From Oncomelania hupensis (Eukaryota > Mollusca > Gastropoda > Littorinimorpha > Pomatiopsidae): a DNA stretch of 64,000 nt. A model generated the notes under the pieces. It did no database searches and was not told the origin of the DNA. It worked only from the letters and a program-made list of their open reading frames with translations. Where the stretch lies: the NCBI GenBank assembly GCA_036898135.1, contig CM072525.1, positions 51,914,299-51,978,298 on the forward strand. The letters are read 5' to 3'. Position 1 is the first letter of the stretch, and each line of letters begins with the position of its first letter. The position numbers and the translations under genes are program-made. This document shows, one piece after another, positions 1 to 64,000 of the stretch.

Positions 1-45
1 ATAACAAAATAACTTCATAACAATAATATCAAAATGTAACAATAT

Positions 46-236
46 TGTTACTGCTCGCCCTCCCAATTCATACACGGAAGTCACAACACAGGTGTAGGTA
101 TAGGTTGAAATTTTATTCAGTACAACTGTACCCCGTGACCTGGTGAAAACTAGAAACTAGGTATAAATATCTAGTACCACAACAAATGCAATAAATGGCA
201 AACACTGAGATCGGCTTCATACAAACACAAGAGATA

Positions 237-276
<40 letters not shown>

Positions 277-291
277 GAGACAGAAACAGAC

Positions 292-323
<32 letters not shown>

Positions 324-337
324 CTAAGAAATGCATC
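46..337 (-). repeat. BEL/Pao 3' LTR, distal part, with GAAA/GA microsatellite
   Basis: The stretch starts TGTTACTGCTCGCCCTCCC, and the same 19 bases start at 16,610 beside the BEL primer-binding site, so this reads as the outer part of the 3' LTR of the minus-strand BEL element. Read on the minus strand it has a TATA-like TATTTATACC (about 160-170), an AATAAA near 105-118 and the terminal GCAGTAACA. A purine microsatellite of GAAA then GA units fills about 236-325. The foldback element starts at 338, so the rest of the LTR probably lies to the right of 10,600. The bases just before it (37-52) form a palindrome. The LTR assignment rests on the shared end only. Confidence 0.55.
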
Positions 338-786
338 ATCTATATATATAAATTGCTTAGCCGGAAGTCCTTCTTCGCCACTATTATAAAGTTTGTCTGG
401 TATGGACGTTGATCTGGGCAGGTGCTGAGCCCTGCGGATCGGCCTGCTGTACGCTCAAAACCAGCGAAATCGTTATAGCCGACATTCCCTTACCGAACGT
501 TTAACCGTTTCTGAGATAAATAAATAAACAAAATGTCCACAAACTGCAATAGCCTCATTCTGCGCGCTTCCATTAAAAATCAAATTGAGGTTTCAGCATA
601 TTTTCCCATATAGACCAAAAAATTGATTGTTTTTCTACGAAGCCTTGATAGCTTAGTTGGTAAAGCTTTCGCCTACCGGTTAGGGCGACCCAAGTTCGAA
701 TCTCACGCGGGCCATATTTTTTTTATGTTTTTTTTTAACACTACAATATGGATATTTTTCTTTTTCATTTAGGGTTTTTACCTTTA

Positions 787-829
<43 letters not shown>

Positions 830-937
830 TATAAACTAATAATAATAATATATTATTATTATTGTTATTATTAGTTTAAAAAAAAAAATAATAATAAATT
901 ACAGGTAAAAACCCTAAATTAAAAAGAAAAATATCCA

Positions 938-1002
<65 letters not shown>

Positions 1003-1104
1003 CTTATATCAAATTTTCTTTTAAAACCTTGGTGTTTTTTATGATTTCTATTTGTATTATTCTATATTTAATATTATTATTAGAAGTAGTATTAGTAGTA
1101 GTAA

Positions 1105-1172
<68 letters not shown>

Positions 1173-1265
1173 CCAAGGATTGGGATGGGGTGGTACGTGT
1201 AGGTAAAAGGGGGCTACGGGTAGGTTTAAAGGGGCATGGGTAGGCATAACGGGGATACGGGTATA
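338..1265 (+). repeat. Foldback left arm, outer part
   Basis: This pairs with 9,650-10,600 in inverse orientation, with scattered substitutions and different microsatellite lengths. It contains a unique segment, the tRNA-like module (642-713), ATT repeats (about 790-830 and 940-1,000) and a TAG repeat (about 1,086-1,172). It ends at the GTATA that was duplicated by the LTR-element insertion. Open frames here are only translated microsatellite and are not genes. Confidence 0.75.
642..713 (+). other. tRNA-like segment (Pol III A/B boxes) in foldback left arm
   Basis: The sequence has an A box TAGCTTAGTTGG, matching the TRGCNNAGYNGG consensus, and a B box AGTTCGAATCT at about 693-703. Its ends GCC and GGC could pair as an acceptor stem, but the stem interior is mismatched, so it is a tRNA-derived (SINE-like) segment and not a functional tRNA. 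A more degraded copy lies in the opposite arm (about 10,224-10,297, minus strand), so it was part of the element before or during arm formation. Confidence 0.6.
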
Positions 1266-2349
1266 TGTCACGTGGGGTTTATGGGCTCTGCACAATGGAA
1301 TTATGGACCCTCACGTTTATTCGGTGGGAACTGCTAGTAAGTCACCCTATGAATTACTTTAATAAATTTATTTGTTTAGCTCGTTCTGTGTTAAGGTTGG
1401 GGTACAGAAATAGATAGAAAAATGGTAAAAGAATACTGTCACACTAGCTTTCACACGGCTATGAATCATATGTAGTCCAGCCACTTGATAACAGTTAAAA
1501 TCACACATTTATTTCTTCTACTCTATACAAGATTCTCTAAGTACTAATCTAACTTAAAAAGTCTCAGTTACTGCTAATAGTTCGATCGCTGATAGTCTAG
1601 GCAGCTGTTATTTTCTTCCTCGGGCACTTTGCTAATATATTTCATGTAGATTTGGACTACTGTGGTCCGTGATACAGTTTCTGAAGAGTTGGACTACTGT
1701 GGTCCTGTATTGATCAGTTTAAGTGCACTTTCGGAGATTACACTTAACTTTCTGATGGTGCGGTCGAAGTCCTTCTGTGAGGTAGCTTCTGGTACACCTT
1801 TGTAGTTGTGTAGTTGGGTTCCCTTGCCACGCTGTGGGGTCTGACAGGGTGTTTCTTCAGGGTAGCTCTTTCCGTCTTGTGCGGTAGAGTCTCCTCGACC
1901 AACTTGTCGTTTCTGTGGAGTGGGGCACACAGGATAGCTCGGGATAGCTCGCGATAGCTCGCCTGCTCGTCTGTTTGACAAGTTCAGGCCCGTGATGACT
2001 TGAGAGAATTCTAAGATTCCTAAGTCCTGCTTCCTGGTCTATGAGTGTAGAGATTTCTCTAGCTGTGGAGATGTTGACTCTACCTCGTCTCACACACGAC
2101 TGACCAAGCTGTGCTAGGTTTTGACACAGTCAAAACTGCTCTACCCACTTAGCCTGCTGCTGATTGGTTAAAACGGTCCGATTCAAAGCTCAAGTGCTGA
2201 CTCACTGCGATGTGGGTGGCTCGCTCGCTGTGTGTGGTCTGCTGTGTAATCTTAATTGCTGCTGTGTAGCTTACTGACTCTCTACTGTTACAATTACTAC
2301 ACATGGCTAAATAGTAATAAGCAGAGTTAAAACTAGCCAGTTCGTGACA
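1266..2349 (-). repeat. 3' LTR of the Gmr1-like element
   Basis: It is 1,084 bp, bounded by TGTCAC and GTGACA, and almost identical to 6,478-7,571. Near 1,935-1,960 it has three tandem copies of a GATAGCTCGC-type 10-mer where the other LTR has four. Open frames inside are LTR sequence and not genes. Confidence 0.92.
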
Positions 2350-2370
2350 GGCTCCCTCAACTGAAAAAAG
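2350..2370 (-). other. Polypurine tract next to 3' LTR
   Basis: Read on the minus strand, the bases before the LTR are TTGAGGGAGCC, purine-rich and directly adjoining TGTCACG, the expected position for plus-strand priming. An A-rich run (AAAAAAGG complement) lies just upstream. Confidence 0.6.
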
Positions 2371-2516
2371 GCGATGACTACTGGATTCGACCTTTTTCTA
2401 CTACAGAGCCTAGTTTAACACTGCACTATCCTCGGGTCCTATTTACAAACTAATTAAGTTGCTCTACCTGAGCTGCAATGCTGTGCCAGGTAGCTATGGA
2501 CACTAGTGACAGGGTT

Positions 2517-5500
2517 TTACTGGACGGGGACGAATTCTGGTGCTGTGGCCCTTAGTTGTGATGGGTGGGCGACAGCTGCTGTGTCCTCCACGAGATGGCG
2601 ACTGAGGTAGTCGGCTCCGTGGTTCTCTTTGCCGGGGATGTACTCGATTTGGAATGAGTATGCTTGAAGGGTGAGTGCCCATCTCATCAGGCGAGAGTTC
2701 AAGGATTTGGAGGCTGCCAGGAACGATAGTGGTTGGTGGTCCACCTGAACTGTGAAGTGGGTCCCATACAGGTAGAGTTGAAATTTCTGTATGGCCCAGA
2801 CTAGTCCAAGACATTCTTTCTCCGACGTGGCGTAGTGGGTCTCGGCGGGTCTCAATTTTCTGCTGGCGTAGGCGACAGGGAATAGCGTCTCGGCATTCTT
2901 GGGGTCGCGCTGTAGCAGTACTGCTCCGAGGCCTAAGTCGCTTGCGTCGGTGCGAAGAACGAATGGCTGAGTTAAATCGGGTAGGTGGAGTACTGGCGCC
3001 GATGTCATTCTGTCCTTGAGTGTTTGGAATGCTGTCTCGCATTCCGCTGTCCAAACTACTTTTTCCTGGGCGATTTTCCGGGTTCCATTTGTCAGTGGTA
3101 CGGCGATGCTGTTGTAGTTGGGGATGAACTTCTGGTAGAAGCCGCAGAGTCCTAGAAACGACTGCACTTCCTTCTTGGTCTTGGGCCTAGGCGCGTCGAG
3201 TAGGCGTTTCACCGTCTTTTCTACCGGTCGCAGGCTTCCTTGACTGATGGTGTGTCCCAGAAATTCTAGCTCTGTGAATCCAATCTGACATTTGGTGGGT
3301 CTGGCCGTCAATCCCGTGTCTCTGAGGCGGGCGAGTAGTTGTTGTAGGAGCGTGACATGTTCCTCCCACGTAGGTGTTGCGATGAGGATGTCGTCCATAA
3401 ACGAATGTAGGTGCTCGCTGCTCAGGGGTGCCAGGAGTTTTCGCATCATGGCGCTGAAGATGCTGGGTGCGTTGTGGAGTCCGAGTGGAAGCACGTTGAA
3501 TTCGAAGTGTCCTTCCATAGTGCTGAAAGCTAGGTACTTTCGGACTTGTGGTTGTACTGGTATCTGGTAGTATCCTTTGCTGAGGTCGATGCGTGAGAAG
3601 TACTTCGCTCGCTGTAGCTTGGCAAATAGGTCTGTCTGGTCCGGGAGTGGCTCTGGCTGGAACTGCGTTACGGCATTCAGCAGTCTGAAGTCGATGCACA
3701 GTCGATGCTCTCCGTTGGGTTTTCGCAACAATACCGTGCCTGCGCTGTAGGGTGAAGTAGACTCTGAGATGATTCCGGCTGCCAGTAAGGTGTCTATCTC
3801 TTCCTTGATGGCTCGCTGCTGAGACAGTGGCATCGGGTAGAGCTTCTGGCGGACGGGTGTTGGGTCGGTCACCGTTAAGGTTACTTCGACGAGGTCTGTC
3901 CTCCCTGGTCGGTCTGTGAGCACAGTCTGATGTTGTCGAATGACCTGTAGTACTTGCTGTCGCTGGGTAGCGGCTAGGTCTCCGTTGAGTATCACGTCTT
4001 TGTAGGTTTCTTTGGAGTGCAGGGGATACTCTACTGCATTGGTCTCCATGCTTTCTCCTTCTTCCGCGATGGCGATGGCTAGCAAGTTGTGAGTGCTGGG
4101 GGTCGCTGGTCGGTCCGTGTACTTCTTGAGGAGATTGATGTGGTGGTATCGGGCTCTCCCGTTCACCTCTACTTGGTAGACTGTCTTGGATTTCTTGGCA
4201 GTCACCCGGTACGGTCCTCTCCAAGCGATGTCCAGCTTGTTGGTTCCACTTGGAAGTAAGAGTAGCACTTGATCGCCGACTTGCAGTTCTCTGTCCTTCG
4301 CGTGGCGGTTGTAGTACTTCGCCTGACGGGCTCTTGCCTTCTTCAGTGCTTCACCAGCTTTCTTCCACGTTGCTTTGAGGGTTTCCTGCAGGTCTGCGAC
4401 GTACTTGGTGGCACCTCTTGGTGTGTCGTCTATCTTGGCCTCCGTCCAACTTCTGCGTAGGGCTTCTAGCGGTCCTGCTAGAGGTCTGCCAAATAGCAAT
4501 GTTGACGGGGTGTAGCCTGTGGCTGCATGGGGCGTTTCTCTGTATGCGAACAGTGCCGCATTCACGTAGGTGTCCCACGCTTCTGGATTGTCGTCGGCGA
4601 CTTTCCTGAGGATGGTGAGAAGGGTTCCATTCAGTCTTTCTACTTGTCCGTTGCTGGCTGGGTGGTAGGGTGGTGTGCGAATGTGATGAACTTGTATCAA
4701 CTCGAACACGTCTTGCATCAGGCGGCCGGTGAACTGAGATCCGTTGTCCGTTCTAATGCTGTCCGGGAATCCGACTCTGGTAAAGATGGCGATGAGTGCA
4801 TCTGCAATCTTCTTGGTGTCGATCGCTGGCAACGGGACTGCTTCGCACCACATCGTACATGCGTCGACGAGTGTAAGTAGAAATCTGTTCCGCTTCTTGG
4901 TCATGGGCAGTGGTCCTACTATGTCTACTGAGACTTGTTGGAATGGCACGCCGACTACTACCGATGGTCCTAAGGTAACTGGTACGGTGTGATGTCGCGG
5001 GGAATATCGTTGACATTGGTGGCAAGATTTCACGTAGCGCTTGACATCCTCCGTGATTCCTGGCCAATAGTAGTGTGCGCTGATTCTCTGCACTGTGGCT
5101 CCAATTCCCATGTGTCCGCTGAGTGGCATGCTGTGGCCTAATTCTAGTACTTGGGCTCGAAGGGTGGCTGGTAGTACTAGTTGGGTGTGATCTCCATCTC
5201 CTTGTCGATGTAGAACTCCCTCTTCCATGTAGAAGTCTCCCTTGTGCGGGGGTGTGTGCGCCTTGGGTAGCTTCTGGAAGCACTTCGCTATCGAGGTGTC
5301 TTCTTTCTGTGCTGTTTTGATCTCTTCGAGTCCTGGATTCGGAGCGAACTCGGGCTGGAGTGGTTGGGTTTTAGCTTGGGCCCTGGTTTGCACTGCAGCT
5401 ATCTCTACAGTTTTAGGGGGCGTGCCTAAGAACACATACCTACAACCTAGCACTAGATCATACAGGGGTTTCTGTAAAACAGCTGCTTGGATTCGTCCTG

Positions 5501-5723
5501 TGACGTACCTACTCTCTACTTCTATCCATGCTATTGGGCAAGTAGTCGTCGGTTTCGTCAAGTCTGCTCCTTGTAAGTCGACTGTCTTGTCTGTCAAGTC
5601 CGCGCGCGATACAAGAGATTCGCTAACTATCGCGTCGTATGATAGACCTGTGTCATACAGACAGTTCGCTTCTTTTCCGTTGACCTTGACCGTGTCTGTC
5701 TTTTTCCTTTTCTGCCCTCTCAT
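2517..5723 (-). CDS. pol: Pol polyprotein PR-IN-RT-RH (Gmr1-like)
   Basis: A 1,068-residue open frame. Aspartic protease active site DTG is at residues 24-26. Integrase follows: zinc-binding H-H-C-C ending CHQCQ near 233, then the D, D, E core (VDIVGP near 266, RTDNGSQF near 326, NGQVERLNG near 360). Reverse transcriptase comes after integrase (LLRKPNGEHRLCIDFR near 665; MDDILIA near 777), then RNase H (RTDASDLGLG near 925) with the usual GADYLSRHL end near 1,030. Ordinary Ty3/gypsy elements have integrase last. The frame is uninterrupted, so the enzymes could be active. The start is the first ATG in this frame; it overlaps the end of the gag-like reading in another frame, so expression by frameshifting is possible but not shown. 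Confidence 0.9.
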   Translation of the reverse strand: MRGQKRKKTDTVKVNGKEANCLYDTGLSYDAIVSESLVSRADLTDKTVDLQGADLTKPTTTCPIAWIEVESRYVTGRIQAAVLQKPLYDLVLGCRYVFLGTPPKTVEIAAVQTRAQAKTQPLQPEFAPNPGLEEIKTAQKEDTSIAKCFQKLPKAHTPPHKGDFYMEEGVLHRQGDGDHTQLVLPATLRAQVLELGHSMPLSGHMGIGATVQRISAHYYWPGITEDVKRYVKSCHQCQRYSPRHHTVPVTLGPSVVVGVPFQQVSVDIVGPLPMTKKRNRFLLTLVDACTMWCEAVPLPAIDTKKIADALIAIFTRVGFPDSIRTDNGSQFTGRLMQDVFELIQVHHIRTPPYHPASNGQVERLNGTLLTILRKVADDNPEAWDTYVNAALFAYRETPHAATGYTPSTLLFGRPLAGPLEALRRSWTEAKIDDTPRGATKYVADLQETLKATWKKAGEALKKARARQAKYYNRHAKDRELQVGDQVLLLLPSGTNKLDIAWRGPYRVTAKKSKTVYQVEVNGRARYHHINLLKKYTDRPATPSTHNLLAIAIAEEGESMETNAVEYPLHSKETYKDVILNGDLAATQRQQVLQVIRQHQTVLTDRPGRTDLVEVTLTVTDPTPVRQKLYPMPLSQQRAIKEEIDTLLAAGIISESTSPYSAGTVLLRKPNGEHRLCIDFRLLNAVTQFQPEPLPDQTDLFAKLQRAKYFSRIDLSKGYYQIPVQPQVRKYLAFSTMEGHFEFNVLPLGLHNAPSIFSAMMRKLLAPLSSEHLHSFMDDILIATPTWEEHVTLLQQLLARLRDTGLTARPTKCQIGFTELEFLGHTISQGSLRPVEKTVKRLLDAPRPKTKKEVQSFLGLCGFYQKFIPNYNSIAVPLTNGTRKIAQEKVVWTAECETAFQTLKDRMTSAPVLHLPDLTQPFVLRTDASDLGLGAVLLQRDPKNAETLFPVAYASRKLRPAETHYATSEKECLGLVWAIQKFQLYLYGTHFTVQVDHQPLSFLAASKSLNSRLMRWALTLQAYSFQIEYIPGKENHGADYLSRHLVEDTAAVAHPSQLRATAPEFVPVQ

Positions 5724-5790
5724 ACTCCCATTTCCTAACTTCTGCTTCTCTCTCTGCTGCTAATGCTGCCTTCTTCTGTTCTCCTTCTAA

Positions 5791-6108
5791 TTATAGTTTC
5801 TTCTGCTCTGCTTCTAATTTCTTCTGTTCTGCTTCTAATTCTAATTTCTTCGCCTCTCTTGCTGCTTCTAACTCTGCTTTCTTTTGCTCTGCTTCTAATG
5901 CTAATTTCTTTTGCTCTGCTTCTAGTTCTGCTTTTCTCTGTTCTGCTTCGAGTTTCTTCTGTTCTCTCTCTGCTGCTCTCTCTGCCTTAGCCTCCTGTTT
6001 CTCTACCTCTACATTTATATACGCAATTAGGTCTCCCCCGGCTAAGTGTAAAGCTTCCCCTAATTCCTTGAAGCGCAATCTCAAGGCCACTGGGTCCGAC
6101 ATTGCCAA
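5791..6108 (-). CDS. Truncated Gag-like N-terminus with charged coiled coil
   Basis: A 105-residue frame starts MAMSDPVALRLRFKELGEAL and then becomes a long Glu/Lys/Ala coiled-coil repeat (EAEQKK-type units). A TAA stops it at 5,791-5,793; beyond the stop the same frame continues Glu/Lys-rich for about 30 codons until it overlaps the pol start. No capsid fold or CCHC zinc knuckle is visible between here and the protease. Either the capsid region was deleted or this family uses a very reduced gag. The position (after 5' LTR and primer-binding site, before pol) supports the gag assignment. Confidence 0.6.
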   Translation of the reverse strand: MAMSDPVALRLRFKELGEALHLAGGDLIAYINVEVEKQEAKAERAAEREQKKLEAEQRKAELEAEQKKLALEAEQKKAELEAAREAKKLELEAEQKKLEAEQKKL

Positions 6109-6447
6109 ACGTGTCTATGAACAACCTCTGAGTCACGTGGAATACCAAAACACTAGCAATATTGCAATTCAATAACAACAATGCAAAGACAATCAAATTC
6201 GTAATCAATAATAGAATAAAACAAGAGTCAAATGGCATACAACAGTTACTTAAGCAAAACCTGCAAAAGAACAATGCAACATACAGGCACAAAAATATTT
6301 GAAGCAAAAAAGTTTTTAACTAAAGAATAGTGCACCACAACTGATCAGTGTTATATACCCTTACAACTATTCTAAGTTATTCTACCTCTACTACTGTTAT
6401 CTAATTTTATTGTACTTAGGTCCGGTTATACCCAATTCCTATTATAC

Positions 6448-6477
6448 ACAGATCCTAGCTAGGCTCGCCAATTAAAG
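6448..6477 (-). other. Primer-binding site region
   Basis: Immediately inside the 5' LTR the minus strand reads CTTTAATTGGCGAGCCTAGC. TGGCGAGCC, starting seven bases after the LTR, looks like the complement of a tRNA 3' end (..CCA). The priming tRNA is not identified. Confidence 0.5.
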
Positions 6478-7571
6478 TGTCACGTGGGGTTTATGGGCTC
6501 TGCACAATGGAATTATGGACCCTCACGTTTATTCGGTGGGAACTGCTAGTAAGTCACCCTATGAATTACTTTAATAAATTTATTTGTTTAGCTCGTTCTG
6601 TGTTAAGGTTGGGGTACAGAAATAGATAGAAAAATGGTAAAAGAATACTGTCACACTAGCTTTCACATGGCTATGAATCATATGTAGTCCAGCCACTTGA
6701 TAACAGTTAAAATCACACATTTATTTCTTCTACTCTATACAAGATTCTCTAAGTACTAATCTAACTTAAAAAGTCTCAGTTACTGCTAATAGTTCGATCG
6801 CTGATAGTCTAGGCAGCTGTTATTTTCTTCCTCGGGCACTTTGCTAATATATTTCATGTAGATTTGGACTACTGTGGTCCATGATACAGTTTCTGAAGAG
6901 TTGGACTACTGTGGTCCTGTATTGATCAGTTTAAGTGCACTTTCGGAGATTACACTTAACTTTCTGATGGTGCGGTCGAAGTCCTTCTGTGAGGTAGCTT
7001 CTGGTACACCTTTGTAGTTGTGTAGTTGGGTTCCCTTGCCACGCTGTGGGGTCTGACAGGGTGTTTCTTCAGGGTAGCTCTTTCCGTCTTGTGCGGTAGA
7101 GTCTCCTCGACCAACTTGTCGTTTCTGTGGAGTGGGGCACACAGGATAGCTCGGGATAGCTCGCGATAGCTCGCGATAGCTCGCCTGCTCGTCTGTTTGA
7201 CAAGTTCAGGCCTGTGATGACTTGAGAGAATTCTAAGATTCCTAAGTCCTGCTTCCTGGTCTATGAGTGTAGAGATTTCTCTAGCTGTGGAGATGTTGAC
7301 TCTACCTCGTCTCACACACGACTGACCAAGCTGTGCTAGGTTTTGACACAGTCAAAACTGCTCTACCCACTTAGCCTGCTGCTGATTGGTTAAAACGGTC
7401 CGATTCAAAGCTCAAGTGCTGACTCACTGCGATGTGGGTGGCTCGCTCGCTGTGTGTGGTCTGCTGTGTAATCTTAATTGCTGCTGTGTAGCTTACTGAC
7501 TCTCTACTGTTACAATTACTACACATGGCTAAATAGTAATAAGCAGAGTTAAAACTAGCCAGTTCGTGACA
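6478..7571 (-). repeat. 5' LTR of the Gmr1-like element
   Basis: It is 1,094 bp with TGTCAC/GTGACA ends; the extra 10 bp relative to the other LTR is a fourth copy of the GATAGCTCGC unit near 7,150-7,185. It is followed by GTATA, the second copy of the target duplication. Confidence 0.92.
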
Positions 7572-7576
7572 GTATA

Positions 7577-7983
7577 TATAAGGGGGTATGGTGATGGTCG
7601 ATTCCTATATGCTTTGGTGGTGGGGACGTAAATTTAATCCAGAACAGAACAGTTGATTCCTTTCATCCATACCTGCGAAACGATCAACGGGGAAGTATCA
7701 AGGAGGGTACAGGTAGGTTACAAGGTGGGTACGGAAGGTATCAAGGGGGTATGGGGAGGTATCAAGTGGGTTCGGGGAGGTATCAAGGGGGTATGGTGAG
7801 GCATCATGGGGGGGGGCGGGGAGATATCAGGGGGGGTATGGGGAGGTATCAAGGGGGATATGGGGAGGTATCATCGTCCAAATGAAACTCGCAGACAACA
7901 GTTGTCTCTCTGTCCACATTTTAAACAGCTACCTGTGTACCCTGGCTTGCCAGGGTACAAAACCACTAGTATTAATATAAATC
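7577..7983 (+). repeat. Foldback left arm, inner part, with G-rich minisatellite
   Basis: This continues the left arm after the retrotransposon. From about 7,690 to 7,875 it is a degenerate minisatellite of 15-20 bp units of the form GGTATCAAGGGGGTATGGGGA. The mirror region is C-rich (about 9,415-9,580). It ends with a palindrome GTACCCTGG...CCAGGGTAC near 7,938-7,960. Tracts of 4-10 G could form G-quadruplexes. No gene. Confidence 0.7.
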
Positions 7984-9297
7984 AGGTAACGAACAAAGCC
8001 ACATATCTCGGCAATAGTGTGGTCGAGTGTGGACTCAAAAAAAGTACAACTGAACAAAAAAATTATCACTAACATTCGAAATAAGTTTAAGCATAAGTTC
8101 AAGAAAAGATAAAATAAAGAATGAAACAGAAAGACTTATCCGAAATGATAGATCGTGGCCTAAGCAATATAAAATATTGAGTATTTACCTTGGAACCGCG
8201 TATTGGGGCGATACAGTACAAAACTGGTACGTTCGAACAAGACCTGTTCTTCCTAGGAGGGTTGACATAAAAGTGAGGCGGAATTCCAAAATTCATCTAG
8301 GCTTACTTATTACAAAAAAATCAATTCGTGAACCCAAAAGAGCCTCGTTGTCAAACTTATAATTAGCATTCTTCTCAGTTCGCTTTTATGGCAACAGTAA
8401 TTCCTATAGCAGATCAGCGCGGAACGTGAAATGAAGAAGAGGGTTAATAAACAAACCAAAAAAAACGTGCAGCTCGGTGCAATCTATTACTAGCAAAAAA
8501 CTTAGCGCTGAACAATACAGTGAGCGATTTGTTATGCATACGACCCAAAGCACACGCGTATGCACGTACAGGAGCTACAAATGATTACATGTGCAGCACA
8601 GAAAGACGGATGAAAACAAAGCATCAAGGCATAACAAAAAATCCTTCCCAAGCCAAATAAGGATAATATTGTTAACCAAAATAAAACCCAAGATAACTCA
8701 GACTTCCAATACAAATAAATCTGATCTAGATAGTGGTGTCTCATTAGCTCTTTATCATCGTTGAAACGTCTTCATTGGCACAAGGGGGAGAAGACCAAAG
8801 GGGTGGGGGGAGGAATACATACATACCAAACAGACATTCACAAAACAAAACAAACAAACAACAACAAACAAAGTGTAACATATTACAACAAAAAAGACTA
8901 AACAGGTGGCCACACAACATGAAATAATAACTAAAGAGCCCTTATTATCAGCCCTTCCGCGCGCTGAAAGGATTAATAAGGCTTGAGAGGGATGAAAGCA
9001 TAATAAGGAGGGGAGGGGGGATGACGACACAAGACGAAAGAGAACAAGGGAGGACAACGAGGAAGACAAGAAGACGCATTTTCAAACAGACTCAACACAC
9101 TGGCAAGAACACCCCCGGCCTTAACTTATCCTCGGAAGTTAATCAACATTATTGCCTCCAAAGCTATTTTTTGCAACTGAGATCTCAGCATTAGGTTCAC
9201 TTAGAGTCCAGAGTTATTGTCTTAACGCAAGCAGGAGATACCATAACGTAGGCAACAGATAGCATGATACATGTTAAAACTAGTCACTGTCAGACAT
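7984..9297. other. Foldback spacer, no recognisable gene
   Basis: About 1.3 kb between the arms. Short open frames occur on both strands, but none has a recognisable domain, conserved motif or composition distinct from background. Confidence 0.6.
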
Positions 9298-9759
9298 TTA
9301 TTTTATACTAGTGGTTTTTGTACCCTGGCAAGCCAGGGTACACATGATGCTGTTTAAAATGTAGACAGAGAGAACTTTTGTCTGCGAGTTTCATTTGGAC
9401 GATGATACCTCCTTATATCCCCCTTGATACCTCACCATACACCCCCCCCCCCTGATATCTCCCCGTCCCCCCATGATGCCTCATCATACCCCATTGATAC
9501 CTCCCCGAACCCATTTGATACCTCCCCATACCCCCTTGATACCTTCCATACCCCCTTGGTTCCTACCTGTACCCTCCTTGATTCTTCCCCGTTGATCGTT
9601 TCGCAGTTATGGATGAAAGGAATCGACCATCACCATACCCCTTTATATATACCCGTATCCCCGTTATGCCTACCCATGCCCCTTTAAACCCACCCGTAGC
9701 CCCCTTTTACCTACACGTACCACCCCATCCCGATCCTTGGTAGTAATAATAATAATAAT

Positions 9760-9811
<52 letters not shown>

Positions 9812-9930
9812 TTGAATATAGAATAATACAAATAGAAATCATAAAAAACACCAAGGTTTTAAAAGAAAATTTGATATAAGATATTATAATTGTTATTATA
9901 ATAATAATTATTATTATTATTAGTTTATAA

Positions 9931-10015
<85 letters not shown>

Positions 10016-10073
10016 ATATAGAATAATACAAATAGAAATCATAAAAAACACCAAGGTTTTAAAAGAAAATTTG

Positions 10074-10117
<44 letters not shown>

Positions 10118-10600
10118 GTTTATAAATAATAATAATAATAATAATAAATTAAAGGTAAAAAGCCTAAATTAAAGAGATAAATATCCATATTTTAGTGTAC
10201 TAAAAAAAAAAAAAAAAGAAAAGGGCCGAGTGAAATTTGAACTTAAGTCGCCCTGCACGGTAGGCGAATGGTTTTACTAACTAAGCTACAAAACACTTTT
10301 TAGAAAGAACAACAATTTTTTGGTCTATATGGGAAAACATGCTGAAACCTCAATTTGATTTTTAATGGAAGCGCGCGGAATGAGGCTATTACAGTTTGTG
10401 GACATTTTGTTTATTTATTTATCTTAGAAACGGTTAAACGTTCGGTAAGGAAATGTCGGCTATAACGATTTCGCTGGTTTTGAGCACACAGCAGGCCGAT
10501 TAGCAGCGCTCAGCACCTGCCCAGATCAGCGTCCATACCGGACAAACTTTATAGTAGAGGCGACGAAGGACTTCCGGCTAAGCAATTTATATATATAGAT
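9298..10600 (-). repeat. Foldback right arm
   Basis: Inverted copy of 338-1,265 plus 7,572-7,983. It contains the C-rich form of the minisatellite, AAT microsatellites (about 9,742-9,812, 9,930-10,013 and 10,078-10,115) with a tandem duplication of a GAATATAGAATAATACAAAT block (about 9,811 and 10,013), the degraded tRNA-like segment and the unique outer block. It keeps the unoccupied target of the Gmr1-like insertion. Confidence 0.75.
10224..10297 (-). other. Degraded tRNA-like segment in foldback right arm
   Basis: On the minus strand it reads GTAGCTTAGTTAGTAAAACC near the A box and AAGTTCAAATTTC at the B box. It aligns with the better-preserved module at 642-713 but carries extra substitutions in both boxes, so it is probably inactive. 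Confidence 0.45.
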
Positions 10601-10644
10601 AGTTAGTCTATGTAACCTCTGAAGGCTACTCATCACTTCCACAG

Positions 10645-10928
10645 CTAGCGATCTAATTGCTTGTCTGGAAGGGTCACATGCAGAGGGATGATTTTGTTGA
10701 CAGGCCTGTCCAGAAGGGAGGTCCGCACAACGTGGGCGCCTCTTTTTCCCTTTTCCACAGCTGCCAACCTGAGTTGGACAGACCTGACGAGACCGTCTCG
10801 ACTGGGGTAGTTTCTCGATTCTGGCGAGCTTCCAGGTTCCTCTCGGCGTGCTTTCATCAGTCAGGATGACCACCATGCTTTCACGAACAGAGTCCTTGGC
10901 GTCATACCACTTCTTGCGTGGCTGCAGA
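10645..10928 (-). pseudogene. BEL Pol C-terminal end (DUF5641-like), frameshifted
   Basis: After the hAT insertion, coding resumes with LQPRKKWYDAKDSVRE and VVILTDESTPRGTWKLARIE, typical of the domain after BEL/Pao integrase. Around 10,805 the frame shifts by one base, and the next frame carries SRDGLVRSVQLRLA and ends at a stop at 10,645-10,647. Removing the 795-bp insertion and one target copy joins this in frame to the upstream 1,575-codon frame, so it is the same gene split by the transposon. Confidence 0.75.
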
Positions 10929-11133
10929 CAGGGCTGAGATTTAGCAAGCCAGGCTAAGGAGCCAGCCGGGCTCCTAACCTGGGAAGTTGAAGTTGCCAAA
11001 ATATTTCTCAGGTTGCCAGACCCCTTGATTGAAAGCACGGTCATTTTTTTAACTGTATAACTATTGCAGCTAATAAACAAGATAAATTTCAACAACAACA
11101 CTGTTTCATTTTTTAAAACAAGCACTGTATAAT

Positions 11134-11328
11134 TTATTCATCATCGACATCCTCCTCCTCAATGTTCCAAAACTTGAAGAAGCTTGGGTGTGCCTTCTTC
11201 AGCTGTTTTTTTTCTTCTTCGGACTTTATTATTTTTTTTGCTGGAGGCTCCGAGACCCCGCTTAAAAAGCGCCACATCGTTCGAGATTGACAAAAGACTG
11301 AGAATGGGGAATATCGAAAGTACGGCAA
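11134..11328 (-). CDS. Possible first exon of the parent hAT transposase
   Basis: A 64-residue frame. The likely start is the internal ATG giving MWRFLSGVSEPPAKKIIKSE, followed by Lys/Glu-rich and acidic residues, ending IEEEDVDDE and stop. A short basic leader then acidic N-terminus is seen in several hAT transposases, but no catalytic or BED zinc-finger residues are present. It lies inside the transposon downstream of a CpG-rich segment. It could be a truncated exon or a chance frame. Confidence 0.35.
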   Translation of the reverse strand: MPYFRYSPFSVFCQSRTMWRFLSGVSEPPAKKIIKSEEEKKQLKKAHPSFFKFWNIEEEDVDDE

Positions 11329-11440
11329 GTCTCGCGTGACTCATCAAGGAAGTCAGAGACTCGTTCCGATACACGCAAGGAAGCAAGAAGGCTAGGATCT
11401 CGCAGGGCAGTAGCGTTTCGCGGCGAGGGAAAGAAGAAAG

Positions 11441-11450
11441 TCTCGCGAGA
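11441..11450. promoter_or_regulatory. TCTCGCGAGA palindrome, promoter-type motif
   Basis: An exact TCTCGCGAGA lies in the CpG-rich part of the hAT element, about 150 bp upstream of the ATG in the frame on the minus strand. This palindrome is a known animal core-promoter/CGCG element bound by BANP in mammals. A related TCTCGCGTGA lies near 11,330. Its function here is inference. Confidence 0.45.
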
Positions 11451-11707
11451 AAAGGCTATTTTTACTTCGCAAATCCCTCGCTTTGCTAGCGTTACCTAAC
11501 TTCCTAGCATGCATCGGAACGGGTCTCCGGTGCTGACTGCAGAAGCGGTTGGCGCGTGTTTTGTTTTACATTGCAAGTCAAAAGTCCGTGTACAGGTACA
11601 GAATCTCTACCACTGGCGGTATTTTCAAGTCGCCAGACGGGCGAATGGTACCCCAAATCGAGCTCGCCACACACTATTTTTAGGGGCCATTGGCGAGTTG
11701 GCGAACG

Positions 11708-14700
11708 TTAAAGCTCAGCCCTGTGCAGAGTGGACAGGTATTCAATTCTCCAGCGTTTCCAGAACTGCTCGACGAGGTACTGCACTCTTCTCCAACGCTT
11801 TGTAGAGTACAGGTCGTCCTTCTGAAAGTTTCCTGGAGGAGGGAATATGGGTTCGGGTTTAACGGTGAGGAGGTGATTTGGAGTTAAGGGAGCTGGGGCT
11901 GATGGGTCTTCGAGAGTGTCAACGCAGAGAGGTCTGTTGTTCACAATGGCGGCCACCTCGTAAAACAGAGTAGAGAGAGTGACAGCTGTCAGTCTCATGC
12001 TGTGTTCCCTCAGCAATCCCTCGATCACGCCACGCGTCGTGCGAATGAGCCGCTCCCAAACCCCTCCAAAGTGGCTGGCAGACGGAGGGTTGAAGATGAA
12101 GTCGCAGCTTCTATACTGCATGTCGCTTTTGACCCTGTTGTCATCGATGTTCTTCTTGGAGCTTCTCAGCTCTCTCTCACCGCCGATGAAGTTGGTGCCC
12201 CTGTAGTGGGCAGATGGAGTGTTGACCTTTGGGATATTGGGATCGAAGGATCGCTGAACCTCGCCAACCACGCTCCATCCTAAACGTGTTTTTTGAGCGT
12301 AGGGTTGTCCAAGTTCGCCCGATACCACATGCAGAGGTCGTAAGGCTTCAGACACGTTGACACCAAGCAGTAGGGCGACTGGGGCATCGAAGAGGGGGTA
12401 GAAGTGGCAAGCAAGATGCTTGAGATGTGGCAGAGATTGAACAAACTCACGTGTAGGAATCTGTCCCTTGTCAGTGCAGATCTCGCGATGAGAATGCGTG
12501 GCGGGCACATCAATGTAGTCACTGGAGTCATAAGCCCGCACTCTCAAGTCAGTGTAAGTCTTGCATTTGACCGTCTGTTTAATAGAGGTGAGCGTAGTCA
12601 GAGTTAAGCATGTGTCCCGTTCTTGCAGGTGTAATTTCTCTGCGACCTGGTCTATCACAAAGGAAGTATCGCTCATTGTGTCTAACATGGCGTACACCAG
12701 TACCTCGTTGTGAGGCTCGGATTTGGCAGACACATAAACAGGCACATAGAGTGAGTAGAGACGTGATGTGGGAAGCTGAGACACTCTGTAGGTTCTCTTG
12801 CCCTTAGTCTCTACATTTTGGTTTTGCTCGGGATCAGCTGCGAAGGCCCCGACGACATTCTGACCTTCTTCCTTGGGCCCACCTCGGTTGTCAGAATCGC
12901 CACTTTGGCGATTTTCAACAAGCCTTGACTGCCTTAGAGGAGGGCCTAGGTCGTGCAAGGCGGTGTTGTGGTTGGCCTTGCACGTCTTGCATTCATACTT
13001 GGCACGGCATCCCTTTATGAAGTGATTGTTGTTAAGGCATCGATGGCACAGGTAATTCTTTCGGATGAAGTCCCTCTTAGCCTCAGGTTTGATGGCGATG
13101 AATTTCCAACAATCAAACACATGATGGCGGCCATGACAAAATGCACAACCATCACCTCTCTCTTGGTTGCTGTTGTTGCCTTGTCCCCTAAAGTCTCTAG
13201 GTTTGGACCGATCAAGTTCAGGAAGCTTATTCTGTTCTTTTCCATCCATGGCTTGGTTGGAGTTTCCGGACGTGACGAAAGTTTGCCCTCCTCTGCTTTG
13301 TCTTCCAGCAGGGCCGTCATACTCAGTGGGCCTCTTCTGGTTTTGTTTGAGATGAGCGTTGTGAAGGCAGTCAGTTTTCTCCTGCAAGAAAGAGACGAAG
13401 GTTCTGAACTCAGGGTATCTTCCAGTTGCGTTCTGATGAGATACGACTCGGCTACCCCAAGACATTGAGAGAGCCTCGGGAAGTTTCTGAAGCAGTTTCT
13501 TTATTTGCGACGGATCATCGAGCATTGCTAGTCCTTGTATTTTTCGCGACATCACTTCACACTGTTTTAGATAATCGGCGAAACTCATCAAGGAGTTGTA
13601 GTCCTTGGCCCTCACGTTGGGCCAACTGTCAAGCTTCTCTTTGAGAGACTCCGCAATCGTGTAATCCTCACCAAATCTTTTCTGGAGTATCTCGAGAGCA
13701 CTGAAGTATGATGACTCGCTTAGTTCGTAGTACAGATCTCCCACAGCTTGCTTCGCACATCCGTCGATGTAATCTCGCAAAATGAGCATTTTGTCCTCAG
13801 GTTTGATCGAATCGCTGCTCACCAGATGCTTGAATGCGGCGATCCAGCTGGGGTAGGATAAAGGATCGCCCTTAGAGACTGGTGGCTTTGGCACGGGCAG
13901 CCTGGTGATGGCCATGGCTTCTGCTAAGCATTTAACGATTGCTTGGATGTCGGTATTCACAGGGGTGGCAGAGTCGGCATGAGAACACTCTGCACGTCTG
14001 GACGTGTTGATCGATGGGTGCACTGGTTGACTCGCGGGAGGAGCTTGACTGACCTGACAGACTAAGGGCACGAACTCGGGAGCTTCGCTTCTCAGTGTCG
14101 AGTTGCCCAAAGGCATTTGAACTTCGTTGTAGTTCTTGTGCTGAGAGAGAGGGACGGCAGCGGTAAACGAAGTGTGGTTGTCTGGTCTTTGTCTTCGTTC
14201 AGGCGCGACACCGCCACTCCGTTGCACGTTTCCATAGTCGTAGGCGTAGTTGTGGCTGTCTTGGTGGTCATGGCCAGCAAAATAAATTCTGGGATTAACC
14301 TGACTGGCCTCGGAGAGTAGTGGTTGGATTTGAGTAGGATGTCTAAATCGCTTGTGGCTTCCACCAACACTGGACTGTATGTATGGTAAAGACTCTTCTG
14401 TCTCAGCTATCCTTGCCAATGATGTTGGTCTATGCGCCTTAGGCCAAGTCTCTTGGTCATGATGGCTTTGGGTCATGCGTGATTGGACAAGGACTTTATC
14501 AGTACGACAGCGTTCACTTTCATCCACCAAGGTGGTGGTCATTTCAGTCTTTATCTTTACCGGATCAAACATAGTTCGTTCTTTCTCAACATGGATACCA
14601 GCTAGATCAACAGGAAGGGTGTATGCTGCTTGGTTTCCTTTGAAATATGACGGCACGGAACTCGCATCGTGATTTATCCCTTTGGCAGAATTGACGTGAA

Positions 14701-16435
14701 TGGCTAAACCTCCCGAAACGGTTTCAGGTTTGAGATTCAGAGTGGTGGAGATATTAGACGGTTGCGTTGATGAAAGCAGACTTATTTTGTTGGTAGTCTC
14801 GTGACCAACCATGAGTTGACTTCTTGCTGCTCGAAGTGCGTTGAAGTTCAGTGGTACGTTCTGATTTGAGTCTCTCACATTTTCGTTCACCATTTTTTCC
14901 TGGGCTGACGAGCTACAAGGCCTTCGAAAGTTAAATTCTGCGGCATCGTCAATTTCTCCCCACTGTCCGTCAGGACGACATAAGAAGAGATCGTGGACCT
15001 TATCGATTGTAGGGAGTGATGACAGGGTGGAGCTAGCTACGCCAGATTTGGAGCTACTCTCCAGAACGGCTGCCGCTGCAAGAGCTGCGTTGATCTCTGC
15101 TTGCCTTTCATCACGTTCTTCTTTAGCCTTAATAGCCGCCAGTTGGTTTTCCATTTCTTGAATCTCTCTTCGGGTTTCACATTCTCGCCGAGCTTCTTCC
15201 TCTGCTCTCCGTGTTCTCTGCCGTGCCATTTCTGTCTTCCATTGTGCTTTTTGTTGTGCCTCTTCAGCCTCGTGTTGTGCTTCTTCTGCCTCCCTGTCGA
15301 GTTTGGCCTTTATTTTAGCTTCGTTTAGACGTGTCTGAACTTGCTGTTTTTGCCATTGTGAGCATTCCTTCTCGTAATTGGCTCGTTGTTTGACCTCTAA
15401 TGCCGCAACCTCTGACAGCCTAATTCTACGTATTGAACTGGACGAGGAAGTAGATTTTATTGAACGAACAACCGACCTTTTGGTTAGAGATCTAGTATTG
15501 TTCACGTTCACTTCAGTTTGAGCTTGTCCCATAAGCGTTGTGGCATCACGGATTTCCGATTGATGACCCACAGAGTCAATGTTCATACGACTTCCAGTAC
15601 ACTCTGCCTTTGTCGGACATTCTGGTTGCATGAGGCTAGTGAATGGGGTCGATCTGTATGTCAAACTCACAGACTCCTCAGAAACAACACGATCATGAGG
15701 CACAGGGCTAGAAACTCCATCGAATTGTTGTTGAGGTTCAGATTCTACTAAGTAAGGGGCTGTTTCAGCATCAACATTTGCGTCAGCAAGAGGCAGTATG
15801 GATATGGAAAGGCGTCCGGCGAGATTGTCACTTTCTTTCCTCAGGACTGAGAACGTGGTTTCAGTGTCATCATCTAGTTGTATGTATCTTAAAGCATTCC
15901 TACGGGTTGTGAGAGCGCGAGTGAGGTCTGTTAGCTGGTTGAGTAGTTTTTTGGTTCGCGTATGAGTTAAAGGACCTTGCTGGGTTTCAACGTTAACATC
16001 ACGAATGAACGACTCCAATTCATGAAAAGCACCGTGATAGTCACTAAAGCGTATAGGTCCATACTGTTCCACGAACTGAGAATTGGGCATGACGGTTCTT
16101 TGAGGCCTACTGTAAGACACAGTTGTTTCGTTTGAAGTTCCAACACGAGTTGCTGCGGAAGACAGGCACGCGGTATCAGCAGATGTCGTTGTGGGGTAAG
16201 AAAGCGATGTGGAAAAAGGGGAATTCACCTGCTCTTTGGTACCGATGGCAGATGACGTCACGAGCAGCGCATTTTCTTCAGACGAAATTGCAGACTCGAG
16301 CGCTGTCTCATGATGCAAGTCCTCTTCCTCCTGTTGCATGACTTGATGTATGGTTGCCTCCTCCGACTCGAGCAACGTCAAGAGGTCGGATTGGTCTTGT
16401 GATTGGACTGTAGACTCTGCTAAGCTCATGTTCAT
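11708..16435 (-). CDS. BEL/Pao Gag-protease with fused integrase C-terminus
   Basis: A 1,575-codon frame starting MNMSLAESTVQSQDQSD. In order: low-complexity N-terminus; charged coiled coil (about 360-470); DUF1759-like capsid (about 850-1,060); zinc-binding motifs CAFCHGRHHVFDC and CHRCLNNNHFIKGC (about 1,095-1,140); aspartic-protease-like region with MLDTMSDTSF (about 1,250); then at about residue 1,411 a jump to RGTNFIGGERELR, the late integrase core, and SASHFGGVWERLIRTTRG, followed by the start of DUF5641. Reverse transcriptase, RNase H and the integrase N-terminus are absent without loss of frame. The stop is in the hAT insertion. The missing enzymes make it dependent on a helper copy. 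Confidence 0.85.
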   Translation of the reverse strand: MNMSLAESTVQSQDQSDLLTLLESEEATIHQVMQQEEEDLHHETALESAISSEENALLVTSSAIGTKEQVNSPFSTSLSYPTTTSADTACLSSAATRVGTSNETTVSYSRPQRTVMPNSQFVEQYGPIRFSDYHGAFHELESFIRDVNVETQQGPLTHTRTKKLLNQLTDLTRALTTRRNALRYIQLDDDTETTFSVLRKESDNLAGRLSISILPLADANVDAETAPYLVESEPQQQFDGVSSPVPHDRVVSEESVSLTYRSTPFTSLMQPECPTKAECTGSRMNIDSVGHQSEIRDATTLMGQAQTEVNVNNTRSLTKRSVVRSIKSTSSSSSIRRIRLSEVAALEVKQRANYEKECSQWQKQQVQTRLNEAKIKAKLDREAEEAQHEAEEAQQKAQWKTEMARQRTRRAEEEARRECETRREIQEMENQLAAIKAKEERDERQAEINAALAAAAVLESSSKSGVASSTLSSLPTIDKVHDLFLCRPDGQWGEIDDAAEFNFRRPCSSSAQEKMVNENVRDSNQNVPLNFNALRAARSQLMVGHETTNKISLLSSTQPSNISTTLNLKPETVSGGLAIHVNSAKGINHDASSVPSYFKGNQAAYTLPVDLAGIHVEKERTMFDPVKIKTEMTTTLVDESERCRTDKVLVQSRMTQSHHDQETWPKAHRPTSLARIAETEESLPYIQSSVGGSHKRFRHPTQIQPLLSEASQVNPRIYFAGHDHQDSHNYAYDYGNVQRSGGVAPERRQRPDNHTSFTAAVPLSQHKNYNEVQMPLGNSTLRSEAPEFVPLVCQVSQAPPASQPVHPSINTSRRAECSHADSATPVNTDIQAIVKCLAEAMAITRLPVPKPPVSKGDPLSYPSWIAAFKHLVSSDSIKPEDKMLILRDYIDGCAKQAVGDLYYELSESSYFSALEILQKRFGEDYTIAESLKEKLDSWPNVRAKDYNSLMSFADYLKQCEVMSRKIQGLAMLDDPSQIKKLLQKLPEALSMSWGSRVVSHQNATGRYPEFRTFVSFLQEKTDCLHNAHLKQNQKRPTEYDGPAGRQSRGGQTFVTSGNSNQAMDGKEQNKLPELDRSKPRDFRGQGNNSNQERGDGCAFCHGRHHVFDCWKFIAIKPEAKRDFIRKNYLCHRCLNNNHFIKGCRAKYECKTCKANHNTALHDLGPPLRQSRLVENRQSGDSDNRGGPKEEGQNVVGAFAADPEQNQNVETKGKRTYRVSQLPTSRLYSLYVPVYVSAKSEPHNEVLVYAMLDTMSDTSFVIDQVAEKLHLQERDTCLTLTTLTSIKQTVKCKTYTDLRVRAYDSSDYIDVPATHSHREICTDKGQIPTREFVQSLPHLKHLACHFYPLFDAPVALLLGVNVSEALRPLHVVSGELGQPYAQKTRLGWSVVGEVQRSFDPNIPKVNTPSAHYRGTNFIGGERELRSSKKNIDDNRVKSDMQYRSCDFIFNPPSASHFGGVWERLIRTTRGVIEGLLREHSMRLTAVTLSTLFYEVAAIVNNRPLCVDTLEDPSAPAPLTPNHLLTVKPEPIFPPPGNFQKDDLYSTKRWRRVQYLVEQFWKRWRIEYLSTLHRAEL

Positions 16436-16580
16436 TGAGTGGCGATTCTCCAGACGTCTCGTTATGACGGTGACTTAGAGAGGTCCACAAGGTCAGCGGA
16501 CCCCAACACGCTCGGACGTATATGATTTTGGGATCCTGAGTGGGTGGCATGAAGGGTGACGTTCTCTTGATGTGGTTGGA

Positions 16581-16600
16581 CCTCAGCCTCGGATGCGCCA
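16581..16600 (-). other. BEL/Pao primer-binding site
   Basis: The minus strand reads TGGCGCATCCGAGGCTGAGG nine bases inside the 5' LTR end. TGG at its start matches the CCA of a tRNA. This fixes the LTR edge at 16,610. Confidence 0.6.
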
Positions 16601-16609
16601 AGTTTTCAC

Positions 16610-16683
16610 TGTTACTGCTCGCCCTCCCTATACCTACACCTGCGTTGTGACTTCCGTGTATGAATTGGGAGGGCGAGCAGTAA
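16610..16683. repeat. Head-to-head inverted BEL LTR ends
   Basis: The first 19 bases of the LTR (16,610-16,628) are followed directly by the reverse complement of the LTR start (16,629-16,683), which contains TTCATACACGGAAGTCACAA in inverse orientation relative to 66-85. The rest of the 5' LTR is missing. This is an inverted duplication of LTR ends and not a normal LTR. Confidence 0.65.
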
Positions 16684-16821
16684 TAAATATAATCAAAATA
16701 TGCGCACGTGCGCATCCACTCCTCTCTTCCGTTCCACACACACACACACAAACATACACACAACTTATGTAAAACAATGTAATGAAAGTTATGAAAGTAA
16801 GAACTCTTGCAAATTAGCTAA

Positions 16822-19640
16822 TTAACTAATTTCAACGTGCTGTAAAAGATGGTGTCTAAAGGATGTGTATTTAGTGACTGCACTGCGGAGAACTTCTGGA
16901 AAGTTATTCCATAAAGTGGAGCCTGAATATGACAGACTGGTTTTAAAAAGATCAATTCTTGGAAATGGGATATTTAGTTTGGTAGAAAATCTGGCAGTTT
17001 TCCTAGAAAAAAGAGAAGAAAGATAGGAGGGTGTTTTACCAGAAAGGATCTTGTGCACGAACATTCCTTTATTAAATTTTAATCTGTTGGCAAGAGGTAG
17101 TATGTTGATCTGTTTGTAATCATTCAGAGAGATTTTGTTTTTAAGAATAACCATTTTAATTGCACGTTTGTGAATCCGAAATAAAGGCTTCATGGCATTG
17201 CTACTAGCAGAATCCCAAATAGTTGAAGAATAATCAATAAATGGTTGAATATGTCCCAAATAGAATAGTTTACGAGACTGCAGATTTAAGTAATGTTTAA
17301 TCCTTGATAATTGATAAGTCCTTCTGGAAATAGATCTACTAATATTTAAAATATGTTGCAACCAAGACAAATTATTGTCTAATGTTACGCCAAGAAGTTT
17401 ATGGCACTGAACTTCTTCAACTGTTTTGTTGCAAAGTTTTAAGGGAGGGAGTTTCATAGAAGAACTTTTTTGTCTAGTTGTAATTAGCATGGATTTAGTT
17501 TTGTCTGGATCAAGCGTCATGTGATTGAATTCAGCCCATTCCTGTAGTTCATTTGCCCCTATTTGTAAAGAGGAGCCTAAATTACGTAGTTCTGTATCCT
17601 TGGAGTGTAATGTGGTGTCATCAGCAAAGAGTTCACAAGAAGTAGATATATGAAGGGGAAGATCATTGATATAGACAGAAAATAATAAAGGCCCTAAAAT
17701 CGATCCTTGAGGTACTCCAGTAGTAACAGCCTGAAACTGTGATTTTTGAGTATTAATGAAAACGCACTGCTCTCTGTCAGAAATGAAAGATTTTAGATCA
17801 AGCGGTTTAAAGCTAATGCCATATAATTGTAATTTGCGTAATAGGAGGTCATGGTCAATTACATCAAAAGCTTTTGCGAAGTCAACGAATAATGCTCCGG
17901 AAAATGTGTGCTCATTAATATTATTAAGCCATTGCTCTATCATAGATGTAAGAGCTGTATGACAGGAATGCTTAGCCCTGAAGCCAGATTGATTTTGATG
18001 GAACAGGTTGTTTTTTGTGAAGTGGTCTAGAATATGGTTGTTAATGTGTTTTTCAAGCGGTTTAGATATGATAGAAAGAATTGAAATGGGTCTATAATTT
18101 GAAAACTCGGAATAACTTTAGCTTGTTTAAACTGTTTAAAACATGATAGGAAAACATGATTTGTCAATGCATACATTGTATATATAAGTTAAAGTTTCAG
18201 AAATAAGCAGAGCAGACAGTTTTAATATTTTACCATCTAATTCATCAACTCCTCTTGAATTTGTTTGCTTAAGGTTTCTTAATGTTTTATAAACAAATTC
18301 ATTTGACAAAAAAGGAATATAGGTTTTGTTTTTAATGTTTTTGGACTGACAAAATTCAGTTAATTTATGTAAATTATTTTCTTTTGATTTGTCAACAGTT
18401 ATAATTCTATCAGCTGTTTTGACAAAATGTAAATTCAGTGTATCAGGGGAAATATTTTTAATTACTGTAGATGAAGGTCATTTGTTTGTTAAATGATTAA
18501 TTGCTTTCCAAATCATTTTAGAACTGGTTTTGGATATTAAATTTTTAATATATGATTTCTTTTTTTTTCTTTTGAGTGAAGTTACTGCATTTCAGTTTTT
18601 TATATTCACTTTCATTACCATGTCTTTTAAAATAGTCTCTATGATTAATAGCTTGTTGTAATTCACTGTCAAGCCAGTTGGGTTTAGAATAGTATTTAAC
18701 TCGTTTTGTAAAAATAGGAGCATGTTTGTTATATATACTTATAAATGTGTTATGCCAGTAGGTCAAAGCATCATCTGGGTTAGTAAAATTATATACATTT
18801 GAGAGATTGCTATTATGAATGTCTAAGAGAAAATCATCTTCTTTAAATTTAGAGAATGATCTATATGTTATAATTTTATGACCTGGTTTGGGAATTTTAG
18901 CTCCCTTTTTTTTCAAGTAAAACATACAGGGTAATGGTCACTGCAACCATATACTGGTACACACACTTCTGTGACATGAGCTTTATTACTTGCGTAAATA
19001 TGATCTATGAGTGTACTAGTATCAGCAGTTACTCTTGTTGGCTTTGTTACTAATTGTTCAATATTACAAAGTTGAATAATATTTGACCAGTGTTTGTCTG
19101 ATTTATACAGATCAATATTAAAATCACCCAATATAAAAAACTCCTTGGATTCTAATAACACGGCATCAATCATAGAATTGAAGTGATTAAACCAGTCAAC
19201 ATGTTCAGTTGGATGTCTGTATAAAAAGCCAATAATAATGGGGGCTGTATGTTTTATGTCAATTTGAATCCAAATAGACTCAACATGATGCTGTTCAAGA
19301 AGATAAAGACGCTTGTATTTCATTGTTTCACTTATATAAACTAATAAACCTGTTTCGTTATTTTTTTCTCTCTGTGATGTTGTAATAATGAATAACCTGA
19401 CACTGCTATTTCTGAATCATATGTCTTGGGACATAACCATGATTCAGAGAAACCAAAAACATGAAATGGTGTGTTGTGATTATTGAGAATGGATGATATT
19501 TCGTGTGTTTTGTTGATTGCATGACAGATATTCAGATGACCAATGCGGAGTCCATCTTTAGATGGCCAGGTGGTACAAGACATTGTATACAACAACACAA
19601 ATAATATTGTACGGAGATAAAAAGAGGTTGTGCTTTGCAA
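16822..19640 (-). pseudogene. CR1-type LINE ORF2 (endonuclease-reverse transcriptase), frameshifted
   Basis: Endonuclease pieces: LRIGHLNICHAINKTHEI and FSESWL (19,640-19,341), then GDFNIDL, LIDHIYAS and SDHYPV (19,323-18,913). Linker: 18,925-18,480. Reverse transcriptase: VIDHDLL, GVPQGSILGPLLFSVYINDL and FADDTT (17,943-16,822), then the C-terminal domain ending HLLQHVEIS. Frames change at A7 near 19,360, A8 near 18,910, around 18,570-18,600, and in the diverged 17,950-18,480 part. Two or three of the shifts sit at homopolymers, so they may be real decay or sequence error. Not functional as read. Confidence 0.8.
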
Positions 19641-20201
19641 ATGTTTACAGGGATAAAAAGTGCTGGTGCTTTGAAGTAAATGTAACTACACCCACTTATG
19701 CACTTTAAAATAATGTGACCTGTAAAAGGTGTCCTATCACGACAATAAAATAATGGACTCACAAATAAAGTAAAGCACAATAATGAACGCTGACGTCCTC
19801 ACAATTGGCTCTGACTCACCAAGGAAGTTCAGAGGAAACTAAAACTGACTCGTTGAATGAAAGTTAACACTTGCTTACATTTAAATAAGAGTAAAATTCA
19901 AACTAGAGCGTTATATTGGTATAGTTGACAATTAAATTAAAATAAGAATTTTAATAACAAGAATGTCAGGTGAAGTCCTCACAAATGACACTGTCACCAG
20001 GAAAATTCACAGGATAAAAAAATTTGTTTGCTTGTTTTTGAACTTTGCGATAGAACACAACTCGTATTATATTTTACTGTAAATCCTCCGAATAGTGGGG
20101 TTTGAGACAAACGCGTAGATATAATACATACGTATTGAAGGGGGGAAAAAAACTGGGTTATTTGAAACCACAGTCAAATGTTATAAAATGTAACAGCGCA
20201 A

Positions 20202-22793
20202 TTAGTTTCCCGTGAGCAATCGGGACAAGTAATCAAAGAGAACTTTCTTCTCCTTATTATTTAAAGGCGCTGATTGGCCCTGTTTTGTAATGTCCAAAGG
20301 ATTGTCACGGTGAACCTGCTGTGGGTTCTGGTTGTGAGCTGGCCTGGGGCCCATGAAGTCGGTCAACAGCGGTTGTGGAGACCATTGGCGGGGAACAGCG
20401 TCAGAGGAGCTTTGAGGAAACAAGTGGGTCCCTTGAACGACCGCTGACCACAAAGGCTGGGGCTTTCGGTTCAGCGAGGGGTTTGGGAGTAGACCACCTG
20501 ATGGTCGTTGTGGAACCTTGTCATGTTGAAAGCTGCTACGTTGACTACTGGTATTACCCTTCAGTTGGACACGACGAGCGTCCTGCGAGGGCACGTAATG
20601 GCTGTGTGTCTGCATGCTTGTTTTAACAGATGCAGAGTAGCAACGTTTGATGTTGACAGCCAGGCCACTGCTACCCCGAGTGTTCGGATGCACAGCGTCC
20701 CTCATCCAACCTGTTTTAATACCCCCTTTCTTGGTGTAGAAGGCAGTGTCCTTGTCTATTACATCAACTCCAGTGAATTGTTGGCAGACTTGTTTTAGGC
20801 AGTGATTTGAGTTTTTGATACAAGAGCTGATGTGATCATGACCATCACGGTGTGGTAGAATGGTAGATAGCATGATTCTAGCTGTTGGGAAACAACGACG
20901 ACATTCTGTAACGACTGCGCGCCACGTTGAGTTACCCAGCACATAACCACGCTTGCAGTCATTAATGCCAATATGCAGAACCAAGAGAGTGACATCAGGG
21001 TGAATAGCCGTACCCCGCAGCGCTGTTAGAAGGGATGACCTGTCCAGCCCAGAAATTGTAATAACCTGGGATTTCTCGCTTGCTACTGACATCTTGGCTT
21101 CATGAAGGCCTGCTACCACAGAATCGCCCAGAATCAGTGTTTTTGTATTTGAATTCAGACCTGAGAGTTGTGGCCAGTCATTATCAGACGAGTCAGGTGA
21201 GTTAGTGTTATAAGTAACAGCATGCTTGCCAAGTGAAGAGTGTGTATCTGAAAACGCAATCTCATGTACTGAACGTTCCGTACACACACTGATGTCATGC
21301 ATGTTTGAGTCACCATCAGTGTCCAAAGCACACTTAGGTTCTAGGTCCGGGCAGCTGTGTTGGAAAGAACGTTTGGTGGGTTGCTATGGTGTGAGTTTGA
21401 GAACCACAGAGCTGGGATTGGATGTTTTGGTGCGAGGCTGTGGTGTTGGTTTAGGAACCACTGGGTTAGGCTGAAAGGGTTTGCTGCAAGGATGTGGTAT
21501 GGGTGTAACCATCGGGCTAGACTGAGAGGGTTAAGGTTGAGACTGTTGAGAGTGACTGGATGGACAATTAGAGGACCTGTAGCTTGTAGTACCAGACTGG
21601 TAAGCAGTGTCAGGGCGCTCCTTGTTCTTCACCACCAACTCCAAGTCGTTCATCTCAATCTTCATTGAGTACCTCATTTCCCGTATGGCGGAACGAAGTG
21701 CTGCTATTTCATCACGTAAGTTGTTTGTTACGCGATTAAATTCCTCAAGAGGCACGCAGTCTTCATGACTGTTACATGTTACTTGAACCCCTACATTGCA
21801 AGAGGTAAGTGTGATCTGATTTAGAGCAATCAGGTCAGACTGAGGGGTTTCACCTGACTTGCTGCCCGTGCGGTCATCCCTCTCTTCATCAACAGCAACT
21901 AGTGGAGACAGCTGAGAGAGGGGTTCTTCAGAAGAGGTATGAACGTAGGACAGGCACGATGATGGCAGTGGACCGAGAGGTCCGCAAGTTGCGGCTTCCA
22001 TTTCATCGTCACCATCAACAGAGCTTACAACCGCACAAGTATCAGAGGCGGGATACATACTATCAACATCCGATGAAATGGCACAAATACAATTATCAAC
22101 CGGTCCCTTGAGGTCCGACTGCTGATGCTGACGACGACAAGCAGGGCTTGTTAAGATAAGAGGTGATGAGGGCGCAGACATTAGTTGTAGGGAGGTTTGG
22201 GAGTGACCCTCATCAACGTCACGTTGCCGCCTTCGGAGACGGCTGGAGCGCCGTGTTGGCTGTTTAGCTGCTTGGCGTTTAGCGACTGCCCCTGCAGCTG
22301 GAGGTAGAGGTAGCCTTTGTATGGTTTGCCTGGCCTCCTCTCGTTGCGCGGCAGTAAGGTGACTGTCAAGGGTGTTGATCAATGCCACTAGCGCTCTCAG
22401 CTCCTTTCCTCTCCAATCTGCACAGAAGTTACCTTGTGCTAGAACGGTGTTGGTGGTGTAGTATACGGTAACTGTTATCCGTTTTTCACACTTAAAATAC
22501 ACTCTAATTGTTGTTTTGAACAAGTGAGGTGGAAGCTGAAAAGGGAGCTCATCAAAGTCAGTGTACGAACCTTGCACTTCAAGTGGTTGTAGGTTGTTGT
22601 GCTCATTCAGGTCGTCACGCCACTGAACAGTATACTGAGGTTCATTGCCGAGAAAGACCTTATATCGGTGATACAATACACATCTCGCAATGGGCATGAG
22701 GTTTTGCGGAATGACAAATGTTGCTTGACGTTTGTCTTGTTTGATGTCAACTCCAGGTGCCCAATTGCAGGAAGATACGCGAAGAAGCGCCAT
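20202..22793 (-). pseudogene. LINE ORF1: novel N-terminal domain, coiled coil, SGNH esterase
   Basis: The two long frames (22,793-21,531 and 21,326-20,202) lie in the same reading frame; only TAA at 21,531-21,533 and TAG near 21,384 interrupt a proline-rich linker, and both could come from glutamine codons by one C-to-T change. N-terminal about 140 residues (starting MALLRVSSCNWAPGVD) are unrecognised; a basic stretch RRSSRLRRRQR and a coiled coil (FNRVTNNLRDEIAALRSAI) follow. The second half is an SGNH hydrolase: GDS nucleophile block, GIND block, and DAVHP with the catalytic Asp/His. Esterases of this type are known in CR1-clade ORF1. Confidence 0.75.
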
Positions 22794-22810
22794 AGCGCTT
22801 TAGTCCAATA

Positions 22811-23660
22811 AAAGAAAACCACACAGAAGTAGTATTGGTTCAGTACATGTTCACACAAAGATGATCATTATTTACCATAAATTGTGTGTAGATAGAAGTA
22901 TATTAAATAACCCACGATTGAAATAACCCCACCTATGACATTGTGTACGCCGAAAGTTTACATGATAATATTTAAAAAAAAAAAAAAAAAAAAAAAAAGA
23001 CGTTAAATGCAAATGACGCCACCGATGATGACATTTTGAAGACTACATCCTGTTCATGACAACAGTGCCTCTTGGAAACAGGAGAAATAGATGAATAAAA
23101 TCAGAAGACTGAGTGTTTTTACGAAGATCAGGTAAGAAAATAACTAGAATCAATTTCACGATTCAGAAGATTCATACACTGATGGAAACAGACCAAAACG
23201 AAAAGCACCGTTACTGCATGGCAACAATGGAAGAAAAAAAGAAGTTGTCATCTCAATATTTTAAAGGGCAAAAACAGCCCCAAAAAATCGTATAACTTCA
23301 AAAAACGCGTCACATTTTTGAAGTCCAGTGTAACACAAATTTTTTTAAAACAGAAATTGTTATTACACAAATAGATAATCACACAAAAGTTACATCAACA
23401 GTGAGCGGTGAAAAATGTTCCTATTGAATAGATGGCGTAGGAGACAGACAGAGGAAAGAAAGAAGGAAACAACCCCCGTTACTTACATCTAGGTGACAAA
23501 ACTTGCTGCACCAATTACACCTACTGACACACACTCTGCAACGTGTCTGATTTAAAGGATGTTTTAAAATATAGTTTTTAAGTGTCCAGCAACCAACCTA
23601 CTGAGTACTGGCGTTTTTTTCTGTTCAAAAGAGTACATTAATCATGACATTGTTTTGGTC
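22811..23660. other. Non-coding; A-tract
   Basis: AT-rich DNA upstream of the LINE, possibly including its 5' region. It has a run of about 24 A at 22,975-22,998. No supported gene or repeat boundary. Confidence 0.5.
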
Positions 23661-23688
23661 TATGGTAATTGAACAACCTTTTTTTCAG

Positions 23689-23876
23689 ATACCATAAGTC
23701 ATGCTACAGAAGTTTTATGACTTCTGCTAATCGGTGTCGGCACTGGTCGGGAACATCTAACACCACCTCAAGCTCCTACTCTGCTACTTCTACAGACAGC
23801 ACTACCACTGGACCAGCTTACCTGCAAGCATCATTCCAACATTTTTGCAAAGAAGTAGTTGAGCCCCGCATGCAAT
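23689..23876 (+). pseudogene. Exon-like fragment with YHKSCYRSF motif
   Basis: A pyrimidine-rich acceptor (CCTTTTTTTCAG, ending 23,688) is followed by a frame reading RYHKSCYRSFMTSANRC, then Ser/Thr-rich sequence and a stop at 23,876. A His-x2-Cys-Tyr pattern like this occurs in uncharacterised, transposon-associated invertebrate proteins. Only one exon is visible, with no further domain. It could be a host or transposon exon. Confidence 0.3.
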
Positions 23877-24044
23877 AACTGCTCTAACCATAGTTCGCAT
23901 GATGCGGAAAACAGTGAGCCAGATGAATCTTCCAGTTCTGACAGTGATGAATCTGACTGCTGTCAGATGATTAATGAACACTTCATGGCCAGACATGTGG
24001 TGGTAATTCTTCAGTCTGCAAAAGCACTCTTTGACACTGGTTGA

Positions 24045-26060
24045 ATGGAATTGTTTCTTAAGTAATATATGTCTAACTCACTTACCTATTACTACAAAGA
24101 CTAGTACAACAAGTTACTACAAAGACTAGTACAACAAGTTTGTGGAACAGTTATGAAGTGTATGTAAACTTAGAAGGCTTCGGGTGAAGATGCATCATTT
24201 AGTAGCAATACAGTTGAAATGTATAAGTGGCTTAATCCTATTCACAAACGATCCATATTTTGAGTGACCTGGGAATGTGAAAATAATTGCCATTGTATGA
24301 ACAGCTTTATTTCTTAAATGGCATGAACAAACAATGTCCAGTAATATTCAGGACTAACAAGCATAGCTTATATGCCATTCAAACTGATCTAGCGGTACGT
24401 GAAATAGTTTTACATGTTACAACAAGGGAGGTAATTAAATGAAATATATATTTTTTCAATACTATTTAAGTGTTTTCAATACTATTTAAGTGTTTTATGT
24501 GTGTGTGTGTATGTTGTATTCTCTTTTTCATGAAATAATGATAACTAGTCATGAACAATTGCTTTTTATGCAGTTTGGTCACACTGACAGGTAGTATCTT
24601 GGTTCAGTTTTATTAATCCAAACATTAAGAAATAGCGACATTAAAATGTCCGCTGTAGACACAAGAGCAAGAAATTTTAATTCAAAACTTCACAGTAAGT
24701 TTAGACCTATCAGATCACCAACATGCAATTTTTTTTGGCCACAATAGGTAGACCACGTTCTCTTTTTCTAGGCCTCGTAGGTCTGTATTGCCCCTGACTA
24801 TGAGTATGTGAATGAAAGACAGGAGAAGAGTGAGGAAGAGGGAGTGAGGCAGTGGGGAGGGAAAATAAGGGAATTAGAAAGTGTGAGAGGTCTGGGAGCA
24901 GATATATTGACATCAGTGGACAAACAAAAACAGCAACAACATACTTTGCACCTGTTCACTTTCCGATTAAAGTATTTGTTCACACATAAGTAAATTGTAA
25001 AACCACAATGAACCACAACATTCAATCAGCCCTGCCCAACAGGCCTTGTCAAAAAGTGTAATGCCAAGAGAGAAATGTACTTTAGAGTAAAAGGAAATGT
25101 AATTTTAGGAGATGGTAGAACAAAACTTAATTACACACATAAAATAACCACACATAAAATATGCTTAACTTCTTTTTATTTTTTTATTTTATTTCAAAAT
25201 AAAATTTGCATGCAGCATCACAGGAGGCTTGGTCATTGGGCTTGATCTTTGGTGTTTTGGAAGAATCGGCTGAAGTTGTCTGGGATGTTGGTATTCTGGC
25301 AGTCTCTTCTGTGTTGGCTTCACGAGGAGGCTTGGTCATATTTATCCTGTAAACCAAAAGTATCAGATATAATCACTTCCATATTACATAATAAATATAC
25401 TGAATATCAACAGAATTGCATTGGACACAACAAACAATTATTGGAAAGTATGAAAACAACCCAAGAAATATTCTTTCTTTTGGCGTTAGAATCCTTCAAA
25501 ATCTTGAGCTAAAAGTGACCCTAAACAAATGGTATATTATTCAGTTATGTACCGGCAGCTTACTGGCTGCTGTGCTGTGCTAGACTTCAAAATTGTGGTT
25601 TAAGCATTTTTCGCATGCATATATACAAAAAGTATCTCCGGAACTAACCAAGTTATCAAATTATTATATAATATTATTATTTTGTTGTTGTTATTTGATT
25701 GTATTTGCAAGTACTTTCATAAAACATGCATCACCTTGACCTTATTGTTTAAAAAAATTTTGGCTGCCTGTACATAATTCAGTACAAACTTATCTACCAA
25801 AAAATAAAACATTAAAGATTCAAACACCCTCTCCTAGAAAATACATGTGTCCATGATCAACATGACAACTAAGAATATTTCCACAATCCGAAGTAAAATT
25901 TATTCTTTTCAGTAATGAGGTCGATCAATGATTAAATCGAAGTAATTGCAATGGCAAGTCCAGAAGAAGAAGCACAGGTATTGGTACAGTAAAACAAACA
26001 CTTAAAACAACACACACACACACACAGAGATATGGGAACAGTAAAACAAACACTTTACAT
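24045..26060. other. Non-coding with short tandem duplications
   Basis: Two short direct duplications: a 26-bp unit containing CAAAGACTAGTACAACAAGT (about 24,094-24,140) and a 21-bp unit containing AATACTATTTAAGTGTTTTC (about 24,458-24,500). A TG run lies near 24,499-24,511. I see no gene. Confidence 0.5.
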
Positions 26061-26644
26061 TACATTATTATTGCTTTAGGTCCAGCGGACTCTTCCGAGC
26101 CAAATCAGGACCGGACAACCCCGATCCGTATAAGAGATCTGCTGAAACAAACTTAGTGGGAAAACTGAAAGCTCTCCACCAGCCAGTCACTTTACAATAA
26201 AGACATCCCACGCAGGGGACGGCTGAGGCTTCACACCAACTTATCGAACCCCCGTTTACAAAAACAAAATAGAATACAAACATCATTATAAATTATCAAC
26301 AAAACACATACATATAAAATGCCTACATTGCTAAATAATAACATCATAGGAAGCCCTAGGGACCACCTGGCAGAAAGCGTCCAATATTCCCAAGCTGATC
26401 CAACAGACCTCATACACAAACAAGGAGTCTTGCCCCGGAAGAGTTTTCAAGAAAAAAGGTAGGAGACTGGTCTAGTGAAGAAGACGATAGTATAGCAGAT
26501 GGATAGAAAAGAGCAGGAATGAGAAAGAGCAAATGAGAAAGACAGTGACGGTTGGAATTTAAAGCACTAAATTTCCAGAAAGTGAGGATACTATTTATAC
26601 TGAAACCCCCGGCACCCCAACGGGGGTAAACAAACACTTAAAAC

Positions 26645-26684
<40 letters not shown>
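25988..26684. repeat. Direct repeat with CA microsatellite tails
   Basis: AAACAAACACTTAAAACAAC followed by CA repeats occurs at about 25,992-26,025 and again at 26,628-26,684, with the second CA run longer. Between them, 26,206-26,265 carries CCACGCAGGGGACGGCTGAG and TTATCGAACCCCCGTTTACA, which recur near 27,392-27,449. This looks like a duplicated repeat family. No gene. Confidence 0.5.
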
Positions 26685-27158
26685 ACAAAAAAACACATAC
26701 CTTGAGTGGGAGTCGTAAAGCTGGGAATTCATATCACAAGGAACAGGAAGAGGAAATATTCATGATTCACCTCTGAGGAATTAAAATATAATGAGAATCT
26801 ATTGCAAAAGATAAAAGGTGCAAGAGAAAAAAATCAATTTTGATATTATTTTTACTATAACCATGATGTAATAGCCTTGTACTAGCCTCCTATCATTATA
26901 AGGGAGAAAGAACAGAGAATTCTGCAAAGAACAAAACTTTCCCATAACCCCCAAACAAAAAAACATCTCCATTTCCTTAAATTGTATTCCTGCTTTGTTA
27001 AATGTTCTTTTAAAGTTCTACAAAGGTGGTATCATTTCAGGACTAAACTCCTCATATGCATGCAGGATCTAAGAAAGTAACCAACATGATAACACTCAAC
27101 GCAAATTATCAGCCCAGAACACTTTACAAATAAAGGCAACCCCCCCCCCCCCCCCACC

Positions 27159-27380
27159 GCCGTAGCTCAAGTGGTAGAGCGTTCGCCTGGCACACCGATG
27201 ACCCAGGTTCAAATCCCGTGGTGGGCGATATAAAATGTGGCCATTTTCACTGTCCATTTTAGCAGTATGATTGCCCTGGTGGTTCAGTTCTGATTCAGGT
27301 CCCTACCCTTGTTTTCCTGGGATGGTTATCCCCGTCTGCCATATCACCAATGGTGGGTGTGGACGTTAAACCTCAATGTT
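27159..27380 (+). mobile_element. tRNA-derived SINE
   Basis: After a C homopolymer (27,140-27,155) a tRNA-like head of about 69 bp starts at 27,159: A box TAGCTCAAGTGG, B box GGTTCAAATCC, and ends GCC and GGC that can pair. A tRNA-unrelated body follows with CCTGGTGGTTCAGTTC and ends GGACGTTAAACCTCAATG. The anticodon arm is imperfect, so it is a SINE, not a tRNA gene. The head is better preserved than the foldback modules. Confidence 0.65.
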
Positions 27381-27391
27381 CATTCAGGCAA

Positions 27392-27449
27392 CCCACGCAG
27401 GGGACGCCGAGGCTCCTACTCTAATTTATCGAACCCCCCGTTTACAAAA
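27392..27449 (+). repeat. Second copy of the ATCGAACCCCC repeat
   Basis: CCACGCAGGGGACGCCGAGG and TTATCGAACCCCCCGTTTAC match 26,206-26,265 with small differences. It directly follows the SINE. Family not recognised. Confidence 0.5.
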
Positions 27450-27484
27450 CATATGGTCAGAACAGCTTCTCTAGTAAGTATTTT

Positions 27485-27557
<73 letters not shown>

Positions 27558-27570
27558 TAATAATAATTTA
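27485..27570. repeat. TAA microsatellite
   Basis: More than 20 TAA units with few interruptions. Confidence 0.9.
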
Positions 27571-30330
27571 ATAAAAATAAAGTGGTGTCAAGATCAATCA
27601 TGCGGTAACTTCTGCGTCCTAGATTCTATTTTTTTATTTGATTATTTATGCCGTCATCAAATAAATCTTGTTCGTTGATAGTCTAGAAATAGAATGAAAA
27701 CATCACACACAGACACACACACCCACACACAAAACAACCAAAAAGTACACAACGTCTTCGTACACATCGTCCGATCTAGTAGTGTACACATCGCCGAAAT
27801 TTAGTAGGCCTACACAACGACTTAGTACACATTGCACATGCATAGTACACTACGTCCGTACCCTTCTACTAGTCCAGGTGTACTCAATATTGCGGCTAAT
27901 TCACTAGTAATAGGCCTACATGTAGGCTACTTGGGTTAAAAACCTGATCTTTGTAGTCTATATCATATGGCTGTGGGCTAATGTTTCCATTTAATTTGTA
28001 TAATGAAGTAATAAAGTATTTTTGCCTCGAAACAAAGCCCTTTTTTTTCTTTTTTTTCTTTTTTTTGTTAAGGCCTACATCTACTTTTTATTCCGACAGC
28101 GACAGATTTCCAGATAAAATTAGAGTAGGCTATTTTCAGAATTATTCAGTGTGAAATTCATTTGAAAACATTAGCCCACAGTTATACAGATAACACAGAT
28201 GAAGTCTATATCCATATAAACCGAGTAACGAAATAAGGATAATTTGTGACTAGGCTAGCTAATTCTGAAGGATCCGAAAAAATGCAATTGATAGGTTCGA
28301 TTGAAACTTTTTAATACGTTCTTTTACCGTTCGAACACTACTGACACATTCCACAATGCTTTCGATTGATTTTAGAAAGCTACATATTAATCTGAACTCA
28401 AAAGAATCAAATACAAAGTCCACAATCAAACTGAAAAATGCACAAAAATACTAACCTCGTGCGAGAATTATCCGCCATTTGCAATCACCCTACCATGCCG
28501 CTTGCCAGTAAAACAGGTTATGCCATATGAAGATACGTTTAGATCCACGATTGCTCAGGGGTTGACTATATATCTCACAAAAAAATTGTGTTCCGCAAAA
28601 CCAGAAGTAGCACGCATTCCTCGTTGTTTTTATTGTATTAAGAATAAGAAAAAACATAGAAAATAAAAAAATATTCTTATGGAACCCTCTCAGTTTAAAA
28701 AATATTCCACAAATTATGGTGGTCGACAGAAGGTACCTTTTTAGAAGGGTTCACTTATATGCTCAATGTTAGGTTGGAAGATTGCTCTCAAATGGAACAT
28801 TCCCAAATAGCAATTTATTTACTGAAGAATCGTCTGCCTCTGGGTTATCGAATGCGCAGGAGTACAATTCAGTTGACCCAATGGTTAGTCAGTAAATCGG
28901 CAAAACCTTAGGTCGACTGAAATTCGGTCGACTTAAGTCTGAAGTGTTGCAAAAAGGGGGTCTTAGGTCGACTTTTGGTTGACCTAAGTTATACTTACGT
29001 TTAGTCTAATGAAATGGGTGTGTGCGTGTGGCTGTCTGAAGCTCAGTCTAAGGATGCATGTTCCATATCTGTTTACTTTAACTTCTCATCCACGACCACA
29101 CACGTGCTTACAAATTCCTCTCAGCATATAAATAAATTCACACAGATAATTAATAAGTGGCGTATAGGCTATTTATGAATTCAGCACTAGCAGAGTCACT
29201 TGCTACCACAGAAGTCGTTGTCTCTTTCTTGAGACATCACTGGACTCTACTTTTCACACCAGTGTCGACACAGTCAATGATATCACATCGATGACTTGAC
29301 TTGATGGAGATTTCATAATTGCCAATGACAGTACTTACAGATTTAGAATATTCCTAGACGTGGAATTATCAGCGATGCTAGGAGACAGAAGCTACACTGG
29401 AGGACACTGCACATGGTCCTGTAGCTCAGATCTGTAGGCATACTTCGTCACTGTTGCTGCACGTCTGCACCAGCGATGGTAGACGAAGGAGAGATGAAGG
29501 CTTGATGGTGTCCACATCTGGTCACGTAGATGATGCTTTTAGGACAGCTTCATCAGCCACATACCAGGGGGTTTCCGCTCCGTACCGGCCCGCTGTATAC
29601 AACATTTATACAATCGTAAATTTGTGCTCTTATACTTAAAGAGTCTGTATGTGTCCTTGACACATTATTATAATTCAGAGTGCTTGAAGATCATTTCCTT
29701 TGTAGAATGTCTTCTCTATGCCACCACACCACTACAGTCACGATTGTCACCATTCTTATGACAATACCTATAGCCACTTTAACACTGTACACACATTGCT
29801 TAGCCTACACACAATGGATTATGAGCCAAATATTACAATCACAGCTCACTTTCAATTTATAACATATTACTGCACATTCATTCATCATTAGATATACAAA
29901 TTATACAACTGAATTACATTCCTATTTCAGCCCCATATCTTCATATGAATGAATACAACATGGCATCATAGTTATAAACTGTATCATATATAATAATTAC
30001 ATGATCAAATAAGTATTGACACGAGTTATCCTACTTCTTCCAACATGGGTTCTTCTGCACAAAGTTTCTATCATAATAATTCACAAAAAGCAAGACTTTC
30101 CCTTTCCGTATGAATAGCTTTACAGCTCATTATAAATACAGATAATAATAATAAATACCTGTATTCTAGATACAGCTATAGTATTTCCTAGAAGAATTCC
30201 ACTTTCTCAGAGCACCAACGAACACGTCCGCTCAACTCGGCTGATATGAAATCTCTGAATTAACAACAGCTCACTATGCTAATTTCATTTATACACGCGA
30301 ACGTCCGGTCTAATCGCTGGTGACGTCATA
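27571..30330. other. Non-coding; clustered GTCGAC motifs
   Basis: No coding signal. Between 28,895 and 28,990 there are four GTCGAC-related palindromes in direct and inverse order (AGGTCGACT, CGGTCGACTT, AGGTCGACTT, GGTTGACCT), which could fold. CA-rich and T-rich runs occur near 27,700 and 28,045. Confidence 0.45.
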
Positions 30331-30336
30331 ACGTCT

Positions 30337-30675
30337 GTGTACACAAACGTGTACGAAATGCGTTCGTTACAAACATCTGTTAGAGTATATGAATGTCCTA
30401 TTTTGGTTATGTTATTTAAAGAAAAGAATGTCGATGTAAATAGACAAGAATCAATTGACATGTTGTTGCATAATCCAGCAATGATAGCTATTGCCCGAAT
30501 AATTTACAAGTCTGCAGTTGGCAAACTTCTGTAGTAATGTTAGATATTTTGTATGATTATAGTTCAACTTTAAATTGTTATATTATATTTTTTGTACATG
30601 TGTGAGAATGGCTTATGGTCTAAAATCACAAATGTGAAAAGACGTTAAAATAAATTATTGAATTGACTTGAATTA
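30337..30675 (+). mobile_element. Possible 5'-truncated LINE 3' end
   Basis: A 65-residue frame ends VDVNRQESIDMLLHNP...YKSAVGKLL and stops at 30,534. The downstream AAATAAATTATTGAATTGACTTGAATT tail (ending about 30,675; longer than shown motifs) resembles LINE 3' ends. No reverse transcriptase motif is left, so the assignment is weak. Confidence 0.3.
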
Positions 30676-31703
30676 ATATATATCCACTTTCAGAGAGAAA
30701 GTCCCACAGAAACTACACGCCTTGATGAGTTCTCAGTGCTTTCTACCTCTTCACTTTTCACAATAATCTTTTCTTCTTTTCTTTCTTTATCTTTCTTTTC
30801 CTGGCCTGACACACTGACTCTACATCATATAACCACACACAGCCTTGGGACACAATAATCGAGTGAGCGACAATGCCCTGACTGCAAGCTATTCATTCTT
30901 CCATTGGTTCAACAATTTCGGACAATGAAAAAAATAGATTTATTTTGAAAACCCAAATTACTTACACCCAAACATAGACATATTTATTAAAAACCGGAAA
31001 ATTCCCGTTCTCTACATTACCCCTTACATGCACTTAAAAACGGATAGGGCATAATATTTAAAACAGTGAAATGTACCACACACATTTATAAATTTATAAG
31101 CGAATTTATCACAGTGGCTACAAAGTCTAATGGATCTATATTCTATCATAATAATAAAATAATAAAATAAATAGTAAAAGTAAAAATCAGACTACAAGCA
31201 GCACAAAAAATAATTTTAAGTGGTTGTTGTGAAACATGGCAACCTAGCAAAATATAGCACAGCATTGATCATATTAGGCATGGTAGCCTTCAAACATTTA
31301 CATTTTCCACAACTGAAAGTGTGTAAAACTACTTGTCAGAATATAATATGAAAAGTCAATTAAAAAGTAGATTAGCCCATCAGTGGTTGGTATGTTTACA
31401 TCTGGTGCATGTATGTACACCATGTAACTTAGATTAGAAATTGGGCTCATATCCTCATTAAAATAATTGTCTCTCTCCCCCCACCCCTTGCAAACACTCA
31501 TTTACACTCTCCTACACACATATATATATATACTTCATGCATAATAATACAAGCTTTAAAAAAGCAAGCAAAACACACAAACATAGGCACCCACACATAT
31601 ACACACCTTAGCATAGAAGCCTAGGACTGCACATTGCATGTATAAAATACTGGCACACAGAATATTTATTATTTAATCACTTTTATATAGCCTAACTCAT
31701 TAA
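30676..31703. other. Non-coding, possible LTR-like segment
   Basis: AT-rich DNA without a gene. CCCGTTCTCTACATTACCCC near 31,000-31,018 would, on the minus strand, read as a purine-rich tract next to TGTAGAGAACGGG and could mark an LTR edge. I found no second copy and no duplication. Confidence 0.3.
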
Positions 31704-31744
31704 CTTCCTGTGATAGATTAAGGTACAAGAACCACTACTCTTGC

Positions 31745-34700
31745 ATGATTGTGACTAACAAGGGACGACTTTTGGCTGAGAAAGAACTGACTTTTGCTAA
31801 AGCGTTAGAAGTGGCCACTGCTATGGAACTTGCGGAGAAGAGTGCCGCTACACTACAGGGCAGCTGTTCCAGTGGGGCTACTTCTATTGATGGCTCTGTC
31901 AGTGTGCATACAGTCAACAATGCGGGTACTGCTGTTTCTGAGGACGTTCAGTTCATGAAGAGAGGGAAATCGCCGAAAGACATTGAGTGCTGGTTTTGTA
32001 AAGGCAAAGGTCATATGCAGAGACAGTGCCAGCAGTATCGTGCTGAGAGAGTGAAACGTCGACAGGCGAGAAGTGATCGCAAATCTGAAAAACGTGGCAC
32101 AGTGAAAAACGTTGACGATTCGGACTCTGATGGGGAAGTGTTCACGATGCTCAGATCACAGAATAAGGAGAAGCCTTACTTGGTGACCGTCGAGTTGGAC
32201 GGTGTTCCTGTTGAAATGGAGTTGGACACTGGCGCTTCACTGACAGTGATCAGTGAAGAGGCTCTGAGAGCTTTGAAACTTTCGGCGCACCTGCCTCTTC
32301 AAAAATGCAGCAAGCGACTGAAAACATATACAGGGGATGATATTCCTGTGCTGGGTGAGTGTCAATTTGCTGTGAGGTACAAAGGCAGTGCACCTATGAC
32401 ATTGAAGGTAATTGTGGTGAAAGGAGAGGGACCGAATCTGCTGGGACGAGACTGGCTCAAACATTTGAAATTAGACTGGTCTGAGATTTTTTCGCTGCAT
32501 TCCACCAAGTGCGGTATGGAGAACGCTGACCTACAGCAGATCCTGGGGGAGAACGCAGAGGTGTTCGATGAGGTACGAGGCACCATTCGAGGAGTAAAAG
32601 CCAGCATTTTCGTTGATCCTTCAGAGAAACCTCGATACTTCAAACCGCGCCCAGTACCCTATGCTCTGCGCGAGAAAGTGAGCCAAGAACTTGATCGTCT
32701 TGAGGCTGAAGGCACGATTGAGAAAGTGCAGTTTTCTGACTGGGCAGCGCCAATCGTTACGGTCGTTAAACCTGACAAAAGCCTCCGCATTTGTGGCGAT
32801 TACAAGGTTACGGTGAACTCAGCCTCAAAATTGGATAATTATCCAATACCCAAGACTGATGATCTGTTAGCAGAACTGGGCGGTGGAAAGTTCTTCTCCA
32901 AACTTGATTTGACGCAGGCGTATCAACAGCTTGAATTGGATGATGCGTCAAAAGAGTTCACCACCATCAACACACATCAGGGGCTGTATCGTTACAACAG
33001 ACTGCCCTATGGCGTGTCATCAGCTCCAGGCATATTTCAACGAACGATGGAGAATTTGCTACGTGGTATTGCCAAAGTGTATGTCCGCATTGATGACATT
33101 TTGGTGGCAGGTACAACACGTGATGAACACCTGCAGACATTGCGGACTGTGCTGCAAAGACTGAAGGAGGCTGGAGCGAAGCTGAAGAAGAAAAAGTGTG
33201 TCTTCATGGCTACGGAAGTGGTCTATCTTGGTTTGAAGATCGACCAGAATGGCGTCCAGCCGGTTCTTGAGAAAGTAGAGGCTATTCAAGAGATGCCTCC
33301 GCCCACAGATGTGAAGCAGCTTCAGGCTTACCTTGGAATGGTGAACTATTATTCCAGGTTCCTGCCGAATTTGTCCACAGCGTTAGCTCCGTTATACGCC
33401 TTGCTGAAGAAGGGGGTAGCATGGATGTGGAGCGATCAGCAGGAACAAGCGTGGATTTACTCGAGGATGTTGCTGCAGTCACCAAAGGTCCTCATTCATT
33501 TTGACTCCAGTAAAGATATTGTATTGTCATGTGATGCCTCCAGTTATGGATTGGGTGCTGTGATTTCTCACAGACTGAAGGACGGTAGTGAGAGGCCTGT
33601 GGCGTTTGCATCTCGAACTATGAACAGTGCTGAACAGAACTACAGCCAAGTGGAAAAAGAGGCCTTGGCAGTCGTTTTTGGTGTTAAGAAGTTTCACCAG
33701 TATCTGTATGGGCAGAAGTTTGAGATCCATACTGATCATAAGCCCCTTCTGGGACTGTTTAATGAACACAAGCAAATACCCGCCATGGCGGCAGCCAGAA
33801 TTCAAAGGTGGGCTCTCACTCTGTCTGCTTACGAATACACAATGAAGTTCAAGGAGGGCAAGAAGCACAGCAACGCCGATGGCCTGAGCAGGCTGCCTCG
33901 TAAGGTGACGGAGAGTGTGAAGCCTGAGTATGGTGAGACAGTACTTCTGATGGAGCAAGTGGAGACCATGCCTGTTACAGCCAGGCAGATTCGTCAGTGG
34001 ACGAACCGAGATCCCGTGCTGTCTAGGGTGAAGGACTATGTTTTGAAGGGATGGCCAGACAGTATGAGAGACAAACGCCTTCAACCCTACTTTGTGAGAA
34101 ACACGGAACTGAGTGTCGTTGATGGGTGTGTGCTCTGGGGCACACGGGTGGTTGTACCACCGAAAGGGCGTCAGCGCTTATTGAACGACCTGCATGAATC
34201 ACATCTAGGTATGTGCAGAATGAAGGCCTTGGCACGCTCGTATATTTGGTGGCCGAACATTGATAGTGAAATTGAATCTGCAGTGAGAAACTGTATTGAA
34301 TGTCAGACTCACAGAAACATGCCGAGTTCAGCGCCTCTTCACCCATGGGAGTGGCCGAATCGTCCTTGGAGCCGACTGCATGTAGACTATGCAGGTCCAT
34401 TCTTGGGCAAGATGTTCCTGGTTGTCATAGACGCTCACTCAAAGTGGATGGATGTTTACCCTCTGAGCACGTCGAAATCAGCGGCTACCATCGAGAAACT
34501 GCGGCAGTCGTTTGCCATACATGGGTTGCCAGAGACGTTAGTGTCGGATAATGGGACATGTTTCACCAGTGAGGAGTTTCAAGAGTTCATGCAGAAGAAT
34601 GGCATCAAGCACATCAAGTCAGCTCCGTATCACGCTGCTACTAATGGACTGGCTGAACGAGCGGTGCAGACGTTGAAGCAAGGTCTGAGGAAGATGAAAT

Positions 34701-35437
34701 CAGGCTCTATTGAGACGCGGGTGTCGCGTTTCTTGTCCATGTATCGTGTCACACCTCAGACAACGACTGGACAATCCCCGGCCGAGCTGCTCTTTAATCG
34801 GAAGGTCAGAACACGGCTGGATCTGGTTCAGCCCTGTATGGAACGACAGGTGGTACAGAGACAACTACAGCAGAAGCTGAATCATGATCGTTCAAACGTC
34901 AGGAGTTACGCGGCAGGTGACCGGGTGTACATCAAGAACTTTTCCACGGGTCCTAAATGGATGTCGGGAATCGTAATGCAGATGACGGGACCCTTGTCAT
35001 ACATGATCAAGTTGTCGGATGGTCGGGTGTTGAAGAGACATGTGGATCATGTATTACCTCGCGCTAGCGAGTCAGAAGAGGTGGGAGATTGGAACTGTGT
35101 TGAACCCGAAACTATCCAAGCTCCGCCATGCGGTGATCGGCCTCCACCGCAGGTGGCGGACCAACCCACGGGTCCATCAGTAACACCGGTACCATCGACG
35201 TCTGTCGCAGGTTCGATGCCGACATCACAATTGCCGGCGCTGCCTGGGGACACTGTTGCAGACCATGGTGCACAGACGCCGCTGATGTCTAGTTCCATGC
35301 CAGCAGTGCCGTCATGTCCATCACTGGCATTAGAGTGTCAATCGCTGGCACCAGTGGGTCATCCACAGCGTCAGCGGAGATTGCCTGCGCATCTCAAAGA
35401 CTTTGTGCTCCAACGGTTTCGAGATGTCCGGAAGTGA
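31745..35437 (+). CDS. Gag-Pol polyprotein (PR-RT-RH-IN)
   Basis: A 1,230-codon frame with no stop. The first seven codons (MIVTNKG) come from the LTR and run in frame into gag (RLLAEKELTFAKALEVATAM). CCHC knuckle CWFCKGKGHMQRQC (about 82-95); protease ELDTGASLTVIS (about 158-170); reverse transcriptase with VRIDDILVAG (about 447-456); RNase H with CDASSYGLGA (about 597); integrase zinc finger (about 820-856) and core residues in LHVDYAGPF, VSDNGTCF and NGLAERAVQ (about 878, 933, 968). A Pro/Ser-rich tail follows from about 1,130. The capsid N-terminal part is missing, so particles are unlikely, but the enzymes look whole. Confidence 0.9.
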   Translation: MIVTNKGRLLAEKELTFAKALEVATAMELAEKSAATLQGSCSSGATSIDGSVSVHTVNNAGTAVSEDVQFMKRGKSPKDIECWFCKGKGHMQRQCQQYRAERVKRRQARSDRKSEKRGTVKNVDDSDSDGEVFTMLRSQNKEKPYLVTVELDGVPVEMELDTGASLTVISEEALRALKLSAHLPLQKCSKRLKTYTGDDIPVLGECQFAVRYKGSAPMTLKVIVVKGEGPNLLGRDWLKHLKLDWSEIFSLHSTKCGMENADLQQILGENAEVFDEVRGTIRGVKASIFVDPSEKPRYFKPRPVPYALREKVSQELDRLEAEGTIEKVQFSDWAAPIVTVVKPDKSLRICGDYKVTVNSASKLDNYPIPKTDDLLAELGGGKFFSKLDLTQAYQQLELDDASKEFTTINTHQGLYRYNRLPYGVSSAPGIFQRTMENLLRGIAKVYVRIDDILVAGTTRDEHLQTLRTVLQRLKEAGAKLKKKKCVFMATEVVYLGLKIDQNGVQPVLEKVEAIQEMPPPTDVKQLQAYLGMVNYYSRFLPNLSTALAPLYALLKKGVAWMWSDQQEQAWIYSRMLLQSPKVLIHFDSSKDIVLSCDASSYGLGAVISHRLKDGSERPVAFASRTMNSAEQNYSQVEKEALAVVFGVKKFHQYLYGQKFEIHTDHKPLLGLFNEHKQIPAMAAARIQRWALTLSAYEYTMKFKEGKKHSNADGLSRLPRKVTESVKPEYGETVLLMEQVETMPVTARQIRQWTNRDPVLSRVKDYVLKGWPDSMRDKRLQPYFVRNTELSVVDGCVLWGTRVVVPPKGRQRLLNDLHESHLGMCRMKALARSYIWWPNIDSEIESAVRNCIECQTHRNMPSSAPLHPWEWPNRPWSRLHVDYAGPFLGKMFLVVIDAHSKWMDVYPLSTSKSAATIEKLRQSFAIHGLPETLVSDNGTCFTSEEFQEFMQKNGIKHIKSAPYHAATNGLAERAVQTLKQGLRKMKSGSIETRVSRFLSMYRVTPQTTTGQSPAELLFNRKVRTRLDLVQPCMERQVVQRQLQQKLNHDRSNVRSYAAGDRVYIKNFSTGPKWMSGIVMQMTGPLSYMIKLSDGRVLKRHVDHVLPRASESEEVGDWNCVEPETIQAPPCGDRPPPQVADQPTGPSVTPVPSTSVAGSMPTSQLPALPGDTVADHGAQTPLMSSSMPAVPSCPSLALECQSLAPVGHPQRQRRLPAHLKDFVLQRFRDVRK

Positions 35438-35821
35438 TGTGACCATGTGGACCGCAAAGAATGAACAGTGTTCTGATTATTTGGGTACTTTGTTTTAGGT
35501 TTCAACCAATGGCAAACTGGCAAAGGACTTGTAATTTTCTTCTTTCTTTTTTTTCTACTAGTTTTTCCCTCTAGAGCTCTTTTAGTTTCCGTTACGACAA
35601 CTCGGAAGGGGAAAATGGAGACAGAATATCCCAGAAAATGTTTTTGATTTTTATTTGAGTATCCAAGAAAATGTTTTTGATTTGTGTATTAATTTTAAAG
35701 GTTACCAGAAGTTACAAGATAAGACTTACGTTTAGTTGGTTTGAACAGGAGTTGATTATTTTAACATAAAGTTTTTCAGTTAGTTGTAATGATGTTAACA
35801 GTCATCTTAAAGGTGGGGGTA
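35438..35821 (+). other. Gypsy 3' untranslated region and polypurine tract
   Basis: Between the pol stop and the right LTR. AAAGGTGGGGGTA (about 35,809-35,821) directly precedes TGTGATAG and is the likely polypurine tract. Confidence 0.6.
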
Positions 35822-35974
35822 TGTGATAGATTAAGGTACAAGAACCACTACTCTTGCATGATTGTGACTAACAAGGGAATGCACTCTGGAGAAATACACA
35901 TGGCTGACAGTTTGCCAACGTGTTGAGTCTGCACTCATTCTATTGTTGTGTACTACTCACCTGTCTATACTTCA
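35822..35974 (+). repeat. Right LTR of the gypsy element
   Basis: It starts TGTGATAGATTAAGG, identical over 57 bp to 31,709-31,765, and ends CTATACTTCA before the CTTCC duplication. The end is set by the duplication. Confidence 0.8.
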
Positions 35975-36129
35975 CTTCCCCATATCTCACCACCCACCCA
36001 CTCTGCCTAGTCAACAACAACAACAAATGGAGACAGCATACTAGACAGCATAATATTAGCATTAAATTTTTCGTTTTGGGATAAGAATTTGATGTGAAAC
36101 TTAAACTGAAAATTAAAAGTTCAGCTTAG

Positions 36130-37018
36130 TCATGTAAACACACAGTCACAAAGCTTCCTCAGCATGATATGGCAGCGCGTTGAGATGACTGGACAGGGTA
36201 CAAACTGGACCGTTCTGCTCCTAAAGTGCCTCAACCTTCTGCCAGATGGGAGTAAGACAAACATCTGTGATGCTGGATGAGACTCGTCCTCTGCAATGCT
36301 GCCAGCTCTCTTCAGCAGTCGCCTGTTATAGATGTCATCTATTTTTTGGCAGCTTGCACCCGATGATCTTGGACGCTGTCTTCACTATGGACTGCAGCCT
36401 CTTTTTGTCTGCATCCGTGCAGCCACCATACCACCCTGCGATAGAGAATGTGAGGGTGCTCTCTATCACTGCCCTGTAGAACTGTGTCATGATTGTCTGT
36501 CTCATACCAAATTTCTGCAGCAGACGGAGGAAATACATTCTCTGCTGACCCTTCTTGGTGATTGAGAGCGAGTTCTCATTCCAACCCAGGCCTCTCTCAA
36601 TAGTTGTGCCCAGGAACCTGAAGGAGTCGACCACGTCCACCATTTCGCCCCCTATGGTCAGCGGTGTTATGGGTGAGGGTTGGCGCCTGAAGTCAATGAC
36701 CATCTCCTTTGTCTTTGAGACATTGAGTTCAAGGTCATTACTGCTACACCAAGAGACCAGGTGTTCAACTTCAGCTCGGTAGGCCGATTCATCGCCCCTT
36801 GAGATCAGACCCTCTAGCGTTGTGTCATCAGAGAACTTAAGGATCAGCGCTGAGTTATTATGGGACCTGCAGTCATTTGTAAACAGGGTGAAAAGCAAGT
36901 GGGATAAAACACAACCTTGAGGTGTACCGGTGCTTATTGAGATGGAACTTGATGTCAGAGACCTCACCCTCACTGTCTGCGGTCTGTCCAGCATGAAGTT
37001 CAGGACCCAATGACTCAC
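36130..37018 (-). pseudogene. L2-like LINE reverse transcriptase fragment
   Basis: The 3' part of an ORF2: TGTPQGCVLSHLLF, KFSDDTT in place of the usual YADD/FADD, SKTKEMVIDFRRQ, FLGTTIE, the C-terminal YFLRLLQKFGM and FSIAGWYGGC; similarity goes on to about 36,130 in another frame (LLPSGRRL). It is truncated at 37,018, where it abuts a gypsy fragment. The Ser in SDD and the frame loss make it inactive. Confidence 0.7.
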
Positions 37019-37385
37019 CTACCACATGTCCAAGAAACTCCAGACAGCGAAATCCAGCAGCAATCTTCGATGGCCTAGCAGTAAGACCGTACTGCTTCAG
37101 TTTCTGAAGAACCCCTCCCACATGCACCAGATGTTGTTGGAACGTTTCACTATGTACAAGAATTTCATCAAAACAAATTATGGCAGAAACTTCCCGGAGA
37201 TCCAACACCCTCATCATGCGAGCAAAAACAGCAGGAACAGAAACCAAACCAAAAGGCATTCTAACCCACTGAAACAGACCCATGTAGGTGGCAAAAGCAG
37301 TCTTATGCCTATCCACAGGATTGATGACAATCTGCCAGTATCCCTTGGCCAAATCAATACAAGTGAAAACACACCGACTCAACCA
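37019..37385 (-). pseudogene. Ty3/gypsy reverse transcriptase fragment (distal part)
   Basis: Reads CIDLAKGYWQIVINPVDRHK, AFATYMGLFQWVRMPFGLV and FDEILVHSETFQQHL, the middle of a gypsy reverse transcriptase; FDEI replaces the expected D-D pair. It continues the fragment at 37,890-38,400 across an insertion and is cut off at FLGHVV by the L2-like LINE. Confidence 0.7.
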
Positions 37386-37889
37386 AAGCTTTTAGGTTTT
37401 GAAGTGCGTGTGCGCGTGTGTGTGTGTGTGGTGTGTTGTGTGTGTAGATTTGGATGTGAAGCCTAACATTCTTAATAATTCTCATTTTATTTAATGCTGT
37501 TAAATTGTTTTAATGCTGTATTTTGTTTTACCTGCAGGGTGTGTTTGACTCCATAACTTTATATGACTGATGAGTGATGTATGTTACTATGTTTACCTAT
37601 CCTTTAGTGCTGTATACATGTTATAGGCCAATGAAGTGTATGACACGATGAATGACTGTGCAAGAAAGGATGTATTTCATGTATTTCATTGTCGCCATGC
37701 CACACCAAAATCCTTGTAATGTTTTTACTTGGTAAATAAATATTATTATCTTATCTTGTAATATCTAGTTCAGCCAGGTTAGCTATAAATAGCTTCGCTG
37801 GTGCTCTTCTTTCCTTTCCTTTCACTGAAAGGGAGGGTGTAGGCAAGCTATAAATAGCCCGCAGCCAGCAAAATGTGGGAGAACCTAAG
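37386..37889 (+). mobile_element. Inserted repeat including a LINE 3'-UTR-like tail
   Basis: It separates two halves of a gypsy reverse transcriptase. It has a GT-rich run (37,405-37,445) and a plus-strand stretch ending TTTACTTGGTAAATAAATATT (about 37,720-37,745; 20-base core), preceded by TTGTCGCCATGCCACACC, resembling an L2-type 3' end. There is no open frame. Confidence 0.4.
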
Positions 37890-38410
37890 AGTGCTGTTCA
37901 CATAGGCATTGAGCTGGTGTGAAAAACACACTGGCAGCAAGTCTTGTGTACACCTCGGTGACATCGGAAATAGGTTTGGCGTCAAAAAGAGTAACCTTAT
38001 TCAGCACCCTATAATCAATGCAGAACTGAAGAATGATCTTTCTTCTGCACTAAGACCACCAGTGAAGGGTAAGCCCAACTGGACCTTTCAATAACTCCAA
38101 GCTTCAATATCGTCTGAAGTTTTCGTTCCACACCCTGACGAGAAGCAAACGGCAGATCGTAAGCCCGACGACGAACTTGTACATCCGATATCAAATGTAC
38201 ACTTCAAAAGAACCCGGTTTTTCTGTCAAAATATCAGCGTAGTCAGAAAAAACAGAAAAGAGATCTTGCCGATCTGACGCAGGCAACAACCCATCAAAAG
38301 CAACTGACGAATGTCCTCATCCGTTATAGAGGACGCCAAAGGCAGAGATGGCAGAAACACATCATCATCCTCATCATCCTGAACAACACCCACAGACGCC
38401 AAAATTTGTC
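37890..38410 (-). pseudogene. Ty3/gypsy leader and reverse transcriptase start, deleted and frameshifted
   Basis: Next to the LTR at 38,413 the minus strand has a possible primer-binding site TTTTGGCGTCTGTGGG. Downstream, in changing frames, come ILTEKPG, GVERKLQTILKLGVIERS and DYRVLNKVTLFDAKPI, the region before and at the start of reverse transcriptase. Gag and protease are absent, so they were deleted between leader and pol. Confidence 0.6.
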
Positions 38411-38412
38411 TT

Positions 38413-39831
38413 TGTCACGTCACCCGAGCGGGTTCCGCGATGTCAGCACATTCAACGAGTGATTAGGATGAAACTCAAAAATAGACTAACACAAATGCCA
38501 GAATAACAGTCACACTCTTTTATTCAACAATTAAACATACATACACAGGACAATGGGGAACTAACCACCCTCCACCCCTATCAAGACCCCCACCCAGTAT
38601 TAACTAACAATTACCTCCCTTGTTCAACCCAAAACAGAACTAAACATCAACAGATTTTTCCACAAAAAGTACAACAAATTGGCAATAAACAACAATTCAA
38701 AATACTATAAATTCCAACTAAGAAATGGAGCTGCAAAACTTTTATCAACAATCACTGTCCAGGTTAACTTGCAGAACTGTAGCACTGTTCAAAACGTCAA
38801 TTTTCCGTAGCTCAGTAGGAGCTAAACAGTTATTCACACAATATGATGGATGAATTTTATTAACTAAATGAAATATGTCTTTATGTGTGGTGCCGTGCAA
38901 GTCTGTGTGTGCGCGGGTGTGGTGCGTGGAGTTCCTGTAATAAATGGCGACGCCCACAATACTGAGGCAAGACGAGGCAGTAGTGGCGAAGTTAACATCC
39001 ACACTCTCCAACTGTAGAGGCAAGGGTTACAGCACAGTTGCACGTCCGCGCAAAGAGGTAACGGTGTAGTGGAAACACAACTACATCACCAAAGGATTAA
39101 ACAGCATAATACAGCCCAAACCTGTAAGCAAATATATAGACTTAACAGTCTGCCTATAAAACACAAACACTACATAACATAATACGCCGGCTGCCATCCG
39201 CCATCTTGACCTGGTTATGCATAACAACAATGATAATAATACATGATGCTATGCATACGTTTCAATAATATAATGCAACTCTTGATACTAATAATTAATA
39301 TCTTCATAAGCACAGATATTTATATAAATATACATAATCATTACGACCACACTTCAATCACACAGTCCTAATTCATTCCATCCTCATCTTCATCTTCACC
39401 TTCCCCCTCAACTGTTATAAATACATCATGATTATCTCCCTTCGTCCATACTATCTTATCGTACTATAATATAAACATGCTCTCCTCATATCCACCACTT
39501 CCTTCATCTCTCTCCATACATAGTACGATTTCTCTCTCCCCATACATACACCCTCACCCTCTCTCTCTCTCTCTCTCTCTAACATGCATTCTTCATCGTC
39601 ACCCTTGACCCACTTTTAACCACAACAGCAACGACATTTCTCATTCATGTACATAATAAGAAAATCATATGAAAATCATACAAAATCAATACATCATTAT
39701 TCATCAAAATACATCCCTTTCCCCCTCATTCATCACCATTCATTCGCGTACGCAGTCTTGGAGCACTCTGCCACTAAGAAACTGAATTACAGGGTTTTAC
39801 TCACCACTGTCTTAGGTCTCGGCTTGTGACA
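38413..39831 (-). repeat. Long LTR (5' LTR of the degraded gypsy)
   Basis: It starts TGTCACGTCACCCGAGCGGG and ends GGCTTGTGACA, giving TGTCAC/GTGACA ends about 1.42 kb apart. Its first 250-400 bp resemble 54,566-54,960. It contains ATG-rich and CT-rich low-complexity DNA (CT run near 39,558-39,580). Short open frames inside are not genes. Confidence 0.6.
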
Positions 39832-41070
39832 CACCTTCCCCAACACAGTGACAACACAACACAGTCACAACACAGTGCTTAGTCCTGAGAGTTAATTCCG
39901 TGTCTGGCTATTTGCTAGTTATTCTCACAACAATAACAATGATAAGGATAAGGACATCTCAATTCTTCAAAAGACCTTGAGCCTCGGCAGGTGTCCAATA
40001 GAGAACCACACAACCTTAGGAAGGAATTCTACAATTATCTTATAAATGGCAATTACAATCCTCCTTAATTTCAGACTCTAGGTATTCTTACCCCGACAAG
40101 GGCGTAAGACCTTGGGTGGCTCGAACCAACGATACACACCCTTCCAAGCACAACACCTATTTCTAATTTGACACACAGTCACAGGGATACTGCCTGACTA
40201 GAGCTGACCTCTCGCAAAAAGCACCAAATCACTCTGCCTTACCAAACGCACCCAGGCCCAAAGCAAAACAGTCGAGTTCTCGTCAGTACCCCTCTTCTTA
40301 TTCTGCATACCCCTATTTACTACGATACGCACGTGGATTTACGGCTACTGCATTCTTTCGTATGCAATAAAGAAAACGGTTAAGCTATGCTATGTACACT
40401 ACACAGTAGAGAAGTGCAACTTCGCACAAAATATAGCTCTCTCTGTTACTGCTGAAAAATCGTGTCATCACAGTCTTGTTGTCTCTTCACGCACCACCTC
40501 AGAACTTAACACTGCCGAACCCACTGAACAACAACCACCATGTCTATGATGAAAAATCCTTTCCTTGTCAACATCAAAAAACTTGTCCGAAATCACATCA
40601 CCCCATTCTACCACCTTTCCTTCACAAACAACTGTATCCGCACACACTTCAACTTCAGCAACGTGTTGGACAACAACCAACGGTACCTGCGGAACCTTTC
40701 CTTCCGACCTAGACTTCTGACACATATCACAAGTAGAGAGGGGGGAATAGCGGGTTCAACCCCAACTTGTTCCAGACGCCATTTGATTCTAATATTTGCT
40801 GTTTTTAAGAGCTTTTTTTTAAAGCACACCAAAACGCTTTGTAAAATCCTGATAACTATATATAATCCATGTGCCTGTTGTAGCAGGCATGACTCGCATA
40901 GGCAACACAACCGCTTTGGCCCGGTTGGCGTTATTGATTTGCGCATAGCGGTCACCTTGTGGCAATAGCAGTAGCGCTCTGGCTGTGTGTGGTTGTGTTA
41001 TTAAATAGATGTGCGTTATAAAAATATGAACAAAGGTATGTTGACATTCTTTGGAAATATTAGTGAGGGA
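39832..41070. other. No supported gene
   Basis: Repeats of the GTGACAACACAACACAGTCA kind just after the LTR (39,846-39,875). A minus-strand frame at 40,468-40,725 begins near CDMCQKSRSEGKVPQVPL, slightly like a retroelement zinc-finger end, but the rest has no recognisable domain. Confidence 0.4.
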
Positions 41071-41073
41071 GGG

Positions 41074-41335
41074 AACTTTCAGTTTGTGAACCACTGCGAC
41101 TGCTCACAAAGGCCAAGGTCACTAGCTGCAGCAATGTGAAGGTTGGAACTGGTGCAGTGCGCACTGGAGTATGCACGTTAGAACTGTGGAATGGTACTTT
41201 CAGTTTGTGATCCACTGCGACGGCTCGCAAAGGCCAAGGTCAGAATGGAAGTGAGGCAGGGCACTTTCAGTTTGTGAGCCACTGCAACGGATCGAGAATG
41301 CCAAGGTCACAAGCTGTAGCAATGTGAAGGTAGGA
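41074..41335. repeat. Degenerate tandem repeat, three units
   Basis: Three copies of a unit containing ACTTTCAGTTTGTGA-CCACTGC and AAGGCCAAGGTC start near 41,076, 41,190 and 41,268. The first and third also share AGCAATGTGAAGGT. Units are about 80-115 bp apart. No gene. Confidence 0.65.
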
Positions 41336-41584
41336 GCCGGTACAACGGCGATTGAAAGTGATGGCCATCAGCAGCAGCAAGATGAAGGCGAAAGGGTCAT
41401 GATTGACCCCATCAATAAAATGAATATATGCCCTCTCCCACACTCACATCAATTACACAAACAGCAACAAGCAGTATGAGACTCAACCCCTCACCATGCA
41501 TAAACAAACAAGCAAAAATAAGACTCGCCCTCCATTATCATTACCATATTGTTAATTAATTAAAATAATACATTTCCCTCCAAC

Positions 41585-41610
41585 AAACATTAAGCCTTTC
41601 CCTCATCATT

Positions 41611-41644
<34 letters not shown>

Positions 41645-41699
41645 TAATACTTTCCCTCACCATCTATTATCATCATCCAACAAACATTAAGCCTTTCCC

Positions 41700-41754
<55 letters not shown>

Positions 41755-41760
41755 ATTAGT
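41585..41760. repeat. ATC microsatellites in a tandem duplication
   Basis: AACAAACATTAAGCCTTTCC followed by CTCATC repeats occurs twice (about 41,582 and 41,681), each running into ATC units. Confidence 0.8.
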
Positions 41761-42109
41761 TAATTAAACTCCAGTGGGTGTAAAGGTGGTTGGGACACTG
41801 GCTAATGTAACAGGTTTAAAGGTACTGTAGGTAAGTGAGAAGTAACAACTTAAAAATTACTTATAGTCAGTTGCAACTCTTGTTTTCAAGTAAGCAAAGG
41901 TTACTTCCCTTAAACCTATTATTGACTGTCCAGTCAACTTTCCATTCTAGCATTACTGATTGACCAATCGACTTTCATTACAAGTACTATTCTGTATATC
42001 TAACTTAAATGGACTTATAAAAGACTTATACAAGACTTATAATAACAACATATATAAGAACCTTTATAAGTAACTTTCTTACTAAGTTACTTACATAAGT
42101 ATCTTATAG

Positions 42110-44064
42110 CATTTGTTGCGGGAGATATTGCAAAAATGAAAAAAATAGAAAAAGAATTTCGTTGGAAAATTGCAAAGAGCAAAAAAGAATACAAAGATAA
42201 GGTGCAAGAAAAATTGACAGAAAGGAATGGAAAGGGGGCATGGGATGGGTTGAATACAAGGATGGGGAGGAAAGTACAAAAGCAAGGTGTTAAAAAAATG
42301 ACGATCCTGTTTCACTCTAAAATGATTTAAACAAATTTTATGCTCGTTTTGATGATCATGATTTTTCACAGGAAGTTGAGGATGTTTGTCTGCCTCTGCT
42401 TACCATTCCAAATAACATTACCATTAACGAAAATGATGTTAAAAAGGTTCTTTCAAATGTCAATCCTCGCAAGGCTTGTGGTCCTGACAGGGTGGGGGGG
42501 GGGTAAAGTTTTAAAAGAATGTTCTAGTCAGTTATCTTGTGTTTTTACTCGCCTTTTTCAACTTTTAATGAATTATCATTTTGTTTCAAGATCATGGCGC
42601 ACCTCTACTGTAATACCAGTTGCTAAAAAGCCAAATGCCAGAGAAATGAATGATTTTAGGCCTGTTGCCTTGACCTCGGTGGTTTGTAAATGCATGGAAA
42701 AACTGCTCTGTAATCAGCTGACTACCTCAGTGGCAAATCGCATGGACCCTCTGCAATTTGCTTACAAGGCAAAACGCGGGGTAGAGGATGCAACCTTGAC
42801 CTTACTTGATTCTGTTTCTAGACACCTTGATACCTCAGGTACTTTTGTCCGGTGCCTTATGATGGATTTCAGTTCTGCATTTAATACGCTTCAACCCCAC
42901 TTACTAATCAAGCGTCTTCTTGACCTTGACGTTAGTCCAGGACTCGTTCTCTGGATTCGTTCCTTTCTCCGCGATAGGCCACAGAGGGTCAGTATTAACG
43001 GTATCTTGTCCGACGAGATTATTGTAAACACTGGGGCGCCGCAGGGCTGTGTCCTCTCGCCGGTTTTGTTTTCTCTCTATACCAACGAACTGACGTGCGA
43101 CACCAGCATTTTTACTTTGATAAAGTTTGCGGATGATATGGCTCTAATAGGCAGGCTGAAAGATGAACAATCTCTCTCGCAATACTTCGATTTTACTTGT
43201 ACTCTTCTTACCTGAGACAGTTATTTAAAGCTAAACGTAACTAAAACTAAAGAAATTTGCTTTGAAGAACACCGTGCGAGAGATCCTGCCCTGCTTCGCC
43301 CCCTGAAAATTGCATCTGAAAATGTAGAACAGGTTGAAACTTTTAAGTATTTAGGGACGGTTTTAGAAAAGAACTTGAAGTTCAGTGATCATGTTGGTTT
43401 TATTTGCAAAAAGGACAATCAAAGTATGTATCTAGTAAGAAAGTTAAAAAAATTTGGGGTCAATGTACATATCTTAGAAATAGTTTACAGATCTCTAGTA
43501 GAAAGTATTCTATGCTTTAACATTGTTACCTGGTTCGGAAATCTTGGCGTTAGAGACAGGAACAGACTCAACCGTATTGTAAACCTAGCTAGCAGAGTGA
43601 TAGGAAAGACACAAAAGCCAATAACAGAAATATATAAAGATTCCGTAAAAAGTAAAGCTAGAAAGATCATGTCTGATAACAGTCATCCCATGTGTAGATC
43701 ATTTGAACTGTTGACCTCAGGTCGGAGGTTTAGAACCCCGGCCTGGAAAAGAAACTTGTATGGCCACTCTTATGTACCAAGTGCAATCCGCATCTTAAAT
43801 TTAAGCAAACTGTAATACCCCCAGTTACCTACATTTGTTCTTCTGTGTACTGTGATGATGTAATGTAATATAATGTGAGTTGTGCAATGAAGTAAGCTAT
43901 TTGTTATGCGTATGATTGTCTTAATTAATGTTTTATATAACAAAAACTGTTAATATTTCTTTTAGTTTTTAATCTTTCCGTCTTAGTCTTTGTGCTACTA
44001 AAGACAAATTTAAATGTTATTGTATTTTAACTATGGACAATAAAGATTCGTATTCGTATTCGTA
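42110..44064 (+). mobile_element. L2-like LINE, 5'-truncated
   Basis: Coding similarity starts near 42,130 (KIAKSKKEYKDKVQEKL) and continues through reverse transcriptase to 43,815; the 3' end is an ACAATAAAGATTCGTATTCGT tail with three ATTCGT units (44,037-44,064). Microsatellite-like 3' tails are typical of L2/CR1. The left edge is approximate. Confidence 0.75.
42136..43815 (+). pseudogene. L2-like LINE ORF2 (reverse transcriptase), frameshifted
   Basis: Three frames together: pre-RT helix (42,136-42,330); reverse transcriptase with VIPVAKKPNAREMNDFRPV, MMDFSSAFNTLQPH, NTGAPQGCVLSPVLFSLYTN and KFADDMALIG (42,340-43,215); thumb and C-terminal domain with ETFKYLGTVLEKNLKFSDH, SILCFNIVTWFG and LLTSGRRFRTP (to 43,815). 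Breaks occur near 42,310, at a G10 run near 42,490-42,505, and at a TGA at 43,213-43,215 in the CTLLT(stop)DSY region. The FADD catalytic motif is intact. Confidence 0.8.
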
Positions 44065-44294
44065 TAGCCAGTTGGTTGGTCAGTTTTTAATAACAATTTT
44101 AAATGTCTGCCATTTTTATGTTGCTCTTTTAATTTAATTCTGTCCTGTTTTGATTCAATTACGTCATTTTCTTTTAAACAGTTATCAAAGCTGTCACGGT
44201 CTTTGCAATAAAACAGGCACACGAATTTAATTTGTTCTCTAAAATCAGTTAAAATCGAGTTATACACGGTAGCTTGGTGGCTATATGAATGCAA
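44065..44294 (-). CDS. Unrecognised fragment cut by the LINE
   Basis: An open frame starting MHSYSHQATVYNSILTDFRE, rich in charged residues, runs left until it enters the L2-like LINE tail at 44,064. No known domain. It is next to the viral-type relic region and may belong to it. Confidence 0.25.
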
Positions 44295-44960
44295 TTTCTA
44301 GGTTCTGATCGCATCAGCCTAATTTAGCTGCCTGTACACAGACATAGGCCAAATTCCCCTTCTTTTCCTGCCTGAGGCCAGCTGTGCAGAGACTGCAGGC
44401 AAAGGAATAGAGATTGGCAGGAATATTGTTACAGACCGTTCTCAGTGCTGTTCTGTACTGCCAGCGTGTACATCTTGTTGCACAGTCTATGTGTGTTATT
44501 TGCTACAGAATTTATATTAACGAGGGATGCTTGGAGACATTTGGTGAAGTTTGCAGCTATTGTTTCAGCTACATTGTGGAGAAGTTTAATGCATGTAGTT
44601 TATTTTTGGTGAATATTATTTTCCTTTCCTAGACTTGAAGTGATTGCAAATTGCACTGTAGTTGAAGTATTTTGAACATGTCGTTTATTCTGTGTTCGAT
44701 TTGGGATAGTCAAGGTATTAGGGACTGTGTGTGTGTGGTTTTTTGTGTGAAGAAACTTTAATATGGGTACTTCATTTTTTAAATGTATCCCTTGCTGGGG
44801 CTGTGCTTTTTAGGGAGTTTGTCGACTGTTGCATTACTGTTAAATTGTGTGCAACAGGCGCCCAATTCCTTAGATTTTACTGCAGTTTTGTCTTCACTTC
44901 ATGTAGAAGACCTAGTTTAAGTTGCACTGAAAAGTTTCAGTTAGCGTTTAGTTTATTGAA
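44295..44960. other. No supported gene
   Basis: AT-rich sequence without convincing open frames or repeats. A GT-rich tract lies near 44,726-44,748. Confidence 0.4.
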
Positions 44961-44965
44961 TATAT

Positions 44966-45169
44966 ATGGAAGAGGTGGTAAGTAACAAATATCACATTAA
45001 AATGGATACTGAATCTCAAATAGCTCATACAGAACAGTATCACAGAGATAAGTTAAACTCATTATGCAGATTGTGTGGAGAAAGATCGGAAAGGCCAAGA
45101 GAAAATATACCTTCTCAAGCGCAATGGATACCTGCACTATACAAAACTATATCTTCATCATCGTCATAG
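44966..45169 (+). CDS. Small LCRLCG zinc-finger-like frame
   Basis: The likely start is the internal ATG giving MDTESQIAHTEQYHRDKLNS, then LCRLCGERSERPRE, a C-x2-C pair with upstream His typical of the first half of a zinc finger; it ends in a serine run. Such LCRxCG openings are found in several transposase-type proteins. It converges on the capsid relic. Its last part (from about 45,112) is repeated in inverse orientation near 54,510-54,530. It may be a first exon of a longer gene or a fragment. Confidence 0.35.
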   Translation: MEEVVSNKYHIKMDTESQIAHTEQYHRDKLNSLCRLCGERSERPRENIPSQAQWIPALYKTISSSSS

Positions 45170-45396
45170 TCATCACCATTATCATTATCTGTGATTTCTA
45201 TTTCTTTATTCACACAAACAAGACATGAACAAAACACCTTTTCAGACACACTTTTTGTCTGTATCTGTACTTGTTCGTATTTTTCTCACATGCACATAAA
45301 TTGCAAATGCATGATTTTGATTATTATTGGTCTTTGTCCTGCATGGCTCGTGAAATGATTGTAAACTTTGTATGTGTTTAGTTTTGTTTTCAATAA

Positions 45397-46370
45397 TCAG
45401 TATTTCTTTACTTTCTTTGTAGCTTGTGGGAATTCTGCATTATTGTATTTTATCAGTACACCTTTAAAACTTCGAGCAGGTGAATTTATGTTGATGGTCC
45501 ATAGTGCATCTAATAAATCTTTATTAAACTGTCTGTAGCGGATGATCCTATCATAATGAATCGCTAGTTTGTCATATTGGTCCCTAATCATCCTACTGAG
45601 TTCAGTGTGAGTGACCACTTCATATTCAAGCGCAATGTCTGAGATTGTAGTCATTGTCAGAAGTATTGATTACTTGAGAGTAGTCATTAAAACTAATTTC
45701 GTAAGACAGCCTGTCGTTAAATGAACCCTGATGAAATGGCAGATGACTGTGTAGCAGTTCAAAATCGAGTGGAAAATAAAACCTGTTTTTGTACACAGCA
45801 GCTAATGCATTTCCACCTTTGAAGTGATAGCATCGCCAGCTTTGTTTCGAAGTTTTGCCACATTGGGGGTTTGAATCCCTTGACCAACCAAATCTTCCCT
45901 TTCATATTTACTCAGCCACAGATTCGTGTAACAAAACAAAACACCAGCATCATCGATACTTTGGATTTCTCACCCATCAAGTTTAATAACCATTCTTTTA
46001 ATTATAGCTCTGCCTAGATTGTTCACTATGGTTCTGTTAGGATCATCGTCAGAATTTAGACTAATTTTAAATCCCAATTTAGGACTGCCTGGAACTATTA
46101 CATCATCAGGGAGGAGGAGGAACAACGTAGCTTAACGTCCTATTGCATCAGCGTTAAGGACGATCACCACGTCGCCACCCTGACAATAATGATTATCATC
46201 ATCATATCAAAGATGAGATCCTACGGATCTCTTGAGATAATTTTAGCCTAAATTGGGAAATCTTATGGTTAGTAACTGATTAGGTTCTATGCTGCTAGGA
46301 TTGTTTGTAATAATTATTGTGTTTTTTTCGCCTTTGATGCCTAAAGGCGTCCTCAATCGGCATGTAGGGT
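45397..46370 (-). pseudogene. Polinton/adintovirus-like major capsid protein gene, copy 1
   Basis: The N-terminal part is at about 46,320-46,250, then a 136-bp insertion, then 46,110-45,750 (frame with SLNSDDDPNRTIVNNLGRAI and DAGVLFCYTNLWLSKYERED), then 45,740-45,397 with LSYEI, ALEYEVVTHTELSRMIRDQY, YDRIIRYRQF and SPARSFKGVLIKYNN. This matches the double-jelly-roll capsid family of Polintons/Mavericks and adintoviruses as I know it. Several frameshifts and stops break it; it cannot make a capsid. The 63.6-64.0 kb and 58.5 kb pieces are a second copy. Confidence 0.75.
46112..46247. mobile_element. Small insertion in the capsid relic
   Basis: About 136 bp separate CATCATCAGG from TAAATTGGGAAATC; in the copy at 63,955-64,000 these are contiguous, so this is an insertion. 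It contains AACGTAGCTTAACGTCCTAT and a palindrome GATCCTACGGATC. It looks like a short repeat of unknown family. Confidence 0.55.
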
Positions 46371-46425
46371 CTAACAAGTTCCCATAGCTGTGCATTTTTG
46401 TTGTGATAAAAATAATATATTTAAA

Positions 46426-47704
46426 ATGGCAGAAGGAGGCGAAGCTCCGGATGAAGTGTTTAAACCAAATGAACCTAATGAAGACCTCGACGTTGACACA
46501 ACCAGCAGACTGCTTTCAATGGTAGGAGATGACATGAGCCAAACACAGATTAAGTATAGGAGAAGAATTACATCAAGTAACTGAAACCCAAAAAGCCAGA
46601 AAAATTAATAAGTTTTACAATAACCTCAGGCGTGAGTTACCAGACTATGTTAGTCCCAGCGACTTTGACCTAGACAAAAATAATCACTTGTATATAAACA
46701 CTACTGCATCCGAGAAAAAGGGTAAGAGTTCAGTTAGCTATGTCAAAGAATCCAGATACATTTTACGCCTGGTCTACTTTGAAAGCTAAACTCCCATTGA
46801 CTGTAATAGGATCATTGGGACTTTCTGATAACAGAGCATTGCATCACCAAGCAGTAGCTTCACTTCAGCGAATAGACGAATCGTTACCAAAGTCAGAAAT
46901 AGACCTACAAGACTTAACTGACTGCATTACAAGTAAATACAGAGTTAAAAACCTTACAAACAAATGCGGACACTAATGTTGATCAGGTTATGGAAACTAT
47001 TAATTACCCTCCATTATTGCCACTGTGTGAACTTCTAGGCTTAGATAAAGCTTTACAATCTGTGAGAGGGGAGACAATGACGAATTTAGCCAAACTCAGC
47101 GAGCTCGACAAACATAGAAAAACAAAAAATCAAACTAGCAGAAGCTGATGACTCGAACTTAAGCATTGAGGTAAAACAGATGATTCAAAAGAGGCTCACA
47201 GACCATTACACAGAATGCTCGGTGAGGCTAGAAGCCTTATCCATAAACAGAGAAAATTTTATAACTAATTTTGCTAGAATAAGAGAAACAGTGCATACAA
47301 TTTTACACGAAGACACTGCACTTGCAGAAAGAATTCAAACGCTGTTCAGAGAGCAAGGTGTTACAATATTTAGAATTCTTACAGCTGTTGGGATGACAAT
47401 AAGCACGCTAGTCCTGGCTCTTACTAGAACCGCAGGCATTGGCGGCAGTGGATCTGAGGGTGGATCCGGTACCGGTGGTAAAACACCGGTTAAAGACTGG
47501 ATTAAGAAAACATTACAAAACATAGCTAACTTATTGAAATGCCTAGGTGACACACTAGTAGACGCACTTCCAGGAATATTAGGTTCTGTATTTTTATGGG
47601 TATTTAATACTACTTCTAAAGTTGTTGTTTGGGCGTCTGAGCATCTGTGGTCTTTGTTTATAATAATATTACTCTGGTTACTTAAAATAATATATCCCCA
47701 TTAA
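46426..47704 (+). pseudogene. Conserved coiled-coil, C-terminal membrane protein of Polinton-like element
   Basis: Pieces in changing frames: DTTSRLLSMVGDDMSQTQIK (from 46,426), KARKINKFYNNLRRELPDYV (about 46,590), NPDTFYAWSTLKAKLPLTVI (46,740-46,976), LLGLDKALQSVRG (about 47,030), and an intact 174-residue end (47,180-47,704). The end has a helix with LHEDTALAERIQTLFREQGV, a hydrophobic ILTAVGMTISTLVLALT segment, a Gly/Ser linker, and two hydrophobic stretches (about LPGILGSVFLWVF and SLFIIILLWLLKII). I recognise the family as recurrent near Polinton-like capsid genes in invertebrate genomes; its function is unknown to me. Four or more indels inactivate it. Confidence 0.6.
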
Positions 47705-47890
47705 CCCAGCAAACAGCAAACCACCTGTAAGCGCTAGACGCGAAACCCCACGATCAATAACAGGCAGGTCCGGCAGGTCAGGCAGGTTTGGTAGGCTTGG
47801 TAGGCTTGGCTGGCTCGATATGCCTAATGGTGTAAATAATGGTGGCGGTGGTGGTAAACTTAAAGGTTCATTTTTTAACTGTATTTATTG
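47690..47890 (-). CDS. Pro/Leu-rich small protein with hydrophobic tail
   Basis: On the minus strand one frame reads LPPPPPLFTPLGISSQ, then repeated LP/NLPDLPD units, and ends VSRLALTGGLLFAGLMGIYY, a likely membrane segment. It overlaps the end of the plus-strand membrane-protein gene and follows the 47,860-49,318 gene on the same strand. No ATG is clear. It may be a separate small gene of the element. Confidence 0.35.
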
Positions 47891-49318
47891 TAGGATTGTA
47901 GCCTATATGAAACTGTGGGTCGGCAATCACTATACTATTGTTGTAGTTAGATATATTTCCTATCCTAAGGTGAAGGTCTGAAGGCAACAAAATTATACAG
48001 TCCTAAACCTATTACGTAATCTACTTTCGATCTAGCATACTTTAAAATGTCTTGATATCTTTTAATACTTGAGGATAAAACTACTGCCGAATTAATAGAA
48101 TCTTCTATGTTGGCTAGAAACTCTTTTTGTGCATCGAAGCTAGTTCCCTCCCCAATGATATTACTTCGTGTTTCTGCTTGAGACCCAAAAATGCACCACA
48201 TATACGTGGGAATAGGTTCATTCAGCCTTCCCCCCCCACTTTGGGTAAATAATAATAATAATAACGGATTTTTATATAGCGGGTACTCCAGCCTATGACC
48301 AGACTCACCACACTTTACATAGTCATTACATATAAATACATGCACTCGATGAAACATCACTTTTGCTACAATACACCAAAAGACGGGACAGTAAAGGTGC
48401 AGACTATTTACAACCATGTACATAAATTACAAAAAAGACAAAAATAGACTATTTACAACTATGTACACAAATGACAAAAAGACAGAAGGTAGAATAGCAA
48501 AAACCTATTCACAGCTATTTATATGCCCGGTTAGGCCCAGGAAGAAAAACAGTATAAATATTTATTTACAGCCGTGTATACACTTACGGATCATAGGCAA
48601 AAGATGAGAGAATGGCAGCGGGATACAAATCAATCTGAATAATGCAGTTTGAAGAGGTGGGTTTTGAGGGCCTTTTTGAATGCTTGTGTTGATTGTATGT
48701 TGCGGATATGGGAGGGAAGGGAATTCCACTGCTTAGGTGCGGAGTAAGCGAATGCACGTTGGCCGTATGTCTTAGTGCGGGTGACGGGAATCTTGAGTGT
48801 CCAAGTTTGATGTGTCTAATATAAAAGTGCTGTATGCTGTACTTCGTTTTTGTCTGATATAAAGTAAAGGAACCTGACTGTTGTGGTTAAATGATGTGAA
48901 TCCAGGTACGTAAGGGCCCGGGTATAAATTACCTACAGCGTATCTAAATAAAGTCCCCATTCCGTGAATGAGGTCTAGTTTTTGTCTGAAGTCTGTTTTA
49001 GTATCAATTCCGAATTCATCTCATAGCCTATGAAACGCTTTTTTTCAAAGCTGTTGTTAAAGGGATTAAATTTTTTTGTCGGTGGGTAACGGAACCTGAA
49101 GTTCAGACAGCACCAGCCTCACTTGATAATATAAATGGAACAGGTAAATAGATTTCAACATAGGATCTGGGTGATTAAGGTGATGAACGTAAGAAACTCC
49201 GCTACCGGTTGTAGCGCATGACACGGCAAAATTAAGTTGATTCTGAAAGAACTGCATACCCCCATTGTTTAGCCATTGATTAGCTAAAAAGTCATTCGTA
49301 ATATCGGGGTTAAGATCC
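47860..49318 (-). pseudogene. Third conserved Polinton-associated gene, split by two insertions
   Basis: N-terminal part: LANQWLNNGGMQFFQNQLNF, GVSYVHHLNHPDPMLKSIYL (49,318-49,066); middle: GTLFRYAVGNLYPGPYVPGF, VPLLYIRQKRS (48,960-48,790). After about 530 bp of inserted repeat it resumes with GGRLNEPIPTYMWCIFGSQA, GTSFDAQKEFLANIEDSINS, SSIKRYQDILKYARSKVDYV (48,235-47,965) and a frameshifted end near 47,860. Domain function not recognised; I know related sequences only as uncharacterised invertebrate proteins. The 5' end is lost at the RTE LINE at 49,320. Same strand as the capsid relic. Confidence 0.55.
48240..48770. mobile_element. Inserted repeat starting with AAT units
   Basis: It begins TAAATAATAATAATAATAAC with GGATTTTTATATAGCGGGTA, contains AGAGGTGGGTTTTGAGGGCC and GGAATTCCACTGCTTAGGTG, and interrupts the gene on either side. 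A near-tandem pair (GACTATTTACAACCATGTAC and GACTATTTACAACTATGTAC) lies at about 48,402 and 48,447. It is a common-looking non-coding animal repeat; family not named. Confidence 0.5.
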
Positions 49319-49320
49319 TA

Positions 49321-50265
49321 TTCCTATCCTATCCTATTCCATAACTCGGAGGTCGTAGGGGCACCACAGATGATCGTTTAATCAGCGCACTCCATCTTTC
49401 CCTGTCCTCAGCAACCCTGATTGTTTCGCTCAGTGTAAAACCAGTCCATTCTCCAATGTTGTCCTCCCACCTCTTTTTCGCTCTCCTTCTTCTTCTACCT
49501 CCTTGCATTGTACCTTGCAGGATGGTCTTTGCAAGACCAGATGATCTGGTGACGTGGCCATACCATCTGGTTTACGTTTTTTTACCACTGTGAGCAGGTA
49601 ATCGTGTTGTCCAATGGCTTGTGTTATGGTCTGTCGGACTTCGGAATTGGTGATGTTTTGGGTATATGAAATGCCTAGAAGTCTTTTTTAGAACCTCATC
49701 TCCATGCTTAGTATTCTTCGTTGGAGATCTGCTGTGAGGGTCCATGTTTTGCAGGCATATAGGAAGATGTAGATGACAAGGGAGCGCAGCAGCCTTACCT
49801 TGGAATGTAGACTGATGGTCCTGTCTTTCCAAATTGCCTTCAACCTCGCCAGGGCAGCAGTTGTTTGTGCGATCCTGGAGAGAACTTCCTGTCGGGACCC
49901 ATTGTCTGGTACAATGGCTTCTAAATATTTAAAGCTATGCACTGTGTTGAGGGATTGGCCTTGGACTTTGATGTCCGTGTTGATGCCATCAGTGTTGTTG
50001 GTCATAATTTTGATCTTCCCTGCACTTATTTTTCCATTCCATAGGCTCTGGAGGTGGTGTCAAGCCTATGTACCAGCTGTTCAAGTTCTTGTTCCTCTCC
50101 AGCCAATCCATCAATGCCATCCGCAAAACCACACTGACGCAAACGAAGCTTTTTGGTTGCATAGCCGGGCCAGCTATAAATATCTTCACCCACCATAGAG
50201 AAAGGGAGCAGAGGCCGCTTTCCGTCTGCTATTGTAGCCACAGGCCCAGTGAAATTTTATAGCAG
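49321..50265 (-). pseudogene. RTE-like LINE, 5'-truncated reverse transcriptase end
   Basis: Minus-strand pieces: GLAGEEQELEQLVHRLDTT (about 50,110-50,050), then NTVHSFKYLEAIVPDNGSRQ, LSRIAQTTAALARLKAIWKD, VRLLRSLVIYIFLYACKTWT and LQRRILSMEMRF (50,005-49,688), then a frameshifted tail. This is the thumb/C-terminal part of an RTE-clade protein. The 3' end is a GGATA repeat (49,319-49,335). It is inserted in the third Polinton-associated gene. Confidence 0.75.
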
Positions 50266-50446
50266 TGCATGCAGCCTTCTCAAGCGCAGCAGGCCTACTA
50301 TACCAGTACTTGCCACTGTATACTGACAAGGTCTTGTTGATAACATATCCCAAGGTGTTTGGCCATCAAGTGCATAAAAACCAACTGTGAGAAGAAGTCT
50401 AGTTTAATTGGCTTTAAGAAGGAAAAGGAAAAAAGGAAAGAAACTG
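50266..50446. other. Short unassigned spacer
   Basis: Between two LINEs; no gene. It ends at the target duplication of the L1/Tx1-like LINE. Confidence 0.5.
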
Positions 50447-50462
50447 TGTTGAAAAGAAGAAT

Positions 50463-53400
50463 TTTTTTCAATATTTTTGTTTATTTCAATAAATTTACAT
50501 ACTGATAGCACACACAGAAACACACCAAGCATTTTCAAACAATAACAAACAAACAAAATAATAATAAAATAAATAAATAAATAAAGGTGTACACCTATAA
50601 AATCACTTTTTTATACATTAGCCACTGATCATTAAATCTATTGCATTTCATTTTGGTATTAGCATTAATTTTTTCTATTTCATACCTGTTCTTAAGCATG
50701 TTGATCTAACATCCAGGGATGGTATTTCTTTTTTCAGTTTACATGTATATAATATGATTTTGCAAGTAACAAAATTAAATCAAATATTGCGTCTGTTTTG
50801 CAATTTTTTTCACATCCAAACAAAACCAAGTGTTCATTAAATGACAAGTTACTGATATGTTCACACGTGTTTAAGAGTCTTTATAAACCTAACCAGAAAC
50901 TAGAGATGTATTCGCAACTCCAAAAGATATGTTGAATATTTTCCTTTTCTCCCTTACAAAATGAGCAGAGATTGTCATTTTCAAGGCCCATGCTCTGACA
51001 TACAATATTCGTGCCAAGAATCCTGTGTACAATTCGTATCTGTAGCCATTTTAACTTAACATCTTTTATTTGTGCAATTCTTTGAAAAATGAATTTCCAG
51101 TCCACATTTCGTGTAACCCTAACATCCCATTTTGTACAACAATTTGGTAAAATATTAGGTTTTGCAAGAATGTCATACAGCAATTTTGCTCCTTTAAATA
51201 CGGAACACAGTATTCGCTGGGCTTTGCAGCACTCAAATTCAACCAAAAAATTATTATTATTAATCTTAACATCAGATTCATTTAAGTACTTTTAATGGCC
51301 TGTACACACCCACTGTATGTTACAAAATCAATGTCAATGTTATATTTAGTCTTAAAAGCTTCAACTGTTAAAAAATGTCCATCTTCTTTAAGTAGGTGTG
51401 CTATCTGATATACACCTTTTTTAATCCACTTTCTACAGCAAAAAGGTCTATTACCAATCAAAATCTTGCCATTGCACATAAGTGGTTCGGAAATCAACTC
51501 TTCCTCATTTTCCACCTGAATTTGTTTACCAAAATCAAAATACGCATTAAATACATCACACCAGAAATCATTAACATTAACAAAATTACAGACTGCAGGG
51601 CCCACTTTATCCAGTAATGAAATAAAAGTATCACCAGAAGTTAAAATATGCTTCCATTTTTTATTGCCAATTAAGAGTTTACGTATCCAGGTTAATTTTA
51701 ATGCGTTCATAAACTTTCTAATGTCTGGAATTCCAATACCACCTTCACTAATACTTTTAGTGGAAACTTTCCTGCTAATTTTATCAGGTTTCATGTTCCA
51801 AACAAATTGAAAAGCAGTTTTCTGAATTGCATCAACAATATGATCCAGTGGATTGGGCAACAGTAACCACAAATGCACAAGCTTAGCTAATATTAAAGAT
51901 TTTAGAACAGCGACTCTACCGATAGGTGTAATTTGTCTCTTGAGCCAGATTTTGCATAAAGACTTTATTTCCATAAACTTTTCTACAAAATTTAATTGTA
52001 CACAACTTTTTAAATCATTACAAAAACCAGATTCCAAGAATTTTAAAATGTTCAGGGTTCCACTTCATTTGCAAATGAGGCATATATACTACAGCAGAAT
52101 GTTTTTGGCTACCAAGCCATATTGCGCTAGATTTATCAGCATTTAAAATAAGTCCAGAAAATTTGCTAAACATATTAATGGTAGAAATAGCTTCACAGAA
52201 AGATTCACTGTCCCCTTCAAGTGTTAATTCAGTGTCATCAGCATACTGCAAAATTTTGTTTTCCTCTTCATTTATTAAGATACCTCTGATGTTTTTGTTT
52301 CGTCTAATCATTATACCCAAAATTTCTACGCTTAGAATGAACAAATAAGGCGACAGCGGATCTCCCTGCCTTCAACCACGTTCAACAGAAAACCATGGGG
52401 TTGATCTGCCATTTACAATAACAGTTGATTTAATATTACTATAAAAAGTTTTGACCCAATTGCAGAAATCATTCCCAAAATTATACATATCAAGAAATTT
52501 GAACATAAAATCCCAGCTTAATGAGTCAAAGACCTTCTCGAAATCAAGGCAAAGCAACAGACCAGGTTTTTTATTTTTATTTAAATATTCAATCAAATCA
52601 GAAATGAATCGAACATTGTCACCAAGATATCTATTTTTCATAAAACCTGTTTGATCTTCGTTAATTAATGAAGGCAGCACAAGTTTTAATCTATTAGCTA
52701 TGCAAGCGGATCCTATTTTATAAGTTATATTTGATAAGGATATTGGACGCCAGTTTTTAATCAGATCTCTTGGTTTGTCATCCTTTGGGATGCATATGAT
52801 TACCCCTTCCTTCTGTGTTATTGATAATTCTCCCTTTATAAATCCCTCATTTAAAGACCTAACTATATAGTCTCCTGTAACTTCTTTAATTAATTCATTT
52901 ACCTCGTCTAAGAACGTTTTATCTTTTATTAACGAGAAATTAAATTTCCAAAATGTAAAGTGTTTTTCTTCCTGCCCTGTCGTTAACGATAAGGTAACCT
53001 AAGAGTGATCTGTACGGTAGCCTGGGAGAATATCTGCATCTATTACAAGACTAGAGAAAGTGTCCGAAATTAGAAAGAAGTCTAATCTACTTTGTTGGAA
53101 GGGTCTATTTGTACGCCAGGTAAATCTACGTAATTCAGGATTAATTTCATGCCATATATCAACCAGATCGAGATTTGAAATCATAGATTCCACCTGTTCT
53201 TGTGCTTTTATATTATTGTTATGTTTATAATTGCAGTAATCCAAACAGAAATTCATAACTAAATTCCAATCTCCACACATTATAATATTCTCACATCCCA
53301 TTCTCTGTAAACAAATGTCAAGTTCAGAATTAAATTGTGGATCATCCTTGTTTGGACCATAGACATTTACAATAACCAATTCTTTTCCCAACATTTTGGC

Positions 53401-53822
53401 AGAAATACAAAGAAAATTGCCCCCGGAACCCCTACAAACATGCGTTACAGAAAATTCAAAATTATTATTAAAAAGAAAAGCAGCTCCACGTGAACTTGAG
53501 CTGTAAGAAGCAAAATAACATTTATATCCCCATTCAGATTCAACATAGTTTTCTAGCTTAGTATCAAAATGTGTATCTTGTAACAAATATATAGAATAGT
53601 TCTTACTTCTTAAATAATGAAATACATCCCTGCGTTTTTTTCATGTCCCCCAAACCTTGGCAGTTCATAGAGGCTATTATTAGTGATGATGTACACATGT
53701 TGGAAAAATATAAAACAACACACAGCAAACTATATTTGAAAATAAAATAAGTAAAATAAAATAAAAATATACACAGTTACTTAATATTACACAAACCAGA
53801 CAAAACCAGAAAATATAAATAA
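50463..53822 (-). mobile_element. L1/Tx1-like LINE, 5'-truncated, with 16-bp target duplication
   Basis: TGTTGAAAAGAAGAAT is present at 50,447-50,462 and 53,823-53,838, flush with the element. The minus-strand 3' end is an A-rich tail (T-run at 50,463-50,470). The element starts near the endonuclease of ORF2; ORF1 is absent. Duplication and A-tail indicate target-primed insertion. Confidence 0.85.
50881..53680 (-). pseudogene. L1/Tx1-like ORF2 (endonuclease, reverse transcriptase, zinc-binding end)
   Basis: Endonuclease: NCQGLGD (about 53,670), LQDTHFD, VNVYGPNKDD, CGDWNLVMN, RLDFFLIS and GYRTDHS (53,586-52,999). Reverse transcriptase: LINEDQTGFMKNRYLGDNVR, LCLDFEKVFDSLSW (52,680-52,372), LQYADDTELTLEGD (52,344-52,018). 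Then the L1-type connector (ITPIGRVAVLKSLILAKLVH, 52,037-51,282) and CSFCKGEKENIQHIFWSC zinc-binding end (51,246-50,881). Frame changes at an A7 near 53,640, around 52,990-52,680, near 52,370, near 52,030 and near 51,280 make it inactive; YADD is intact. Confidence 0.85.
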
Positions 53823-53838
53823 TGTTGAAAAGAAGAAT

Positions 53839-54180
53839 GATATAAAATATATGCTTTATTAAATTATGTTTTACAAAATATGTTTTACAGAAACACAATA
53901 TTATAATGTAAAAACCTGTTTACAATGAAGAGTGGAAAACATGACTATCTCTGTGAAAGTGTTAAAAGACAATTGCAGGAACAATGATTAGGTATAGAAA
54001 AACATGTAAGCCCATGATAATTAATATACATATATACAGCTATGTACAACACATACAGTTTTAATTTTAAAAAAAATAATAACAAGCATGCGCATGATAT
54101 AAGGCACACTTGAACATGATAAACACATAAAAAAGTTACAAGTAGAGAAATCAGTGCGGAAAAAGGATAAAATACAATAA
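53839..54180. other. No supported gene
   Basis: AT-rich stretch between the LINE target site and a capsid-gene fragment. It ends at the suggested inversion breakpoint. Confidence 0.5.
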
Positions 54181-54530
54181 TGCAGAATTCACACAAGCTA
54201 CAAAGAAAGTAAAGAAATACTGATTATTGAAAACAAAACAAAACACATACAAAGTTTACAATCATTTCACGAGTCATGCAGGACAAAGACCAATAATAAT
54301 CAAAATCATGCATTTGCAATTTATGTGCATGTGAGAAAAAATACGAACAAATACAGAGACAGACAAAAAATTTGTCTGAAAAGGTGTTTTGTTCATGTCT
54401 TGTTTGTGTGAATAAATAAATAGTATTCACAGATTATGATAACGGTGATGATGGTGATGACTGTGACGGTGATGAAGATATAGTTATGCATAGTGCTGGT
54501 ATCCATTGCGCTTGAGAAGGAACGAGAGAG
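54181..54530 (+). pseudogene. Polinton-like capsid gene 3' end and flank (third piece)
   Basis: Inverted copy of 45,110-45,455. The plus strand first encodes the last codons of the capsid protein (IKYNNAEFTQATKKVKKY and stop, about 54,189-54,243), then the same 3' flank to GGTATCCATTGCGCTTGAGA near 54,500. It lacks the rest of the gene, and the piece at 58,503 lacks just this end, so the two may be one gene cut by an inversion. Confidence 0.65.
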
Positions 54531-54565
54531 TGGCCATCATATGTTTAAAAAGTTCGAATGTATGT

Positions 54566-54960
54566 TGTCGCGTCACCCGAGCGGGTGCTGCGACGTTCAG
54601 CCCAAACAACGAGTGGTAAGAATAGAAACTCAAATAAAAGAACTAACACAAAATGCCAGATGACCAATCACACACTTTTATTCAACAATGTCACACACAC
54701 ACACACAGGATATGGGATACTAAACCACCCTCAACCCCTATCAAGACCCCCAACCCGGTATTTACTAAACAATTACCTCCATTGTCTAATTGAAAACCCC
54801 AGAACTATACACAACAGAATACCCACAACAGTATGCAACAACAATGACAATCAGTTAAATTTCAAATAAACACAATTCAAAGTTAAATCCACAATCAGAA
54901 AAGAATCTTGAAATTTAATCGTATAGAATTAACTAGCTTATAGTTCAAAGTCAATGTTCG
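54566..54960 (-). repeat. Partial LTR related to 38,413
   Basis: It starts TGTCGCGTCACCCGAGCGGG and follows the 38.4-kb LTR for at least 230 bp (CACTTTTATTCAACAATG; CCACCCTCAACCCCTATCAA). The far end is not clear. No internal retroelement region is next to it, so it is a solo or truncated LTR. Confidence 0.55.
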
Positions 54961-54975
54961 AAACCTAACTATCGA

Positions 54976-55607
54976 TTAATACTGCATGTTGAGTCTTAAA
55001 AAATCTGTACGAATTGGTATGGTATGGATATCTGCCACCGATGACAGAGGCACTGCTGCGTTTTGGATGCTGTCGACAATATCATTGATGACCTCCTTCT
55101 GCATATACTTGTTCCAGTGATTGCCAATCATGGCGCTGCTGTGGTAGGCCTGTCTCCTGATATTATGTTTCTGTAGGACAGCTTCAACAGCAGCGACAAC
55201 TGGTCCTTCATTTGATACAAATTCTAATTGACTATAGTTTATTTTATCACCTCGGTTTCGCATCGTGTGCATGTTTTTTGACACAACTTTGAAATTCGCT
55301 GGTTGTGTTTATCATTATATCTGGAAGATCTGCTGGTTTCTGTTTTGATAGTTCATCTGCAAGTTGTTTGTCTAGACTGTGACACTGAACTAGAGCTTCA
55401 TCATGTAGTGTGTCTTGGGCAAGAAAGGCCTGGCGGTGCCCAATCCTCTCCAGGCTGTTGGCCACAGCCGAAATCCACGAATACAGTGTGGCTCGCCTTG
55501 GCCCTGAACACGTGGTCGTTGAACCTGTAGTAACGTGAGGTTCCTCCGCCCTGGCCGGTGACTTCTGTGTAAAAGACTTTCGCCCAGTGATGCCGTGCTA
55601 ACATCAC
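54976..55607 (-). pseudogene. Unrecognised transposon-like coding fragments
   Basis: Three minus-strand frames in series: MLARHHWAKVFYTEVTGQGG (55,607-55,401), ERIGHRQAFLAQDTLHDEAL (55,465-55,247) and YSQLEFVSNEGPVVAAVEAV with RQAYHSSAMIGNHWNKYM (55,284-54,976). The last motif resembles one in repeated uncharacterised invertebrate proteins. CTTACGACACCCCGGGAAAC near 55,623 follows. I cannot name the element. Confidence 0.35.
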
Positions 55608-55979
55608 CCCTGTTAGTCGCCTCTTACGACACCCCGGGAAACGTTGGGTCTATTCTAATTAATGCCCGAACCCACAGAGCACACATTTCTAACATTGTTT
55701 TGAAACCATAATTTGGACTCTTTCATAGAATCTACAAACCGCCATGTTCTGGTTGGCCCTGTCTAGTACCCTACAATATCCGTTTGCCAGCTTTCAATTC
55801 AACCGGACAATAAACACTCAAACTTGAAAATGAGTAGCATGGTTTGAATTACCACTTTGCATTGTATGTATTTTCAGGATGATTGTTTTAAAATAAACTT
55901 AATTTCAGGAAATGCTATCCGCTTTGGTTTCAGAGTACCCAGCCTCATTAATGTTGCTTTTGTATGTGTGGCAAAACAG

Positions 55980-57015
55980 ATGCTGCTACTCCTGCGTTTT
56001 TCATCGATATTAACGATTGCAACTCAGAGAAGTTGGCAATTCAAATCAATGGAACAGAAGGCATTGTCAACGCTTTCATCAATAAACAAACATTAAACAG
56101 ATTTAGTATTTGTCTCTTCCAGATCACTGTTCCACATAATCTTCATCTCAAGGCATATGGACAGTTTGTTGGAGTAGATAAAAGGCCGTGCAACGGTTCA
56201 ACTGTAGTGAGGCTGAACGATGTTAATTTATTCAGTTATCGTTCAAACAACTCTTTGGAATCTAACAAAGACAAAGGTTTATTGTTTTGCACTCCTCGCA
56301 ATCAACTGGACATTAACGCTCTAGGCTTAGTCAATGAAGACCGATTGCCTCTAATTATAGTTCCCGGTAATACACTGTATGTATTGATCGAAGACAGTCA
56401 AATTCCTGAAGACTTTTGGGTGTATTTTGAGGCACTTCAAGACAATGTATTATATGGATCTTTTATCCAATTGAATGAATCACTCACCTCTGGCTTCCTA
56501 ACTCTGCCTGGATTTCAGGAAAACCTTAACTACCCAGTAGGACTACGATTGTCTCACACACTTCATCTTCCAGAAAATTCCGTTTTAATGATCAGCTTTC
56601 ATAGATTTCAAGTGTATAGAGTTTACACTACATACCCTTGTTATTACGATGTTATGGAATTGAGAACTATTGACCTTGACGGTACAACTACAGTACTTTG
56701 GCAGACATGTGGTGAACAACACATCATGGCAACGCTGTACGTTACCTCCGTTTTCGTATATTTTGAAAGCAAGGAAATTCCATCTGCGTTTATCCGCACA
56801 CCATCCAGCGGCATTTTAATGCATTATTCATACCACAAACTCAACGAGTCAATCACTCAACTGTCCAGTGGTCAGTTTAACTGCTCAAGACACTACAAGG
56901 CGTTCCGGCAACACCTGGACTGTAACTTAAGACAGGAGTGTCAGGAAGGGGAGGACGAGACAGAAGACTGTCCTTACACCAGTTATCAATGCAGACCAGA
57001 ATCTCTACACATTCA
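55980..57015 (+). CDS. Host exon: two CUB-like domains plus LDL-receptor class A
   Basis: A long open frame. Exon edges are inferred: acceptor TTTTGTATGTGTGGCAAAACAG before 55,980 and donor ATTCAG/GTAGCC after 57,015. First CUB-like block: INDCNSEKLAIQINGTEG to VYFEALQDN; second: GFLTLPGFQENLNYPVGLRL to FVYFESKEIPSAF. Then the LDLa module with CSRHYKAF, LDCNLRQECQEGEDETEDC, with the acidic calcium-binding residues kept. N-glycosylation sites are frequent (for example INGT, LNES). In molluscs such modules belong to large receptors, including GRL101-like receptors with leucine-rich repeats and seven membrane helices. No other exon of the gene is seen here. It looks selected, unlike its surroundings; a lone duplicated exon is possible. 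Confidence 0.65.
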
Positions 57016-57600
57016 GGTAGCCATTTGTTGTTACAGTGTTGTATGTGATAGATAAGAAAACTGAACCTTTAACGCCCCACCATCTTCACCCCCTAATTTA
57101 TCTTAAAACATGAGCTTTTTGAGTACTTTAACACCACACTCTTCACTCATTCCTCACCCACCCTATTTCTTTAAAAAATATATGCTATTTTAAAGCGTCT
57201 TAAATCATGTTTTGAATTAAGCCCCTCATTCTCAAAATACATTTTTTTCACTAACTACTCATGCCCCACGCCCTCGCATGCAATCTTTCCTTAAATAAAA
57301 GCAGAAAAAGGCAATCGCCAAAGTCAAACGAAGCTCTCCATGTGTTACGAAATGATGCTTGCATGACTATGACTAGTTAAACATTAAAAATTATTGCTGT
57401 TGCTTCTAATTCTGTTCGATTTACACAGATTAGCATTTCGCAACGGTATACTTTGTTAAGATGAGCATAATTATTATCGACCATATTTAATAGTTGCGTC
57501 TCTTGATTTGCTTTTGTTAGTTCTCACCAGTAGGCTAATAATACTATTCCCCATTTCCTGCCTAGAACCAAGAAGGCACTGTTATATACATAAGCCTAAA
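57016..57600 (+). other. Probable intron, AT-rich
   Basis: It follows the GTAGCC donor. No open frame or known repeat. Confidence 0.4.
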
Positions 57601-58495
57601 CTTTACAGTGAAGTGAAGTGAAGTAAGTAGATTACCGTCCCCGGACACATAAGCATATAGGGGACTTGGCTGGAAGACTGCCGATGAATAAGAAGGCGTG
57701 TTGAAGAAGATGACAACGGTGAAATAAGAGGTCATGATGCTGAAGACAAGTCGCTTGAAGATGGAGCGCTCGAAGGCAGCTACGACAAACGGAGTAGGAA
57801 ATCAGAATGCGTCAGTAGAGCCGATGTAGTAAGAAAAACAGTGGAGGAAGAAACGCATGGGTGCGTGCCAGGGTGCCAAAGGTCCGTCCGGGAGGAGATA
57901 TGCCGATGAGGCGCACAAAGAGGAAGTCGATGCGTCCGTGTGAAGATGGCCAAGCAAGCCGCGAAGAGGGTGTAGAGCAAACAGTGGGACGCCGCTGGCG
58001 GTGTAGGCACCTGCAGTCCGGAGTTTGCCAGGCTCCACAGGGAATCCCACGTTGCCCTAACGTAGTGAAAGAGGGAGAGCAACCGATGGTCAGGCGGACG
58101 GAAGTCCAGCGAAGCGGCGCCTGCGACGCAAAACGACCGGCGCAAGGCCAGCGGAGCCCTACAGGTAAGAAAATGTAGGTTGAATGTTGAGTCGGAGATA
58201 CGTCTCGGAATCACCCTCAGGCAATGGAGGCAATGTTGACTTCTGGACTGCCACCCACGGGACGGTGCGTCCTCCTCATCTCATGCCGCCATGTCTGCGG
58301 GACTGAACGATACTCCTAGGAGTTTCCCCGCAGGAAGCAAAGCCGAACTGACATTGGACCGCCGGTAGTCTCGACCTCAGGAATGGCAAGAAGATTGGCT
58401 AAGTCCGCAGTCGGAATGGAGAGCGCCCCTGCGCAGAGCAGGCTGCCACTCCTGCTCAGGCGACGAACGCCGCAAGAATGGTTGAACTTTACAAC
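57601..58495. other. GC-rich block, probably a repeat
   Basis: It starts with GTGAAGTGAAGTGAAGTAAG (57,608-57,628), followed by ATTACCGTCCCCGGACACAT. It is much more GC-rich than both flanks up to about 58,495. Frames are open on both strands (for example 57,780-58,214, minus), but they have no recognisable domain, and length is explained by GC content. It may be a repeat; function unknown. Confidence 0.35.
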
Positions 58496-58502
58496 TTCTA
58501 AC

Positions 58503-58767
58503 AGGTTAATTTATGTTGATGTTCCATAATGCATCTAATAAATCCTGATTATATTGTCTGTAGCAGACGATCCTATCATTATAAATTGCTAGTTTGTCAT
58601 ATTAGCCCCTATTCATCCTACTGAGTTCAGCGTGAGTAATTAATTCATATTCAAGTGCGATGTTTGAGATTGTATAGCTAGCATCATTGTCATAACTAAT
58701 TACAACTTGAGAATAATCATTGAAAATAATTTCGTAAGACAGCCTGTCTTTAACTGAACCTTGATGG
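58503..58767 (-). pseudogene. Polinton-like capsid gene copy 2, C-terminal part
   Basis: The minus strand encodes DRLSYEIIFNDYSQVVISYD, ASYTISNIALEYELITHAEL and, in a shifted frame after a stop, the part matching YDRI; it is lost near 58,503, before the SPARSFKG segment. It is continuous with 63,606-64,000 once the inserted gypsy and one GATGG are removed. Confidence 0.7.
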
Positions 58768-59007
58768 TGTAATATTTGTGAGTTACCTTCTGTAACACAC
58801 ACAGACGCACACACACACACACACATGAACTAAGTATTGGATAAACATGATTACATACTCACCCAGCTAATTAATACATTTGCTGTCTTGAATTTTATTT
58901 GGCATTCTGATGCGAGATTTGAAGCAGAGAGCATGGAATAAAGATTGAGAGACTACACCCATTGTCGTCGTGTCTTCTTTGTGCCTGTTCTGCCTGACTC
59001 TTTTACA
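58768..59007 (+). repeat. Left LTR of the young gypsy
   Basis: It starts TGTAATATTTGTGAG and ends CTGACTCTTTTACA. It includes a CA repeat (58,807-58,824) and a GGAATAAAG polyadenylation-like signal (about 58,935). A hydrophobic-looking frame on the minus strand is LTR sequence. Confidence 0.95.
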
Positions 59008-59024
59008 TGGTGTCAGAGAGAGGA
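59008..59024 (+). other. Primer-binding site
   Basis: TGGTGTCAGAGAGAGG starts directly after the LTR; TGG pairs with tRNA CCA. The tRNA is not identified. Confidence 0.7.
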
Positions 59025-59045
59025 AACGACTTACAACCAGGAAGA

Positions 59046-60320
59046 ATGGCTTCGAATATGCAGAACCCATGCATCCAATGGGACTCCAGAAATCTACAAG
59101 AAGAATGGAGAAAATTCAGACAACACGCAGATCTGATGTTTGCAGGACCCCTGCACAAAGCAACAGAAGCGGAGCGATGTGCCTATCTCCTGATCTGGGC
59201 AGGTGAGAAAGGTAGAGAAGTGTTCAACACGTGGAACCTGTCAACAGAAGATGGACGGAAGCTACAAACACTGTACGACAAATTTGAAAAACACACAACA
59301 CCGAAGAAAAACACCTTGTTCGCCAGGTACATCTTTCTGAACAGAAAACAGCAAGTCGAAGAGACTTTTGAGAAATACATCACAGACATCCGAACTTTGG
59401 TCAAAGACTGCGCATATCGTGAAGCTGACGAAATGGTACGAGATATGATCGTGTGCGGGATCACCTCACAAGACGCCAGAGAGAAACTGCTGCAGGTGGG
59501 TGACCAGCTGACCATGGATAAGGCAATAGATATCGTGAACACACACGAAGCGACTAAGCAACAACTTGCGGTGATGCAGAAAGAAGAGACCGTAGAAATT
59601 GTTAAAATGCGACGACCAGAGAATACTTATACTTCTAGAGACCGTCGACAGTATACCAGCAGAGACAGCAGATACGAGAACAGACAAACCCTCACAAACG
59701 ACTGCAGAAATTGCGGTCAACATCACGGAAAAAAGGCATGCCCAGCGTTTGGTAAACAGTGCAGCAACTGCAAGAAAATGAACCACTTCTCAAAGGTATG
59801 CAGATCGAGAAGTGCAACAAGGACTGTGCACCACGTAGAAAAAGAAGAGAACGAAGACGAAAACGCATCCTTCACTATCGACGTCATTGCAGACGGAAGA
59901 GACGACCCCAACACGGCCTACGCCAACATCGCCATGGAAACGGGCGACGTTCTACGCTTCAAGGTCGACACCGGAGCCCAAACCAACGTAATTCCATACA
60001 AAACGTACAGAAAGATGTCAACACAACCACCATTCAAGCCAGGCAACGCTAATTTGTTTGGGTATGCAGGTCAGAAAATTGACGTCAGAGGAGTTATGGA
60101 TCTCCGCTGTTCCTACAAAAACAAAGAGTACTACGGCACATTCTACGTCGCTGAAACCTCCGGTCACTCACAGCCTGTCATGGGTCTTCAGGCGTCACTC
60201 CAGCTACAAATCATCAAAATGGTGCTGGCTGTCACTCACACCGATCTTACCAAAGAAACGGTACTCACCGAGTACGACCATTTTTTGACAACGGCCTTGG
60301 AAACCTTGAGGGAGAAGTGA
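59046..60320 (+). CDS. gag: Gag-protease
   Basis: I choose ATG 59,046 (MASNMQNPCIQWDSRNLQEE) because the earlier in-frame ATG at 59,007 overlaps the LTR end and primer-binding site. About 424 residues: capsid-like helical region (to about 200), two zinc knuckles CRNCGQHHGKKAC and CSNCKKMNHFSKVC (about 220-251), then an aspartic protease with FKVDTGAQTNVIP (about 305-317) and a GLQASLQLQII end. The last codons overlap pol in the -1 frame, with a slippery heptamer at 60,281. No break; probably functional. Confidence 0.9.
   Translation: MASNMQNPCIQWDSRNLQEEWRKFRQHADLMFAGPLHKATEAERCAYLLIWAGEKGREVFNTWNLSTEDGRKLQTLYDKFEKHTTPKKNTLFARYIFLNRKQQVEETFEKYITDIRTLVKDCAYREADEMVRDMIVCGITSQDAREKLLQVGDQLTMDKAIDIVNTHEATKQQLAVMQKEETVEIVKMRRPENTYTSRDRRQYTSRDSRYENRQTLTNDCRNCGQHHGKKACPAFGKQCSNCKKMNHFSKVCRSRSATRTVHHVEKEENEDENASFTIDVIADGRDDPNTAYANIAMETGDVLRFKVDTGAQTNVIPYKTYRKMSTQPPFKPGNANLFGYAGQKIDVRGVMDLRCSYKNKEYYGTFYVAETSGHSQPVMGLQASLQLQIIKMVLAVTHTDLTKETVLTEYDHFLTTALETLREK
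60281..60287 (+). promoter_or_regulatory. -1 ribosomal frameshift site T TTT TTG
   Basis: In the gag frame the codons are CAT TTT TTG, an X XXY YYZ heptamer. Slipping one base back gives HFF then DNGLETLEGEVNIHLKEGA, which leads into reverse transcriptase. The gag stop is 31 bases downstream (60,318-60,320). A downstream stimulatory structure was not established. Confidence 0.75.
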
Positions 60321-63010
60321 ATATCCATTTGAAAGAAGGCGCAGTTCCGGTTATCCACCCTCCAAGACGCATACCTCACGCATTGAGAGATCGCCTAAAG
60401 CACGAGCTAAACGCCATGGAAAAGGCAGGAGTCATCGCCAAGGTCACACAGCCCACAGACTGGGTCAACTCATTAGTTGTAGTAGAGAAACCTAACGGAA
60501 AATTGCGTATCTGTCTCGACCCCAAAGACTTGAACCTTGCGATTAGACGACCACACTACAGCATGCCAACATTAGAGGACGCGTTGGCAAAGATACCAGG
60601 CGCCAAGTACTTCAGCAAACTCGACGCGAAATCGGGTTACTAGCAAATGACGCTAACTAAGAAAGCATCATATTTAATTACTTTCAATTCGCCATTGGGA
60701 CGATACCGCTTCATTCGAATGCCTTTTGACCTGATCAATTCACAAGACGAGTTTCAAAGAAAAATGGACGAGACGTTTGAAGGCATCCCCGGAGTGGTGG
60801 CGCTGATTGACGACATACTAGTATCTGGGCGTACCAAGAAAGAGCACGACAAAAACCTGAGGGCAGCTCTGGACAAGGCTTCTGAAAAACACATCAAGCT
60901 GAATCCTGACAAGCTCGTCATCGGTGTACAAGAAGTTGAGTACTTCGGTCACGTGATAACGGATGACGGCGTGAAGCCCGACCCTGCCAAAGTAAAAGCC
61001 ATACAAAACATGTCACCGCCAGCTGACAAGAAAGAACTGGAGACCATGCTTGGCATGGTAACCTACCTCTCCAAATTTGCCCCGAATCTTGCCGACATGA
61101 CAAAACCGCTCAGAGACCTCCTTAAAGAGGAGAACGAATTCATTTGGGATTCACAACAACAGTTAGCCTGGGACAACATCAAAACAACACTTGGTAGCCA
61201 ACCTGTTCTTGCGCTCTATGACACGTCCAAGAAAATCACATTGCAGGTTGACGCCAGCAAGTATGGCCTGGGAGCAGCGCTCTTCCAAGACGACAGACCT
61301 GTAGCATACGCGTCAAAATCGCTCAACAAAACAGAACAAAACTACGCCCAAATCGAGAAAGAACTATACGCAATCGTGTTCGGGTGCGAGAGATTCCATC
61401 AGTACATCTACGGCCAGGACCAAGTCCTAGTACAATCAGACCACAAACCTCTTGAAACAATCATGAAAAAGCCACTGGCATCTGCGCCACCGCGCCTTCA
61501 GAGAATGCTGCTGAAACTGCAGAAATACAGCATCAAAGTCGTGCATGTTTCGGGCAAGAAGATCCCTGTTGCGGACACGCTGTCAAGAAAATCACTGCCA
61601 GCTGAACCAAGTGACGTCACAGAAGACCTAGACACACAGATCCACTGTATCGTGAAGAACCTGCCAGTTAGCGATGAAAAGATGAACCTATTAAGGCAGG
61701 CCACCGCTGAAGATCGCAACCTTGATACCCTTAGAGCCTATATTCATCAAGGCTGGCCAGAATCGAGACAGCAATGCCACAAGAAGGCCGAAGACTTCTG
61801 GAATTTCAGAGATGAGCTCTCTGTCATCGACGGCGTCATCTTTAAAGGGGAGAGAATTTTTGTTCCCAAAGCCTTGCGACCCGACATGCTGAGCAAGATC
61901 CACGCAAGCCACCTGGGCGTAGAGAAATGCCTACAGCGAGCGCGAAAACTGCTGTTCTGGCCAAGAATGGCTAACGACATACAGGAAACAATCGTCAAAT
62001 GTGAAATTTGCAACCAGCGACAAAAAGCCAACTGCAAGGAACCCATGATACCACACGAAATACCATCACGACCTTGGCAGAAACTGGCCACAGACATCTT
62101 CACGTGGAACAATAAAAATTACCTCGTGACGGTGGACTTCTACAGCCGCTATTTTGAGCTAGATGAGTTACAGACAACAACGTCAACAGCTGTAATTCGG
62201 AAACTGTCTGCTCATTTTGCCCGCCATTGTATTCCGGAGACGTTGATAAGCGACAACGGCCCGCAGTTCTCCTCCGACGAGTTTGCCAGTTTTGAGACCT
62301 CGTGGGACTTTAAACATATCACCTCATGCCCACGATACCCACAGTCCAACGGCCTGGCAGAAAAGACTGTGCAGACTGTGAAGAACCTTCTTGACAAAGC
62401 AAAGGCAGCTAAAACATCGCCCCTGCTCAGCATCCTGGAATATCGGAACACGCCAGTGGACGACCTGGCCAGTCCAGCACAGCTACTAATGGGTCGTCAA
62501 CTACGATCTGTCCTCCCCACATCCACAAATGAGCTGGAGCCAAAAGTCATCAACCCACAGAAGGTCATGAACAAACACAAACAGTGCCAAACAAGACAGA
62601 AGAATTACTATGATCGTTCAAGTCGTCCCCTTCCAACTCTGAAAACAGGGGAGGAAGTGTTCGTACAACTCGCTCCTGGCGACCACTGGAAACCAGCATG
62701 TGTGAAGTCAGCCGGCAAAACGCCACGGTCTTACCAGGTGCAGACAGATGACGGAAAAACGTATCGTCGTAATCGTCGCTTTATCAGAAAACAACCACGG
62801 CAAAGCTTTATGCCAACGTCATATGAGGACACAGAAAATCTTCCCGATATATACGATGTGAAGACACCAGAAGAAACAAAGAACGAAAAAACTGCCCAAA
62901 ATGGAGCAGACCTGGAACCGCGAGCGGACGAATACACAACCATATGTGGTAGACCTATTAGGCAACCACAAAGACTAAGATACAATCAGAGATTTGACAT
63001 CGAGAACTGA
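60288..63010 (+). pseudogene. pol: Pol (RT-RNase H-integrase) with one amber codon
   Basis: A frame of about 907 codons in the -1 phase to gag. Reverse transcriptase begins VIHPPRRIPHALRDRLKHEL; LICLDP-like block KLRICLDPKDLNLAIRRPHY; then AKSGY, TAG at 60,641-60,643, QMTLTKK. Most relatives have Trp at this position (GYWQ), so TGG to TAG is likely. After it: FIRMPFDLINSQDEFQRKMD, LIDDILVSG, RNase H (LQVDASKYGLGAALFQ), integrase zinc finger (HLGVEKC to CEICNQRQ), core LATDIFTWN, LISDNGPQFSSDEF, NGLAEKTVQ. All catalytic residues are seen except those cut off by the stop. Not functional unless the stop is read through or is a sequence error. Confidence 0.9.
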
Positions 63011-63356
63011 ACCACCAACATTGACTATGATAATCAAAAAATGTTATTGAATGATTTAAATAAATCTTGAATTAGTTCTGATGCTGTGGCAAATACGCGT
63101 CTGCTATTAAGGACTGATATTCTTCATTGCGTCATCAATTGTCAATATGGCTTCTTTTTTTTTTAATTTAACCTCTAGACATGTATTTATATTCGGATTG
63201 AAAATGTTACACTTATGAAATTTGCATGTGGGATTCGTGTGTAAGAATATAGAGGAATGAATGTTGGAATATTTCCACAGACCTATTATTATATTTCCAG
63301 TTGTAAATCCTTCATTTATTTGTTTCGTGCTAATTTTCATTTTGAAAGAAGGGAGA
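63011..63356 (+). other. Gypsy 3' untranslated region and polypurine tract
   Basis: AT-rich, no gene; it ends GAAAGAAGGGAGA (63,344-63,356), a polypurine tract directly before the right LTR. Confidence 0.7.
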
Positions 63357-63600
63357 TGTAATATTTGTGAGTTACCTTCTGTAACACACACAGACGCACA
63401 CACACACACACACACACACGAACTAAGTATTGGATAAACATGATTACATACTCACCCAGCTAATTAATACATTTGCTTTCTTGAATTTTATTTGGCATTC
63501 TGATGCGAGATTTGAAGCAGAGAGCATGGAATAAAGATTGAGAGACTACACCCATTGTCGTCGTGTCTTCTTTGTGCCTGTTCTGCCTGACTCTTTTACA
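63357..63600 (+). repeat. Right LTR of the young gypsy
   Basis: Same ends as the left LTR; a longer CA run; CTTTCTTG in place of CTGTCTTG near 63,476. Confidence 0.95.
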
Positions 63601-63605
63601 GATGG

Positions 63606-64000
63606 AATTGCAGATGACTGTGTATCAGCTCAAAACCTGTTTTTGTATACTGCAGCTAATGCATTTTCACCCTTATTTGAATTGCTAGCATCGCCAGCTT
63701 TGATTCGAAGTTTTGACACATTGGGGGTTTGAATGCCTTGACCAACCAAATCTTCCCTTTCATATTTACTCAGCCACAGATCTGTGTAACAAAACAAAAC
63801 ACCAGCATCATCGATACTTTGGATTTCTCGTCCATCAAGTTTAATAGCCATTCTTTTAATTATAGCTCTGCCTAGATTGTTCACTACGGTTCTGTTAGGA
63901 TCATCTGTAGAATTCAGACTAATTTTAAAAGACAATTTAGGACTGCCTGGAACTATTACATCATCAGGACTTAAATTTGGAAATCTTATCGGTAGTAGCT
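63606..64000 (-). pseudogene. Polinton-like capsid gene copy 2, N-terminal part (runs off window)
   Basis: The minus-strand frame has ISLNSTDDPNRTVVNNLGRA, AIKLDGREIQSIDDAGVLFC, TDLWLSKYEREDLVGQGI and NKGENALAAVYKNRF (63,935-63,630). It is better preserved than copy 1 (no stop across about 100 codons) and lacks the 136-bp insertion. A stop and deletion near 63,620-63,630 come just before the gypsy. More of the element may lie beyond 64,000. Confidence 0.75.

What the first reader, a model, noticed from the sequence alone, without database searches (positions are those of the whole stretch)
45397..49318. Polinton/adintovirus-like relic with capsid gene and two uncharacterised conserved genes
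The sequence shows a capsid-type gene (minus), a coiled-coil/membrane gene (plus, divergent) and another conserved gene (minus) within 4 kb. The capsid call rests on recognising the NNLGRAI, LWLSKYERE, ALEYE and RSFKGVL pattern of Polinton-type double-jelly-roll proteins. The two neighbours resemble widespread invertebrate proteins without known function. Constant linkage would make them structural or entry-related candidates; that part is inference.
Basis: partly seen in the sequence, partly recalled or inferred. Interest (0 to 1): 0.8.

Follow-up and report, generated by a model that had tools for sequence, protein, structure and literature searches.

The report
Decayed Polinton virus in animal genome
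This stretch of an animal chromosome holds the decayed remains of a virus-like mobile element (a Polinton) with a capsid gene and two conserved membrane-protein genes of unknown function, and the same genome carries many near-identical, unbroken copies of that capsid gene, so the element seems to have multiplied recently.

Summary
Copy A contains four decayed viral genes: the end of a packaging ATPase (44,061-44,264), the first two thirds of a capsid gene (45,445-46,395), the divergent membrane gene (46,426-47,704) and the third gene (47,678-49,317). A second capsid relic lies at 58,488-64,000, split by a Ty3 element.

So: a Polinton/Maverick-type endogenous virus, variant in gene order and 5-bp target duplications. 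'Adintovirus' is not established. The third protein's confident model has no PDB match found. That both partners are membrane-associated virion proteins is inferred.

The parts
44061..44264 (-). Relic of the packaging-ATPase gene (residues 133-200 of 203)
   Evidence: tblastn with P0334, 85% identity, E 5e-34; P0334 matches Pfam Pox_A32 at E 3e-13, above the curated cut-off
45445..46395 (-). Capsid (double jelly-roll) gene relic, copy A: residues 1-276 of 425, broken by stops, a frameshift and an insert
   Evidence: tblastn with P0121; in-frame stops; fold of the unbroken homologue
46111..46248 (.). Insert of about 138 bp inside the copy A capsid gene (edges approximate)
   Evidence: gap in the nucleotide alignment of copy B to copy A
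46426..47704 (+). Plus gene: conserved family with hydrophobic segments towards the C-terminus; ATG 30 bp from the capsid ATG, divergent; frameshifted here
   Evidence: (150 hits), alignment A1, tblastn with host copies, hydropathy
47678..49317 (-). Third gene relic: residues 51-391 of a 391-aa homologue, in pieces; its stop overlaps the tail of the plus gene
   Evidence: tblastn with P0236/P0237; 98 hits; alignment A3
48250..48813 (.). LINE-type fragment inserted in the third gene
   Evidence: gap between tblastn pieces; ORF 48630-48815 looks like a LINE reverse-transcriptase end (recognised by eye)
49318..50260 (.). LINE-type sequence that cuts off the N-terminus of the third gene (right edge approximate)
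   Evidence: ORFs at 49329-50059 (-) look like a LINE reverse-transcriptase end (recognised by eye); third-gene homology stops at 49314
45110..45454 (.). About 350-bp repeat adjoining the truncated end of the capsid gene; inverted copy at 54166-54520, 93% identical
54166..54520 (.). Inverted copy of the 45110-45454 repeat
58488..58767 (-). Capsid gene relic, copy B, residues 173-270 (the tblastn match runs to 58781, a few bases into the LTR)
   Evidence: tblastn with P0121, 76% identity
58768..63600 (+). Ty3/gypsy-like LTR retrotransposon inserted in capsid copy B; LTRs 97.5% identical; 5-bp duplication GATGG
   Evidence: gag- and pol-like ORFs (recognised by eye)
63601..64000 (-). Capsid gene relic, copy B, residues 41-162 at 63998-63633; runs off the window
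   Evidence: tblastn with P0121, 89% identity; nucleotide alignment to copy A

Best explanation
The window holds the remains of two insertions of a Polinton/Maverick-type endogenous DNA virus. In the same genome the element spans about 15-16 kb between inverted repeats. It carries an rve integrase (shown by profile), a polymerase-like gene (motif-like words only), an A32-type packaging ATPase (shown by profile), a double jelly-roll capsid protein (shown by fold), a penton candidate (unproven) and the two families of the finding. Most likely mechanism (inferred): the integrase inserts the linear DNA with a 5-bp target duplication; the polymerase copies it; the ATPase packs it into shells of the capsid protein; the plus protein, with hydrophobic segments and an amphipathic stretch, and the third protein, with a proline-rich linker and a hydrophobic C-terminal segment, sit at a membrane during assembly or entry, perhaps an internal virion membrane. 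The copies in this window are dead: stops, frameshifts, truncations and later transposon insertions.
Against: No profile or PDB match confirms the polymerase-like ORF as a polymerase; only motif-like words and an endonuclease VII-like stretch were found, and its full length was open in 2 of 6 copies sampled. No protease was recognised in the ORFs scanned. The penton candidate had no Pfam or PHROG match and is split in 5 of 10 copies. The plus gene is split between frames in 3 of 8 host loci. Whether any copy is intact throughout was not tested. Target duplications are 5 bp, against 6 bp reported for vertebrate Mavericks (PMC8097293, passages). ATPase dN/dS is 0.42, weaker than the others, and many copies dropped out of the same-length test. 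One of ten copies lacked the integrase within the fetched stretch. No terminal repeat of the element was found in the window.
Confidence: 0.9

Rival explanations
1. A true adintovirus relic (adenovirus-like hexon, polymerase with OTU domain, integrase with chromodomain).
For: Integrase and capsid present; a protein filed as 'Penton capsid protein [Adintovirus sp.]', A0A8D9PE51, is among the structure matches of the capsid (rank 17).
Confidence: 0.07
2. A fragment of an endogenous giant virus (Nucleocytoviricota).
For: Capsid nearest to PBCV-1 and iridovirus capsids; ATPase of the A32 type.
Against: In three host copies tested, inverted repeats lie only 14.9-16.3 kb apart, and the block carries its own integrase; Polinton capsid proteins are known to resemble VP54 (PMC4028283, passages).
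Confidence: 0.02
3. The plus and third genes are host genes or accessory cargo only by chance next to the capsid gene.
For: Neither family has a confident profile match with a known function (weak ones only, such as THB in 5 of 40 third-family members, best E 5.5e-4).
Against: Constant position in 8 of 8 and 10 of 10 host copies, tail-to-tail contact also in Mytilus, and shared contig lengths of plus and capsid hits (5 shared lengths of 3 kb or more).
Confidence: 0.03

Closest known systems
Polintons / Mavericks (class Polintoviricetes)
   Same: 15-20 kb size, terminal inverted repeats beginning AG, rve integrase, packaging ATPase, VP54-like double jelly-roll capsid; Hydra Polinton PY also retrieved VP54 as its only significant HHpred hit (PMC4028283, passages)
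   Different: Gene order differs from vertebrate Mavericks (there: polB, ATPase, PM, PZ in one module and integrase, mCP, PW, MCP, protease in the other; PMC8097293, passages); here capsid and ATPase are adjacent; 5-bp duplication; no protease recognised; endonuclease VII-like stretch in the polymerase-like ORF; two uncharacterised membrane-type families. Invertebrate Polintons were not available for comparison
Adintoviruses
   Same: Capsid and integrase genes in an animal-associated element
Meldviruses with poxvirus-like hexon (Meld23486)
   Same: Combination of integrase and PolB with large-virus-type capsid; the 'Macc' membrane-active protein class resembles the plus gene in character (PMC11071296, section 16 and passages)
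PBCV-1 VP54 and iridovirus capsids
   Same: Fold of the capsid protein
   Different: About 9-12% identity; different genome size and gene content

Membership tests
[quoted passage not shown]
   on the unbroken homologue P0121; the relic covers residues 1-276
Polinton/Maverick | FtsK/A32-type packaging ATPase | tested here: met
   Pox_A32 E 3e-13 above cut-off; relic in window
Polinton/Maverick | Retrovirus-type (rve) integrase | tested here: met
   Pfam rve E 5e-10 above cut-off; present in 9 of 10 sampled copies; no integrase relic of this element found in the window
[quoted passage not shown]
   1158-aa ORF with DANNLYG, KLLNNSCFG and YTDTDS in order (motif meaning recalled); no polymerase profile or PDB hit
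[quoted passage not shown]
   233-aa candidate by recalled resemblance only; no profile hit
Polinton/Maverick | Adenovirus/Ulp1-type protease | tested here: inconclusive
   No protease hit in the element ORFs scanned; not every ORF of one copy was scanned
Polinton/Maverick | Terminal inverted repeats, element of 15-20 kb | tested here: met
   Inverted repeats of 105-208 bp in 3 of 3 copies, spans about 14.9, 15.7 and 16.3 kb; the 14.9-kb copy's repeat match is trimmed at the edge
Maverick (vertebrate) | 6-bp target-site duplication | tested here: not met
   5-bp duplications CACAG and ACTGA in 2 of 2 resolvable copies; so not filed as a vertebrate-type Maverick
Adintovirus | Hexon recognisable by BLASTp against adintovirus hexons | not testable with these tools
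   No such sequences in the collections at hand
Adintovirus | Integrase with C-terminal chromodomain | tested here: inconclusive
   Pfam reports only rve for the 321-aa integrase at E<=0.1

The most novel reading that the evidence does not exclude
A lineage of animal Polintons, present in several molluscs at least, whose virion holds an internal lipid membrane: a giant-virus-type capsid protein, no recognised maturation protease, and at least four membrane-type proteins, one of them (the third gene) with a fold not seen before; and it was multiplying in this host recently enough to leave at least 99 near-identical unbroken capsid genes.
Probability: 0.3. Interest if true: 0.75.

Novelty: new variant of a known kind. 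Interest (0 to 1): 0.52.

Why it matters
It turns a guess about three genes into a defined block with a repeated layout, and names two protein families that travel with the capsid and whose roles are unknown; one has a confident predicted fold with no PDB match found. High copy number with low dN/dS in several genes suggests that the elements multiplied through functional proteins, which bears on the open question whether animal Polintons are living viruses.

Tried and rejected

Literature: searches. Seen: PMC11071296 (outline, section 16, passages), PMC4028283 and PMC11071308 (outline and passages), PMC8097293, PMC10328495, PMC8328091, PMC11252502, PMC10294476 (passages). PMC10294476 (passage) lists Mavericks across all mollusc genomes it analysed, so the kind is known there. 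I noticed no paper on these two partner families in those search listings, which cover only the held library.

Biases to tell: the 99 capsid genes are the best-scoring of 1345 candidates, so their lack of stops and the capsid dN/dS of 0.05 (8 copies) are biased towards unbroken genes; all linkage counts in the host genome come from copies chosen this way. Neighbour genes are less biased, but only same-length full copies were compared (integrase 9 of 12 loci, ATPase 12 of 18, 290-aa gene 4 of 11, 141-aa 7 of 11, 175-aa 7 of 11; one integrase and one 175-aa copy had a stop; the penton candidate gave no comparison; the third and plus genes were not tested). The shared-contig-length test is indirect and used the 120 listed of 150 plus-gene hits; plus and third shared none, capsid and third one; one further shared length under 3 kb (1045, plus and capsid) came from different sources; near misses within 20 bases occurred 3 times for plus-capsid and 10 times for capsid-third, all in contigs under 23 kb. 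The relic's own third-gene C-terminus did not reach the hydropathy threshold.

Full report
What is in the window. With an unbroken homologue (P0121, 425 aa) the capsid relic covers residues 1-276 at 46395-45445, minus strand. The plus gene begins at 46426, 30 bp from the capsid's ATG, and ends at 47704; the third gene's stop is at 47678-47680 on the minus strand, so the two overlap tail to tail by about 27 bp. All are broken by stops and frameshifts. Two things were missed: an ATPase relic at 44264-44061 (85% identity over residues 133-200 of 203) and a second capsid gene, copy B, at 63998-63633 and 58781-58488, split by a Ty3-like element with 97.5% identical LTRs and a 5-bp duplication. Copies A and B are 88% and 83% identical in two blocks; A is 92.4-93.5% and B 87.1-92.5% identical to eight unbroken capsid genes of the host at ungapped sites. 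Those eight differ among themselves by 1.3-3.8%, so the relics are probably older.

The host genome. The window lies in an unnamed 1.45-Gb assembly. P0121 has 1345 first-look candidates there; 99 were scored and all 99 are full length, 98-99% identical to P0121 and free of stops. These are the best of the list and say nothing about the remainder. Pieces from 38 such copies show the layout. In 8 of 8 loci the plus gene lies divergently next to the capsid and the ATPase follows it; the plus gene is split between frames in 3 of the 8 and the ATPase in 1. In 10 of 10 further copies the third gene lies next to the plus gene, tail to tail, then a 233-aa penton candidate (split in 5 of 10), a 290-aa and a 221-aa gene. 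In another 10 copies the ATPase is there in 10 and the integrase in 9. Beyond the integrase lie 141-, 175- and 152-aa genes. Pfam confirms the ATPase (Pox_A32, E 3e-13) and the integrase (rve, E 5e-10). Beyond the 221-aa gene lies a polymerase-like ORF of 1158-1159 aa, full length in 2 of 6 copies sampled, with three motif-like words in the order expected for a family B polymerase (motif meaning recalled) and an endonuclease VII-like stretch (PHROG E 1.9e-5; Pfam just below its cut-off). No profile names it a polymerase. Inverted repeats of 105-208 bp flank 3 of 3 copies, giving spans of about 14.9, 15.7 and 16.3 kb. Two have resolvable ends, with 5-bp duplications and termini beginning AGAGAT. 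No copy was tested for being intact throughout.

Outside this genome. A Mytilus edulis ORF (P0325) runs from the third family into the antisense of the plus family (E 5e-14). P0290 carries third-family sequence followed by capsid sequence. Five contig lengths of 3 kb or more are shared between plus and capsid hits and one between capsid and third hits; four of the five exceed 180 kb and have no near miss.

The two partner families. The plus family has hydrophobic segments in 27 of 28 aligned members, the last within 30 residues of the C-terminus in 24, with an amphipathic stretch of moment about 0.6 before the last ones. This resembles in character the 'membrane-active capsid core' class of Buck et al. 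(PMC11071296, passages). Coiled-coil character was not tested. The third family has a hydrophobic segment near the C-terminus in 31 of 40 members; the relic's own C-terminus falls below the threshold. Its model is confident (pLDDT 86.1, pTM 0.82) without a PDB match; 'new fold' therefore means no match found in the PDB. Profile hits are weak: THB in 5 of 40 members, best E 5.5e-4, and single PHROG hits, best 3.3e-4. Hydrophobic segments also occur in the 221-aa and 141-aa genes. A membrane inside the virion is a hypothesis built on these counts and on the giant-virus-type capsid.

Selection. dN/dS between copies is 0.14 (integrase), 0.15 (141 aa), 0.13 (175 aa), 0.30 (290 aa, 4 copies) and 0.42 (ATPase); 0.05 for the capsid is biased by the way copies were chosen. 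The low values suggest that copies multiplied through functional proteins. The ATPase value is weaker evidence.

Verdict. A Polinton/Maverick-type endogenous virus, variant in gene order, duplication length and partner genes; the window holds two dead copies. Mavericks are known from molluscs (PMC10294476, passage), so the kind is not new; the defined layout, the two partner families and the copy number are the points of interest. That the host is a mollusc was not established here.

Noticed in passing
45445 and 58488: Capsid copies A and B lose homology at almost the same codon (residues 270-276) although different sequences follow; the reason is unknown.
   Followed up: partly
45110-45454 and 54166-54520: A repeat of about 350 bp, 93% identical, in inverted orientation on both sides of the relic and a LINE-type element; it does not match the terminal repeats of the host copies.
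   Followed up: partly
L036:6-980 (+): In one host copy an rve integrase lies directly upstream of the polymerase-like ORF, unlike the other copies; a neighbouring element or a rearrangement.
   Followed up: no
P0055 and P0099 (database hits): Plus-family proteins filed under Acinetobacter baumannii and a Thiodiazotropha MAG on very short contigs (492 and 1157 bases); probably animal DNA contamination.
   Followed up: no
55952-57052 (+): A 367-aa open frame without Pfam hit whose end looks by eye like an LDL-receptor class A repeat; perhaps a host exon.
   Followed up: no
2517-5759, 11708-16474, 31691-35437, 60155-63010: Large retrotransposon polyprotein frames, several of them Ty3/gypsy-like by eye.
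   Followed up: no
L010, L031-L034, L037 (polymerase-like gene): The polymerase-like gene is truncated or split in several copies whose capsid gene is unbroken.
   Followed up: partly
L001, L003, L007 (plus gene): In these three of eight host loci the plus gene is split between reading frames although the capsid gene next to it is unbroken; decay or something else was not tested.
   Followed up: no
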